In this document: positions 1-64,000 of the stretch, one piece after another
How the letters are laid out: each line of letters starts with the position of its first letter
How positions within the stretch are numbered: the stretch's first letter is position 1
DNA from: Alopecurus myosuroides
Lineage: Eukaryota > Streptophyta > Magnoliopsida > Poales > Poaceae
Reading direction: 5' to 3'
DNA length: 64,000 nt
Assembly (NCBI GenBank): GCA_028641055.1
Contig: CM054057.1
Location: 725,930,484-725,994,483, forward strand
Translations under genes and position numbers: made by a program
The notes under the pieces: generated by a model
Seen by the model: only the letters and a program-made list of their open reading frames with translations
Database searches by the model: none
Told to the model about the DNA's origin: nothing

Positions 1-120
1 TTGCACATTTAGGTAATCAAGCATTTACTTTCTTAAAGCCCCATTAAAAGTGAAAAAGAAGTAAAATTTTGTAGGTTACCTATTCACCCCCCCTCTAGTT
101 GACCATATTGCACTTTCACA
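1..120 (+). repeat. Probable 3' end of a Copia-type LTR
   Basis: The first 120 bases end in a C-rich tract (CACCCCCCCTCTAG) and then CACTTTCACA. This resembles the closing part of many grass Copia LTRs, which end in CA just before the primer-binding site. What follows at 121 is Gypsy-type sequence and no Met-tRNA primer site is seen, so this would be a solo or 3' LTR inserted into the Gypsy element. The start lies outside the window, so the identification rests on resemblance only. Confidence 0.4.
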
Positions 121-131
121 CGGGGGCTATA

Positions 132-3100
132 TTACTTACACAGTAAGTCCCTAGCGACAGAGGCTAACTCATCCATCAGAAACTGTTCGCGCTCAATCGC
201 CAATTTCTGCTTGGACTTCGCCACATCGGCTATTCCGCGCAAAGCTTTCAGCTTGCGGTCACCCTCCTGGACCCTATCACGAAGACCCGCATAGGTACCA
301 ACAGCGGCAACAAGAGGATTTGCTGGAGCAGCACGTCCACATAAAGGTTCTGCAGCAACCCCAGCGTCCTGGAAGAATACAAGGAAAGAAGTAAGATGCC
401 CTATTCGAAGTATCTCTAGTCGCACATTTGACGAGTGCTCGGGGGCTACTCCCATCGGGAGCAAATATACAACAACAAGAAGCAATTTCCAGAAGAACGT
501 CTCGATTAAAGACAATGAAAATACGGGAATACATCCCAAGGTTCATTACAATCAAGCCGGAAAAGCAAAAGAAAAACAGAAACTAAGAAGCTACAGTGGT
601 GCTCCCACTAGCGGCAGTCGCCCCTCCCTGTAGTCGAGCAAACCACTCAGACAACTTCCGAGCAAGGATGGCGGCTGGCTCGCCAAAACGAGAGAGCTGT
701 ACATTTTTGCCTATGGAAGGGTCGACTGGAAGATCCGAGTAGGCCTCCTCCAAACCGCTGACTCCATGCGCCAGCGCGAACTGGATTGCCGTCTTTGCGC
801 CAGACTCCGACTGGGCGACTGCGTAGGCATCCAGGAGATTGCTCTCCGACAAGATCTTCAACAGGTCGCCTAGCGCGGGTGGGGATGCAGCGTTGGCGAG
901 GAGGCGACCGTGCAGCCGCGTCAACACTTTAGTGGCATTGCCAATCAAGGAGCAAGCTCCTTCGGCATGCCTCTTGAGTTGAGCAAGAGTGTCGGTTAGC
1001 ACGTCTACCCGTCGTATTCCAGGAATCTCCAAAGGAACACCCAGAAGACCTGCAAAGAAAAGAATGTCAAGACTCAGCAAGCTCACCAGGACAGAAGATG
1101 AAACTGCGAGAGCCAAAATTGCTTACCCGCGAGACGCTCAGCAAGAGGACGAAGGAATGTGACAAGGTCAGCATCCGCCTTATTGCTAGCATCCTCCAGG
1201 TTCTTCAAGGCTTTCTTGGCATCCGCAAGCTTTCCTTCAAGATCCTCCGATCGCATGCGGGAAGCTTCAAGGTCTCGTCGAGTGTCCGCCAATTCAGCCT
1301 CCTGAGCTGTTGCCCGATCGGAAATATTATCCTTATCGGCCTTCAAATACTCAAGTTGAGCTGCATAAGTGACATTTGTCTGAAACCAAGAATCGACGAA
1401 AGAATGGAAACAAGAAAAGATGATAAAAACTTAGTTCGAAGGAGCTCGTTCTCGGAGGTGAGTCGACTGCATTCTGCTCGAAGCCTCCTGCACTCAGACT
1501 CAGCAAGAACCGTGCGGCGGCCAATCGCCGCAAGGGAGTCAACAAGCGACTACACAAAAAATACAGAAAAGAATTAGAAGATAAAAATTGGAGCCTGTAC
1601 CCGATTGCAATCAATCGACTACAGCCTCGGGGGCTACTCCCATCGGGAGCACTGTCGTGCACCCGATGAAATCAAGAAGAAGGAAAAGACAGACTTTGAG
1701 CCTGTAGCCGATCGCATGCGATCGACTACAGCCTCGGGGGCTACTCCCATCGGGAGCACTGTCGTGCACCCGATAGCAATTTGAAGACGAGTAACAGAAT
1801 TTACCTGGCCCTTGGCGCGGGAGAGAGGATCTGCGGAGCTATCCGTCACCTCTTTCGAAGCTGAAGCCCCGGCAGCAAAACTAGGAACTCCATGTTCCAT
1901 AGTCGCCGCCTTGGGGGCTACGCTGGGTGAATTCTGGACGGTGCCTGCAGTGGGAACCTCATCCGCAGCTCCTGCCTTACTCTTCCTTTCGGGAGGAAGA
2001 GAGGAGGCGTACCTGCGAGGACTAATGGCTTGCACGCTGCGACAAAAGACAAAGCGTCAACACAGATGCGAAGGAAAAACGTTCGACTAAGAACGAGGAG
2101 AAAAAACTTACTCATCGTCTTCATCCTCATCCAACATATCCGCATTCCAGGCGGTCTGGATAACTGGGAATGAGGAGGAAGGGGCGCATTTGCAGAGGAG
2201 TAGCGTGGATGGGCTCCTTCCCGGGCGACTCTTCCAAGGAGTTGTCCTTAGAAGTGGCCTCATCACCTTCCACCCGACGGCGTTTATAACGATCGCCACC
2301 CGAGTCTCCTGCGTCATCCGAAGAATCTTGGTCGGAGCTCGAAGAAGCGTCGGCAACACTGGTGTCGGCTGGACCTTCCAGGTTACTCGTCAACAACTCC
2401 GAGGCCTCCGCCCCAGATACAGGAGGATAGCAGGTGGCCATGGACAAACTCTATGGAAAACAGAAGAAAGCAAGGAAAAATTCAAGCAAGGGAAAAATTC
2501 ATTCGATTAAAACTCAGAACAAACAAGAAAATAAAAGAAGAGGTGAAGGATAAACTCACCGCGGCTGGCGGAGGCTTCGACGCGTCAAAGGCTGCAACTG
2601 TGCAGTCGGGAAATTTCTCTCCCACCTTCAGGCTAGTGATAGCCGCGATCTTCTTCTCGAACTCGACGTTCGAGAGCTCCTCGCGACTCACTCGGCTAGG
2701 GTCCTCAGAGCCTTGGTACTCCCACATTGTGGAAGGCCTGAGTTGAAGAGGCTAGATCCTGCGCCTGAGGAAGACGGCCGCCATATGCAGTCTGTTTAAT
2801 ACAACCCCAGCACTCTGGTCGCGAAGGGCAGCCACCCTGGCGAGTAGCGGCGCGACAACCCCGGTTTCTTCAATTGACAGCTTGTGCGCCCAGGACCTCC
2901 TCTTCTTCAGAACAGCGAACAGGTGGAATTCATGAGTTCCACCCGAGCTGTTGTCGATGACGTAGAACCATTTTTTTCTCCATCCCTGGGCGGAGTCGAT
3001 GAAGTGCATGTTGAAGTAGCTGGACTCCAATCGAGCTTGGATCCCGAAGCCACCCGTGCGTAACGGCTCACCAGGTTCGGAGTCCACCTGCGATTTCTCG

Positions 3101-3525
3101 CGGAAGATCTGAACCTTGAAGAGACCCTCCAGAGCCCCCAATGTGGGCGAATGCCTAGGAAGCATTCGCAGAACACGATGAAGCACGATATGTGTTGCAC
3201 CGCGTTCGGGGGAAGATCGTGAAGCTGTATGCCATAGACATACAACAACCCGAGAAGAAATGGATGGAGGGGGAAAGAGAGGCTGCGCGACACGTGGTCC
3301 GCAAAGACCACGCGTTCGTTCGCTTGCGGGTTGGGTACCTCCTCCTTCTTGCCGAGGCGCACCCGCTTCTCGGACTCCGCTGGCAGCAGTCCTTCCCGCT
3401 GCATCTCCTTGACGCGTTTTTGCAGTGGTGTTGGGCGACCTCCAGTCACCCGAGCGCGGTGCAGGTTGCACTGAGGCTTCCCCGGATGCGGAAACATCAG
3501 CGCCGCGTTTCTTTCCACCAGCCAT
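132..3525 (-). pseudogene. Decayed antisense extra ORF of a Tat-lineage element ('putative gypsy type transposon' domain, PF04195-like)
   Basis: The minus-strand coding pieces line up in order as one multi-exon gene. It starts near 3525 with MAGGKKRGADVS. The domain core follows as FLLGLLYVYGIQLHDLPPN, ECFLGIRPHWGLW, then in another frame GWRKKWFYVID and FLRRRIQP. After this come an acidic/serine-rich linker (about 2450-2110), a Lys/Ala-rich coiled-coil stretch (about 1346-1100: ADAKKALKNLEDASNKAD) and a C-terminal part (about 1050-585) ending AASGSTTVAS. A further coiled-coil piece lies at 370-132. At least two frame changes between 3400 and 2900 separate parts of the core, so this copy is not expressed intact. 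The function of the family is unknown; it is found only in LTR elements. Exon borders are approximate. Confidence 0.65.
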
Positions 3526-4718
3526 GGCTGACAGCACGAGCTTGAGGAGAGGAAGAAGATGGGCGCGAAGAAGAAGATGGATTGGAGACGAAGGCTGGGA
3601 AGGTTTTACTACAGCGCAAACACCCGTACTTATACACGGAGCGAATCAATCCTGACCACTCGATGCACCACGTGTTGCTCATCGCTACCACCACGTGTGA
3701 AGATGAAACGAAGGGGCGGTGAACGCTGTTTCCTGCCACGATCTCAACAGAAGATCGTGCGCATTTACTGCACGGTTTGCGTGAAAACCGGGAACGACGT
3801 CTCGTTTCCCGGTCAAAAAGCTGACCAGGTGGGCCAGCCCTATCTGCTCGCACTCTGTCACGTCCCATCGGGAGGAGAAAAGTGCGCCATGATGTCATAG
3901 CGCGCATCATCAAGACAAAGAAGTTTCGAATGGAAAGTTCAAACACAAAAATAACTTCGTATGAACAAAATTCCTTCGAATAGAAACAATTCTTTCATAA
4001 GCAAAGAAACAAAAATTTCTTTAAACAAGAGAAAGATACCCTACACACGAAAACTCTTTCGTATGGGTGCAGCATCCCAAACATGAAAACTCTTTCATAT
4101 GGGCACAAAATTCCTAACACGAAAACTCTTTCGTATAGATTTACTAACTCAAACAATTATTCGAGTAGGCAGAACCTACCTTTCTTTTCACTCATATGAT
4201 ATTCACACATCATAAAAACCTGGATTGTTCAGCCGACTAGGCACATCCGGATGACGTATTCTTCGAATATGAAGGTAAGACCCGAAAGATCTCTCTTGAG
4301 GGCCTGGAATCGCACTCAAAAGCTGCGTCCTCCGGTATGATTCCGTGTCAACAACACGAAGAAAAATCCTAGCGGACGCGCCAGGTACCCCCATAGGTTA
4401 AGTTCGATTCGATAAGACCGCAACGGCCCAGTCGCAACAATCACCTTATCGGGTTCGAGTCGGAGGTCTCGAATCTGTGTAGGTCAGGACTGTTTTTGCC
4501 CTAGTCGCAATTAATTGGCCCTGATCTCTCGGGAGAGCCAAGCTACTGTACCACATCCTCCTGCGATAAAAGCCATACGAACAGGCACTTGTATTGCTCG
4601 ATACTCGAGTATGAAAACTCATTATACAGGGTACACGCCCTCTAAGACAGTGAACAGGAAAGGAAGACAAAGATTTGACCGTCTACTCGACTGGAAAAAG
4701 CTCACTCGAGCAAACGCT
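3526..4718. other. Non-coding stretch before the 3' LTR
   Basis: No credible gene. The first part is the likely promoter/leader side of the antisense gene. The only clear structure is the short tandem repeat at 4046-4137. Direct or inverted copies of TTCGAAT/ATTCGAA-like words are scattered through 3930-4270. Confidence 0.5.
4046..4137. repeat. Short tandem repeat, three units of about 36 bp
   Basis: Three units starting near 4046, 4082 and 4118 each contain GAAAACTCTTTCRTATGG or a close variant. CGAAA and TTTCG can pair within a unit. No known family recognised. Confidence 0.6.
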
Positions 4719-4728
4719 CGGGGGCTAC

Positions 4729-5186
4729 TGACACCCCATCTCAGGCCCAAGGTTAAAGCCCAAGAAGAGGAGCCTTTGGAATATTCAAGAAGGCCCACGT
4801 GAAGCCCACCCGCACTGTCTTGCGGGTTAAGTTTGGAAACTTGTAACCGACCTAGGGTTAGAGTTTGAGTCCTCTCCGGGTAAGGTTTGAGACCTGGCCA
4901 CCTATATAAGGCCAGGAGAGCCACCGAGAGAGGACCAAGCAACACCTCACCATCGAAACCTTGAACTCGAGACCTTACTCTCGATTCGAGTACCACCATT
5001 GTAACCGATCTTTTCATCAATACAGATCGACAAGAGGCAGGAGTAAGTGTTTTACCTCTACGAGGGCCCCGAACCTGGGTAAATCTCGCCCCCTGTCTAG
5101 CCGACGATTCCACCAGCGCTCATGGGTTCTCCTATTCGAAACCCGATGGGTTCACCTAAGGGATTTGTAGAGTCAGAGATTCGACA
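4729..5186 (+). repeat. LTR (3') of the Tat-lineage Gypsy element
   Basis: A 458-bp LTR starting TGACACCCC just after the G-rich tract CTCGGGGGCTAC and ending GATTCGACA. TG...CA ends, a preceding purine/G-rich tract and an internal TATA box agree. The five bases after the end (ATGAC) already match the 358-bp satellite monomer and would be the target duplication. The partner LTR lies outside the window, so the duplication cannot be confirmed here. Confidence 0.7.
4903..4910 (+). promoter_or_regulatory. TATA box of the LTR promoter
   Basis: TATATAAG in the sequence CACCTATATAAGGCC inside the LTR, on the plus strand. The position and orientation fit the start of the retroelement RNA and confirm that the element runs left to right. 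Confidence 0.55.
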
Positions 5187-8100
5187 ATGACTACATAGAA
5201 CCTTAAACTCACGGATCTGAGGGAACTGGGGGAATCTATCCAAGAGGTAAGACCTAAAATTGTCTTGGGTATTACTTGGGCCTAACATAACACAACCAAG
5301 CAATTGGTTTCACTTTTCTACCCCCTTCCGGCTCACGTAGAGCGGCTAGAACGACAGTTCCATCTTTTTCCTAGTGGGGTTGTGGTTTCTCTGGAGAGGG
5401 GGCTCCGAGTCGTCTGAATGCCACCAAATCCCATGGTATGCCATACAATGTGTGTTAGAGTGTGGCATGGGTCTTGTATGCCCAAGATTCCTTCGATCTC
5501 TCTGTGTTAGGGCTTCACCAGCGTCAGATTCTCTATAGCGGGTTCCAGGACTACTTAGACCCCGAAACTCCCGGATCTGACGAAACTGGGGGAATCTTGC
5601 AAAGAGGTGGGCCCTACCATTTTCTTGGGTTTTCCTTGGGCATAACCTAATACAACCAAGCAGGTGGTTCCACTTTTCTACCCCCCTTCCGCCTAACGTA
5701 GAAAGGCCAGAACGACAGTTCCGCCTTTTTCCCCAGCGGGGCTATGGTTTCTTCGGAGAGGGGCCTCCAGATCGTATCAATGCCACCAAATCCCATGGTA
5801 TTTAATACCATGTGTGTTATAGTGTGTCATGCATCTTGTATGTCCAACATTCCCTCCCTCTCTGTGTTAGGGCTTCACCGACGTCGGATTCTCTCTAGCG
5901 GGTTCGAGGACTACTCACAGCATGAAACTCCCGGAACTGACGGAACTCGAGGAATCTTGCCAAGAGGTGGGCCCTACCATTATATTGGGTGTTCCTTGGG
6001 CCTAACCTAATCCAACCAAGTAGTTTTTCCCACTTTGTACCCCCTTCCGGTTAACGTAGAGGGGCCAGAACGGCAGTTCCGTCTTTTTTCCAACGGGGGT
6101 ATGGTTTCTTTGGAGGGGGGCTCCTGATCGTCTGAATTGCACCAAATCCCATGGTATGCCATACCATGTGTGTTAGAGTGTGGAATGGGTCTTGTATTCC
6201 CAAGATTCCCTTGCTCTCTCTGTGTTAGGCTTCACGGGCGTCTGATTCTCTCTCGCGGGTTCCAGGACTACTTAGAGCCCGAAACTCCCGAATCTGACGG
6301 AACTGGGAGAATCTTGCCAAGAGGTGGGACCAAAAACTTTCTTGGGTGTTCCTTGGGCCTAACCTAATACAAACAAGAAGTTGGTTCCACTTTGCTACCC
6401 CCCTTCCGGCTAACATAGAGGGGCCAGAACGGTAGTTCCGTCTTTTTTCCGACGTGGCTATGGTTTCTCTGGAGAGGGGGCTCCAGATCATCTGAATTGC
6501 CCCAAATCCCATGGTATGAAATAACATGTGTGTTAGAGTGTGGAATGGTTCTTTTATTCCCAAGATTCCTTCGATCTCTCTCTGTTAGGGCTTCACCAGT
6601 GTCAGATTATCTCTGGCGGGTTCCAGGAATACTTAGAGCCCGAAACTCCCGAATCTGACGGAACTGGAGGAATCTTGCCAAGAGGTGGGCCCTACCATTT
6701 TATTGGGTGTTCCTTGGGCCAAAACTAATATAAACAAGCAGTTTGTTCCACTTTGCTACCCCCTTCCGCCTAACGTAGAGGGGCTAGAACGGCAGATCCG
6801 TCTTTTTCCTCAACGGGGCTATGGTTTCTCCGGAGAGGGTCCTCCAGATCGTCTCAATGCCACCAAATACACCATGGTACTCCATACCATGTGTGTTATA
6901 ATGTGTCATGAGTCTTGATGCCAAAGATTCCTTCTCTCTCTCTCTATTAGGGCTTTACCGACGCTGGATTTTCTCTGGCGGGTTCCATGACTACTTGGAG
7001 CCCGAAACTCCCGGAACTGACGGAACTCGGGGAATCTTGCCAAGAGGTTGGACCTACCATTTTATTGGGTGTTCCTTGGGCCTAACCTAATTTAACCAAG
7101 CAGTTGGTTCCACTTTGCTACCCCCTTCGGGCTAACGTAGATGGGCCAGAACGGCAGTTCCGTCTTTTTCCCAACGGGGCTATGGTTTCTTTGGAGAGGG
7201 GGCTCCGGATCGTCTGAATTGCACCAAATCCCTGGTATTACATACCATGTGTGTTAGAGTGTGGAATGGGTCTTTTATGCCCAAGATTCCCTCGCTGTCT
7301 CTATGTTAGGGCTTCACCGACGTCAGATTCTCTCTGGCGGGTTCGAGGACTACTTAGAGCCAGAAACTCCCGGATCTGACGGAACTGGAGGAATCTTGCC
7401 AAGAGGTGGGACCTACCATTTTCTTGGGTGTTACTTTGGCCAAACCTAATACAACCAAGCAGTTGTTCCACTTTGCTACCCACTTTCGGCTAACGTAGAG
7501 GGGCCAGAATGGTAGTTCTGTCTTTTTCCCAACATGGCTATTGTTTCTCTGGAAAGGGGGCTCCGGATCGTGTGAATTGCACCAAATCACATGGTATGCC
7601 ATACCATGTGTGTTAGTGTGTGGCATGGGTCTTGCATTCCCAAGATTACCTCGCTCTCTCTGTGTTAGGGCTTCACCGGCGTCAGATTCTCTCTGGCGGG
7701 TTCCAGGACTACTTAGAGCCCGAAACTCCCGGATGTGAAGGAACTGTGGGAATCTTACTAAGAGGTGGGACCTACCATTTTATTGGGTGTTACTTGGGCC
7801 TAAAAAAAAGCAACTAGTTCTACTTTGCACCCCCTTTCGGCTCATGTAGAGGAGCCAAATCAGCAGTTCCGTCCTTTTTCTCCAACAGGCCTAGGGTTTC
7901 TCCGGAGAGGGGCGGCTCTGGAGCGTCTGAATCCCAACCAAGGCTAGGTTATGCCATACCATGTGTGTTAGAGTGTGGAGTGTGTATTCGATGCTAAAGA
8001 CTTCCTCGCTCTCTGTGTTAGGGTTTCATCGGCGTCAGATTCTCTCTAGCGGGTTCCACAACTACTTAGAACCTTAAACTCACAGATCTGATGGAACTGG

Positions 8101-10550
8101 GGGAATCTATCCAAGAGGTAGGACCTAGCATTGTCTTGGGTGTTATTTTGTCAAAACATAACACAACCAAGCAATTGGTTCCGCTTTGCTACCCCCTTCC
8201 AGCTCACGTAGAGGGGCCAGAACGGCAGTTCCGTCTTTTCCAAGTGGGGCTATGGTTTCTCTGGAGAGGGGGCTCTGGATCGTCTGAATGCCACCAAATC
8301 CCATGGTATGCTATACCATGTGTGTTAGAGTGTGGCATGGGACTTTTATGCCCAATATTCCCTCTCTCTCTATGTTAGGGCTTCACCGGCGTCAGATTCT
8401 CTGGCGGGTTCGAGGACTACTTAGAGCCCGAAACTCCCGGATCTGACGGAACTGGGGGAATATTTCCAAGAGGTGGGCCCTACCATTTTCTTTGGTGTTC
8501 CTTGGGCCTAACATAATACAACCAAGCAGTTGGTTCCACTTGCTACCCCCTTCCTCTTAACGTAGAGGGGCCAGAACGTCAGTTCCATCTTTTTCCCCAG
8601 CGGGGCTATGGTTTCTCCGGAGAGGGGTCTCCAGATCGTCTCAATGCCACCAAATCCCATGGTATGTCATACCATGTGTGTTATAGTGTGTCATGGGTCT
8701 TGGATGCCCAAGATTCCCTCTCTCTCTGTGTTGGGCTTCACCGGCGTCGGAATCTCTCTTGCGGGTTCCAGGACTACTTAGATCCCGAACTTCCGAAACT
8801 GAAGGAACCCGGGGAATCTTGCCAACAGGTGGGACCAACCATTGTATTGGGTGATCCTTGGGCCTAACCTAATACAAAAAAGCAATTGGTTCCACTTTGC
8901 TACCCCTTTCCAGCTCACGTAGAGGGGCCAAAACGGCAGTTCCGTCTTTTTCCACATCGGGGCTATGGTTTCTCCGAAGAGGGGGCTCCGGATCGTCTGA
9001 ATGCCACCGAATCCCAAGTTATGCCACACCATGTGTGTTAGATTGTTTGATAGGTCTAAGATGGCAAACATTCCCTTGCTCTCTATGTTAGGGCTTCACC
9101 GGTGTCGGATTCTCTCTGCGGGTTCTAGGATTACTTAGAGCTCGAAACACCCGGTACTGGCGGAACTGGGGGAATCTTGCCAAATGGTGGGACCAACCAT
9201 TGTATTGGGTTTTCCTTGGGCCTAACCTAACACAACCAATCAATTGGTTCCACTTTGCTACCCCCTTCCGGCTCACGTCGAGGGGCCAGAACGACAGTTC
9301 CGTCTTTTTCCCCATCGGGGCTATGGTTTCTCCAGGGAGGGGGCTACGGATCGTATGAATGCCACCAAATCCCATGGTATGCCATATAATGTGTGTTATA
9401 GTGTGTCATGGGTCTTGGATTCCCAAGATTCCCTCGCTCCCAGTGTTAAGGATTCACCGGCGTCGGATTCTCTCTCGCGAGTTCGTGGACTACTTAGAGC
9501 CCGAAACTCCCGGATCTGACGGAACTGGGGGAATCTTGCAAAGAGGTAGGACATACCATTGTCTTAGGTGTTCATTGGGCCTAACCTAACACAATAAAGC
9601 AATTGGTTCCACTTTGCTACCCCCTCCGGCTCACGTAGAGGGGCCAGAACGGCAATTTCGTCTTTTCCCCAACGGGGCTATGGTTTCTCTGGAGAGGGGG
9701 CTCCGGATCATCTGAATGCCACGATATCCCAGCGTATGCCATACCATGTGTGTTAGAGTGTGTCATGGGTCTTGGATTCCCAATATTCCCTCGCTCTCTG
9801 TGTTAGGGCGCGCTTCACCGGCGTCATATTCTCTGCATGTTCGAGGACTACTTAGAGCATGAAACTCCCGGATCTGACGGAACTGCGGAAATCTTGCCAA
9901 GAGGTGGGCGCTACCATTGTCTTGGGTGTTCCTTGGACCTAACTTAACAAAACCAACAAACTGGTTCCAATTTTCTACCCCCTTCCGAGTCACATAGAGG
10001 GGCCAGAATGTCAGTTCTGTCTTTTCCCCCATCGGGGCTATGGTTTCTCCGGAGGGGGGCTCCGAATCGTCAGAATGGCACAAAATCTCATGGTATGCCA
10101 TACCGTGTGTGTTAGAGTTTGGCATGGGTCTTGTACGTCCAAGATTCCCTCTCTTTATTATGGCTTCACTGGCGTCAGATTTTCTCTAGCGGGTTCCAGT
10201 ACTATATTGAGAGCCCGAAATTCCCGGATATGACAGAACGGGGGAAATATTGCCAGGAAGTGGGACCTACCAATGTCTTGGGTGTTCCTTGGTCCTAACC
10301 TAACACAACAAAGCAATTAGTTCCACTTGGCTACCCCTTGCGTCTCATGTAGAGGGTCCAGAACGACAGTTCCGTCCTTTTTCTCCTGCGGGCTTAGGGT
10401 TTCTCCGGATAGGGGCTCAAGAGCGTCTAATCCCGCTCAAGCCTAGGGTATGCCATACCATGTGTGTTAGAGTGTGGAATGGTACAACAAATCAATGTTT
10501 GGCAAGTGGGGGCTTTGGAGTGTCAGAATCCTACGTAATCCATGGTGGAG
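5187..10550. repeat. Satellite-like tandem array A, about 15 monomers of about 358 bp
   Basis: A marker word (CATGGTATG or variant) recurs at 5432, 5794, 6150, 6510, 6873, 7232, 7590, 7944, 8302, 8658, 9015, 9373, 9730, 10089 and 10444. The spacing is 354-363 bp, mean about 358. Each monomer also contains TTCACCGGCGTC, GAAACTCCCGG, AATCTTGCCAAGAGG, CCTTGGGCCTAACC and GGGGCCAGAACGGCAGTTCC in the same order. Monomers differ by many substitutions and small indels, so the array is not young. Many monomers are open in one frame for 60-90 codons (for example ...GGFQDYLEPETPG...), which I take as chance. The left edge is cut by the LTR at 5186; the right edge fades into degenerate monomer sequence by about 10,550. 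I cannot name the family. Confidence 0.9.
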
Positions 10551-12378
10551 CCCTAAAAATATACTTATAAATGTGTGGTGATAGGTGGGGAGGGCCAATA
10601 TCCTACTCATAGGTGTGACCAGTTTCACTGACATCACATAGGAAGGTTATTCATTACCTAGGGGGGAACCATCTATGCTCCCCTTCAGAACCAAGCAAAA
10701 AAGAACAGTGGTCTACCCCTTCCGACACCGGTGATAGGTGTAGACAAAAAAGTTGACTAGCATCCAACAGCTAGCAAATTTTAAGCCACCTATCAACATG
10801 TAGTAGTATTCCACATAATTGACACTTTGCAGCATTTTAGGTCAAATACTTTCAGGATTTCTTCACAATCTTTAGTACTAAATAATTGCATAAATGCTCA
10901 ATTTTTGTAAGAAACCCATCAGCATCGGACGGCTAGCAAAGTTTCCCGCGGTTCCGCCAAAATTTCGCGTCGCTCCGAAAAATTCGCGCCAGGACATCCC
11001 GCCCAATTTTTTTCGTGCAAGGATATTTTACTTCTCAGCCCTCCCGCATGCAACTGTCAACCTTTAGCCTAGATGGAATTTATGTAATCGTTCCGAAACC
11101 CTGCCTTATCCCCTCGATCGGCCCTCTTGCCGAAAGAGAAAGTCACTACTTCGAAATATCCACTCACCCTTGTCCTCCCAAAACAGATCCTCTATTCCCC
11201 CGGTCTCACACCTCGCCGTATAGCTCGCTTGCCAGAACACCCTCGTCACCGTCGAGATCGCCTTCCAGATCTGCCTCATCACCGGCCTTTTCGCCATCCA
11301 GATCCGCCACCTCGCCGTTGTGCTCGCTGTCTGCCACATCGTCTCCAATCTCGCTGTACGTTATCTTCCACCTCGCCGCCGTACTCGCCGGTCAGCCACC
11401 TCGATGCCGTGTTTGCCGGTCAGCCACCTCGCCACCGACCTCGTTGTACGTCCAGATCTGCCACCTCGTCTCCAACCTCGCCGCAACATCATCGTCAATG
11501 TCTGCAAGCATGCTGAAACGAGTGAAGATTGAAGGCGAGAAATGCAGCAAGACAGAAGGCCCTAAAGCCGCATGCAACTATTCTTTTTAAATTGCTTGTC
11601 TATTTAATTGTATGTTTGATGCTTCCTTATTATCCTTCTTATGTTCGATGCAGTTAATCTTTCTAAATTGGTTGTCTGTTTAATCGTATGTTCGATGCTT
11701 CATTATTATCCTAATTATACTGCTAATGTTTGATGCAATAAATCTCTCTAAACGGTTTCTTGTAACGGAAATAGGAAGGGGGGCCTTCTTGCTTGGTAAA
11801 ACTTTACTCATTTGCAGCAATCTAGATTTTATACTACGTATTAGGTTTAAGGTCACTTTGCTTGTGATCCTATCAGTCTTAGTTAGGATAAGAATTTGTA
11901 TTACTTGCACTGAACTGTTCTTACAAGATGAGTTCCTTAATTTTTTATGCTGTATTAGGTTCTTATGAAGTGTTATATTTGTAGTTTACTTTGAGTTCTT
12001 TATTCATGTTGGGATCGCCACTACACCCCATTGAAGAAGAGCGTGCCAGATCTATCATGGCAAACAATGCAAAGATGCATGAACTGGGCGTAAAGCATCA
12101 AGTTTTCTTTCATGTCCTACTGTACCCTCCCCCCTCCCAAAAGACCAAGAAGCAAGACTCTGGATCTCAGTACATGCCTGTGTATGATGTTGAAGAGGAA
12201 TCAGATGCCACTGAAGGATACTTGTCATATCAATCACTATCCAGCGTGGACAATGAGCTGTGGGTTATTCCCTAACCCGGTAGCTCAACATTCTTTCATG
12301 ATATCACAACAACTAGGGTGCAGCTTTCTTATCTTGTGTTGAACTGTTTGATCAATGTAGCACCATATATTTTGTGCT

Positions 12379-12690
12379 ACTTCCTCTATTCCATACTATA
12401 AGATGTTTTGGAAAGCTAATTAAGGTCATGAAATCCTCTTATAGTAATTAAGGCTGCCGTTGTCATTTCAACATGGTTTCCATCTATCTTCCTCACATGC
12501 TTGGCACCTGCTATTCCATATATGCTTCTTATCTGCTAGTTCATTACACACACAGTTGGTTGATTATAATCTGCTACTCCCTCTGTTCCTAAATATAAGA
12601 TGTTTTAGCCTTTTTCTACATTCATATACATCTACATGTATCTACACATCTTCTATTGTATATGTTCACTCATATTAGTAAGTAGTTTTC
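12379..12690. mobile_element. Two half Stowaway-like elements
   Basis: CTTCCTCTATTCCATACTAT followed by AAGATGTTTTGG (12,379-12,410) and CTCCCTCTGTTCCTAAATAT followed by AAGATGTTTTAG (12,574-12,605) match the left inverted repeat of Stowaway (Tc1/Mariner) miniature elements. No matching right ends are present, so both are truncated. Confidence 0.55.
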
Positions 12691-12825
12691 ATCTATTTTT
12701 TTACATGCTTGTCATCTGCTATTTTCATCTATCTTCCTCACATGCTTGACACATGCTATTTCATCTATGCTTCTTATCTGCTAGTTCATTACACACACCG
12801 TTGTTTGACTATAATCTTCTAGTTT
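12470..12825 (+). repeat. Local direct duplication, about 100-bp copies
   Basis: The segment at about 12,480-12,575 (ATCTTCCTCACATGCTTG ... CTTCTTATCTGCTAGTTCAT ... ATTATAATCTGCTA) recurs at about 12,726-12,825. The intervening DNA holds the second half Stowaway element. Confidence 0.6.
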
Positions 12826-13479
12826 TCATCAATTTTTTGTACATGCTTGTCATCTGCTAGTTTCATTTATGTTCTATACATTCTTTTGATCTATTATTTT
12901 CATCTATTTTCTTTGCATGCTTGATAGGCAAGCAAAAAAGGGTGATGTCTCGATCTGCTTCAGAGGATGAGGATGAGGATGATAGTCAAGTTGTCATGCT
13001 AAAGAGTGGAAAGCATACTTTATCAAAGAATCCGAGCAACTGAGTGTGTAATCATGTTGAAGTTGTCATGATGAAGAGAAGGGTGATGCCCGTGTGTAAT
13101 CAAGTCTTTCAAAGTCTGAGCTTGAACCGCAGCTTGATGTGAATATGCGCAGAACAATTGCTTATATGAGGATGGCGAAAGCATAATCCAAGCAACTGAG
13201 GCTGAAGTTTGTAGTTGATATGGAAGACATTAGGAAGCAACAAGCTGCGCTAAAGAAATCTCAACTAGAAGGAGTTGCCCTACTTCAGATGTTGGCTGAG
13301 CAGATGCGTGGTCCTTGAAACTGTGGCTCTGTATGTTGGTTTGATATTCCGTGAGAAAAACTAAGTCTTTGATGTCTGTTATGTGGTTTGCTTTTCTGCC
13401 TGTGTGCAATTGGCAATTATAACGATGATGTAACCACCAAAATAGCACCAAAACCGACATCATAGTAACGTAACGTAAA

Positions 13480-13980
13480 AGTCCGTCAAGGCAAATACTT
13501 ACACGTGGCGATGTATGCCCAGCCCACGTGTCCTACTATGAGTGGGCGATTCGACGACATAAATATAACTTCCCCGACACGGTGATGACATCACCCAAAT
13601 ATGAGACGGGAAAAAACGTCATGGAAAAGACGTTGCGTGGCACCATTTGGTTTGTGCACGTGCCACGAGTTTAGGGACGGAAAAAAAACGTCGCTGGGTA
13701 GCCCGCGACGAGCAGATTTCGTCCCAGAAGAAGGCGACGTGGCGCTATTTTGTTTCCATGTGGCGTATTTTGAACTGTCCACATGGTTTCGCCAGATTGG
13801 TAGAGACCCGCGACGGAAAAAATGTCTCTGGCTAGCCCGGGACGAACAGATTTCGTCCTAGAAGAAGGCAATGTGGAACCATTTGTTTCCATGTGGCATA
13901 TTTCGATTGGTCCACATGGTTTCACCTCACTGGTCAAGACTCGTGACGTAAAAAAAAGTTCCCACGTTTGCCATGTCATC
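13480..13980. repeat. Imperfect tandem repeat, about 135-bp period, CACTA-like subterminal character
   Basis: GACGGAAAAAA...GTAGCCCGCGACGAGCAGAT...TTCGTCCCAGAAGAAGGC near 13,676 recurs near 13,812, and CATGTGGC...TTT...TCCACATGGTTTC also recurs. Dense CGTC/GACG words resemble CACTA subterminal regions, but no CACTA terminus is visible. Confidence 0.45.
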
Positions 13981-14277
13981 TGATTACGATAACGGCCGTT
14001 AGAACCTCGTTTGCCACGTGTCGCCTCATAGCGAAGAAATAAAAACGTTGATGCTTATTCTGCTTAGTCCGTATGGCCCTACTGGTGGCGACGATTTGTT
14101 GAATGTTGCAGATATCCTTGACGGTTTTAGGTTCATATAAACGTCGCAGACTCGTCCCTGACAGTCGATCTGATACGTTTTCATTTCGTCCTGCAAAACG
14201 TACCGGATTTCCCTTAGCGACGGTTTGGAGCTCATCCGCAACGTTAGAGAAACGTCCCAGACCGCGCGGAATTTGGT

Positions 14278-14590
14278 AGTGTAACTTCCATCTTGGTAAC
14301 CCATCTTGGTAACTTCCATCTTGGTAATCCATCTTGGTAATCCATCTCGGTAACCCAACTTGGTAACTTCCATCTTGGTAATCCATCTTGGTAACTTCCA
14401 TCTTGGTAACCCATCTTGGTAACTTCCATCTTGGTAACCCATCTTGGTAACTTCCATCTTGGTAATCCATCTTGGTAACTTCCATCTTGGTAATCCATCT
14501 TGCTAACTTCCATCTTGGTAACTCATCTTGGTAACTTCCATCTCGGTAATCCATCTTGGTAATCCATCTTGGTAACCCATCTGGGTAACT
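14278..14590. repeat. Minisatellite of 13- and 15-bp units
   Basis: About 22 units alternating AACTTCCATCTTGGT (15 bp) and AAYCCATCTTGGT (13 bp), with a few substitutions. It reads open on the minus strand as repeats of PRWKLPRWITKMEVTK, which is a by-product of the repeat. It ends about 50-60 bp before the second satellite block. Confidence 0.9.
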
Positions 14591-14649
14591 TCCATCTTGG
14601 TCACTATTTAAGACCAAGTTTTACCCTACTCGGGGGTATCCCTCCGACA

Positions 14650-16690
14650 CCCACTCCTTGTGTTATGGCTTCACCGGCGTTAGAATTTCTATGGAGGGTT
14701 CCAGGACTACTTAGAGCCCAAAACTTCTGGATCCGGCTGAACGGGGGGAATCTTGCCAATAGGTGGGCCCTACCACTGTCTTGGGTGTTCCTTGGGCCTA
14801 ACATAACACAACCAAGCAATTGGTTCCACTTTGCTACCCCTTCCGTCTCACGTAGAGGGGCTAGAACGGCAATTCCTTCTTTTCCCCAACGGGGCTAGGA
14901 TTTCTCCGGAGAGGGGCTCCGGAGCGTCTGAATGCCACCAAGTCCCTTGGTATGTCATACCATGTGTGCTAGTGTGGAATGTGTCTTGTATTCCCAAGAT
15001 TCCCTCACTCCCTGTGTTATGGCTTCACCGGTGTCGGATTCTCTATGGCGGGTTCCATGACTTCTTAGAACCCGAAACTCCCGAATCTGGCAGACAGGGG
15101 GAATCTTGCCAATATGTGAGCCCTACCGCTGTCTTGGGTGTTCCTTGGGCCTAAACTGACACAATCAAGAAGTTGGTTCCCCTTTTCTACACCCTTCCGG
15201 CTCGCGTAGAGGGGCCAGAACGGCAGTTCCGTCTTTTTCCCCAACGGGGCTAGGGTTTCTCCGGAGAGGGGCCCCGGAGCGTCTGAATGCCACCAAGTCC
15301 CATGGTATGTCATACGATGTGTGCTAGAGTGTGTCATGTGTCTTGTATTCCCAAGATTCCCTCACTCCCTATGTTATGGCTTCACCGGCGTTGGATTCTC
15401 TATGGCGGGTTCCAGGACTACTTAGAGCCTGAAACTCCCGGATCTAGCGGAACGGGGGGAATCTTGCCAATAGGTGGGCCCTACCACTATCTTGGGTGTT
15501 CCTTGGGCCGAACCTAACACAACCAAGAAATTTGTTCCTCTTTGATGCCCTCTTCCGGCTCACGTAGAGGGGCTAGAACTGTAGTTTCGTCTTTTTCACC
15601 ATCTGGGCTAGGATTTCTCCGGAGAGGGGCTCCGGAGCGTTGAATTTCACCAAGTCACATGGTATGTCATATCATGTCTGCTACAGTGTGGCATGTGTCT
15701 TGAATTCCCAAGATTCCCTCACTCCCTATGTTATGCCTTCATCGGCGTCAGATTCTCTATGGCAGATTTTGGGATTACTTAAAGCCCAATACTCTCGGAT
15801 CTGGCGGAACGGGGGATCTTGCCAATAGGTGGGCCCTACCACTGTCTTGGGTGTTCCTTGGGCCTAACCTAACACAAACAAGCAATTCGTTCCGCTTTGC
15901 TACCCCCTTCCGACTCACGTAGAGGGGCCAGAACGATAGTTCCGTCTTTTTCCCGAGCGGGGCTAGGGTTTCTCCGGAGAGGGGCTCTCGAGCATCTGAA
16001 TGCAACCTAGGGCCATTGTATGCCATACCACGTGTGCTAGAGTGTGGCATGTGTCTTTTCTGTCAAGATTACCTCACTCCCTGTGTTATGGCTTCACCGG
16101 CGTCGGATTCTCTATGACGCATTCTAGGACTACTTAGAGCCCGAAATTCCCGGATCTAGCGGAACGGGGGGAATCTTGCCAATAGGTGGGCCCCACCAAT
16201 ATCTTGGGTGTTCCTTGGGCCTAACCTAACACAACCAAGCATTTGGTTCCACTTTGCTACCCCCTTCCGGTTCACGTAGAGGGGCCAGAACGTCAGTCCC
16301 GTCTTTTTCCCCATCGGGGCTAGGGTTTTTCCGGAGAGGGGCTCCGGAGTGTCTGAATGCCACCAAGTCCCATGGTATGCCATAACATGTGTTCTAGAGT
16401 GTGGCATGTGTCTTGTATGCCCAAGATTACCTCACTCCCTGTGTTATGGCTTCACCGGCGTTGGATTCTCTATGGCGGGTTCCAGAACTACTTAGAGCCC
16501 GAAACTCCCGGATCTGGCGGAACAGGGGGGTCTTTCCAATAGGTGGCCCTACCACTGTCTTGGGTGTTCCTTGGGCCTAACCTAACACAACAAATCAATT
16601 GGTTCCACTTTGCTACCCCTTTCCGTCTCACTGGCGTCGGATTCTATCTCGCGGGTTCCAGGAGAGGGGGCCTAGGGTGTCTCCAGAGAG
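14650..16690. repeat. Satellite-like tandem array B, about 5.7 monomers of about 357 bp
   Basis: Same monomer as array A, with markers at 14,946, 15,301, 15,658, 16,014 and 16,371 (spacing 355-357). The monomers form their own subtype: CACTCCCTGTGTTATGGCTT replaces the CTCGCTCTCTGTGTTAGGGC type of array A, and GGAGCGTCTGAATGCCACC is shared within the block. The last monomer is scrambled near 16,620-16,690. Confidence 0.9.
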
Positions 16691-16699
16691 GAGGCTCCG

Positions 16700-17472
16700 A
16701 AGCGTTAAAATCTTGTCAATAAACTTATTGAGTTTAATTACTTGCTAATATTATTAATAATAATTGTTTTAATAATATTGTATAAAAGAAAAATTGCAAA
16801 TACGAGGATTTTTTTTAATCATTGCCGTGTGTATGCAGGAGCTTAGCGGGTGTGCAATATTTCACATCTATGTCAATACCTAGTTATTTTGCATTCAAAT
16901 GTTTCAATTCTCATGTGTTTCTTTCTTTCTCTCGTGGTCTAGATGGATGGGAGCTAGGAGCGGACATCTGTGGCATGAGGACTTCTCGTATGCTTCCATT
17001 TGTCATGCTACATTGATGTAATGATGAATTCGCTGTAAATAATGATGTTATGGATGAATTTTGATGTTATGAATGATATTTTTTGTGTTTTGATGCATTT
17101 CGGATGATATGTGTGTTGCTGGGATGATAATGGTTGCTGAAATACTATATTGCAAATGTTTTGTCATTTTGAACTGAAATGTTTTAGCAAAACAAAAAAG
17201 GTAAATTTTCGACCTCTTTGTCGTGTGCTAGCATACGGTAAAGAAATTTTCACTCTTTGCCGTGTGCTAGCACACAGCAAAGAGGACACGTGGAGCCAGA
17301 TTGTAGAATCTGGCATTTTTTGTCACTCTTTGCCGCTGGCACACGACAAAGAGACAAGAATCTTTGTCGAGTGCAAGCACACGGGAAAGATTGGCACGGA
17401 TGACACAATTGGGGAGGGGGGATGGGGCCCACCTGTCAGGTCGTTGCCGTGTGCTAGCACACGGCAAAGAGC
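16700..17472 (+). mobile_element. CACTA element end with TTTGCCGTGTG subterminal repeats, truncated
   Basis: From about 17,210 the words TTTGTCGTGTGCTAGCA, TTTGCCGTGTGCTAGCACAC and their complements recur in both orientations, as in subterminal regions of a large grass CACTA group (Caspar-like). The AT-rich part before it (16,700-17,200, ATGATGTTATGAATG-type words) is typical of the adjoining internal DNA. The end is cut at 17,473, where another CACTA terminus begins, so this element was the insertion target. Confidence 0.6.
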
Positions 17473-17929
17473 CACTAGTGGAGGGCACCTATTTTTCCCC
17501 GGTTGGGGGGGGGCTTACGCACCGGCTGCCCAACCGGGTTTCGCAAACTCGGGCTAAAGGCCCCCCCTAATGACCCGGTGGTTGTTACATGTGCTCTTTT
17601 GCCCACGTGTGCTCTGCGCAGCGTGCAGGCATGCACCCTTTTACCCCGGTTGGTAACACCAGCCGGGGCAAAAGGTTCTCTGCCGCTGTAGAGCTTTGGC
17701 ATATTTCTTTTTGGTGCTGTTTTCGGGTGTTATTTATGTGTTGTTTTCTTTTCGGTGAGGCGTAAATGACATATTTTTTGCACATCGACAGTAATCATCA
17801 TACAAATCATTGCATTCAATGATATTATCAAAAGATAATTACATTGATCTCAATTAGATCATTACATATGAATAGAGTTATACACATTGAGATCATTACA
17901 TGCAGATCATTGTTTATATTTAATAATGG

Positions 17930-18800
17930 AATGTTCCATTTGGAGCTATGACTTCCTTCAGCAGAAAACCCGCCAATTCCTCTTGAAGTGCTTCTAATCG
18001 GTCTGCCGGTAGGAGCTCCTCTCATAGATCGTGCAGGGTTATATTTGTCCTTCTGCCCAACCGCTCATTCACGATTATCCTTATGTTCTCCATGACAAAG
18101 AAGCCACATAAATTTGTTCCATATGGCTGCTGAGGGCACTTTACGAGAAATATAATTGAATCAAATAATGCTCAAGGAATTAAACAGAGATGCGTGAATG
18201 TAGAAAGTACTACTTACGATGAGTGTGTCAAATTTCATATCCAACTTCGTTAAACCGGGTTGTTGCTTCCTGAACCGCTTCCAAGCCATGTCCGGGAAAT
18301 AAAAAAAAATATGGGTCATGGTACGATAATGATTGAACAAAAGGGGACAGTGTAGTGCGACAACGATTAAACTTACTTTGTGAGCATTGAAATAATGGGC
18401 TTGTACTCCTTTTGGCCTTTATCCATAGAGTCCATGAGATCAACTACTCTAGTGTAAAAGTGACTGTTGAAAAGAATCCAGTGAAAACTGCACACGCGTT
18501 TATATACATAGTCACGCATAAACTCATCAATTACACTTAACACCGACTTAGCAAAGTAGAAATGTGAAGGAATATGCATAAGACAGAAACATAGTATTTC
18601 ACTACAGCGAAATTGTTTCCTCAAAAACATAACGATGTTATCCTCTGTCGCTTCAGGGTATTCCACTAAAATGTAACCATTGATGACATATGGGTCAATG
18701 AACCCAATGCCACCGTTTCCATTACATTCCCAAATCTTCATCCTGCATAATATATATCGTGCAGTGAGCATAATATATATAAGAAGCAATGATCAAACTA
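17930..18800 (-). pseudogene. Ulp1-like (C48 cysteine protease) portion of a CACTA accessory gene
   Basis: Three minus-strand pieces in order. The first (about 18,789-18,375) holds GFIDPYVIN, FHWILF and VVDLMDSMDKGQKEY and runs into a good donor (AA|GTAAGT near 18,376). The second (about 18,290-18,225) reads AWKRFRKQQPGLTKLDMKFD. The third (about 18,130-17,935) reads YGTNLCGFFVMENIR and later ADRLEALQEELAGFLLKEV. His (FHW), Asp (MDS) and Cys (NLCG) correspond to the catalytic residues of the Ulp1/SENP family. Such domains are known in CACTA and Mutator-like elements of plants. An in-frame stop after NITLHDL breaks the last piece. Substrate and role are unknown. It probably formed one gene with the pieces at 19,083-21,526. 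Confidence 0.6.
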
Positions 18801-19082
18801 GCTGAGGTAGATACTTACAGACAATAGGTGCTGATGAGCGATTGTCAATTATAGAAGAAAAAAAGATCTTCAAAAATCAATACAGACCGAGTCATCGTGG
18901 AAGTAATCCTCTTCTTTAACTTCACCATGACTTGGTCTAGCCCCTCCTTTACGGTCTGGGTATACCACGTATGCAGTTGGCGCTTGAGTGTTGTCAAAGA
19001 GTTGAGCTGGTCAGATCTGACGAGAGACTTCCCTAATCATATTTCCACGCCAATTCAGCCGGTTCGAAGTTGTCGGATTGTC

Positions 19083-21526
19083 TTAGGAGTTGGTCAACTT
19101 ATATACTACACTCTCTGGCAAACCTCGCAGCTGCTTCCAGATCAACTTGATTGGAGGGAGTCTGTGCAGTGTCCAGCACCTTGAGCGGGGGGGGGGGGGG
19201 GGCGATTGTTTTGGCTGCTTCCCGAGCTGGGGAATTGTTTTCCTCGCCTTCTTGACTTTGTTATAAGTCATCAATAATCCGTGATCATAGTCAGATGGCA
19301 GATTCATCTGAACTTGGTATGGCATCTCCAGCATGTTCTTGAAGTGCTTCTTCACAGCCGGATCTATTGGTTCCTTTGGCGGCTCTGAGGTTTTATTTTC
19401 CCACGCAGCCATCTGACGTTTCGTGTCCGCGGTCACCCACTCGTCGGTCTCCTCGTCATTCATATGGTAAGACAACTTTTTTTTACAGCGGCTTGGCTTT
19501 CATCTTCGGAGCACGTTTGTTCTTCGGGGAAGACTTAGAGGCAGCAGCCTTCCGCTTAGAGGACTAAGTGGGCGGTGGAGTCGGCTCACGCATCGGAGAT
19601 TGAGCCGGACTCGGGCTGCTGACGTCCATGGCTTCGACGTGTGCTGGAGATGATGTAGCCGCCGGACTGCGTCTCGGAGAAGTAGGTGGTGGTGTACTGC
19701 ATCTCGGAGAAGTAGGTGGCAGTGGTGGCGGCGGTGGACTGCGTCTCGGAGAAGTAGGTGATTCTGCTGTCGGTGGACTGCGTCTTGGAGAAGTATGTGC
19801 ATCTGCTGGCGGTGGACTGCGTCTCGGAGAAGCAGGTGGCGGTGGTGGCGGTGGACTGCGTCTCGGAAACACTATGGCATTCTTTTTCCATTGAATGATG
19901 GAATTGCCGGCCTCTCCCAACGTCTCTACCCCATCACCTCCGGGGATGTCGAGCCGTAGTATCCTCCAATCTAGCTGAACATCATCCACACCAACACGAG
20001 CATAGCCAGCCGTGATCGGACGACCATGGCAGGTCACTCCCTCTACACAAGGTAAAGCGTAGCCGTCCGCCACCTTGATGGGTACGTTCGAGATCGACAC
20101 GCATAGCTCACAGCTTGTCTTCTCCTTGATTGCTTCCACGACCTCCGTCTGTGCAGCGGCATCAACAATCATAACTGCACGCTAGCCGGTACCTCCGTTG
20201 ATGCCACACTGCTCCGGCGTTGAGATGGGTTTGTTTTGTCAAATGTAGTGTCTTTATCATGGGAGAGCCATGCACTAAGCTCATCAATCTGCTTTTGCTG
20301 CCTCATCACTGCGGCTTCCAAGACACCAACCCGTTCTACGACCTACGCCTCCTTCTTTTTTTTCCTCTCTCTCGGCTTCTATATGGATAGACACAATCTT
20401 CCGGCTTGAAGCCAAAGCACCACAGATATCGTCCTTTGCCTCGTTTCCAGCCGCCATGTTCTGGATTCCTGAGGGATTTTGTAAGCTCGTCATTCTCTCG
20501 ATCTGGCTTGAACTCTCCCTCTTTAACCTCTTTGAACACTTTCTCAAGTGCCGCAAAGGGGACCTTTATTTTTTCAGTCATAATAAGGTGTCCTTCTGCG
20601 TCAAACATCGCCCCATGCCCAAGCAACCAATTCCTTGACCTCCGCGGAAAATCCTGTGTACCTGGAATGATCCCCTGCTCTCGCAGTTCTGCCTCGAGTT
20701 TGTCAAACTTAGGCACTGCAACTCTGTAGCCACCTGAACCCATCTTATGGTGATATACCTTCCTCCCCGCATTTGCCGCATTCTTGGCTGACCTTCTCTT
20801 CCCCTTTTCTGATTCCTTGTACACCAGAAATGCTGGCCAGTGTGCCTTCTGCTTCTCAGGCAGCCCCTCAAATTTTGGGACTTATTTTTTCTTCTGATAT
20901 TCCTTCCATAATATTTTCTTGTAGGCATTGAAAGCCTCGGCCATCTTCTTCAGAGCCCAGTGCATCACTGCGTCGCGCATTGCCTTTTGTGTCTTGGCGG
21001 TATCACATTCTGGGAGACTGAAATGGTTCATCGGCTTGTCGAAGATAGCTTGTTTTGACCGTTCTGAGACTAATAAAACTGCCAGATTGTCAGGATCGTC
21101 TTCGTCCTTTGCTGGCTAATTCCATTCTTCAACACTTATCGAGATCACGTCCCTGACAATAACTCCACATTGGCTTGTAAACTTAGTTGCTGTCTTGAGA
21201 GGACAAGCAGGTTCGCTGGATCGATAGACTTGCTCGATTAGCAGATACACTTTCGAGCTCATCTCTTGAGCCGGGCCTCGTTTCGACCTCTTGGTAGACG
21301 ATGTCGATGAAGTAGGTTCCACGACCTTCACTAAGGCTTGTTCATCACTGCTTTTCTCCGGTACCACATCCGGTCCTTGCAATTGCTCTTCTTCCTCCAT
21401 TCCCTGACCTGATTCATTCATGTACTGCGAGCCGTCGTCTTCCCCTCCACCGTCATTGGGTCCACCGGGGAGTGTACTTTCTTCTATTATCGCGAACAGC
21501 TGTTCTTCACCCTCTCTGTCGTCCAT
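19083..21526 (-). pseudogene. CACTA (En/Spm-Ptta type, Transposase_24-like) accessory protein gene, decayed
   Basis: It starts at 21,526 (MDDREGEEQLF) with an acidic N-terminus. One frame then runs through stops at about 21,116 and 20,880: FDKPMNHFSLPECDTAKTQK, then KNAANAGRKVYHHKMGSGGY, RENDELTKSLRNPEHGGWKR. This is the signature of plant Ptta/En/Spm accessory proteins. A further piece (20,172-19,564) carries CVEGVTCHGRPITAGYARV, LDIPGGDGVETLGEAGNSI and a repeated TSPRRSPPP region built on a coding minisatellite (19,640-19,880). The next piece (19,475-19,083) has ETDEWVTADTKRQMAAWE and PPKEPIDPAVKKHF. Two in-frame stops, later frame changes and a 16-G run at 19,187-19,202 show it is dead. 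No transposase is visible in this element. Confidence 0.65.
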
Positions 21527-22160
21527 AGCTCAACTAATACAAATGGAAGATAAAATACATTAGTAAGTTATAAATTCTCTTGGAAAAATAATATTCCACT
21601 AAACAATCATCACAACAGTACACATACTAGTGAAAACAATATTGCATGTTGTTCCTGTTAAGAGGTACTACATGCGGTGGTATACAGGCGATGAAAGTTA
21701 AACACAAAGGAACACATTACTTCCGTCATTCTCCGAAATCAAGTTGGACCTTCATATTTTGTGCTTATTACGAGGTAGTATACATGATGGCGATACGGAG
21801 AAGGATGAAGACAAGGGGTTCTGAACTTCGTTGAAACTTAAAAAAATCACATACCTAAGTGTTTGTGAGACCAAACAAAGTTGGACCATTTCGTGCACAT
21901 ACATAATGGGGACATTCTTCATAACCCCGGACGGGGCTATGCAAAATATCACCATTACGTATATGTACCAAACGGTGCAACTCAGTTCTGATCTCTAACA
22001 TACGTGACGTTCCTTAGTTCCAACCGAAACCCTCATCTTAATCCTTTCCCCGGATCACCACCGCCATCAGTACCTCTTAAACGGCACAAAACGACACTAC
22101 CCTCAGACCCAGTCCAGGCGCCCTGATCCTTCGAGGGAGTCCAGAGCACCGTCCGGCGGT

Positions 22161-22565
22161 AGTGACGACGACGACGACTACGATGACTACGAGTCGGAGT
22201 ACTATAGGCCTAGGCAGGAGTATGACTAGCAGATCAGATCCACTCTTGCCGAGTAAACTTGCGACTCGAACGGGGCATAACAGATGTAGCATTCCGGATC
22301 ATCCATGTCATGTATGAAAATATTGCAGATGTCTCCCTCTTCTTCTTGATTGGTGGGATTCAGACACCATCCAAGGAAGAAGAAGAGGAAGAGATCTGCA
22401 ATGTTTTCACACATGATATGGATAATTTGAAATGCTACATCTGTTATGCCCCGTTCGAGTCGCAAGTTTACTCGGCAAGAGTGGATCTGATCTGCTAGTC
22501 ATACTCCTACCTAGGCCTATAGTACTCCGACTCGTAGTCGTCGTAGTCGCCGCCGTCGTCGTCAC
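22161..22565. repeat. Palindrome: inverted repeat with about 185-bp arms
   Basis: The left arm (22,161-22,346) and right arm (22,379-22,565) are inverted copies, for example GACTACGAGTCGGAGTACTA on the left against TAGTACTCCGACTCGTAGTC on the right. The loop is about 32 bp. Outer parts of both arms encode the C-terminus ...YESEYYRPRQEYD-stop of the gene family also seen, broken, at 25,087-25,590. The twin open stretches on both strands are consequences of this symmetry, not separate genes. Confidence 0.8.
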
Positions 22566-22679
22566 TATCGTTTCCCTCTTAGTTCCCCTTGGTTTCCTCT
22601 TCGTTCCCCTCGGTTCCCTCATGTTTCTCTCACTCATGTATCCGGTGATTACATGTGCTCGATGTTTTGGATTTAGAAA

Positions 22680-22975
22680 ATATGAACAACTAATAAAAAC
22701 TAACAAAAAAACTAACGCAAAAAAATACTATCAACTAATAACAACTAACAACTAATGATAAAAAATAGTATGAACAAGAATTAACAAGTAATAACAACAA
22801 ACAGTAAAAAACCTAACGCTAAAAATACTAATAGTAAAAACTAATAATAAAACTAATACTAAAACTAAACTAAATATAAAACTAAAAAAGTAATACTAAT
22901 ACTAAAACTAAAACTAAAAAAACTAAAACAGTATTAAGAGTAAAACTAATACTAAAATTAACTAAAACAAAAAAA
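22680..22975. repeat. Low-complexity AACTAA/ATACTAA tract
   Basis: About 300 bp made of short A-rich words (AACTAATA, AAAACTAA). No gene. Confidence 0.8.
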
Positions 22976-23289
22976 ATTGATCTCGCGCGTGGTGAGGGCC
23001 AGTGGCCGGCGCCGGCCGCTCACCTCGAGGGCGCAGGCGTGAGTTGAACGGCGGCGAGCAGTACGGGGCTGAGGAGCACCACGGCGAGCAGTACGGCGAC
23101 GAGCAGTACTAGGCGCGGGTGCGGGCTCGGGGGGGAGAGGGGGTGGCGCGCTATCCAGCGGCGCGGCGCGCCGTGTCCGACGGCGCGGAAATCCGGCAGC
23201 CTGACGGCGCTGTGGTGATTTCTGCGTCGTCTGGGACTTCGTCGTTCTGCGGGGGTTTGCACCGGGCGGAGCAACCGCCCGGGGTTATA

Positions 23290-23470
23290 TTGTGGGAGGC
23301 CTTTTGTCCCGGTTGGTAACTCCAACCGGGGCAAAAGGGTGTCTTTTACCCTGGTTGGTGCCACCAACCGGGGCAAAAGGGGGAGGTGGTCCCTCGCTTG
23401 CCCGCGCACCTCCCTCTTTTTTTTCCCGGTTGGTGGCACCAACCGTGGTAAAAGGCCAAAAATTTCATTT
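23290..23470. repeat. CACTA subterminal repeats
   Basis: Three inverted units of the type TTTTGTCCCGGTTGGTAACT-CCAACCGGGGCAAAAGG, also with GGTGCCACCAACC. They match the block beside the 17,473 terminus. Confidence 0.7.
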
Positions 23471-23539
23471 TTTTCCCTGCCGCCATTTTTTCCCTGCCAC
23501 ATTTCAAATACAATTTCAAATACTTTTTCAAATAGACTT

Positions 23540-23945
23540 CAAATGGTTTTGAATTTGGAGAAACTTTCAATATGAAAATTTAAATTGCGTAAACAATTCA
23601 AATACATTTTCTGTTTTAAAAATTAACTATTCTGACTATTTAAACTAGTAACAATTTTTGAATTTTCAAACATTTTAAAAAACCTAGTTTATGAATGATT
23701 TCAAATGTGGAGAAACTTTCAGTATGAAAAGTGTTTAAAATTGCGTAAACATTTCAAATACATTTTATGTTTTAAAAATTAATTATTCTAACTATTTAAA
23801 CTAGTAACAATTTTAGAATTTTTAAAATTTAAAAAACCCTAGTTTATGAATGGTTTCGAATTTGAAGAAACTTCCAATATAAAAGTGTTTAAAATTGCGT
23901 AAACATTTCAAATACATTTTCGGTTTTAAAAAATAAATATTCTAA
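23540..23945. repeat. AT-rich tandem repeat, about 153-bp period, 2.7 copies
   Basis: GAAACTTTCAATATGAAAA near 23,560 recurs near 23,713 and 23,866 in variant form. Each time it is followed by AAATTGCGTAAAC, TCAAATACATTTT and CTATTTAAACTAGTAACAAT. Confidence 0.75.
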
Positions 23946-24037
23946 CTATGAAAAGTGAGGCGCGGGACTTGGGCCGCGTGGCGCGGGTGTTGTGCCACGT
24001 GGCGCGAGAGTTGTGCCGCGTGGCCGCGAGCGCGCGG

Positions 24038-24044
24038 TATAAAA
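24038..24044 (+). promoter_or_regulatory. TATA box before the AP2-like pseudogene
   Basis: TATAAAA in GCGCGGTATAAAATGCC, 88 bp before the ATG at 24,126, with a CT-rich leader between them. Confidence 0.5.
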
Positions 24045-24125
24045 TGCCGCTCCTCGAGCGTCTGCTCCTCTCCACGCGTCCACTCCTCTCCCTCTCTCCT
24101 CTCCACGCACCGCTGCGCCGCCACC

Positions 24126-24771
24126 ATGCCTCCGAGGAGGAACAGCACCACCGGCTTCAGTGGCGTCCGAGCGCATCAAAACGGAATATTCACCGCGGAG
24201 ATCCGCTACGGGGACGTCCGCATCCCCTTGGCTCCTTTGTGACGGTGGCGGAGGCCTCCCGGCCTGGGACGCGGCAGCCTGGCGCCTCAACCGCCCGCAG
24301 TCGCTGATGAATTTCAACGACTGCCAGAGACGCTGGGAAGCGGAGGCCAGGGCGCCGACGCCGCATATCGTCATTGCCGCCGACCACTGCCACCTCCACC
24401 ACTGCGCGTTTTAGGGCCTAGTCGATGCCAGGGACGAGCGCGCCGTCCGCGAGTATTACCGGAATAATCAGGAGGAGCAGCGCGCCGACGAGGAGCTCTG
24501 GCAGACCCACGCGGCTGAGCGGGCGGAGCGCCGTCTTCAACGCCACCTCATGTTAGAGGCCACCCAGGAGGCGAGGATGAAGGCGCTTCAAGAGCTCCGC
24601 CGGGCCGACCACGCCCGCGAAGTCTGGGCCTCCAACGATCTGAGGTGGGGGCCTATCTCGGACACAATATCGTGCACCTCCGACGACGAAGAGGAGGTCA
24701 CCGACGAGTTCGCCGCCGCCGACGACCAGGAGGAAGTCACCGACGAGTTCCCCGATGACGACGAGGAGTAA
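24126..24771 (+). pseudogene. Broken AP2/ERF-domain-like gene carried by transposon DNA
   Basis: The ATG at 24,126 has strong context (GCCACCATGCC). The protein opens MPPRRNSTTGFSGVRAHQNG and continues FTAEIRYGDVRIPL, matching the start of an AP2/ERF DNA-binding domain (GVR...W/F-AEIR). Near 24,235 the frame shifts; the next frame resumes with WDAAAWRLNRPQSLMNF, the end of the AP2 domain (DxAAWRL...NF). An in-frame TAG at 24,412 breaks the rest, which continues as a Glu/Arg-rich helix (HAAERAERRLQRHLMLEAT) and an acidic repeated tail (EEVTDEF twice). AP2-like genes of this form are common in Triticeae repeats (from memory). One frameshift plus one stop make it non-functional. Confidence 0.65.
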
Positions 24772-25086
24772 TGTCCGTCTGTTTTCTATTTTTAATAAAA
24801 GATTTTGTATTCTGGCAAACTGCGGCGTGCTAGCGCGTCTGTTTTCTCCTTTCTGTTTTCTGTTTTCCGTGTGATTCTTCCTGGTTGGTGGGATTCAGAC
24901 GCTAGAAACAAACACACCCTTGATCCAACGACTCACAAGAGCTAACATTAGGGAGGAGGATGGTACATCTGGATAGATAAACAAGGCAGTACATAATGGT
25001 AAGAGTGGATCTAAAACTAAACGGAGAGCATAGATCTAGATAAACAAGGCAATACATAATGGCAAAAGTGGATCTGATCTGCTAGT

Positions 25087-25590
25087 CATACTCCTGCCTA
25101 TGCCTATGGTACTCCGACTCGTAGTTGTTGTACTCGCCACCGTCGTCGACACTATCATCGGACGATGCTATGGACTCCCTCGGAGGATCATGACCCCACG
25201 ACTGGACGTGAGGGTAGCGCAGGCGGGGGTTATCGCCAGCCCTGATGTAGTTCATGACGCTCTGAAGAGTCCGTCCGCCGCCCCACCACTGTTGATGACC
25301 GGCCTCGTTGAAGTTTGAAGGAGACGGGCTGTTCTCCTCGTACCTGGCGAGCGCACTCGCACGCTGATTGATGAAGAAGGCGTCTCAAGTAGGGCGGTAG
25401 TCGGGATTCCAAATGGGATTCCTCCGCTGCTCCGGCGTAAGCTCGTGGTAGTAGTGGTTCGTGATGGCCGTCCGACGCGCCACACCTTGAGGAACATGAG
25501 GGACCGGCACTCTTCCGGCGCTCAGCATCCAACCAGCGGGGACGCTGTAGCCGGGCGGGCACGGGTAGTTCGAGGCGTAAAGTGCCTCCG
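25087..25590 (-). pseudogene. Broken gene of the transposon-borne '(W)xLSAGRVPVP' family
   Basis: Minus-strand reading from about 25,590 gives ALYASNYPCPPGYSVPAG, WMLSAGRVPVPHVPQG and LTPEQRRNPIWNPDYRPT, then a stop (TGA near 25,386). It continues in frame with DAFFINQRASALARYEEN, LQSVMNYIRAGDNPRLRY and an acidic end ESIASSDDSVDDGGEYNN, ending RQEYD-stop near 25,087. It is related to the antisense gene at 43,131-44,204 (WHLNPQRIPVPPAPTG) and to the coding ends inside the palindrome at 22,161-22,565. Function unknown. The start is not defined. Confidence 0.55.
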
Positions 25591-26050
25591 CCTGCAGGAA
25601 GGTTAGAGTAGGTAGGTAGAATTCATGGGAGAGTGGTGAGTTTATATGTGTTTATGCCAATGGTGGCAATGCATACATATATATAGTGAGAATAAACAGA
25701 CCTTTTAGTCTCACTGGTAGAAAAAAGGCCTTCCATACGCCCCCTATAGTCTCCAAAATGTCCGAACCGTGACTAAAGAGGTCTTTAGTCGCGGTTCGGG
25801 AGGCGACCGCGACTGAAGGTCTTGAGTGGCGGTTTGGGAAGCGCGCGGAGGGCTTTAGTCCCAGTTGGCCTAGCCACCCGCGACTAAAGGTCCGAACTGC
25901 TCGCCTCCCGGTCTTTAGTCCCGGTTGGCCTGGCCACCCGCGACTAAAGTTCCGAACTGCTTGCCTCCCGCGCGGTTCTAATTCACGAGCGAGGCAGAAA
26001 GGCCTCATTGCTACAGTGCGCGCGCGGCTCTCTCTTCTTCTTCCTCCACC

Positions 26051-26775
26051 ATGGATTCTCCCGTTTTGAAGATTCTCCCGGTGGCCACACCATGCGGCAA
26101 GACTCTCCACGTCGCCTATACCAACAATTGTGAGATCCTCCCTGAAGCACTTGACCGTTTGAGGAAACTCTATGAAGCCGATGAACACCACAAGTTCTTT
26201 GGGCTAGATCTCGAGTACACGGCCAATCAAAAGGATGTGGCCGTCATCCAGATTGCTTACAAGGAAACCGTTCTGGTCTTCCAAAGGGCAAGGTACGCAC
26301 ACAATCTCTTGTAGGATAGTTGTTGCATTTTCGATTTGTTGTTGCATTGAAAGAATACACTTGTTGCAACAATATCTAACATGTGTTCCATTTTTGTTGT
26401 TGCAGTAGTGCAAAGAAATGTCCAGAACTTATGAATTTTCTTGTCAACAAACCTTTCGACTTTTGTAGCGTCGATATCACAAATGACCAGCAGAAGATGA
26501 TGTGCACCTGGAATATTGAGATACCTGAAGACCACTACATTGATCTTCAGGACTTGATCCATTTTGATGAGCTCGACGGGGACAAGATCGGGATGGCTCA
26601 GATGGAAACTGCCTTCATCCACCACGACTACAGAACGATGAAGACTAGTTTCCCCTCGAGAAATCACAACTATTGGGGGGAGAACCCACTTGACCTGATC
26701 AATCTCCAGTATGCAGCAATAGATGCATATGTTGCGTTCGAGTTGTTCCTCATCTACTCTTCAGAGCTCGAGTAG
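26051..26775 (+). CDS. DEDDy 3'-5' exonuclease (RNase D / Werner-exonuclease-like), two exons, inside a CACTA element
   Basis: Exon 1 is 26,051-26,292 and exon 2 is 26,406-26,775. The 113-bp phase-2 intron has good borders (CAAG|GTACGC and TTGTTGTTGCAG|T). The joined frame is open for 203 residues. The domain (DNA_pol_A_exo1 type) shows Exo I FGLDLEYTA (D53, E55), Exo II VDITNDQQK (D108) and Exo III YAAIDAYVAFELF (Y183, D187), so all DEDDy residues seem to be present. Such enzymes remove nucleotides from DNA or RNA 3' ends with two metal ions. Whether this one acts on DNA or RNA cannot be told. The ATG has good context (CCACCATGG) and lies 340 bp from the left terminus. The length suits a compact single-domain exonuclease. 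No helicase or HRDC domain is present. Confidence 0.75.
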
Positions 26776-27230
26776 ATGGTTGTTTGTGTACCGCTATGTT
26801 TGCATTATTCGAGACTTTATATATGTAGTACTACTTTTATGTACCGCTATGTTTGCATTATTCGAGACTTTATATATGTAGTACTACTATTATGTAATGG
26901 ATATATGTCCTATATTATTTCTATCAATTGTGTATGTGTTTAAGTATCGCTGTGCTTAAGACTAACTCCTTTGCAAAATATTTGAGAAAACGAGTGGAAA
27001 ACATGGAAAACAGAAGGTTACTTAAATGTCTCAAAACCTTGTGAGAGAAGAAGACTAATGAAATGGCTCAAATAAAACCAAGGGTTGAAAAGGACATGAT
27101 GCATTCATAAGGACTGGAAAATAGAAGAGATTTAGGAAAAGGGAAACAAAAGATTTCCTAGGATTAAGAGATATGACCAATTAATCAAGATGCATTCATA
27201 AGGACCGGAAAACAGTGAGATAAAATATTT

Positions 27231-27495
27231 TTCTGAATTTTTTGATATATTATTTGTATTTTTAAGATTTTAAAATGAATTCGTTTTATTTTTCTGAATT
27301 TTTTGATATATTATTTGTATTTTTTAGATTTTAAAATGAATTAGTTTTATTTTTCTGAATTTTTTGATATATTATTTGTATTTTAAAGATTGTAAAATGA
27401 ATTAGTTTTATTTTTCTGAATTTTTTAATATATTATTTGTATTTTTAAGATTTTAAAATGAATTAGTTTTATTTTTCTGAATTTTTTTTAGAAAT
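27231..27495. repeat. Tandem repeat, 61-bp unit, just over four copies
   Basis: TTCTGAATTTTTTGATATAT starts units at 27,231, 27,292, 27,353, 27,414 and 27,475, exactly 61 bp apart. The copies differ at only a few positions. Very AT-rich. Confidence 0.9.
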
Positions 27496-27667
27496 AATAC
27501 AAATTAAAAGTTAATGTTTATTTATTTATTCAAAATTATTATTACATCATTACTTTTGTTTATTAAAAGATTTATTTGAAATTCAAACAATAAACAAATG
27601 TGGCATCGTCCAACATGTTAATAGGATTGATATGATACTAGTATCACATACATGCGTGCGAAACACT

Positions 27668-27757
27668 TGGATGCGGGACGGGATAGAACTCGGAAGTTAA
27701 GCTTGCTAGTGCTAGAGTAGTGGGAGGATGGGTGACCGAGCGGGAAATTTGACCACG
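27668..27757 (+). repeat. 5S rRNA-derived fragment inside the CACTA element
   Basis: GGATGCG, AGAACTC, GAAGTTAAGC, TGCT, GAGTAGT and GGATGGGTGACC occur in the order and approximate spacing of the plant 5S rRNA gene, covering the internal control region (A box and C box). Several positions are changed and the ends are not conserved, so it is not a functional 5S gene. It could have come from a 5S-derived SINE, a Cassandra-type LTR or 5S DNA directly. Confidence 0.65.
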
Positions 27758-28072
27758 AGTAAGTAATTTGACTAGAGATAATTTTAGTTAGACACTAAGC
27801 AAATAATAAAAATTCTGAAAAAAGGGAGCGAAAAATAATTAGAAACCCAAATGAATTAAAAAAAAAAGAAATAGCCTTTAGTCCCGGTTCGTGTTACAAA
27901 CCGGGACTAAAGGTCGGCGCACGCCAGCCACCCACGTGGACGGGCCTTTAGTCGCGGTTCGTAAGAGGCGCGACTAAAGGGGGGCCTTTAGTCGCGCATA
28001 TTTAGTCCCGGTTGCACGGCCGGGATTAATGGTCTTTGCAAACCGGGACTAAAGGCCTATTTCCTACCAGTG

Positions 28073-29210
28073 TCTCGGCCCGTTTACCAACAGGGACTAA
28101 AGGGTTATGGTTTCGTTGGGACCAATCACAAAGAATCACACGGATTATGTGTTTCTTTCAAGCGCTTATGAGTCGTTGGATCAATGGTGTGTTTGTTTTG
28201 AGCTCTTGTGAGCCGTTCGATCAGGGGTACGGTGTGTTTGTTTCGAGCGCTTGTTAGCCGTTGGATTAGTGGTGTTTCTTTCGAGCACTTCTTAACCGTT
28301 GGATCGAAACCCTAGCACAACACTTTGTGACCCAGAGGACCCTGTATATAGCCCACCTCTTGGAGTCCCTTCATACATCATTCAGTTCATCCACCGAACA
28401 CAAATCATTCGGATTCGCCAGCATACGTCCTACCGTGCATTTGATATGCATATATGCACTCAGGAGCCACAGTGGGGCTGTATGCTGGCGATACTGATTG
28501 TTTTGTTCTACATCCCCCATTCAATGTTTGACAAAAGATTTGATACATCATTCAGTTCATCGACCGACTACAAATTATCCGGATTCGTTCATCATACGTC
28601 CGACCGTGCTTTTGATATGCATATATGCACTCAGGAGCCACGGTCGGGCTGTATTATGGCGACACCGTTTGTTTTGTTCTATATATCTACAAATCCTCCA
28701 GTTCACACGCCCGACAGTGATGTTGATACAAAACATGTAGAAAACAGAGGTGGACTAATCCAAATACATGAACCATGCAAGTTTGATACATTATTACACA
28801 ATAGTCTACCAATAGTACATGTTTGTTTTCTGTGAGCTCATATGGCATTATGCTCTCGGGCATTTCATCGAACACCTCTTGTGCATATGAGGGAAAAACA
28901 AGTGAGCACACCACACCAAAAAGTGAGTGGCATGAGGAGTCGAGAGGGCTGGCATGACAGTGTTTATAAAAAAAGAGAAATTTTTTGGATTTGAAGAAAA
29001 AAAAGAATTCTATTAATTTTTATTTTCCATCTATTTGGTTAGTTTTTCTTAATGAAATTGAAATTATTAACTAAAGGGAAATGTAGAAATAAAGAAACAA
29101 CTTTCCATCTAGGTGGGGGTCTTTTGCCCCGGTTGGTGGCTTCAACCGGGGCCAAAGAACCCCCACGACCCGCCCTGCTCGTTGCGGGCCTTTAGCCCCG
29201 GTTTGTTCAT
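28073..29210. other. CACTA-derived DNA right of the nested element: two sets of short tandem repeats, no gene
   Basis: 28,130-28,300 holds three or four imperfect units around GTGTTTGTTTCGAGCGCTTG and GTTGGATCA. An inverted relative of this sits at 24,895-24,945. At 28,376-28,690 a unit of about 170 bp is repeated twice (CATTCAGTTCATC...GCATATATGCACTCAGGAGC). The open reading stretch across it (28,299-28,835) is explained by the repeat and is not called. At 29,113-29,210 CACTA subterminal words appear (TTTTGCCCCGGTTGGTGGCT, CAACCGGGGCCAAAG) and stop abruptly. Confidence 0.6.
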
Positions 29211-31252
29211 TTATTTGGAATTCTTATACTGGCTTTCAAAAATTATGCATGGTAGAAAAATGTTCATGGTATGTATTAAAACTATCATTTTAAATGGTAG
29301 TAATATCTATGAAAAAGAAAATATAAAACAAGATTATAAAAAATTCAAGACAATATACGCATGACGTGTTAGGTTAGCACCTAGGAACACCCAAAAAACA
29401 AAATCTACCCCAATTTTTCACAAGATACCTTCTGGTTCGCTTGCAGTGAGAGTTTCGAGCTATAAGTTCAGAAACTCGCTAGGGAGAAGGTGATCCTAGA
29501 GCCGGTCACACCCAGGAATGGAATATTCGACATCTAAAACCTTTAACACACCTGTACACACATTGTATGGCTGCATCTAGAATTTTGTGAGATTCCGACG
29601 ATCTGAAACCTTCTCGGCGAAACTCTAGCCGCGCTAGAGAAAATCAAATTTCTATCTACCCATATCATCGGAGTTGAAAAGGATAGACAAGTATATAATT
29701 TATTAGAAAAGAATAAATTATTTTTCTTAAAGATATATATTAGTCTTTACCATGTGCAAAAACATAGCAAATGCACTGCAAAGGCTTAATTTATTTCGTG
29801 GGCGAGTATACGTTAAAAACTGACACGGAGTCTGTTTCCGAAGCTAGCTTATCATTGCCCTTTGTTTGTACACGGTAAAGATTTAAGGAAAACACTTGTT
29901 TTAGGGGGACCTAACGATGCCAAACGTAGGTCCCCTGCTCTTTGCCTCGCTCGTTCCTGTTCTGCACACTTTGGGCCGGCCCGTTACACCTTATACGGGC
30001 CCAACAAACAATAATTTGTCTTTTAGCCCAATTCTCGCGTCAGACTATGTGCAACTATTATATGCTAAGTCTTCTTCGCAATTTCAGCAACGTTGCATAC
30101 GTCTTTAATATTTGTTACAATTTCGCACTTATTTTGTTGTGAAACCACAAATGAAATGTTGCAATGTTTTCTGTATGATTTTTCTAGAAAATGTTTATAT
30201 GTTTATTAGAATTCATTTGGAATGACATATTTATGGGCTCCTTTACATGTTGTAAACATGTAATTTTTTTGTTGCTATCGATTTACCTTTTTGTTGAAAT
30301 AGGTGATGATTTTTGTTGCAACTGAAACAGTGACAAATATTTTTGTTGCTTACCAACTTTTTAATTGATGCAAATATTTCTTTTTTATTGCAATAGGTTG
30401 TGATTTTTGTTGAATTGTTTAAAAATTTTTGTTGCAACGCAATAACATATTGTTTAACTGTTATTTGTAACATTATTTTATTTTCGAAAAAGATTTGGGA
30501 AAATTGTTGCAATACTTTTTTTTTAACACATGGGCGATAATTTTTGTTGCGATACCAGTGAATTTGTTGCAATGACAATTTTACTGTAATTATCGAGATA
30601 GCCGGGAGGCAACGCGATCTACCACTTCGCTTAAGTGGGACTGTTGTGGACTGCGGGTTCTATATCCAAAAAAGTGAGGGGCTCAAATGCAAAAACATGT
30701 TTTGCGGATTTTTGGCCGTTAGATGCAGATCCGATGGCTCGCAAGGGGACTTAGGATTAGCAAATCCTAGGACGACCTACGCAGAGTACCGCCCAAGATT
30801 TAATCTTTGCCTTATGCGATACAAGTCAAAGACCTCTGTAACTAACCCGTCCATCCGGCCGTTTGCGCGGACACGTGTTATATTTTGGCCGTGTGTTCTT
30901 GACTTCCTTTGCCAATTGCCATATGTGCTTTCATTTGACGTGTGATTTTTTTCCTTTGCTATGATTCCGTTTGTCTGGTTTTACCATGTGTGGCACACGG
31001 TAAAGAATGGTTACCGCGTGATCGATATCTAAAACACGACAGAGAGCCAGGCACACGACGTGGACCTCTAAGCCTACTTACTGCCCACAAAGTGCTGGAA
31101 ACTCAACTTCGTGGCTCAATCTGGTGACGGATATCCACTTCGCGAGCAAGTAACATCTCCTCATCTTGTGAACCGTGTTGTGATACAATTCCTGTTTTGG
31201 GCTGTGATTCCATCATCAGGTAGTAGTACCGGCAGGAGGTCGAGCGCGCGGC
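29211..31252. other. Upstream region of the bHLH gene; remnants only
   Basis: No gene is recognised. Degenerate TTTGCC/GTGTG CACTA words occur at 29,740-29,880 and 30,960-31,060 (TGTGTGGCACACGGTAAAGA), possibly the ends of one decayed element. At 30,260-30,590 the word TTTTTGTTGC recurs about ten times. A perfect CACGTG (30,872-30,877) lies 376 bp before the bHLH start codon. No convincing TATA box was found. Confidence 0.5.
30872..30877. promoter_or_regulatory. G-box / E-box (CACGTG) upstream of the bHLH gene
   Basis: ACACGTGT contains the palindrome bound by many bHLH and bZIP factors. The position, 376 bp before the ATG, makes it a candidate site, including for self-regulation. It sits near transposon remnants and could be chance. 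Confidence 0.3.
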
Positions 31253-34200
31253 ATGGACGACTCGAGCATGTTCATGCAGTGGGCCATGGAGACGCTGCAG
31301 CACGAGAGCCCGCCGGCTGCCGCTCCCTGCGCCGTCCTGCAAGAGCTGCTACCGAACGGCACGGCTCCTGCGAGAGCGGCAGCCGCAGCCGCACAAGATC
31401 GCGCCACATATTGTGGTAGCTCAGGCGTCGGCGGTCGTGAGAACACGCTGGGCGGCTGGCCATCCAGCTACCAACCCGTGGCCTGCCACTCCGCTACCAC
31501 CATGACGCAGCCGACCATACACGACGAGGCCACGCCCACCGCTCCCGCAGGACAGGCGGACGTGCCGGAACTGAAACAGGCGCCGGAGCAGTGCGTGCAG
31601 GACCACGTCATAGCGGAGCGGAAGCGCCGCGAGAAGATCAACCGGAGCATGATCGAGCTCTCCACCGTCATCCCGGGCATCAAGAAGGTCCCCATTCCTA
31701 CATTTCTCACCCCATCTCGTGTCGCCTCCACCAATGTTTTAAATAGCGGGTTAAAAGATTTAGCGGCAACCTACGGAAAAAGTTATAGCGATGTTATATC
31801 GCCGCTATAGCGCGCTATTTACGGGTTTTGATACCTTTAGCGCGCTAATGCACTTAGCGGCATAGTGTTGAAAATTCTATAGCGTCCCTATAGCGACTAG
31901 ATCACGCTATTTTAAACTTTGGCCTCCAATCAACTCTTCTTACGAGAAAACTTCCGCTAATTAAACTCATTGACCAATTTGTTCAGATGAACAAGGCCAC
32001 GATCCTGTCTGCTGCTGTGAGGTACGTGAAGGAGCAGCAGGAGAAGATCAAGGAACTCGAGGGGCGCAATGTGCGGAGCGTAGACTCGGTTGTGCTTCTC
32101 AAGAGACCGGATGCCACGGTGACAACAGGGAGCCCGCTGCCGGAAATCCATGTGAGGATCTCGGAGAGCAACGTCATAATGACGATCCGTTGCAAAGACG
32201 GGAAGGGCGTGCTTGTAAGGCTGCTCGCCGAGGTCGAGGGGCTTCACCTTACCATCACACACACCATTTTTATCCCCTTCCCGGCGTGCACTATGAATAT
32301 AACCATCACGGCAAAGGCAAGTTCATTACTCCTTGATTTTTTGCTTCTGGGCACATTTTGTTATTTATGTTTATAGGTGACATTTTGGTATAATTTCCAA
32401 CATGAAACAATATTGACTACTCCAACCGGTCCAACCAAAGGGCCATCCGTAATGGGAAACGGTTCTACCGTTTCTAATACTATTACATGTCATTAGCTCA
32501 TGCACAATCTCCGATCCATCGTTTCCTTCCTTGGTTTCTATATGCTACTCGCATTTATTTATTTTTGGGCCCATTCCATCTTCTCAAGTTGGCAGGATTG
32601 CTCTTGCATGGTTGACCGTCCCTAGGTGCAATCCAACAACACGTCTCTTTCCTTTTGCTCTCACATGTGCACATGCAAATGAGACTATGGGCAGAGCCAT
32701 CCACATGCAGCAATAACCCCCCTCTTCTCCTGGTCTCTCTTTCCTTTCCTTGATACAGATATGAAAGTAGTTAAGCTTAAACTTGCATTAGAACGCAGCA
32801 TAAATGGAAATAATATGCCAGAATATTTACCTGACCTATGGTCACCCGCAAGCTAGCCTTACCCGCTAATTAGCCTCATTAAGCTGCCAGAGGAAGTAAT
32901 TGTCGAAACACTTTGCATGCTCTCTCAAGAGCCGTAGCCAAAATAACAAACGGCTCTACTCATTTATCTGATTAATTAGCCTTTCATGTAGGCAAAAATT
33001 CTGCGTGGATCTCTAAGAATCTGCCATAAATTTTAAGATAAAATAAGTCTACAACCTATAATAAATAAATATTTACATGATAGCACTGACTACGAGGCTG
33101 GTCATAGTAGAGAGTAACATGGAGTCACTAGTCTATGTTACTATATCCATAGTGGGAAGTAACACAGAAGTGGTGTCATATAAAAGTGTATTTATTATCT
33201 TAAAAACTCATATTGTATAGAAAGGTATGATATCCCTAGGTCGCTAATTTTCCCAACAAAATATAACTTATATAGATGCACATAAGGATATAATTAATCA
33301 TTAGGTCTTCCTGCTTGGGCTTCATGGTACCATTTTTGGAAAATTTAAATACAATACCTTCAAATTATTAAAATAAAATCTAGATGTACATAATGATGAA
33401 CCTCCTAGCGTGCAAGAAAAGAAATGCAAAATAATTTGTTACCTGGGCTATGTAAAAATAATAAAATTATGGTTATGAGGTAGCGAATGGTGCAAATTTT
33501 AAACTTTGTCAGGTTACTTTATCTAGTCCAAAATAAAATATACATATATTTCTAATAGTGATTTTACATGTTTGTATTATACATCAAACGTTTTCACTAT
33601 TACGTTGTGATATTAAAACCTTCAAACATTGGCAGACATTCCACCTACGAATTTACATTTCAAAAAATAACATCTTTATCTTGTGTAAAAAAAATCAAAG
33701 AAATGTCTTGTGAAAAATCTACCATAATTATTTTTCGTTTCATACAAAGGAAATTTTTTTTTTTTGGCAAAACTTTATGCCACACACGTAAAATACGAAG
33801 ATGTACATGTGAATTTTACTTTCATATTTTAGAACTTTAAACATATTTCAAAAACCTTTTTCCGCAAACAAACACCTACAAAAAATATGGTGGAGCCAAA
33901 AAAATGTTTTTTAAGGACCTCTCCAAAATAGGAGGAAATGCGTAAACATATATGTGGTACACTTTTTCACACAATAGACTATAAAAGTATGGCCGATTCG
34001 AAATATATAAACTCATTTTCGTTTACGCCACTACATTAAAAAATATTCAAGTATAGTACACATGTTAAAAAATGTTCGGTAAATTGTTTTCAAGTAATAG
34101 TGATTTAAACGGAGGACCTTGCTTGTGTCAGTCAGCTAGACGCCACGAAGGGGTAGGCGTGCATCGATTGCTTCTGACAGGTGCAGTCTGTTGGGTCCCT

Positions 34201-36175
34201 TCTGAAGATGTAGTTTGCTATCAATATACACCGGTCATTGCTCACTGGGGTCTCAATCTTGAAGTCACCGTGGCCATAGATGGTCCGGGGCAGCTGCCGC
34301 CCAGGTCATTTATGCATTTTCCGTGTGTCCCGCCGGCTGGACCAAATATTAGCTCGGTTTTAAAGGTCATGGACAGAAAAAAGACCACGGTCCATTTAAG
34401 CTGTTTCGTTGGCTCTCGTTTTTGGCATGGCTGCTCAAAACGTAAGAGATTATATATAGTAAATAAATGGTGCGGGGTGTTTAAACAACTTTTAAAAACA
34501 TTATTGGATATCTAACCAATTTTATAAACTTTGTGAGATGTTTAAACAACTTTAAAAAAAAATTGGGCATATTCATCACATTTTCTCTCTAAAATAACAT
34601 AATCCTCATAAACATTTTAAAATATCTTCCCTTGAAATATAGGGGAAGTTCCTTGACAGTATCCTCCCTCGTAGTAGATTACATTAAGATAACGTTTTTA
34701 CCAAAATTTAATTCATTAATGTGTGTTTTACATTACATGGAATAAAAAATAATATATTGTTTTCAATAGAATTTATCACATACTCGCTCCGTATCGAAAT
34801 ATAAGATGTTTTAGCATTTCCTAGACAATATGTACCTAGACATGTTTTAGTGTAAGATGCATATGAATCTACACGCTAAAAAATATCTAGATACATTATA
34901 TCTACATAATGCTAAAACATCTTATATTTTGATACGGAGGGAGTACATTAATAAAATAACTGACTTTGCTACTTCTCAGTCATTGAATGTTTGTTTGTTG
35001 ATTCGTGTGGGCCAGTTTCATAGTGGTTACAACTCAGAACTTTCCATTGGCACCGTTGTTCCAAGAAAAAAAAACCTTACACTAGGTTTGCAACTAAATA
35101 TTTTTTGTTGCATACTGGTTCAGTTAAAAAAACATAAAATATGTTTTCCAGTTGTACCAGGGTTGCAGCTAAATATTTTTATTTAAAACATGCATGGTCA
35201 CAAACGAAATTATGTTTTAAAAATATCGTGACAACATTTGAATGATAATTAAGCTACTCCTCATTTAAATGAGCGCTAGGCAGAACTATAGATAGTTATT
35301 GTTAACCTAATCGGCCTTAATTATATTAAACGTATGAAGTACCAATTTGAAGATGTATTATTCCAATGGATTAATTCTCAATCAACCTTGTGTTTTGAAT
35401 AGAGATGGCAATATTATCCACGGATCCGAATATCCATGGATATGCAACTCAGTGGGTAAGGGTTTGGAGGGCATCTTCTATCCATGGATTTTCGCGGGTG
35501 GATATCCACGTATTTACGGGTTGGGCATGGATCCAAATCTGGCTCCATGGATACCCGTTGGATATCCATTTAAAAACAATGGCCCACATGTATATGGCAC
35601 GTGTAATTTAATATGGCTTAAATCCTAAGTATAATTAATTAAAATAAACCAACCCATTGGCCTAATTCTATACCTATTCTATACCTACTAAGGACTAACG
35701 CATTATTGTGGATGGTGTTTTGCGTTATTTGACCTTTCGTTTTGATCGTTGATGTTGCCACGTCCACATTGTTATGGACGGTATTTTGATGATTCATGGA
35801 TTTGGATATCCACGGATAGATGGATATCCAACAGGTATGGGCATGGGTAGCACCTATGACCCATGGATACTTTCATGGGTGGGCAAACAAGAAGATCATG
35901 GATATGGGCATTGATTTGGATCAGATCAACCCGTCCAAACCCGTCCCATTGCAATCCCTAGTTTTGAAAATCAAAATGCATTTTATATTTAACCAAGGGA
36001 AGCGAACCAATGAACTTTTTTTAACTAACCGGTTGGTATTGTTTCTTATCAGGTGGATGAGGGATTCACCATCGCACCAGAGGACATTATTGGGAAGCTT
36101 GACGATGCATTGCATGACGCCATAGTGGACAATAGCGACAATCGGATCATTAAACATGAAGCCATTGAGACTTAA
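31253..36175 (+). CDS. bHLH transcription factor, subgroup IVa-like (bHLH18/19/20/25, NAI1 type), three exons
   Basis: Exons 31,253-31,687, 31,987-32,316 and 36,053-36,175 join in phase 0 to give 295 residues. Residues 117-130 form the basic region (DHVIAERKRREKIN) with H118, E122 and R126, the E-box-contacting residues. Helix 1 (RSMIELSTVIPGIKK) runs to the end of exon 1. Helix 2 (NKATILSAAVRYVKEQQEKI) opens exon 2. A C-terminal ACT-like part follows (ISESNVIMTIRCKDGKGVLV, then VDEGFTIAPEDIIGKLDDAL in exon 3). These landmarks and intron positions fit plant subgroup IVa, nuclear regulators of defence or ER-body genes in other species. The 299-bp intron 1 is GT-AG. Intron 2 starts AAG|GCAAGT, a GC-AG donor, and is 3736 bp long because of transposon insertions. 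The frame is intact; its target genes are unknown. Confidence 0.8.
31732..31921. mobile_element. hAT-type miniature element in intron 1 of the bHLH gene
   Basis: A 190-bp element starting CAATGTTTTAAATAGCG and ending CGCTATTTTAAACTTTG (inverted ends, 14 of 17 matching). It is flanked by GCCTCCAC and GCCTCCAA, an 8-bp duplication with one difference. The interior is full of TAGCG/CGCTA words and can fold strongly. It makes up most of the 299-bp intron. Confidence 0.8.
33091..33240. mobile_element. Partial MITE-like sequence
   Basis: GAGGCTGGTCATAGTAGAGA, followed by AGTAACATGGAG...CTATGTTACT...GGGAAGTAACA, resembles the left end of a common Triticeae miniature element. No matching right terminus was found. 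Confidence 0.4.
34783..34943. mobile_element. Stowaway (Tc1/Mariner) MITE
   Basis: A 161-bp element, CTCGCTCCGTATCGAAATAT...ATATTTTGATACGGAGGGAG, flanked by TA on both sides. The inverted termini extend through AAGATGTTTTAGC / GCTAAAACATCTT. Only small changes from the Stowaway consensus. Confidence 0.9.
35400..35960. mobile_element. Non-autonomous hAT element (561 bp) in bHLH intron 2
   Basis: It starts TAGAGATGGCAATATTATCC and ends GTCCCATTGCAATCCCTA, with a perfect 8-bp duplication GTTTTGAA on each side (35,392-35,399 and 35,961-35,968). The interior is dominated by GGATATCCATGGATA-type words in both orientations. It ends about 90 bp before the exon 3 acceptor. A relative sits at 45,683-46,224. 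Confidence 0.9.
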
Positions 36176-36696
36176 GAAGCAACAAGGAGCTCATGTGTCT
36201 CATGTCAAAGTTCAAGAGAAAACTTGTTTTTGCCATCTCAATAAGTTATGGAAACCACTAGGCTTTCTATCTATCTAGTCCCCATCTGTGATCTCGATTT
36301 TCTCTAGAGCATGAGATCGCTGAGTAAAACATTGGACTGATAGTTATTACTTCAGTAAATCGTGTTGAATTGTAGGACCTGGATGTGCAATCTTACCGAT
36401 GGGACTCTATTCGCACAGATCATCACGCTTGGTGCATGGAACCTATAGAAGCGGTGTAATATATATATATTGGTTTGATAAGTTTCCCTTTAGCAGACAG
36501 TTCAGGATGTGCAATCTCACGGAGGATCTCAAGAAACTACAGTTAGGGTGCGTATCTAGAGAACCAAGACTGCCTAATAATTTTATTTAAATTGTGCACT
36601 TGTAATTTCTTTTTCTCCCTGGTCTAGGTATGAATTGTAAATTGTTATTCTTGATCGTTTTTTAATATACCCACCACGAGCCACTCATGTGCTACT
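36176..36696 (+). other. 3' flank of the bHLH gene
   Basis: Likely 3' UTR and downstream DNA between the stop codon and the CACTA element. No poly(A) signal is certain. No gene seen. Confidence 0.5.
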
Positions 36697-36966
36697 CACT
36701 AGTGGAAACAACCCCTCTCGTCCAGGGGGCCGGGGGGCAGCTGTCCCGGTTGCAACCAAATCCGGGACAAATGCCCTGCATTGGTCCCGGTTCGTGCGCC
36801 CGGGGCAACAGGAATCGCCTGGGCGCATTGGTCCCGGTTCGTGGGGGCATATCCGTCCCGGCTCGTGCCACGGACCGGGACCAATGCCTAGCCACAGGCC
36901 ACGTGGCACGCGCATGACCTGTTGTCCCGGTTCAGTCCACGAACCGGGACCAATGCCCCCTTCCCC

Positions 36967-36974
36967 TATATATA
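36967..36974 (+). promoter_or_regulatory. TATA box of the CACTA transposase gene
   Basis: TATATATA in CCCCTATATATACTGCC, 282 bp before the transposase ATG and directly after the left subterminal repeats. A leader intron probably ends at TATATGATGCAG just before the ATG. Confidence 0.55.
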
Positions 36975-37248
36975 CTGCCCCAGCCCCCCCCCCCTCCTTC
37001 CATCTTTTTTTTTGCTTGGAGGTGTGAGAGAGTGTGGTGTTGCTGTTTTTTTTTTTTTACTATGCACACGAGGTGTTCGACGAAATTCCCGAGACGCACA
37101 CAAGCTCACTGAAAATGGTTTCTTCGACCGAGGTTAACAAATTATCTTTTTCATCTGTAACTGATACATAAAAAAGTATTATTTGTCGATGTACTGTGGT
37201 TATCTCTGTATTAATATGTATTTTGATAAACTTAATTATATGATGCAG

Positions 37249-40200
37249 ATGGATGCACGGCAGCGATGGATGTACGGTGACCGACGCACCTCCGAGTATA
37301 TGGCAGGCCTGAATGCATTTCTTGCTGTAGCTCAGGCGAACAAAGATAATGGCTTCATGTGTTGCCCATGTGTTGATTGTCGGAACGTCAGAGAACATTC
37401 TTCCGAAAGAATCCTTCACGGCCATCTACTTCGGAGAGGTTTCATGCCCAGCTATAATTGCTGGACCAAGCATGGAGAAAGAGGGGTTGTGATGGAAGAC
37501 GATGAAGAAGAAGAAGAAGATCCTTTGTTCCCTGAATACGATACTGCAATGGAAGAGAATGCAGAAGAAGGAGGTGATCAAGAACAGGCATCAGAAGAGC
37601 CCGATGATGATCTTGGCCGAGTTATTGCTGATGCAAGGGAAGACTGTGAAAATAGATTGGAGAGGTTGAAACTGGACAACATGTTACAGGATCACAAAAA
37701 ATTGTTATACCCAAATTGCGAAGATGGTAGCACAAAGCTCGGTACCACACTGGAGTTGCTGAAATGGAAGGCACAAAACGGTGTGACTGACAAGGCATTT
37801 GAGACTTTACTTCAACTAATGAAGCCAAAACTTCCAAAGGATAACGAATTGCCTGAGAGTACGTACGAAGCAAAGAAAGCTCTCTGCCCTCTAGGATTAG
37901 ATGTGCAGAAGATACATGCATGCATTAATGACTGCATTCTCTTCCGCGGTGAGAAGTACGAGAATTTGGATGAATGTCCGATATGCACTGCACTGCGGTA
38001 TAAGATCAGAGCAGATGATCCTGGTGATGTTGACGGCGAGCCTCCCCGTAAGAGGGTTCCTGCTAAGGTGATGTGGTATGCTCCTATAATACCACGGCTG
38101 AAACGTCTGTTTAGAAACAAAGAGCATGCTAGGTTGTTGCGATGGCACAAAGAAGACCGTAAGAAAGATGGAAAGTTGAGGCACCCCGCCGATGGATCGC
38201 AGTGGAGAAAGATCGAGAGAGACTTTCCAGACTTTGCAGGAGAGGCGAGAAACTTATGGTTTGGTCTAAGTACAGATGGCTTTAATCCTTTTGGGGAGCA
38301 GAGCTCCAGTCATAGCACTTGGCCTGTAACTCTATGTATGTACAACCTTCCTCCTTGGTTGTGCATGAAGCGCAAGTTCATTATGATGCCAGTTCTCATC
38401 CAAGGCCCGAGGCAACCTGGCAACGACATTGATGTGTATCTAAGGCCATTAGTGGAAGAACTCTTAGAACTGTGGGCAAACCAGGTGTACGTGTGTGGGA
38501 TGAGAACGAACAAAAGCCATTTGACCTACGGGCGTTGCTTTTCGTGACCATCAATGATTGGCCAGCTCTTAGTAACATTTCCGGTCATACAAACAAGGGA
38601 TACAATGCATGCACACACTGTTTAGATAAGACTGACAGTGTTTTTTTGGATAAATGTAAAAAGGTTGTATACCTGGGGCATCGTAGATTTCTTCCGATCA
38701 AGCATCCCTTAAGGAAAAAAGGAGGGAAGCATTTCAGAGGTGAGGCAGATAACCGAAAGAAGCCTGAGCTCCGTAGTGGTAATGATATATTCGATATGGT
38801 CAAGGACCTAGAAGTAATCTTTGGTAAGGCTGCTGGCAGCCAACCAGTTCCGTACGGCCCTGATAAGCGGGCACCCATGTGGAAGAAGAAATCTATATTT
38901 TGGGAGCTACCCTATTGGAAAGTTTTAGATGTCCGGTCTTCGATCGACGTGATGCACGTGACAAAGAATCTATGTGTCAATCTGCTATGCTTCCTGGGCG
39001 TGTATGGGAAGTCAAAAGATACGCCTGAAGCACGGGAGGACCAGCAACGTATGAAAGACCCAAGCAACAAGCACACAGATACAGGGCGCCATTCCTTAAG
39101 CAGCTACGCTCTTACTAAAGCAGAGAAGGAAATATTCTTTGAAGTCCTTTACAGTATCAAGGTTCCGTCTGGCTTCTCGTCGAATATAAAGGGGATAATA
39201 AACATGGCAGAGAAAAAATTCCAAAACCTGAAGTCTCATGACTGCCACGTGATTATGACGCAATTGCTTCCGATTGCATTGAGGGGGCTTCTACCGGAAA
39301 ATGTTCGAGTACCCATTGTGAAGCTATGTGCATTCATGAACGCAATATCTCAGAAGGTAATCGATCCAGAAAGTCTGACAAGATTACAGAGGGATGTGGT
39401 CCAGTGTCTTGTTAGTTTTGAGTTGGTGTTCCCACCATCCTTCTTCAACATTATGACTCATCCTGGTTCACCTATGTGAAGAGATTCATATTCTTGGTCC
39501 GGTATTTCTACACAATATGTTCCCCTTTGAGAGGTTCATGGGAGTCTTGAAGAAATATGTTCATAACCGTGCTAGGCCAGAAGGAAGCATCTCGAAGGGC
39601 TATGGAACAGAGGAGGTCATTGGGTTCTGTGTTGACTTTATTCCTGACCTTAAGACAATTGGTGTTCCTGAATCGCGGCATGAGGGGAGACTGAGGGGAA
39701 AAGGAACGCTGGGAAAGAAAACAATGATACCTAGGGACGAGCATTCTTTGACCAAAGCACACTACACAGTTCTACAAAATTCTATGTTCATGGCTACGTA
39801 TGTCGAGGAACACAAGAATATTGTACGGTCTGCAAACCCGGGAAGGATGACTCATGGATTAAACGCGAACACATGGAGACTTTCGGAAGTTGGTTGCAAA
39901 CACGTCTTATAAATGACACCACTGTTGAAGATCAGCTATACATGTTGGCAGGGTCACCATCTTCGACTATTGGGAGTTTTCAAGGGTACGAGATAAATGG
40001 AAATACATTTTACACGAGCTCCCAAGATAAGAAGAGCACCAACCAAAACAGTGGTGTCCGCTTTGATACAACAAACGAGAATGGAAAAACTGACACATAC
40101 TATGGTTACATAGAGGAGATATGGGAACTTGACTATGGACCTTTTTTTAAGGTCCCTTTGTTCAAGTGCAAATGGGTCAACCTGAATGGAGAAGGGGTAA

Positions 40201-40541
40201 AGGTAGACCCGCTTTATGGAATGACAACAGTGGATCTCAACTGTATTGGTTACAATGACGAACCATTCGTTCTAGCCAATGATGTGGCTCAGGTCTTCTA
40301 TGTGAAGGACATGTCTTCCAGACCGAAGAAAAGAAAAAATAAGGGAACAATTTCATCATACGATGAGCCGAAGCGTCACATAGTTCTCTCAGGGAAAAGA
40401 AACATTGTGGGAATCGAGGACACGACAGACATGGAAGATTATAATAAGTTTGTTGAAATTCCACCCTTCACAGTGAAATCTGACCCTACCATCCCGTTAA
40501 ATAATGAAGATGCTCCATGGTTACGGCCGAAGCGATCATAA
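37249..40541 (+). pseudogene. CACTA transposase (TNP2/TNPD type), three frameshifts
   Basis: It starts at 37,249 (MDARQRWMYGDRRTSEYM) with the N-terminal transposase-associated domain (CCPCVDC; SYNCWTKHGE), then an acidic linker. The central Transposase_21 region has CPLGLDVQKIHACINDCILF, GLSTDGFNPFG, PWLCMKRKFIMMPVLIQGP, VTINDWPALSNISGHTNKGY and DVMHVTKNLCVNLLCFLG. The DUF4218-type part has NMFPFERFMGVLKKYVHNRA, and the DUF4216-type C-terminus has YYGYIEEIWELDYGPFFKVP, ending at 40,541. The frame changes near 38,475, 39,465 and 39,852, each probably a single-base indel. All domains are otherwise present and well kept, so loss of function looks recent. The intact family enzyme binds element ends and cuts and joins DNA. 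Confidence 0.85.
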
Positions 40542-40734
40542 GCAAGGGACACGAAGAAAATTCAGAAGACTAGATAGGGATGTTGTTGGTGATGTGTAAT
40601 AATAAACGTGGAATACATGATCATAGTTCTTATAACGTAGTATGAACGAGATTTTGTTAACCAAAATGATATTTATACATATTATGTGATTATGAATGGA
40701 GTAGGTGCAAGTTTGACCAATAATTTGTATTGAT

Positions 40735-41475
40735 CGGTGTTGAAGAACATGTTTCCCAATGGTGTTAATGTGGTGTCCTTATTCTCCGGTATTGGAGGAG
40801 GAGATAGCTTTGCACAGGCTTTGCATCCACATGAAGACAGTGATTTCAGTTGAGATAGGTGAAGTTAATATGAGGATTTTGAGGAGTTGGTGGGATCAGA
40901 CACAAACTGGCACTTTAATTGAGATTGCCGACGTGAAGTCTCTCACTAATGATAGCGTACACGGAATGCAATTCATTCCAAATTGATACTGTGGGTTGCC
41001 ACTTGTCGGTGTTGAAGAACATGTTTCCCAATGGTGTTAATGTGGTGTCCTTATTCTCCGGTATTGGAGGAGGAGAGATAGCTTTGCACAGGCTTTGCAT
41101 CCACATGAAGACAGTGATTTCAGTTGAGATAGGTGAAGTTAATAGGAGGATTTTGAGGAGTTGGTGGGATCAGACACAAACTGGCACTTTAATTGAGATT
41201 GCCGACGTGAAGTCTCTCACTAATGATAGCGTACACGGAATGCAATTCATTCCAAATTGATACTGTGGGTTGCCACTTGTCGGTGTTGAAGAACATGTTT
41301 CCCAATGGTGTTAATGTGGTGTCCTTATTCTCCGGTATTGGAGGAGAGATAGCTTTGCACAGGCTTGGCATCCACATGAAGACAGTGATTTCAGTTGAGA
41401 TAGGTGAAGTTAATAGGAGGATTTTGAGGGGTTGGTGGGATCAGACACAAACTGGCACTTAATTGAGATTGCCGA
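40735..41475 (+). pseudogene. Three tandem copies of a DRM-type DNA (cytosine-5) methyltransferase fragment
   Basis: Units of 272 and 274 bp start near 40,735, 41,007 and 41,281; the third is cut at about 41,475. Translated, a unit reads ECNSFQIDTVGCHLSVLKNM, FPNGVNVVSLFSGIGGGEIA, LHRLCIHMKTVISVEIGEVN, RRILRSWWDQTQTGTLIEIA and DVKSLTND. This matches the plant DRM2 segment around motif X (NSFQVDTV.YHLSVL) and the SAM-binding motif I (SLF.GIGGGEVALHRL), in the rearranged order unique to DRM proteins. The catalytic PC motif and the UBA domains are absent, so no active enzyme can be made. Copy 1 lacks two bases after GGAGGAGGAGA (frameshift) and copy 3 lacks three. The copies are otherwise almost identical. 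They lie in sense orientation downstream of the transposase gene. Confidence 0.8.
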
Positions 41476-41640
41476 GACAGATATTGCAGGATTATAACTA
41501 CTTTCGAGATGTAGTATGTGTTGACACACGGTATAGAACAAGTGATTATGGCAGGCCTCTATTGTTATTCATTGGAGTTAATCACCATAAACAACCCAAA
41601 AAAGTTTTGACTGGCTGCTTTACATCGATAGGGGATGCAG
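41476..41640 (+). pseudogene. FAR1/FHY3-like (MULE transposase domain) fragment fused to the DRM repeats
   Basis: Translated it gives LQDYNYFRDVVCVDTRYRTS, then DYGRPLLLFIGVNHHKQ. This matches the opening of the MULE-type domain of FAR1/FHY3 proteins (DYxxFGDVVxFDTTYRTNxYxxPFxxFVGVNHHxQ). The conserved Asp of the domain (VDTRYRT) is kept. Similarity ends soon after HHKQPKK. It directly follows the truncated third DRM copy, so two unrelated captured pieces are joined. It could come from a host FAR1-related gene or a MULE transposon. Confidence 0.7.
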
Positions 41641-41688
41641 TTGCTGCTTGGCCAGGGACTGTCCACCGCTCGGATATATATCTGTCAA

Positions 41689-42370
41689 CGTCAGTCCTGG
41701 CTGCTTGTTCATCCTCTAGAGTCTGCTCTGCTCTGCTCTACTGCTCGTTGCGGCTCAGGTTGGTAACGGTCCATGTTTGCGTATGCTTTGTGAACTTATG
41801 GTTTGATTTGAGAATTTCAAAACTTTGATTTGATAATCTTTTGGCCGGAAGCACCTAGCAATATCTTTTAAACCTTGTTTCTCTCCATATGCTATTTGTA
41901 CTTCTCATCGGCTGTAATGTTTCTCTACCTGATTCTACTTCTCCTCTGCCTAGTTTACAGATGTTTGCTCTTTTCTGTAGATGTTTCTACACTGTAAAAT
42001 GGACATGTCCTGCGAAACATGCAGACAAGGCGCTGATCACCACTACTGGGACATGCCCATTTTACAGTGTAGAAACATCTACAGAAAAGAGCAAACATCT
42101 GTAAACTAGGCAGAGGAGAAGTAGAATCAGGTAGAGAAACATTAGAGCCGATGAGAAGTACAAATAGCATAGGGAGAGAAACAAGGTTTAAAAGATATTG
42201 CTAGGTGCTTCCGGCCAAAAAATTATCAAATCAAAGTTTTGAAATTCTCAAATCAAACCATAAGTTCACAAAGCATACGCAAACATGGACCGTTACCAAC
42301 CTGAGCCGCAAGGAGCAGTAGAGCAGAGCAGAGCAGACTGTAGAGGATGGACAAGCAGCCAGGACTGACA
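41689..42370. repeat. Long inverted repeat: arms about 322 bp, loop 37 bp
   Basis: The left arm (41,689-42,010) and right arm (42,048-42,370) are inverted copies with only scattered differences. Examples are CACTGTAAAATGGACATGTC against GACATGCCCATTTTACAGTG at the centre, and GTCAGTCCTGGCTGCTTG against CAAGCAGCCAGGACTGAC at the outer ends. A transcript through it would fold into a near-perfect stem of about 320 bp, a typical Dicer-like substrate. It lies just after the DRM and FAR1-like fragments, but its arms show no similarity to them that I can see. Confidence 0.9.
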
Positions 42371-42379
42371 TCGACTCTA

Positions 42380-43130
42380 GAGGATGAACAAGCCACCCTA
42401 CTTCTACTATGAAAATGAGGCCCTAGCTCCAAAAAGTGTATGGGTGGAAATTTCCAGAAATTTGTATGACACAGAGCCGCTTTATAATTTGAATATAAAT
42501 TTCCATAATTTATATTCAAATTATATACAAATGAAAAAATAATTAATAGTTTCAATAGTTAGAATAATTATTTAGTTAAACGAAAAATGGATATAAATTA
42601 GTTTTGCAAATTCTAGCATTTTTTATGTTGGAATTTTTGTCAAATTTGGAAGTATATAAAAGTTAATGTGCAAACTTAACACTTTTCAAATTTTGGCGCT
42701 AAAAAATTTTGGGCGCGAGGTGCCACCGAAATTCGAAATTTGTTTTTGGTCCCGGGCCGTGGTACCAACCGGGACCAAAGGGCTCTCGTCCCGGTTGGTG
42801 GCACGGGCCGGGACTAAAGGCCCAAGTGTATAAAAAAGCGCGGCCCTCTCTCCAGCCCGAGCGGACACCCCAGGGGCGGGCACGAGTGAATGGCTGGGCG
42901 AAGCCCTGCCGGCGGCGGGAACGAGTGGACAGATTCGCCGGCGGAACGCCGGCGGGGATGGACTAGGGGCACAGTAGATTAGGGGAACACAACTTATATT
43001 AAAATAGGGCCAGGGGCCTTGCTTACATAGGGGCGCGCGCACAGGCGGCCGGCCGTACTTGCATAAGGGCGGCGGCGCGGCCACAGGCGGGCCGGCCGTT
43101 TCTTGGGGGGTAGCTAGCTAGGGGCGTTGT
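42380..43130. other. Internal CACTA DNA with a second subterminal-type block
   Basis: 42,480-42,700 is AT-rich and featureless. At 42,745-42,825 subterminal-type words occur in inverted pairs (GGTACCAACCGGGACCAAAG, GTCCCGGTTGGTGGCAC). TATAAAAA at 42,829-42,836 follows, then a GC-rich stretch with no gene. This may be an old internal duplication of an element end, or the remains of a nested element. Confidence 0.5.
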
Positions 43131-44204
43131 CTATAGATAATAGGGGGGCGGCGGTGACCTAGTCGTCCTCGTCGTCGGAGAGGTGTACATACGCGGGTGC
43201 CTGCCACAGGTGGGCAGGCAGCTGGGCCGGGCTCGCCGGGGGGGGCATCGGGGCGCGTACGGCGGCGGCGGGGGCAGTACCTCCTGTGGCAGCGGCGGCG
43301 GCGGGGGCAGCTCCTCCTCCTGCTCCGGCGACCCCGGCGCCCAAACGCTGCCGGTCCAGGCCCAGGTCATGCCATACTCCAGGCCTGGTGGGAGCGGCTG
43401 CGGCTCCGGCATGTCCTCGGACGCCTCCAGCTCGGCGTTCATGGCCTGCCACCAGGGGATGGCAGGCTCGTTAGGGGGTGGCGGCGGCGGTGGCATGGCA
43501 GCGGCGTCGGCGGCGGCGGCGGCCACGACACGATGCCACCTCTTGATCTCGTCGTCGACGAGGGAGCGGCGGGAGCGCTCGCAGGCCTCCTCCAGTTGGG
43601 CCCGGAGCTCGGGGTCCGGCTCCCCGGAGAAGTCCTCCGGCTCGTCCACGAGGAGCCATAGCTCCCTCTCCCGGCCGGGCGCTGGCGGGGGGTAGTCGTC
43701 CACGTTGGCCTCGAGGGGGCGGGGATGAAGGAGCGGCGGCGCTGCTCGTGCTCCTGCTCGAGCCAGGCGGCCCAGTAGGGAGCTGCGCGCGTACATCCGC
43801 TCCCTGCGGACGGGGGCCGGCAGGAGCTCGCGGCGGCGCTCGATCTCCTCGAGCAGCGCCGCGCCGGTCGGGGCCGGCGGCACTGGGATCCGCTGGGGAT
43901 TCAGGTGCCAGCCGTCGGGGAGGTGCACGTCGTTGTAGAACACCGGAGTGGCATTGTTCCAGTGCCACTCCGCCTCGTCCACCCGGACGTACCGGCGGAA
44001 CCGCTTGCCCGGGGGCGCGGCGCGGGGCGGCGGGCGTGCAGCCGGTGGTGGCGCGGGGACGCGTGGCACCCCGCCGAGGCGGACACCTCCAGGGCCGTAG
44101 CCGAAGGCCTCCGCCGGCGGGGGCGGGATGCGGCCTGCGCCGCTCGACGAGCCTCCGTCGTCGTTCCTTGGGCGCTTGCCGGAGTTCGAGAACCAGCGGG
44201 ACAT
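43131..44204 (-). CDS. Transposon-borne Pro/Ala/Arg-rich protein of unknown function (antisense gene of the CACTA element)
   Basis: I chose the start at 44,204 (MSRWFSNSGKRPRNDDGG), because the upstream 47 codons lack family character. The protein has about 357 residues: a basic, Pro-rich N-terminus, the core EAEWHWNNATPVFYNDVHLP, DGWHLNPQRIPVPPAPTG, then Arg/Glu-rich helices (ALLEEIERRRELLPAPVRRE), EIKRWHRVVAAAAADAAAM, and poly-Pro stretches. A neighbouring frame ends QAPAYVHLSDDEDD, which looks like the original C-terminus. A one-base shift near 43,255 therefore probably altered the tail. It is related to the broken gene at 25,087-25,590. I recall such proteins as common in Triticeae CACTA-type repeats; no enzymatic motif is visible. 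GC content is far above the AT-rich DNA to its left. Confidence 0.5.
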   Translation of the reverse strand: MSRWFSNSGKRPRNDDGGSSSGAGRIPPPPAEAFGYGPGGVRLGGVPRVPAPPPAARPPPRAAPPGKRFRRYVRVDEAEWHWNNATPVFYNDVHLPDGWHLNPQRIPVPPAPTGAALLEEIERRRELLPAPVRRERMYARSSLLGRLARAGARAAPPLLHPRPLEANVDDYPPPAPGRERELWLLVDEPEDFSGEPDPELRAQLEEACERSRRSLVDDEIKRWHRVVAAAAADAAAMPPPPPPPNEPAIPWWQAMNAELEASEDMPEPQPLPPGLEYGMTWAWTGSVWAPGSPEQEEELPPPPPLPQEVLPPPPPYAPRCPPRRARPSCLPTCGRHPRMYTSPTTRTTRSPPPPYYL

Positions 44205-44759
44205 GGTGGCGGCTAGGGTTGCTTTGCCAGGGACGCGTCCGGGGTGGGTGGGTTGTACGGGCGGCGGGGGGCCTTTAAAAAGGACCCGGGCTGGGCTGGC
44301 ATGCCAACCGGCGGCCTGAACGTGGCGGCGGTTGCAGGCGGCCATGAATGCGGGGAGCCGAGGCGTGGCGCGTGGGGAGTGGGGCGTGGGAAGCCGAGGC
44401 GGGAAGACGAGCGGGAAGAGGCGGAAGACGAGGCGGACAGCCCTTTGACCGTCCTTCGTCTTAGTTTAATGGACCAGGCGAACCAGCCACCAGGCCGCTG
44501 GCCAGTGGCCCCTGTTGACTGGCCATAATAACAGGCGCGGGCCAGTGGGCCCTTCGAACCGTTGACTGTCCATAAATAAAAGACGCGGGCCAGTGGGCCT
44601 TTTTGACTAAAAAATGTGTCCGTGGGCTTAATTAAAGACGTGGGCCTGGAGCGGTTGGGGAAGGGGAGGCCGGTTGGCGATTGCGAGGCAGGAGAAAAAA
44701 AAACGAACAAAAAAAACCTGCCGCGGCAGGGAAAATGGGCGGACTTTATTCATTTTTTA

Positions 44760-44974
44760 AGAAGGCATCCATCCCGGTCCCTAAAACGAACCGGGACGAA
44801 CTCCCTCGCGGTCCCTGGCCCAGAGTCGCCACGTGGGCCAGCCTTACCATCCCGGGTGCTGGCACAACCGGGACCAATGGGGAGGGCCATTTGTCCCGGC
44901 TAGCCCATCCCGGTTGCGCAACCGGGACAAATGGCCCTTACGACCCGGGACAAAAGGCCCTGTTTCCACTAGTG
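44760..44974. repeat. Right subterminal repeats and terminus of the CACTA element
   Basis: Inverted units such as CATCCCGGT...GAACCGGGACGAAC and TTGTCCCGGCTAG...CAACCGGGACAAATGG, ending GGCCCTGTTTCCACTAGTG. Confidence 0.8.
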
Positions 44975-45167
44975 ACTAGTTACAAATATCTCTTCTAAAG
45001 TTACGCAGATAGGTGAGACTTGCGAATTATGTTAATTCCGTGCTTGTGTTTAGATTAGTAACATAATTTTATATACAATAACTATGAAATAGCACGTAAA
45101 TTTTGAGAGAAAAATAGCAGTTGACCATGATAACTAAACTATATTTAGTCGCAAAGTCATTTTGGCT

Positions 45168-45537
45168 CCCGAGCTCCGGTGCTCACTCCGTTTAAAAAAA
45201 AAACATTATTTAGAAGTTTTAGAAAAAATAAAAATGATTCTGGGGATATTTCATGATATAGCCTACGGACGTGCAAAATCACAACACAAAATTATTTATA
45301 TTATGAGATTCACAAAAATGACAAAATCTCACAAAATTTAGAGATTTGAAACACTATATTAAAGATCTATACCCTTGTCATTTCTGTGTAGCTCAAAATA
45401 TAAGGTTTTTCAAATTTAAATTTTACATGTTTGTATAATAAATCATTGAGAATATCAAGATTTGTTTTCATATTTTTTTTGAAACTTTTAGATATGTTTT
45501 TGGATTTTTTTTAATCGAGAGAGCACTGGAGGTCGGG
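45168..45537. mobile_element. Small element with inverted termini, class unknown
   Basis: The left end CCCGAGCTCCGGTGCTCACTC and the complement of the right end CCCGACCTCCAGTGCTCTCTC match at 18 of 21 positions. The 370-bp interior is AT-rich. No target duplication was recognised. Confidence 0.5.
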
Positions 45538-45682
45538 TGCATGAAATCTCCACTCATATTTAATTACATGTACATATATATACAAATGCTCTCCTCTACA
45601 TGCTCCCATGCAGAGACTCTCTTTCACCGTCCCTTACACGCGGCTCCTAGAAGCCGCGCGTTGCACCGGTCCACGACACAAC

Positions 45683-46224
45683 TAAGGATGGCCATTTTAT
45701 CCACGGATCCGGGTATCCATGGATATCCGACCCGGTGGGTAAGGGTTTGGAGAGTTAGTTACGCCCACGGATTTCTTGGGCCGGATATCCAGTAACTCAT
45801 GGGATGTGCATGGGCAAAGGTTTCGACCCATGGATACAGGACTACTGGTGTTGCTTGGATATTACAATGCATTGACCATAAAATTATATCATATATTATC
45901 GTTTAAATCATGAACTTTTGCTGCTGAAATGGTGATGTACGTAGTGCTGAAATATTGTTATGGTGTTGTTGTTTTGTTGAAATGTTACCATAGTGCTACT
46001 ATTTCGCTGATATTACTGTTGAAATAGTGTTTGAGTGCTAAAATATTGTTATATTGATATACATAGTGCGTAAACTCATGGATATCCGCGTATCCGGTGG
46101 CTTTGGATATGGGTCGCCATCCATGTCCATGGATATTTTCGTGAGCAGGCCATAACGAGAGTGATGGATTTGGATTTGGATCTGGATTTGGTATATCCGT
46201 CCAAACCCGCCCCATTGCCATCCT
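45683..46224. mobile_element. Non-autonomous hAT element (542 bp), relative of 35,400-35,960
   Basis: It starts TAAGGATGGCCATTTTATCC and ends CGCCCCATTGCCATCCT. The flanks GACACAAC and CACATAAC agree at 6 of 8 positions. It shares the interior CCACGGATCCG...TATCCATGGATAT...GGTGGGTAAGGGTTTGGAG with the intron element. Confidence 0.75.
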
Positions 46225-46638
46225 CACATAACAACGCGACGACGCGCCGAGACAGCGCGGTTAGGTCGTCACAGTGTAGCGCATGTATTTTTTTTTTCAA
46301 AAGTTAAGCAATGTCAAATTTTCCCAAGTTTATTAAGAAAAGTATTTACATCTACAATAACAAATATATATCATATGAAAATATACATCATGATAAATCT
46401 AATGGTATTGTTTGTGTATTCTAGGTGTTGATGTTTTTTTCTACACTTAGGCAAACTTTAAACGCCGAACTGAAAACGCGGTTTTCTCTGTTTTCTCTGT
46501 TTTTCGGATTCGTGGTGGAGGGGAGCGTAGCAGAGTCCGTAAACGAAACTTGGACGATGCTAAATTATAAATTTCATGGTTATAGATATTGACGAACACT
46601 TGTAATTCCTCGCGGAACTCGAACACAAACGATTATAA

Positions 46639-47360
46639 TTACACATAATTAGTAAGCGGTTCATCGCCGCACCCTACACTGCCGGGGCCAAAATATCCGG
46701 CGTCATCTTCTTCGCCGGGGCGTCTTCTTCTCCCTCCGTCGCGCCGTCTTCGGTCGGAGCCGGAGTCGAGGGAGGACCCGCGGATGGAGGAGGGAGAATG
46801 CTGCACGAACTGGGACGCCGCAATGGCGTCCCACTCCTGCTTCTTCTGCTGCAGCTCCTCGTCCGCACGGAGGGTGCGTTGCAGATGGCGCTCGTTGTAG
46901 TCGTTGACGTGCCGCTGGTAGCGGCGGCGCCGAGTCGCCTTCCTCCGCTCGTGGAGGAGTCTCCTCTGGATCCCGAAGTGGAGGAGGTCCTCCTCGGTCT
47001 CCATGGGGCCCTGCTCCACTGGAGCCTCGTCATCGGAGCTGTTGTCCTCCACGAGAGCCCAAAAGACCGTCGCAGGTGACTACGGGGGGACAACTCCGGC
47101 CGCGAGCGGGTCCTGGCCCTGCCAGAGCGGCGGAGGGGCTACGCTGTTGCATCAGTAGAGGAGGTTGTGCTGGTCGATGCGAGGCACAACCTCGCTCGAC
47201 GGCGGTGGTGTGGGGAGAGGAGGGGAGGCGAAGGGATTGCCGTTGGAGGAGGTGAAGGGGAAGGCGGCGGGGTGGCTACTGAATCGCTCGTCGGAGCTAC
47301 GCGAGCTGGAGGAGGGATTGCGGCGGAGGCGGGTAGAGTTCGAAAGGGGCGTGACCTAAG
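46639..47360 (-). pseudogene. Decayed gene of a transposon-borne type
   Basis: The minus strand reads, from right to left, VAPPPLWQGQDPLAAGVVPP, a stop, then SPATVFWALVEDNSSDDEAP, LLHERRKATRRRRYQRHVND, YNERHLQRTLRADEELQQKK, and ends after ADEPLT-like tail codons at 46,639. At least two in-frame stops interrupt it. The Arg-rich helical middle and Pro-rich ends recall short proteins in Triticeae repeats (memory, weak). No known domain. No element ends could be tied to it. Confidence 0.4.
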
Positions 47361-47509
47361 AACGACTCGGGAGCCCGTACATACAGCGGCTAGCGGTGGG
47401 AGATTCCCGGGCCCTCGAGTCGCGCTCTCGGTCCGGTCTGCATTTACGGGTGCTGCTAGGGCCTAGAAACCAGACGCAACCCGTAAAGCCGCCGGAATTT
47501 TACTGGTTT

Positions 47510-47650
47510 GACCCTTTTAAGGGCTCTACTAGAGTTGCTCTTGTGTTTTGTCGCGTGTTTTCCACATACACATGGCAAAGAACACAAATCGTTGTCGTGT
47601 GTTTTCTAGCGGCACAGGGCAAACAACCATAACTGTTAACACATCAACAC
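47510..47650. mobile_element. Remnant of a TTTGCCGTGTG-type CACTA end
   Basis: Degenerate words TTTGTCGCGTGTTTTCCACA, ACATGGCAAAGAACACA and CGTTGTCGTGTGTTTTCTAG. No terminus. Confidence 0.4.
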
Positions 47651-48755
47651 GTCAAGTGCTTTAACACATAGTTAAATACAACTTTATTAGAAAAAAGTTT
47701 GTTAGAAGGATACGCTCACTTTGCCTATCCCTAGGAGACTAGGGGGAGAGCAGCGCCGCCGACCCTCGCCCTCCCCGTCCGTCCCCTTCCTTCCCATCGC
47801 CGCTTGAGGTCTCACCGGGGAAAGCCCAGCGGTGCCTATGACGGCGACGGCAGGGTATCCTGCGTGCGCGTGGCGGTGGGGCACAACTCCAGTGGCGATG
47901 GTGTGTGACTTGGCGGGGTACGGCGGCAAGGCGTCGCGGGATCCCCGTGGAGGCGCACGCAGCGGCGACCGAGGTGGGCCGACTAACTCACGACGGTGGC
48001 GCCCCATGCAAACGCCGCGATGAGCGATGGCCAATCCGGGCCTAGATGGGCTCGGGCGGGCTTCTATCACGCCTCCGCAGTAGGTTTGTGCAGGAGCGCT
48101 CGGTGAATCCGGCCGCTGGGCACCGTGGCAATGCCGGAGACCTAGTGTTTCTAATTTATCATTAATAAAAATCGGCTGTGGGCATTATTTTGATGCAGAG
48201 GGAGAACCTACATTTCTAGAAGAAGAAAAATGCTTTATCGTCACTATGTCTTTTGCGTAGACGGGAACAAGTTTCCCGTAGTGAGTACTCTTCGGACTGT
48301 TATGTCGGCGTACTGTTCCCATCCCCCATGCATGCATGCCCTCTCATCGACATATCATTGCAGTCCAAGATGCAATGTTCACCCAGATGCCGCACACATG
48401 ATTCCAAACGCTTCTTCACACGTGATATTTATGCAGATCTAAGATCTCACGATATCTTGCAGCATAGTAGCAGGCTGACCCGTGAGTCCGTGACTAGAAC
48501 TAGCTAGTCTGCTAGCCTATGCCTATGCAAGCAGATAGCCCAGCTGTCTCTGCTAGGGTGTATTGAACCATTATTTCGTTTTTCATGTGCTAGAAGCCTA
48601 GAAATAGAGCTACCTTGAAGTACTATATGAATATTTCACGGCATGGCCCGCCAGCAGATCCAGCTTTAAGTGACAACAATTGGAGTGTTCCTTCGTGGGT
48701 GACCAGTCAGTAATCTCTAGGCCATGCAAGCAGGTAATGCTACACCTACCGACGA
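47651..48755. other. No gene recognised
   Basis: A GC-rich part (47,740-48,120) is open on the minus strand for about 120 codons but shows no domain or repeat and is not called. The remainder is unremarkable. Confidence 0.4.
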
Positions 48756-48759
48756 AACA

Positions 48760-48932
48760 GTTTACGGAACCCCTAGTAACCAACGAAAACATGGAGAGGA
48801 TAAATTGCTCGGTCCCAGCCATAGAAAATCAGTTACGAAAATTCAGAAAATACCCCCATCTATCCGAGCTCCACTTCTTCGCGGCCAGAGGCCGCGCGAC
48901 GACCTAGCCCTCGTGCGCGACGGCGGTGCATT
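48760..48932 (+). repeat. Duplicated segment, copy 1
   Basis: GTTTACGGAACC...AACGAAAACATGGAG...CTCGGTCCCAGC...AAAATTCAGAAAATA...ATCTATCCGAGCTC...CTAGCCCTCGTGCGCGACGG recurs at 57,455-57,639 in the same orientation with small differences. The origin is unknown; it may be part of an undescribed element or a gene leader. Confidence 0.7.
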
Positions 48933-49160
48933 TCGTCTTGCCTTCTGTACGTTTGGACTCTGTATGCACTCGGTTAAAAGCGGGCTTAAGGGTTATCTTC
49001 AACTTGGTTGCACACTAGACGATTATAGGCTATGTAGTGTTTTTTTTTGCTAGTTATTTTTAGTGGCTTATTTTGGGGTTTCTAAATACGATCTTCAAGT
49101 TAATTGTAAGAGTGAGGACAATAGTATAGCTAGTTGTTGGCTATAAGACAATACAATCTA

Positions 49161-49634
49161 TCTATACTTCTTAAAAGACAAAATCCCACTAAGATGTATT
49201 TATGATTTTTCTGTCTCAACATGCAAGCTATCCACATCATCCACCATTTTAGTCAATCAATTATCCATGTCATCTCCACTAATAATTGTGATATTGCATA
49301 TTTCATGCCATATAACCATGCTATTTTTTCAACCATGTAATTATCCATGTCACTAATATTTATTTCTCAAAATATACAATAATTTCAGGCGAATTAAATT
49401 TAGTATATCGATTATGTGATCAATTGAACCTTTATAATGGAATATTTCATACACCTTATACCCATTTCATTCATAGAATATATTTTTAAAGAGATACCCG
49501 CTGCAACGCGCGGGGTATTCTTATCGATTATGTGGTCAATTCAATCTTGATAATTGAATATTTTATACACCTTATATCCATTTAGAATATTTTTTAAAGA
49601 GATACCCGCTGCAACGCGCGGGGCATTCTTCTAG
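49161..49634 (+). mobile_element. Small non-autonomous Helitron
   Basis: It starts TCTATACTTCTTAAAAGAC right after A. It ends with the hairpin CCCGCTGCAACGCGCGGG, then GCATTCTTCTAG, and is followed by T. This is the rule for Helitrons (TC...hairpin...CTRR between A and T). At 474 bp it has no coding capacity. The last 116 bp are duplicated in tandem, giving a second hairpin at about 49,496-49,514 without CTAG. Confidence 0.8.
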
Positions 49635-50101
49635 TATCATGTATAGCTAACACTATGTCAACATCTTATATCTTATATCTTATATTTACTAATTGGAGAC
49701 TCTCTACGAGGCACCACGTTAATACTAGAAAAATATATTAAAGTAACCCTTTCATGTGAATTATGCGGTCAAGATTGAATATGGGTTAGAGGAGTTTTGT
49801 CTCTTTACGTACCATGTCTAATTTAATCATGGGGTTGTATTTGTGTATGTCCTATTTGTATTGGTACATCACGTGTGGGGCTAACTACTGCCATCCGAAT
49901 AAATTAGAACTTCACCAACCATGTACGAGTAGGACTCTTATTTCTAATCAATTATGTACCGTCCAAGTAAAAAAAAGAGTAAAGTTCTATAATTGTTTCT
50001 TACGGGCAGAGGACTCCACGCCTAGGAGTTTTGGAGACTTTATCTCCTTTAATTTTTTACTGTATGCTGTACAACTATGTAAAAAGAAACCGTAGAACCT
50101 C
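49635..50101. other. No gene recognised
   Basis: AT-rich intergenic DNA. An open stretch at 49,814-50,095 has no family resemblance and is left out. Confidence 0.4.
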
Positions 50102-50400
50102 CACTAGAAGAAATATGTTGATACATGACGCTCTATTTTCGTCACCAAATCGTCATCATATTTCATCCATGACGATCCTATGACGAAAAACAAATCGTTG
50201 AAAACCGAGCGTCAGTAATTAACCACAACGACGTTTTTTTTGGAAACATCATGAATATCCACGACGATATAGGAACGTCATGAATCTATGACGATCCAAA
50301 ATCGTCGTGAGCAGTCCGGGCAGGACACATCAGTTCCGACGTGGCTAGTCCTACGTGGAAAAATCATGACGATTTGAAAACGCCGTGGATCAAATACAGC
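50102..50400 (+). mobile_element. CACTA terminus with ATGACG/CGTCAT subterminal repeats
   Basis: CACTAGAAGAAATATGTTG starts at 50,102 after CTC. Many ATGACG, CGTCAT and TCGTCA words follow (50,120-50,390), the usual layout of one CACTA group. No matching right terminus was found, so the element is truncated or its end is unrecognisable. Confidence 0.7.
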
Positions 50401-53020
50401 CCAGTCCATTTCTGTGATCTTCGTGGGCCTAGCCCAATTATTCTGCCATTTTCTGTTCTAATATTTGGCCTTTTCTGGTTCATTTTTATCTTGGGCCTTG
50501 GCCTTTTGTGTCCTATTTCGTTTAATTTTAATAATGCATTTCTATTAATCAAATTTGGGCCATAGCCTTATTAGAGCCCATGTATTATTTGGTCCAGTCC
50601 ACTATTCAGCCATTTAAATTAATATTTAAATAGATTAACTATTCAACTTATGAAAATATCGCAGGCAAGAAAACAGAAACGAAGACATGCACCAGCTACA
50701 CAAGGCCATCTTATATTCTTCAAATAACATTAATTCAGTAGGAACAGGAGTTTGTTTTACAAAGACATGGACCAGCCACACACGGCCATCTTACATCGCA
50801 CCAACATTGTGTCGACAAAAAAACAGCTAGGAAATGGAGCCTACTGTATTCATCAATCAAACAAGAAGATCACAGATTCAAAAATCTATTCCAGCCAATG
50901 GAAACAAGACCCTCATGTGCGCATCCATCTTAACGGTTCGCCTTGGCAACACGGTTCATGTCCTTACTGATGGTATGCTGCAACAAGAACCAATAACTAT
51001 AATCAGAGATCAAGACACGAGCTCGGATAAGTATTCCTATACCTCGGCTTGTTCAAAAAATCACTGAAAAATTAAGGAACATATGCTGGTAAATAGGAGA
51101 ATGTTACCAGCATATCCAAAAAGATTGTAAACAAAATACTAACATGGCCACTTGGTAACCTCTGTGATACAACCAGCCTGGTGGGAAACATCTACTCTAG
51201 ATATGAATTGAATACTCTAGATATGAATCCAACAACTGGGATGAACGATTCAATTCCACACGAGAAAAGTTAGGCAAGTATAATGTTACCAGATACTTAT
51301 ATGAGCACACAAGCAAAACATTTTAATATCTATGTTATGTAGAGGAAGATAGATGAACTGAATCTAAAACGATTGCTACAGAAACGGCCCAAGTTGTCAA
51401 AGAAACAGAAATATACTAGAACAGAGGCATGCCTGCAGCTTTAATTGTAGCAGATAATACTTCCGACAGTATCATACGGGTTAGACACATCCAACATACC
51501 AGAGTGTGTCGGCGAAGGAAAACAAGCCAGTCAAGATTCTCCAGGAACTAGAGAAGTATGCAGGGCTGCACTCGAGTGCTCCTACAGACAAGGAGGTCGA
51601 GCTCTCCTCCATTATACCTGGATGGAGAACAAAGACAATATGGATCATCGGGTTAACTAGTTGTAAAAAACAAGCATGCTCACTGGAAATACGGAGGTTA
51701 ATAGCATCAGGAAATGCTAGTGTACATAACAGTCTGAAAGGACGGTAACTCTGCAAGTTATGGGTCGGACGAGGCGATCTCACGTTGTTTTCCAATAATA
51801 TATCCACAAACCCCTTTTCACACTTTCCTGTACACTTTGCCCTCTGTGATGCCATAAGAACCTGATTTCAATAAACAAAAGCTTAGCAAATATTTTAAGG
51901 AATTTATAGACAAACCAATCTATAACATTTAACCGAAAAATTGTTATCATCTAAGAAAATATTCAGCAATGTAGTAGATTCAAAAGACAAGTGATCAGCA
52001 AGAATTGTCTAGCGTTGCTACAAATATTTGAGAATACAACTTCTGTTGCTACAATACCAACACTTATGACTGTTGTTGCAGATGCTAAATTACAGCATTA
52101 TCATGCACCTGGTTGCTATACTATTTAGTGATAGACTATACCATCCATATGAACATGCATAGACAACAAAAGAAGATTCTATACACACTGGGAATGAACA
52201 TCTGGAAAGAAAAGTCAAACATGAATGCTGTAAGACAAATTGATAACAAGGAGTTTTGGAGTTTATTTTCTTGCTGATCTTGATTTACCGACCGTTTGAA
52301 GTGTAATCATGTTCTGCAATTATTCACGTTGGGTATAAAAGAAAGTGGCCCAGGTCGCTTATCTAATTCGCAGCGCCGGCATGCAAGCATGTGCAGAAGC
52401 CACGAACGTTCATATGTCACTAGAGTAGAAAAACTATGCCATAACAGATGAGATAGATAGACTTAAATGGAAAAAACATATTTCATATCGCTAACTTTAT
52501 TTGATAGATGAAAATGGCCGTTAGATGTTTTATGTGTGTCTAATGGACATAATTCATTTCCATGTTTGCCCAAAAATTGTTGTAAATGTTATAAGCCTCA
52601 TAAGTCAGCTAACCAATAAAGATAGGTAAAAATAAAATTTGATCTAATGATCGACCTAGACGTATGTAAATGCTATCTTCCTCAACCTAATATTGTCGGT
52701 ATTATAATACTTATCATTCATTTCAAGCGGCTTTGCGTGTAATTCGTTCTATGCTTCCTCGGCGTGAATTGGAGATGTTTCATAGGACCCCGCTGATGCG
52801 TGAGTGATTTTCGGACTGGTAGTATCGTAGTTTAGGTCAGTGAAATTCAATACTTTTATTGCCATCTTCCATGGACCATTGGCTGTTTATACTATGGGGA
52901 GTCTAAGGAGCGCGGCATTTTTTAGCCCAGGCTACATGTTGCTGGTATTTTTAAATTTTAAAAACTAAATTGTTATGTCTCGAAAACATTCTACACATAG
53001 ATGATGATGATTTATACAAT
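50401..53020. other. Probable interior of the CACTA element; no gene identified
   Basis: Open stretches at 51,481-51,855 (minus) and 51,506-51,748 (plus) overlap on opposite strands and show no known motif. The rest is AT-rich. Confidence 0.35.
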
Positions 53021-53136
53021 TATTTTTTCTAGGTTTGGTGTGTCTAGAGATCTACACATAGATGAGAACCTCCATCTCTATCATAGATCTAGATTTTTTG
53101 TCATTTTTATACAACATAAAATACAATATATTTCCC
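53021..53136. repeat. Scrambled junction left of the integrase fragment
   Basis: CTAGGTTTGGTGTGTCTAGA (about 53,030) is a near copy of CTAGGTTTGGTGTGCCTAGA (about 53,137). GAGAACCTCCATC (about 53,064) is the inverse of GATGGAGGTTCTC (about 53,168). CTACACATAGATGA occurs twice (about 52,991 and 53,052). Confidence 0.65.
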
Positions 53137-54096
53137 TAGGTTTGGTGTGCCTAGATATCTTATGACTGATGGAGGTTCTCATTTCATTCATGATTCTTTT
53201 AGAGAAACTATTGCTAAATTTGATGTTAATCATAGAATTGCTTCACCTTATCATCCTCAAACTAGTGGTAAAATCAATGTTCAAGATATCGCTTATCGGG
53301 AACTTATCGGTCGAGCCCCGATAAGTGGTAAATCGACCGATTTATCGGAATATCGGTCAAAATATCGGAATATCGGCCGAAATATCGGCTGATTTATCTT
53401 ATCGGCCAGACACCGATAAGCGATAAATCAGCCGATTTATCGGAATATCGGCCAATATGTTGAACAGACCGTAAAATAGAACTATCAAATAGGAAGATCA
53501 AATTAATTTTGCAAAAGACCGTTAACAAATATAGGAAGAATTCGTCTAAGAAACTTAGTGATGCTTTGTGGGCTTATAGAACTGCTTATAGAAAATCCAT
53601 GGGCATGTCTCCTTATGAAATGCTTTATGGAAAAACTTGTCATTTACCCCTTTAGCTAGAACACAAAGCTTATTGGGCTGTTAGGGAACTTAATTGTGAT
53701 TTCAAATTAGCTGGTGCGAAAAGATTGTTAGATATGAGTTCTTTAGATGAATGGAGAAGTGAAACTTATGAAAATATCAAGTTGCTTAAAGAAAAAGTGA
53801 AAATATGACATGATAAACGGATTCTCAAAAGAGAATTTAACATAGGTGATAAAATATTATTGTATAGGTATCGCCTCATATTTTTGGCAGAAAAATTGCT
53901 AGCTAAATGGGAGGGACCATTTTTTGTGGAAGAAGTTTACCGCTATGGTGCTATCAAGATTAATAATTTCCAAGGCACCAATCAACAAGTTGTGAATGGC
54001 CAAAGACTAAAGCATTATTTATCTGGTGATCCATACAACATGGAAGGTGATATTTTTCGGGTGCTCACTCCGGAAGATCATATTAGAGCTAAATGA
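53137..54096 (+). pseudogene. Athila-type Gypsy integrase C-terminal part, split by a MITE
   Basis: The left part reads FGVPRYLMTDGGSHFIHDSF and NHRIASPYHPQTSGK, the end of the integrase core with the Asp of TDGG and the YHPQTSG signature. A 195-bp miniature element interrupts it. It then continues with LILQKTVNKYRKNSSKKL, DALWAYRTAYRKSMGMSPYE, LNCDFKLAGAKRL and the C-terminal KWEGPFFVEEVYRYGAIKIN, ending at 54,096. Stops after CHLPL and EKVKI show decay. Reverse transcriptase, RNase H and the integrase zinc finger are missing, so the left end is truncated. The sequence type matches Athila-lineage elements, the lineage of the LTR element at 57,640. Confidence 0.8.
53275..53469. mobile_element. 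Miniature element inside the integrase gene (hAT-like)
   Basis: A 195-bp element starting CAATGTTCAAGATATCG and ending AATATGTTGAACAGAC, flanked by GGTAAAAT and CGTAAAAT (8 bp, one difference). The interior is a dense palindrome of TTATCGG/CCGATAA and ATATCGG words. Leaving it out makes the integrase frame continuous, which supports the borders. Confidence 0.75.
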
Positions 54097-55746
54097 ATAT
54101 GATGTGTTGTTATATCATGTTTTTCTACCTATTCAGGTTCACTCCAAATATTATTGCTACCTACTGATTTGTTGGGTGCTTCCTTGCTGTTGTGTTGGGT
54201 TGTTTACATTTGATGCGATTAGTTTGAAAAAAGGGGTAAACAACTTTGGATTCTCTTTACATCGGTATCGGTCTCACCTTCCTTTCTTGTTGCCTATTAG
54301 ATGGTTGTATCTTGATTTCCCTTTGCTTATTTTTTTAGTCTCGTTGGCTAAATCTTATCTTTATTTTTCCTACAGGTCCAGCGTGCTACTCTTCTTCTTC
54401 CACCATCGTTTCTGATTGCGCATTATGGTTGGCCTCCTTATCTAAATCTAATTCTTTCTCTTGGGCTATTTACCTTTCGCCTGCTCGTGCCTTGTACGTT
54501 GATGAAATGTCTGGCTAATAATTTAGCTTTTTTATTTCTTTGTTTCTTCTAGGTTGTGCTATTTGTACCCTGCCACTTCTCTACAAGGCTTCTAGCTTCC
54601 TCTCCGGCCCTCATAGGAAATGTTCATATTTTTCTGTGGTTTTTGACTTCTTGTATACGTATCCCATGACTAGGACGTGTGTGTAACCTGTTTTTCAATA
54701 TCGTTATTGTGATATGTAGTGTAGTTTCAACACCACTATGAGATACATGTTAAAACCAGAATGAGATACCATGGGTGTTTCTGTCACATAATTAACATTG
54801 TCTCTTGTCGATTTTAGTTGGGTAGTGTCTTGGAGCTTCCTTTTGGTTATGATGCTTTATGCCCCACTTTTGCAGTTGATCCTGGAGCTTGGAACCTACA
54901 TTGAGCTCAAGAAAATAGACGGTGCCATTTATTGATTTGTAAATCCAAAGTAATTATTTGGTCCATTTTTACCAAGGAATTTCTATTTACAATGATTATT
55001 ATTGCAACGAGCTTGTGTCCATTTTCAGTCCAGTTGAGAGACATTTTTTTCCAGTAGTCATTTGAGGTTGCATAATGAACTTGCTCATGTTTTTCTCTTA
55101 CTTTTCTGATTTATTGTTGCCGGTATTCAGTAGTCATATAAAAATTAGTTCCTCACCTTGATATTGAGCTCAGAGGAGCGGGACGTGTGTGTAGTTATGC
55201 TTCTTTGTAGCATAGTATAGTTTATTTATTGCACCCGTGCCTACATGTACATGTATTTTTACTTCTAGCAGTGTATGGTGCTTTTTTTCAAATGACATTT
55301 TTGTGATAGCTATTAAGTTTCGTTTTTGTTGGCTCATGCAGGTTGTGCCCTTCGAGGCCCTGAAAATAAGCTGCGTCCTGGTATTGGTTTTTGGTTGACT
55401 TACAGGATTAAGGTGCATATATTGGATACCAACATTTTTTGCTATAAGACTCAGTTATGTTCTCCATGTCCTAATCAATTCTTAGAAACTTAGTTGAAAC
55501 CGTGTTGCCGGTCTGGACTATTCAACGCGTAAGACATTTACTTGATCATATGCATTATAGGATCTTTTGGTGGAGCCTTCTTCTGAATAGTGAGGGACTT
55601 GCTATCTCGTGGTAGATATTTCTTCCAGAGAGAAGATGAGCAGCAGGTATCTAGCCTAACCAGTTGGACTAGCTTAGCTAAGTTTTGTCAACACAAAACA
55701 TGCAACACTGGCGCTCCGACTTACACTTAGGTTTTTTTTAGATAAA
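54097..55746. other. No gene recognised; probable 3' region of the Athila fragment and older DNA
   Basis: T-rich sequence without domains. GAAAAAAGGGGTA near 54,227 could be a polypurine tract but no LTR follows. Confidence 0.35.
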
Positions 55747-57419
55747 CTAGCAAGATGGCCCTCGCAAATGCGAGGGTATCATGTTTAATATCTATGTAAC
55801 TATTTAATACTTCCAATTAATTTCTGTAATGCAAAACAACCAATGATTCCGGAACCACCAATATATAAAAAACATTCCCAATATATCTTGTGGAAAAATT
55901 ATACTTACTTGATTCCAAAATTATATGAGTGACTGTATATTTTTGGGGGCATTCTTTTTAGTCTGTAGAATTAGTTATACATATATAAATTCATGATCCT
56001 ATATATTTTTATTGTGCAAGTAGTAATAGTAAGTTATAAAACCCCCTAAAATAACTTATTGTTAGTACTTATTTAATTGTACAATTTTGTGAAAATTTAC
56101 ACTTATGCCATTCCCACAAATTCATATGAATGGATGTATATATGGTTAATTTGTATGTGCTACTACATAAGTACACACAACAAAATGTTGGGATGCTAGT
56201 CAATTGAATCTAAAGTTCAGAGTGTGTGATACTTACATCTGATGTATGTTTGGGAAATCCAGTGTTGTGATCGAAATAATAATTTGGTCCCACAAACGCA
56301 ATGGCTAAGAGATTTATAATTAGGGCCAACCTGGTTAAAATTTCAGATTATGATTCATATATTTACTCAAACCTGTCGAGAAAACTTAAATATCCAAAAT
56401 CTACTTATGTCTTATTGTACTACTTTTGTATAGTAAGATACATTGCCAACATTGAATTACAACGATATATAGTTTTAATTCCTATAATCCATAAGGGTTT
56501 CCTTCTATCGATCAACTCAAAAAAAATATCCACTTGTATAATAATTGTACCACACATATCTTTAGTTCAGTGTGCACATATGGGTTCCAGGATTTTATTT
56601 TAATTACACTTGGTGGTAAAAGAACAAAATTTTACACCGGGTAGCCTTGCATTATACAGAGATGAAAAATGGTGTGCTGTGATTTTGCGTCAATATATAT
56701 AAGGTGCGACAGATTAACACTAATGGACATAAACCAAGAAATTATATTTCGAAGAAACAAATCTTGTAACAATATACATGGAGTCAATCAGGAAGTACAC
56801 ACCTAATTTTAGGTTCCATATTACCGACGCTGTCTGATTTTGGTTTTTTCTGATCGAGATCTGCATTCACGTTTGTGCATAAAGGCATGGACCCTGACCT
56901 TGTGAATCCAAGCAATCCATGCATCCAGCTGCTTGCCAATTACCACGCTCGATAAGCATGTGTCCGCGTGGTAGCATCGATTTGTCGATAAGCAAATCTC
57001 ATTAGCCAATATCCATCTTTAGTGACGGTTGGGACGGCAGAGGAAAGGAGTGCACGAGGGAATACGCCCTATAGCGTGTAGCACCGGGCGGTTGGTGCAA
57101 TCTAGCAAGTTCTCCGGCCGCCGGCTTGTTCCATCTGGTGAGAGCGTATGCAGGAGGAGACTCAGAGGAGCTGGCCGATTGGTAGGGATAGGGACGGTTC
57201 TAGAGGTGGACTCGTACAATATACTGGTTCCTCTCTGGTAATCGGTACGTGCATGAGGGACTTAAGATATTTACGTGCAAGGGTGACCTTAGAGTTACGC
57301 AATCGCTTGTTATATTCTAACCATAAATTATGGATCTAACGGTTGAAATAATTCTGATGATGTGGATTAACGTGGTGTCTCCTTTAGAGTTCCGTATATT
57401 GCTTTTAGTATATAATAGA
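55747..57419 (-). mobile_element. Non-autonomous Helitron, reverse orientation (about 1.67 kb)
   Basis: Read on the minus strand, the 3' end is the hairpin CCCTCGCATTTGCGAGGG, then CCATCTTG and CTAG, followed by T. The 5' end at 57,419 begins TCTATTATATACTAAAAGC. The expected A before TC is not present, so the 5' border may be off by a base or two. No Rep/helicase gene; an open stretch at 56,301-56,603 has no known motif. Confidence 0.65.
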
Positions 57420-57454
57420 AGGCATCTCATGCCCTGCATTAACTTACGGAACCG

Positions 57455-57639
57455 CTATTCACTGACAAAAACCTGGAGCCAACGTGGATAAATTTCTCGG
57501 TCCCAGCAATATAAAATCAGTTATGAAAATTCAGAAAATATCCCAATCTATCCGAGCTCAACTTCTTCGCGGCGGGCGTGGCGACATAGCCTTTGTCAGA
57601 GGCGGCGCGACGATCTAGCCCTCGTGCGCGACGGCGGTG
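57455..57639 (+). repeat. Duplicated segment, copy 2
   Basis: Homologous to 48,760-48,932, up to CTAGCCCTCGTGCGCGACGG. At 57,640 it is interrupted by the LTR element. Confidence 0.7.
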
Positions 57640-59253
57640 TGATGGGTGCCTTGACTGGAGGCTGAAGTTGGTAAACCCCAAGAGAAAGGCTGTGAAGAGT
57701 GTAGCAGCAAGTTTTCCCTCAGAAAAAAAACCAAGGTTGAATAAACTAGTAGGAGGACAAGCAATCTCTGAAGGTTGATGTAGCTGAGATGGAAGAACGC
57801 ACTACCAGTTCAACAGCAACGTGGAACCTACACAACACAATCAAATCACTTTGCCCCAACGTAGCAGTGAGGTTGTCAATCTCACCGGTTTTGCTGATAA
57901 CAAAGAGGTTAAATGTATGGTGTGGCGAACAGTATGAGAACTGTATGAAACTAGTAACAGTACTATGAAAGCAGTGTGAAAGCTGTGTAATTAGTGTGTG
58001 TATTATCAGAATGAGAAAATGGACCGGGGTCCACAGTTCACTAGTGGTGTCTCTCTGTGAGAGATAAATAACATGTGTGGTGAACAAATTACAGCTGGGC
58101 AATTAATAGAAATGAAGGCTGCACCGTAGTGTATATGCAAGACATAAAGATTACAATGTGATTCATGCGGGCATTACAACAAAATACATATACCATCGTC
58201 CATCTGCATGTATGACTAATAATCCACCCTCCGAATATCATCCGGACAAACGTTGGGTATTAAGTTGCAAGCAACATATTATCGCAGTAAGAAAAGTGTG
58301 TAATGTAAACAATGTAAACTAAGTAAACATCGTTGTTTTCTCCCTAATGGCAACAACACATCCTCCATCCATCACGTTTCTGTCACTCGAGCACAGATCC
58401 AAAGGAGGCATGAACCCACTATCGAGCATAAATACTCCCTCTTGGAGTTACTAGCATCTACTTGGCCAGATCATCTACTAATAACGGAGAATATTCAAGA
58501 TCATAAATAACATATGCATGAAGATAACATGATAGCTTGATAATCATAAGACATAGCATTCAATATTAATCAGATCCCAACAAACACAACATGTAGCATT
58601 ACATTAAGATGATCTCGATCATGTAGGGCAGCTCACGAGATCTAAACATGAGGTACAAAGTGGAGAAGAAAACCATCTAGATACTGCTATCGACCTGTAG
58701 TCCAGGGATGAACTACTCACGTATCACTTTGGAGGAGGTCATGGTGGTGTAGACCCCTCCGGTGATGAATTCCCCTCCCGGCAGGGTGCCGGGGAGAGCT
58801 CCAGAACCCTCCCGATCTCGACATGACGATGATGGCGGCCTCGGGTGTTTATCGGGACAAAGTGGTATATTTTTAGGGTTGACGTCTCGGGGGGTATAAA
58901 CAGGCGAAAGGACGATGGCGGTGGACGCCCAAGGGGCCCACACCACCCCCAGGCGCGGCAGGGGCACGCCGCCCTATGGTGTGGCCCCCCTTCGGGCCTC
59001 TTTGGGACTCCGTGGAACCTTCAGGAATTCTAAAACTTCCGGGTTTTAAATTTTCCAATTCCGAGAATATTTTCAGAACAACTTTTCTGAAACTAAAAAC
59101 AGTAGAAACCAGGAAAGTGGCTCTGTGGCATCTTATCAATAGGTTAGTACGGAAAATCGATAAAAATGACATAAAGTGTATAGCAAACATGTAGGAAACA
59201 ACATGAAAACAACATGGAACATCACAAATTAAGGATACTTTTATTACATATCA
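57640..59253 (-). repeat. 3' LTR (1614 bp) of the Athila-like element
   Basis: Plus-strand ends are TGATGGGTGCC and ACATATCA (TG...CA). The inner border touches the purine tract. The other LTR starts with the same TGATGGGTGCCTTGACTGG at 63,426. The size is near that of Sabrina/WHAM-type elements, but the family name is not verified. Confidence 0.85.
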
Positions 59254-62200
59254 ACATCCCCAAACTTAGTTCCTACTCGTCCTCGAGTAGGTAAACGGTA
59301 AAAACACATAATTTCTGAGGTGACATGCTACCAACATAAACTTGATCATTAATAATGTAAAAGCATATGTAAGCTGAGATCATAGAACTTCAACACAAGC
59401 ATGATAAATAAAATTTTAACAATAAAGCATAGCAATCAACTTGCGTCATGAGAAGAAACACAAATAAAAGATCATGAATAACAATGCACGAAAGTTATAC
59501 GTTTGTTTCAAGTATAGAGAAAACATGGCAAAGTGATAGTTCGCTAGTCCTTAAGAGTAGGGCAAAACATAAATGCCAGGACACCTTGAAAGTTCATGAG
59601 GAAGCCTAGAAAAAATAATTAGAGAACAAACAATAACACATCATGAATCAATTAATAATGTTTCTGGGACAAATGCACATTAAACTCAGAATGGCAACTA
59701 TGCTCTCTCAACTGTGCATAAAGTTAGAATATGGAGACTCAACATAAAAGTAAAAGAAAGGTCCTTCAAAGAGGGAAGCATGGATCACTCATGTGCTCGA
59801 GATTTTTATTCTATTAAACAGAGGTATTGAAAACATGTTTAAGAGAGGTGTATGCTTATGTCAACGAATGGTAAACATAAAATAAAGTACGTCACAAGAC
59901 AACTAGACTTCACAAGAGCGGCTCCAATAGAAGGACGCATCTGGGTAGAAGGTCATCCCTCTTTCTCTTTTGTTTACACAATTATGCTTTGACTGAGAAA
60001 TCAGGGGCAAAAATAGTGAAGAGAATTTGTTGTTATTAATTTGGGTCTACGCACCCCTCTACCAGCTCTTCTATCAATTGGATAAGCGGATGAAGCCACT
60101 AGTCCAGGGTGTGAAAGTCCAATCAACAAGTGAGATAAATATTCTCTATTTACGTCCTCATGAGCTAAAACAGGAGCAAAAAATAGGATTAATTTTGAAA
60201 GTTTTAAAGGTAACACATGAGAAATTTACTTTGGAGTGGCGGTTAAATACCACATGTAGATAGGTATGGTGCACACATTGGGTAAAGTTTGGTTTTTAGG
60301 AGTTGGATGCCCGAGTAGAGCTCATACTAAGTACAGGTGGAGGCTAGCAAAAGACTGGGAGCGACAAATCATGAGAGCATAAGAGCCATAATCATGCATA
60401 GCGACATAAACATTATTAATCAAGGCATAAGTGGTACCACAAGTTCAAAAACGAAATTATCATAGAGGCTATAAGTGACTGGTTCATAGTCATAAACATT
60501 GTGTGAGCATGCGCCAAGTCAACCAAATAAAACATTAAAGGAGAACACCACAAATTTATGCTTCAATATGACAAGAACAACTCATGATTCTTTCAATGAC
60601 ACATTAAACACTCTCAGATATTTGATACTGATCATGCTACTAAATAACCACTAGGCTTTATAATTAAAATAACATCTAGCCTGATATGATAAATTCTAGC
60701 CACAGTGTATACAAGATTCTACTTGCACCGTTATTTAATTCTACTTCAAGCAGCAGTTTCTTTTCCCAACAAGCATCATACAAAATATGTTCTAACAAAA
60801 ACTCTCTAAATGATACAACAATAAAAAATGAGAGTACTGACATAACACTACTAAAACTAACATCTCTGAATAAGAGATGCAAAGAAAACAAGAGCTAAAC
60901 AAGAATTTTGCAGCAGTTAGAAGAAAAAAAACCAAGAATACGAGCATAAGGAGTATTCAAACGAAAAAGCGGAGCGTGTCTCTCTCACAAACAAAGAATG
61001 CTAGGGTCCAACTATATTATTGCAGCAAGGAAAACAAAATAAAATAAGAGAAAACAAAAGAAAACAAACAAACGCTCCAAGTAAACTTCATATGATGTGA
61101 CCGAATAAAAATATAGTTTCACTAGAAGTGACCTGATAGATTGTTGATGGAGAAGGGGATGCCTTGGGCATCCACAAGCTTAGATTCTTGTGTCTTCTTA
61201 GAATTTTCTGGGATGAACCACGGGGGCATCCCCAAGCTTTGACCTTGCACTCTTCTTGATCACATATATCACCCTCTTCTCTTGACCCTTGAAAACTTCC
61301 TTCACACCACACTCAAAGAGTAATTCGCATTAGAGGGTTAGTGCAACAATCAAAAATCTATGGGTTCTGTATGGGAACAAGTGATATTGATACTTTTAAA
61401 CATTAGCTATAGCCACTGATGTTTCGTGAAGCATAGAAAACCACTTGACATCGTAAAAGAGAAAATACAAGAAAAATGGCAGAATCTATCAAAACCAGAA
61501 CAGTCTGTAAAGACGAATTTTTTCGGGGCACTTATTTTGCTCAGATCGAAAAACTTAAGAACAAAATAGTTGCGGAATTAGCTAAGGAATAAGCACAGAC
61601 AATTTCAGGTCCTTCTGACTTTCTTGTGAATTATACGATGTTTTACGGTGGACAACAGAAATCTGTTGCCTGCGCAGAAATTCAAAACCAACTCCAATTC
61701 TCGTCAGAAACTTTACTTGGTACAACTAAAACATGAAAATAAATATACAAATGAGTTGCTACATATACAACCCCTTGACTCAAACAAAACAGAGAAAAAC
61801 AAAGCAAAAATAAAACCATGGGTTATCTCCCAACAAATGCTTTTCTTTAACATTCTTTAGCGAGGCCCAAAAAAGTGGAATCAAGTGTTTTCAAATGAAG
61901 AAGCATCAAAAATAAAGTATGAAACAAATTTAAGTCTAACCGACTTCCTTTGCATAGGAATCTTGTAAATAAATAAATTAAAGAAGCTCAAACTAGAAAT
62001 CATGGGAAGGTAGAACAAGAGCAACTTCAAAACTTTCAACACAAAGAGAGGTGTTTTAGTAACATGAAAATTCCTACAACCATATTTTCCTATCTATTAA
62101 TAATTTTCAGTAGCATAATGAACAAAATCAACAACATAATTATCACATAAAGCATGTTTGTCATGGCATAAAAGCACACAATTAATATCAAGCTCAAAAA

Positions 62201-62312
62201 TAGTGGGATCAAAATTTAAAATCAGCTCGTCTTTCTTCCCACTTTTAGCAATAGCAAAACAAGATGTTTGATCACTCATAAAAGGTATAAGACACATTAT
62301 AGCAATCCTATT
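59254..62312 (-). other. Non-coding interior of the Athila-like element
   Basis: A-rich on the plus strand, with stops in all frames at short intervals. No pol domain or nested element was recognised. A short piece near 61,312-61,088 (minus: KAWGCPRGSSQK, WMPKASPSP) recurs in this class of element from memory. Confidence 0.5.
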
Positions 62313-63226
62313 TTAGGTATCATTATAATTTATAACACCAAGTAACATAGGACCATCATCAAGAGAATTATCGTATAAATTTTCTAAACAAACTTCCTCA
62401 TTATCATGCATATCAATAGTTGGAATAAATAGATGATTATCATAGGATTTATCCAAGTAGCATGGATTATCATAAATAACAGTAGCAATATCATTCTCAC
62501 AAGTTTCATTCGAACTAGTATCAAGATCACAAGTATATAAAGTATCAATTTCATCAAAAAGGTATATTTCAAAAGAATCAATAGGATCATCACTTTCATC
62601 AAATAATGTATGAGTTGAAGAGTTACTCTCATTGGGAGGTAGACATGGGTAGATCCATTCTTCCTCCTCTTGATCAACACTCTCCTCCTCTTTTTCATCC
62701 AATGAGCTTCCAGATTCAGCAGTTTCTTCTTCCATTGGCTCCTGTAAGGCAGTAGTCTCTCCCTTTGGGGGAGAGAATTGATTAAAATATTGAAGTATGT
62801 AGTAATTAAAATCCTTGTAATTATCAAAAAAATATTCGAGTATATCATAAATCTCATATTTATAAGGTGCATCATCAATTCAAGCAAATAGGCAATTTGA
62901 AATGTACCCTTCCAAGCAATAAATTCTTCAATTTGTTCCACATCATCAAAATCATAATTTCCTTTAAAATAAGAAGATATGGTAACATTATCATTATACT
63001 CACATTGAAAAGGGAGGTGTTTATACCTCCTCCAGCCGCAGGATTTATCAAAGCAATAAGTAACGTTATAAGTAGAGCACAAGTTTTTAGCATAGTCATT
63101 CAATTTATTAATTTTCTCTCATAAGTGTATCCCTTTTCGTGACAAGCGGTGTTCATTATAATATTTGTGTTGTTCATCCGTGAACTCACCTTGCCAATAA
63201 GATCTAGTTTCAAAGGCATCAAACAT
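62313..63226 (-). pseudogene. Decayed ORF of a non-autonomous Athila-like element
   Basis: The ATG at 63,226 opens MFDAFETRSYWQGEFTDEQH, then YNEHRLSRKGIHL and a stop (TGA, probably from TGG). The frame continues with EKINKLNDYAKNLCSTYNVT, CFDKSCGWRRYKHLPFQC, DNVTISSYFKGNYDFDD and IEEFIAWKG. Near 62,880 the frame shifts. The remainder is an acidic region (ESGSSLDEKEEESVDQEEEE, WIYPCLPPNESN, FEIYLFDEIDTLY), ending at 62,313. I recall this protein type from Triticeae LTR elements lacking pol; its role is unknown. It may be a remnant of gag. Confidence 0.55.
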
Positions 63227-63323
63227 TGATAGGAAGCATAATAAAGCAAGTAACAATCAAAACAATAACAAAGTAAAAAAAATGATTGGAGGTGAGAGAC
63301 TCCCCTTGCATAAATTCTCTTTC

Positions 63324-63418
63324 TCCCAGGCAACGGCGCTAGAAAACTTGTTGATGGCGTATAGTTGAAGGGAGACTGCTTGATGATGATGACTTTAAAA
63401 TCCCCGGCAACAATGCCA
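63324..63418 (-). promoter_or_regulatory. Primer-binding site, present twice
   Basis: TCCCCGGCAACAATGCCA (63,401-63,418) lies 7 bases from the LTR and matches the tRNA-Asp 3' end except for three bases. TCCCAGGCAACGGCGCTA (63,324-63,341) is a second match 77 bp further in, differing at two bases. Each is followed by AAAACTTG(TTG)ATGG, so a few LTR bases were copied too. Confidence 0.65.
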
Positions 63419-63425
63419 AAAAACT

Positions 63426-64000
63426 TGATGGGTGCCTTGACTGGAGGCTGACGTTGGTAAACCCCAAGAGAAAGGTTGTGAAGAGTGTTGTATGGTGTGG
63501 AAAACAGTACTAGAACAGTATGAAAGTAGTAGCAGAAGTATAAAAGCAGTGTAAGCAGTGTGTGTATTATCATAATGAGAAAATGAACAGGGGTCCACAG
63601 TTCACTAGTGGTGTCTCTCCGTGAAGGATAAATAACATGTGTGGTGAACAAATTACAGCTGGGCAATTGACAGAAATGAAGGCTGTACCGTAGTGCATAT
63701 GCAAGACATAAAGATTACTATGTGATTCATGCAGGCATTACAACAAAATACATAGACCGTCATCCAACTGCATCTAGGACTAATAATCCACCCTTCGAAT
63801 ATCATCCGAACAAACATTGGGTATTATGTTGCGAGCAACAGATTAGCGCAGTAAGGAAAGTGTGTAATGTAAACAATGTAAACTAAGTAAACACCGTTGT
63901 TTTCTCCCTAATGGCAACAACACATCCTCCATCTTACAAGTTTCTGTCACTCTTGCACATATGCAAAGGAGGCATGAACCCACTATCGATCATAAATACT
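63426..64000 (-). repeat. 5' LTR of the Athila-like element, partial
   Basis: Starts TGATGGGTGCC and follows the 57,640 LTR, but lacks 222 bp that the other copy has between GAAGAGTGT and TGTATGGTGTGG. It continues past the window end. Confidence 0.8.

What the first reader, a model, noticed from the sequence alone, without database searches (positions are those of the whole stretch)
40735..41475. CACTA transposon carries three tandem copies of a host DRM methyltransferase fragment
Seen: three near-identical units of about 272 bp encode the DRM-specific order NSFQ.DTV..HLSVL then SLFSGIGGGEIALHRL, in a complete CACTA element with a target duplication. Known: DRM2 is the plant de novo DNA methyltransferase that silences transposons, and rice miR820, made from CACTA elements, targets OsDRM2. 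Inference: this may be an independent capture of DRM sequence giving small RNAs, a target mimic or an RNA that lowers DRM expression. Threefold amplification of just this exon-sized part suggests selection or repeated slippage.
Basis: partly seen in the sequence, partly recalled or inferred. Interest (0 to 1): 0.88.

Follow-up and report, generated by a model that had tools for sequence, protein, structure and literature searches.

The report
Jumping gene carrying DNA-methylation gene pieces
A young, numerous grass transposon picked up part of a plant gene that helps silence transposons and repeated one piece of it in tandem; whether this cargo helps the transposon or is just baggage is open, but can now be tested.

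Summary
In detail: window 36697-44974 is a CACTA element with a 3-bp target duplication, and 40734-41475 holds 2.7 units of 274 bp encoding DRM2-type methyltransferase sequence. Whole-genome searches change the reading. The window type is one of 203 places by its left junction. Unit number varies: 1, 2, 3 or 4 units in 3, 16, 15 and 6 of 40 sampled copies, 5 in another. The unit-unit junction occurs 1,721 times, some in arrays of about 12. Sister copies carry one longer capture of the same DRM exon (770 bp); three of four checked keep a 273-codon frame that ends before the catalytic PC motif, and the fourth, broken, lacks that motif. The unit includes a few bases of the capture's flank, so it multiplied inside the transposon. 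The nearest of 11 host DRM-like exons is 83-86% identical; exact runs of 26-36 nt are shared with three. The large hairpin beside the units carries no DRM sequence, so a miR820-like hairpin route is not supported. Best reading: passenger cargo of a young CACTA burst, tandem by slippage or unequal exchange. RNA or decoy effects on DRM remain untested. The host is probably blackgrass, not a Triticeae species.

The parts
36697..44974 (+). complete CACTA element, 8278 bp, ends CACTAGTGGAAACA
   Evidence: ends read; another copy 99.1% identical over 8324 aligned bases
36694..36696 (.). target site duplication ACT, left
44975..44977 (.). target site duplication ACT, right
37183..40541 (+). Tnp2-type transposase region, broken into several frames in this copy
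   Evidence: frames; Transposase_21 E 2.8e-50 and 1.9e-30
40734..40959 (+). DRM unit 1, positions 47-274
   Evidence: left edge is a TCGGT junction
40960..41233 (+). DRM unit 2, complete, 274 bp
41234..41475 (+). DRM unit 3, positions 1-246
41476..41683 (+). fragment with weak MULE transposase similarity
   Evidence: E 1.4e-4, 22.6 bits, below the cut-off of 27.6
41684..42010 (+). 5' arm of inverted repeat, 327 nt
   Evidence: fold -610.2 kcal/mol, z -45.6, 0 of 20 shuffles as stable
42049..42375 (-). 3' arm of inverted repeat, 97% complementary, 38-nt loop between
42392..42478 (+). second DRM piece, PPYFYYENEALAPKSVW.., from the 5' part of the same exon
   Evidence: 81.6% to L039; 74% at protein level
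43131..44345 (-). opposite-strand proline-rich open frame of the element
   Evidence: no Pfam match

Best explanation
A CACTA family captured one stretch of a host DRM2-type catalytic-domain exon (shown). In some members a 274-bp segment, from NSFQ to a few bases beyond the end of the capture, duplicated in tandem inside the element (shown by the junctions) and grew to about 12 units in some copies. A derivative type lost the left part of the capture by a deletion between two TCGGT sites, has a large inverted repeat, and is found at 203 places, with 1-5 units in the copies read (structure shown, order of events inferred). The DRM pieces most likely are passenger cargo: no catalytic motif in the copies checked, mostly amino-acid-changing differences, unstable unit number (inferred). 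Any effect on host DRM through small RNAs would be a by-product (inferred).
For: Left junction 203 places, control 0. Unit numbers 1-4 in 40 sampled copies and 5 in one full copy. Unit-unit junction 1,721, control 0. A long array in the same CACTA. Single 770-bp capture in L103 whose right flank TACACGGAA is part of the repeated unit. TCGGT junction. DRM-less relatives L101 and L102. Units no less variable than neighbouring segments. Private changes of the capture 22 amino-acid-changing to 3 silent, against 101 to 56 in five paralogs, p 0.02; 13 to 2 among three open copies.
Against: Three of four full captures checked keep a 273-codon frame without stops, which pure decay need not give. Pairwise dN/dS of the capture against host exons is 0.11-0.47, though much of that divergence may predate the capture. 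22:3 does not differ significantly from a neutral 3:1 (p 0.17), so it shows lack of constraint, not its cause. Exact runs of 26-36 nt to host DRM exons would allow small-RNA action. The same host gene was captured by rice CACTA elements.
Confidence: 0.68

Rival explanations
1. RNA-based counter-defence: read-through transcripts contain sense DRM units and then the large hairpin; dicing of the hairpin with spread into the units, or antisense transcription from the opposite-strand gene, makes DRM-matching small RNAs that lower host DRM expression or methylate its exon.
For: Units lie 192 nt behind the transposase frame and directly before the hairpin on the same strand. Exact 21-mers: 14 of 254 windows of unit 2 match L039, 6 match L038. 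Hairpin loop 32-mer at 540 places. Precedent in rice miR820.
Against: The hairpin has no DRM sequence. Units are in direct, not inverted, order. A possible AATAAA lies before the units at about 40600 (read). The long-array copy whose two ends were read has no hairpin in those ends. More hairpin loops (540) than unit left junctions (203) were found, and one hairpin copy (L096) has no units. No RNA data.
Confidence: 0.16
2. Protein decoy: the single-capture copies encode a 273-residue DRM2-like fragment without the catalytic motif that competes with host DRM2 for partners, substrate or cofactor. The tandem forms are broken leftovers.
For: ATG-started frame open in 3 of 4 copies checked; it aligns to DRM structures over residues 4-261, E 7.6e-115. 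The frame ends before the PC motif, and L107 lacks that motif by a net 48-bp gap. A 32-mer from the middle of the capture occurs at 248 places.
Against: No sign of constraint in the changes. N-terminal domains of DRM are absent. The window type has lost the frame. No expression data. Only four copies read, and for L105 and L106 only about 29 bp beyond the frame's end.
Confidence: 0.1
3. The 274-bp repeat is an independent host satellite made from DRM, and the CACTA picked up a slice of it.
For: 1,721 unit junctions, many more than the 203 window-type places can be expected to hold.
Against: All three long arrays checked at their left edge sit in the same CACTA family. A single, non-tandem capture with the same right flank exists. 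Host DRM stretches show at most one DNA match to the unit each.
Confidence: 0.04

Closest known systems
miR820-carrying CACTA elements of rice (PMC3459959; parts 1-3 of 5 read)
   Same: CACTA superfamily; carries sequence from the host DRM2 gene; rise in copy number with near-identical copies (at least 18 in the BB genome)
   Different: Rice: exon 2-intron 3 of OsDRM2 forms a miRNA precursor with shown cleavage of OsDRM2. Here: catalytic-domain exon, direct tandem units, a hairpin without DRM sequence, 203 window-type places, no RNA evidence
CACTA gene captures of wheat chromosome 3B (PMC4290129; passages)
   Same: Host gene fragments inside CACTA elements; 140 capture events reported there
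   Different: No tandem growth or DRM capture seen in the passages read
Pack-CACTA / Pack-TYPE elements (PMC8903248; passages)
   Same: Coding DNA between transposon ends, often from more than one locus
   Different: Pack-TYPE elements are non-autonomous; here the element carries transposase sequence
Anti-silencing proteins of VANDAL elements (passages of PMC13317346; the name VANC is recalled)
   Same: A transposon product counters host DNA methylation, as the decoy rival would
   Different: No such gene was identified here, and any anti-silencing effect is untested

Membership tests
CACTA superfamily | CACTA terminal inverted repeats | tested here: met
   CACTAGTGGAAACA at both ends
CACTA superfamily | 3-bp target site duplication | tested here: met
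   ACT here; TTG, TAC, GTC in three other copies
CACTA superfamily | Tnp2-type transposase | tested here: met
   Transposase_21 E 2.8e-50 and 1.9e-30; one of three other full copies has one uninterrupted 1128-codon frame
CACTA superfamily | subterminal repeats | not tested
   Repeated CCGGTT/GGGAC motifs seen by eye near both ends only
miR820 system | lies inside a CACTA element | tested here: met
miR820 system | hairpin derived from DRM2 | tested here: not met
   inverted repeat has no DRM match; longest exact run 10-13 nt
miR820 system | 22/24-nt RNAs and cleavage of DRM2 mRNA | not testable with these tools
   no small-RNA or degradome data
DRM-type methyltransferase | rearranged motif order, NSFQ block before the FxGIGG block | tested here: met
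DRM-type methyltransferase | catalytic PC motif | tested here: not met
   units end before it; L103, L105, L106 frames end before it; L107 lacks it by a net 48-bp gap
Pack-CACTA | captured host coding DNA between the ends | tested here: met
Pack-CACTA | non-autonomous, without transposase | tested here: not met
   transposase domains present

The most novel reading that the evidence does not exclude
In a grass lineage separate from rice, a CACTA family independently took a DRM gene, a writer of its own silencing, without the catalytic motif, and uses it against DRM as an inactive decoy frame or as a source of DRM-matching small RNAs; the arrays raise the dose of that RNA. This would be convergent capture of the same defence gene by the same transposon superfamily.
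Probability: 0.15. Interest if true: 0.88.

Novelty: new variant of a known kind. Interest (0 to 1): 0.6.

Why it matters
CACTA elements seem to have captured a DRM gene at least twice, in rice (miR820) and here. If the second capture also touches DRM, taking parts of the silencing machinery would look like a repeated transposon strategy rather than one rice case. If it does not, this family is a good negative control: hundreds of DRM-bearing places with no effect. The series of forms (no DRM, single capture, long array, short array with hairpin) in one genome makes the question directly testable with small-RNA and methylation data. A gene-derived 274-bp tandem repeat with 1,721 junctions also shows how far a captured exon piece can multiply.

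Tried and rejected
Hairpin as a DRM-derived precursor: rejected, no DRM sequence. Rfam match of the hairpin to mir-4716 (42.4 bits, gathering score 76): below the curated score, put down to hairpin shape. Host satellite as source: unlikely. Lower variation of the 5' than the 3' arm as a sign of selection: polymorphic sites 8 against 23 of 327 in 42 copies each (p 0.009), but singletons 5 against 11 (p 0.20), and part of the sample was picked by unit similarity; left open. Donor of the inverted repeat: not found; the 40 candidates scored of 739 show hits of 96% or more, all as paired arms, which I read as transposon copies. Literature: the only DRM capture by a CACTA that I saw was miR820, in the listings; 'drm' and 'methyltransferase' occur 0 times in the main texts of PMC13317346 and PMC8903248. 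Only this library was searched.

Dropped or uneven rows: one search scored 40 of 335 candidates and one search scored 40 of 739, so both lean to the nearest copies. The 40 copies used for unit counts were chosen by me from the places that one search lists (only the first ones of 203, contigs C1-C3), leaving out those found; they are not a random draw. The script counted L083 as 4; I recounted it as 3 because one unit is split by a deletion. L085 has only 44 bp of a third unit (counted 3) and shows no MULE piece or arm in its stretch; L086 has a shortened second unit and no MULE match; L060 lacks the 5' arm. In one search segments shorter than 90% were left out. L043 and L047 did not enter the dN/dS table and L040 pairs were skipped. 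L047 not in the tree. L044 dropped for stops, L043, L046, L047 not entered, L040 and L045 left out of the private-site count.

Full report
What is there. The window lies on contig C1 (781.7 Mb) of a 3.57-Gb assembly. Size and large contigs fit Alopecurus myosuroides: 3,572,044,634 bp in PMC10108218 and 3,529,081,863 bp with a largest chromosome of 807 Mb in PMC10120058 (passages). Element 36697-44974 has CACTA ends and an ACT duplication. It carries a Tnp2 transposase in broken frames, the DRM array 40734-41475, a weak MULE-like fragment, an inverted repeat with 327-nt arms, a second DRM piece at 42392-42478 and an opposite-strand proline-rich frame.

The DRM identity. The unit's protein matches Arabidopsis DRM2 in PDB at E 2.8e-35. 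A DRM2 C-terminal peptide finds 11 DRM-like exons in the genome, all 117 candidates being scored. Seven have long open exons of 385-421 codons; L043, L044, L046 and L047 look broken or partial. The unit is closest to L039, 86.2% over 261 bp without gaps. A tree of the unit with 10 of the 11 groups it with L039, L043 and L044, with weak support (59), on a branch of 0.087. It differs from L039 at 37 of 261 sites (majority form), while the host exons compared differ from each other at 41-100 sites. The direct donor is thus a lost or unsampled paralog or an ancestor of L039 (inference). Longest exact shared runs are 29 nt with L039, 26 with L038 and 36 between unit 3 and L041.

A numerous, young family. 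The transposon-unit left junction occurs at 203 places with up to 2 mismatches, control 0. In one search all 23 distinct loci (the window itself is one) have transposase-side sequence, units, MULE piece and inverted repeat in this order; in L014 only one arm was matched, in L018, L020, L022 and L031 the MULE piece is shortened, and L015 is cut by the end of its stretch. In one search the 20 further copies agree, except that L060 lacks the 5' arm and most of the MULE piece. In one search, of 20 more, L085 shows neither MULE piece nor arm and L086 no MULE match. Diversity between copies is 0.0022-0.0100 by segment (31-43 copies each). At 7e-9 (rate in a legend of PMC10120058) or 1.3e-8 per site per year (recalled) this is roughly 0.1-0.7 million years.

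Three is not special. In 40 sampled copies the unit numbers are 1 in 3, 2 in 16, 3 in 15 and 4 in 6 (recounted). One full-length copy has 5. Single-unit copies run from position 47 to 246, as expected if a two-unit array collapses by recombination (inference).

How the array arose. The unit-unit junction occurs 1,721 times, control 0. One long array spans C1:16971806-16975028, about 11.8 units by its two ends; the middle was not fetched. Its transposase end is 98.8% identical to the window's. It begins with a longer DRM leader in which L039 positions 722-866 and 1108-1474 are fused in frame. Two other long arrays start at other unit positions in the same family. The transposon sequence next to the array, without the window-type deletion, occurs at 1,372 places, control 0. 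Of three such places read, L101 and L102 show no DRM in 1.5 kb, and L103 has one contiguous 770-bp capture, 82.9% to L039, directly followed by TACACGGAAGTTACTATG. The unit junction reads TACACGGAA joined to the unit start. So the repeated unit includes flank of the capture, and the duplication happened inside the element. The window type's left edge is a deletion between two TCGGT sites.

The full capture. A 32-mer from its middle occurs at 248 places, control 0. L103, L105 and L106 have a stop-free 273-codon frame that starts with ATG; L107 is broken by deletions. The frames end before the catalytic motif; for L105 and L106 only about 29 bp beyond the frame were read. L107 reaches further into DRM and lacks the SPCNN stretch through a net 48-bp gap relative to L039. 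The L103 frame aligns to DRM structures over residues 4-261. At sites where five host paralogs agree, L103 has 22 amino-acid-changing and 3 silent private changes, against 101 and 56 summed over those paralogs (p 0.02; not different from a neutral 3:1, p 0.17). Three open copies differ at 13 changing and 2 silent sites. This fits loss of constraint but cannot separate changes made in the donor gene; pairwise dN/dS to host exons is 0.11-0.47.

The hairpin. Its fold is extreme. Its loop 32-mer occurs at 540 places, control 0, more than the 203 unit junctions, so hairpin copies without that junction exist; one, L096, has lost the units. The 5' arm plus loop is 365/365 identical in the 40 best of 739 candidates. 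It shares no run above 13 nt with the 14 DRM stretches held. A direct miR820-like route is therefore not supported; spread of small RNAs from hairpin to units is possible and untested. L103 has arm sequence without the inverted partner.

Verdict. The biology is larger and different: one DRM exon capture in a young CACTA family, its decay, and tandem growth of one piece. The most likely state is passenger cargo (0.68); an anti-DRM RNA (0.16) or a decoy protein (0.10) stay open. These odds are my judgement.

Noticed in passing
window 41684-42375: The 5' arm varies less between copies than the 3' arm (8 against 23 polymorphic sites of 327). Loop and arm read MDMSCETCRQGADHHYWDMP, which by recall resembles the start of grass B3-domain proteins; the donor gene was not found.
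   Followed up: partly
L107+L108 (C2:58787540-58788780): A capture that reaches further into DRM and lacks just the catalytic SPCNN stretch by a net 48-bp, in-frame gap relative to L039; one copy only.
   Followed up: partly
L037-L047: Eleven DRM2-like exons in one genome, seven with long open frames, some close together on C1 (772.48 and 772.53 Mb) and C2 (570.91 and 571.40 Mb).
   Followed up: partly
L096 (C2:162575910): Deletion derivative of the same CACTA: element positions 1-742 joined to about 4879, hairpin kept, DRM units lost.
   Followed up: no
window 25712-28072: Two CACTGGTAG..-type ends facing each other, perhaps a second, short CACTA-like element (6 matches in the window against 2.15 expected).
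   Followed up: no
window 5189-10482 and 14652-16631: Two long tandem arrays of about 357-359 bp with a shared consensus core.
   Followed up: no
window 31253-31810: Open frame with VIAERKRREKINRSMIELSTVIPGIKK, which by recall resembles a bHLH domain.
   Followed up: no
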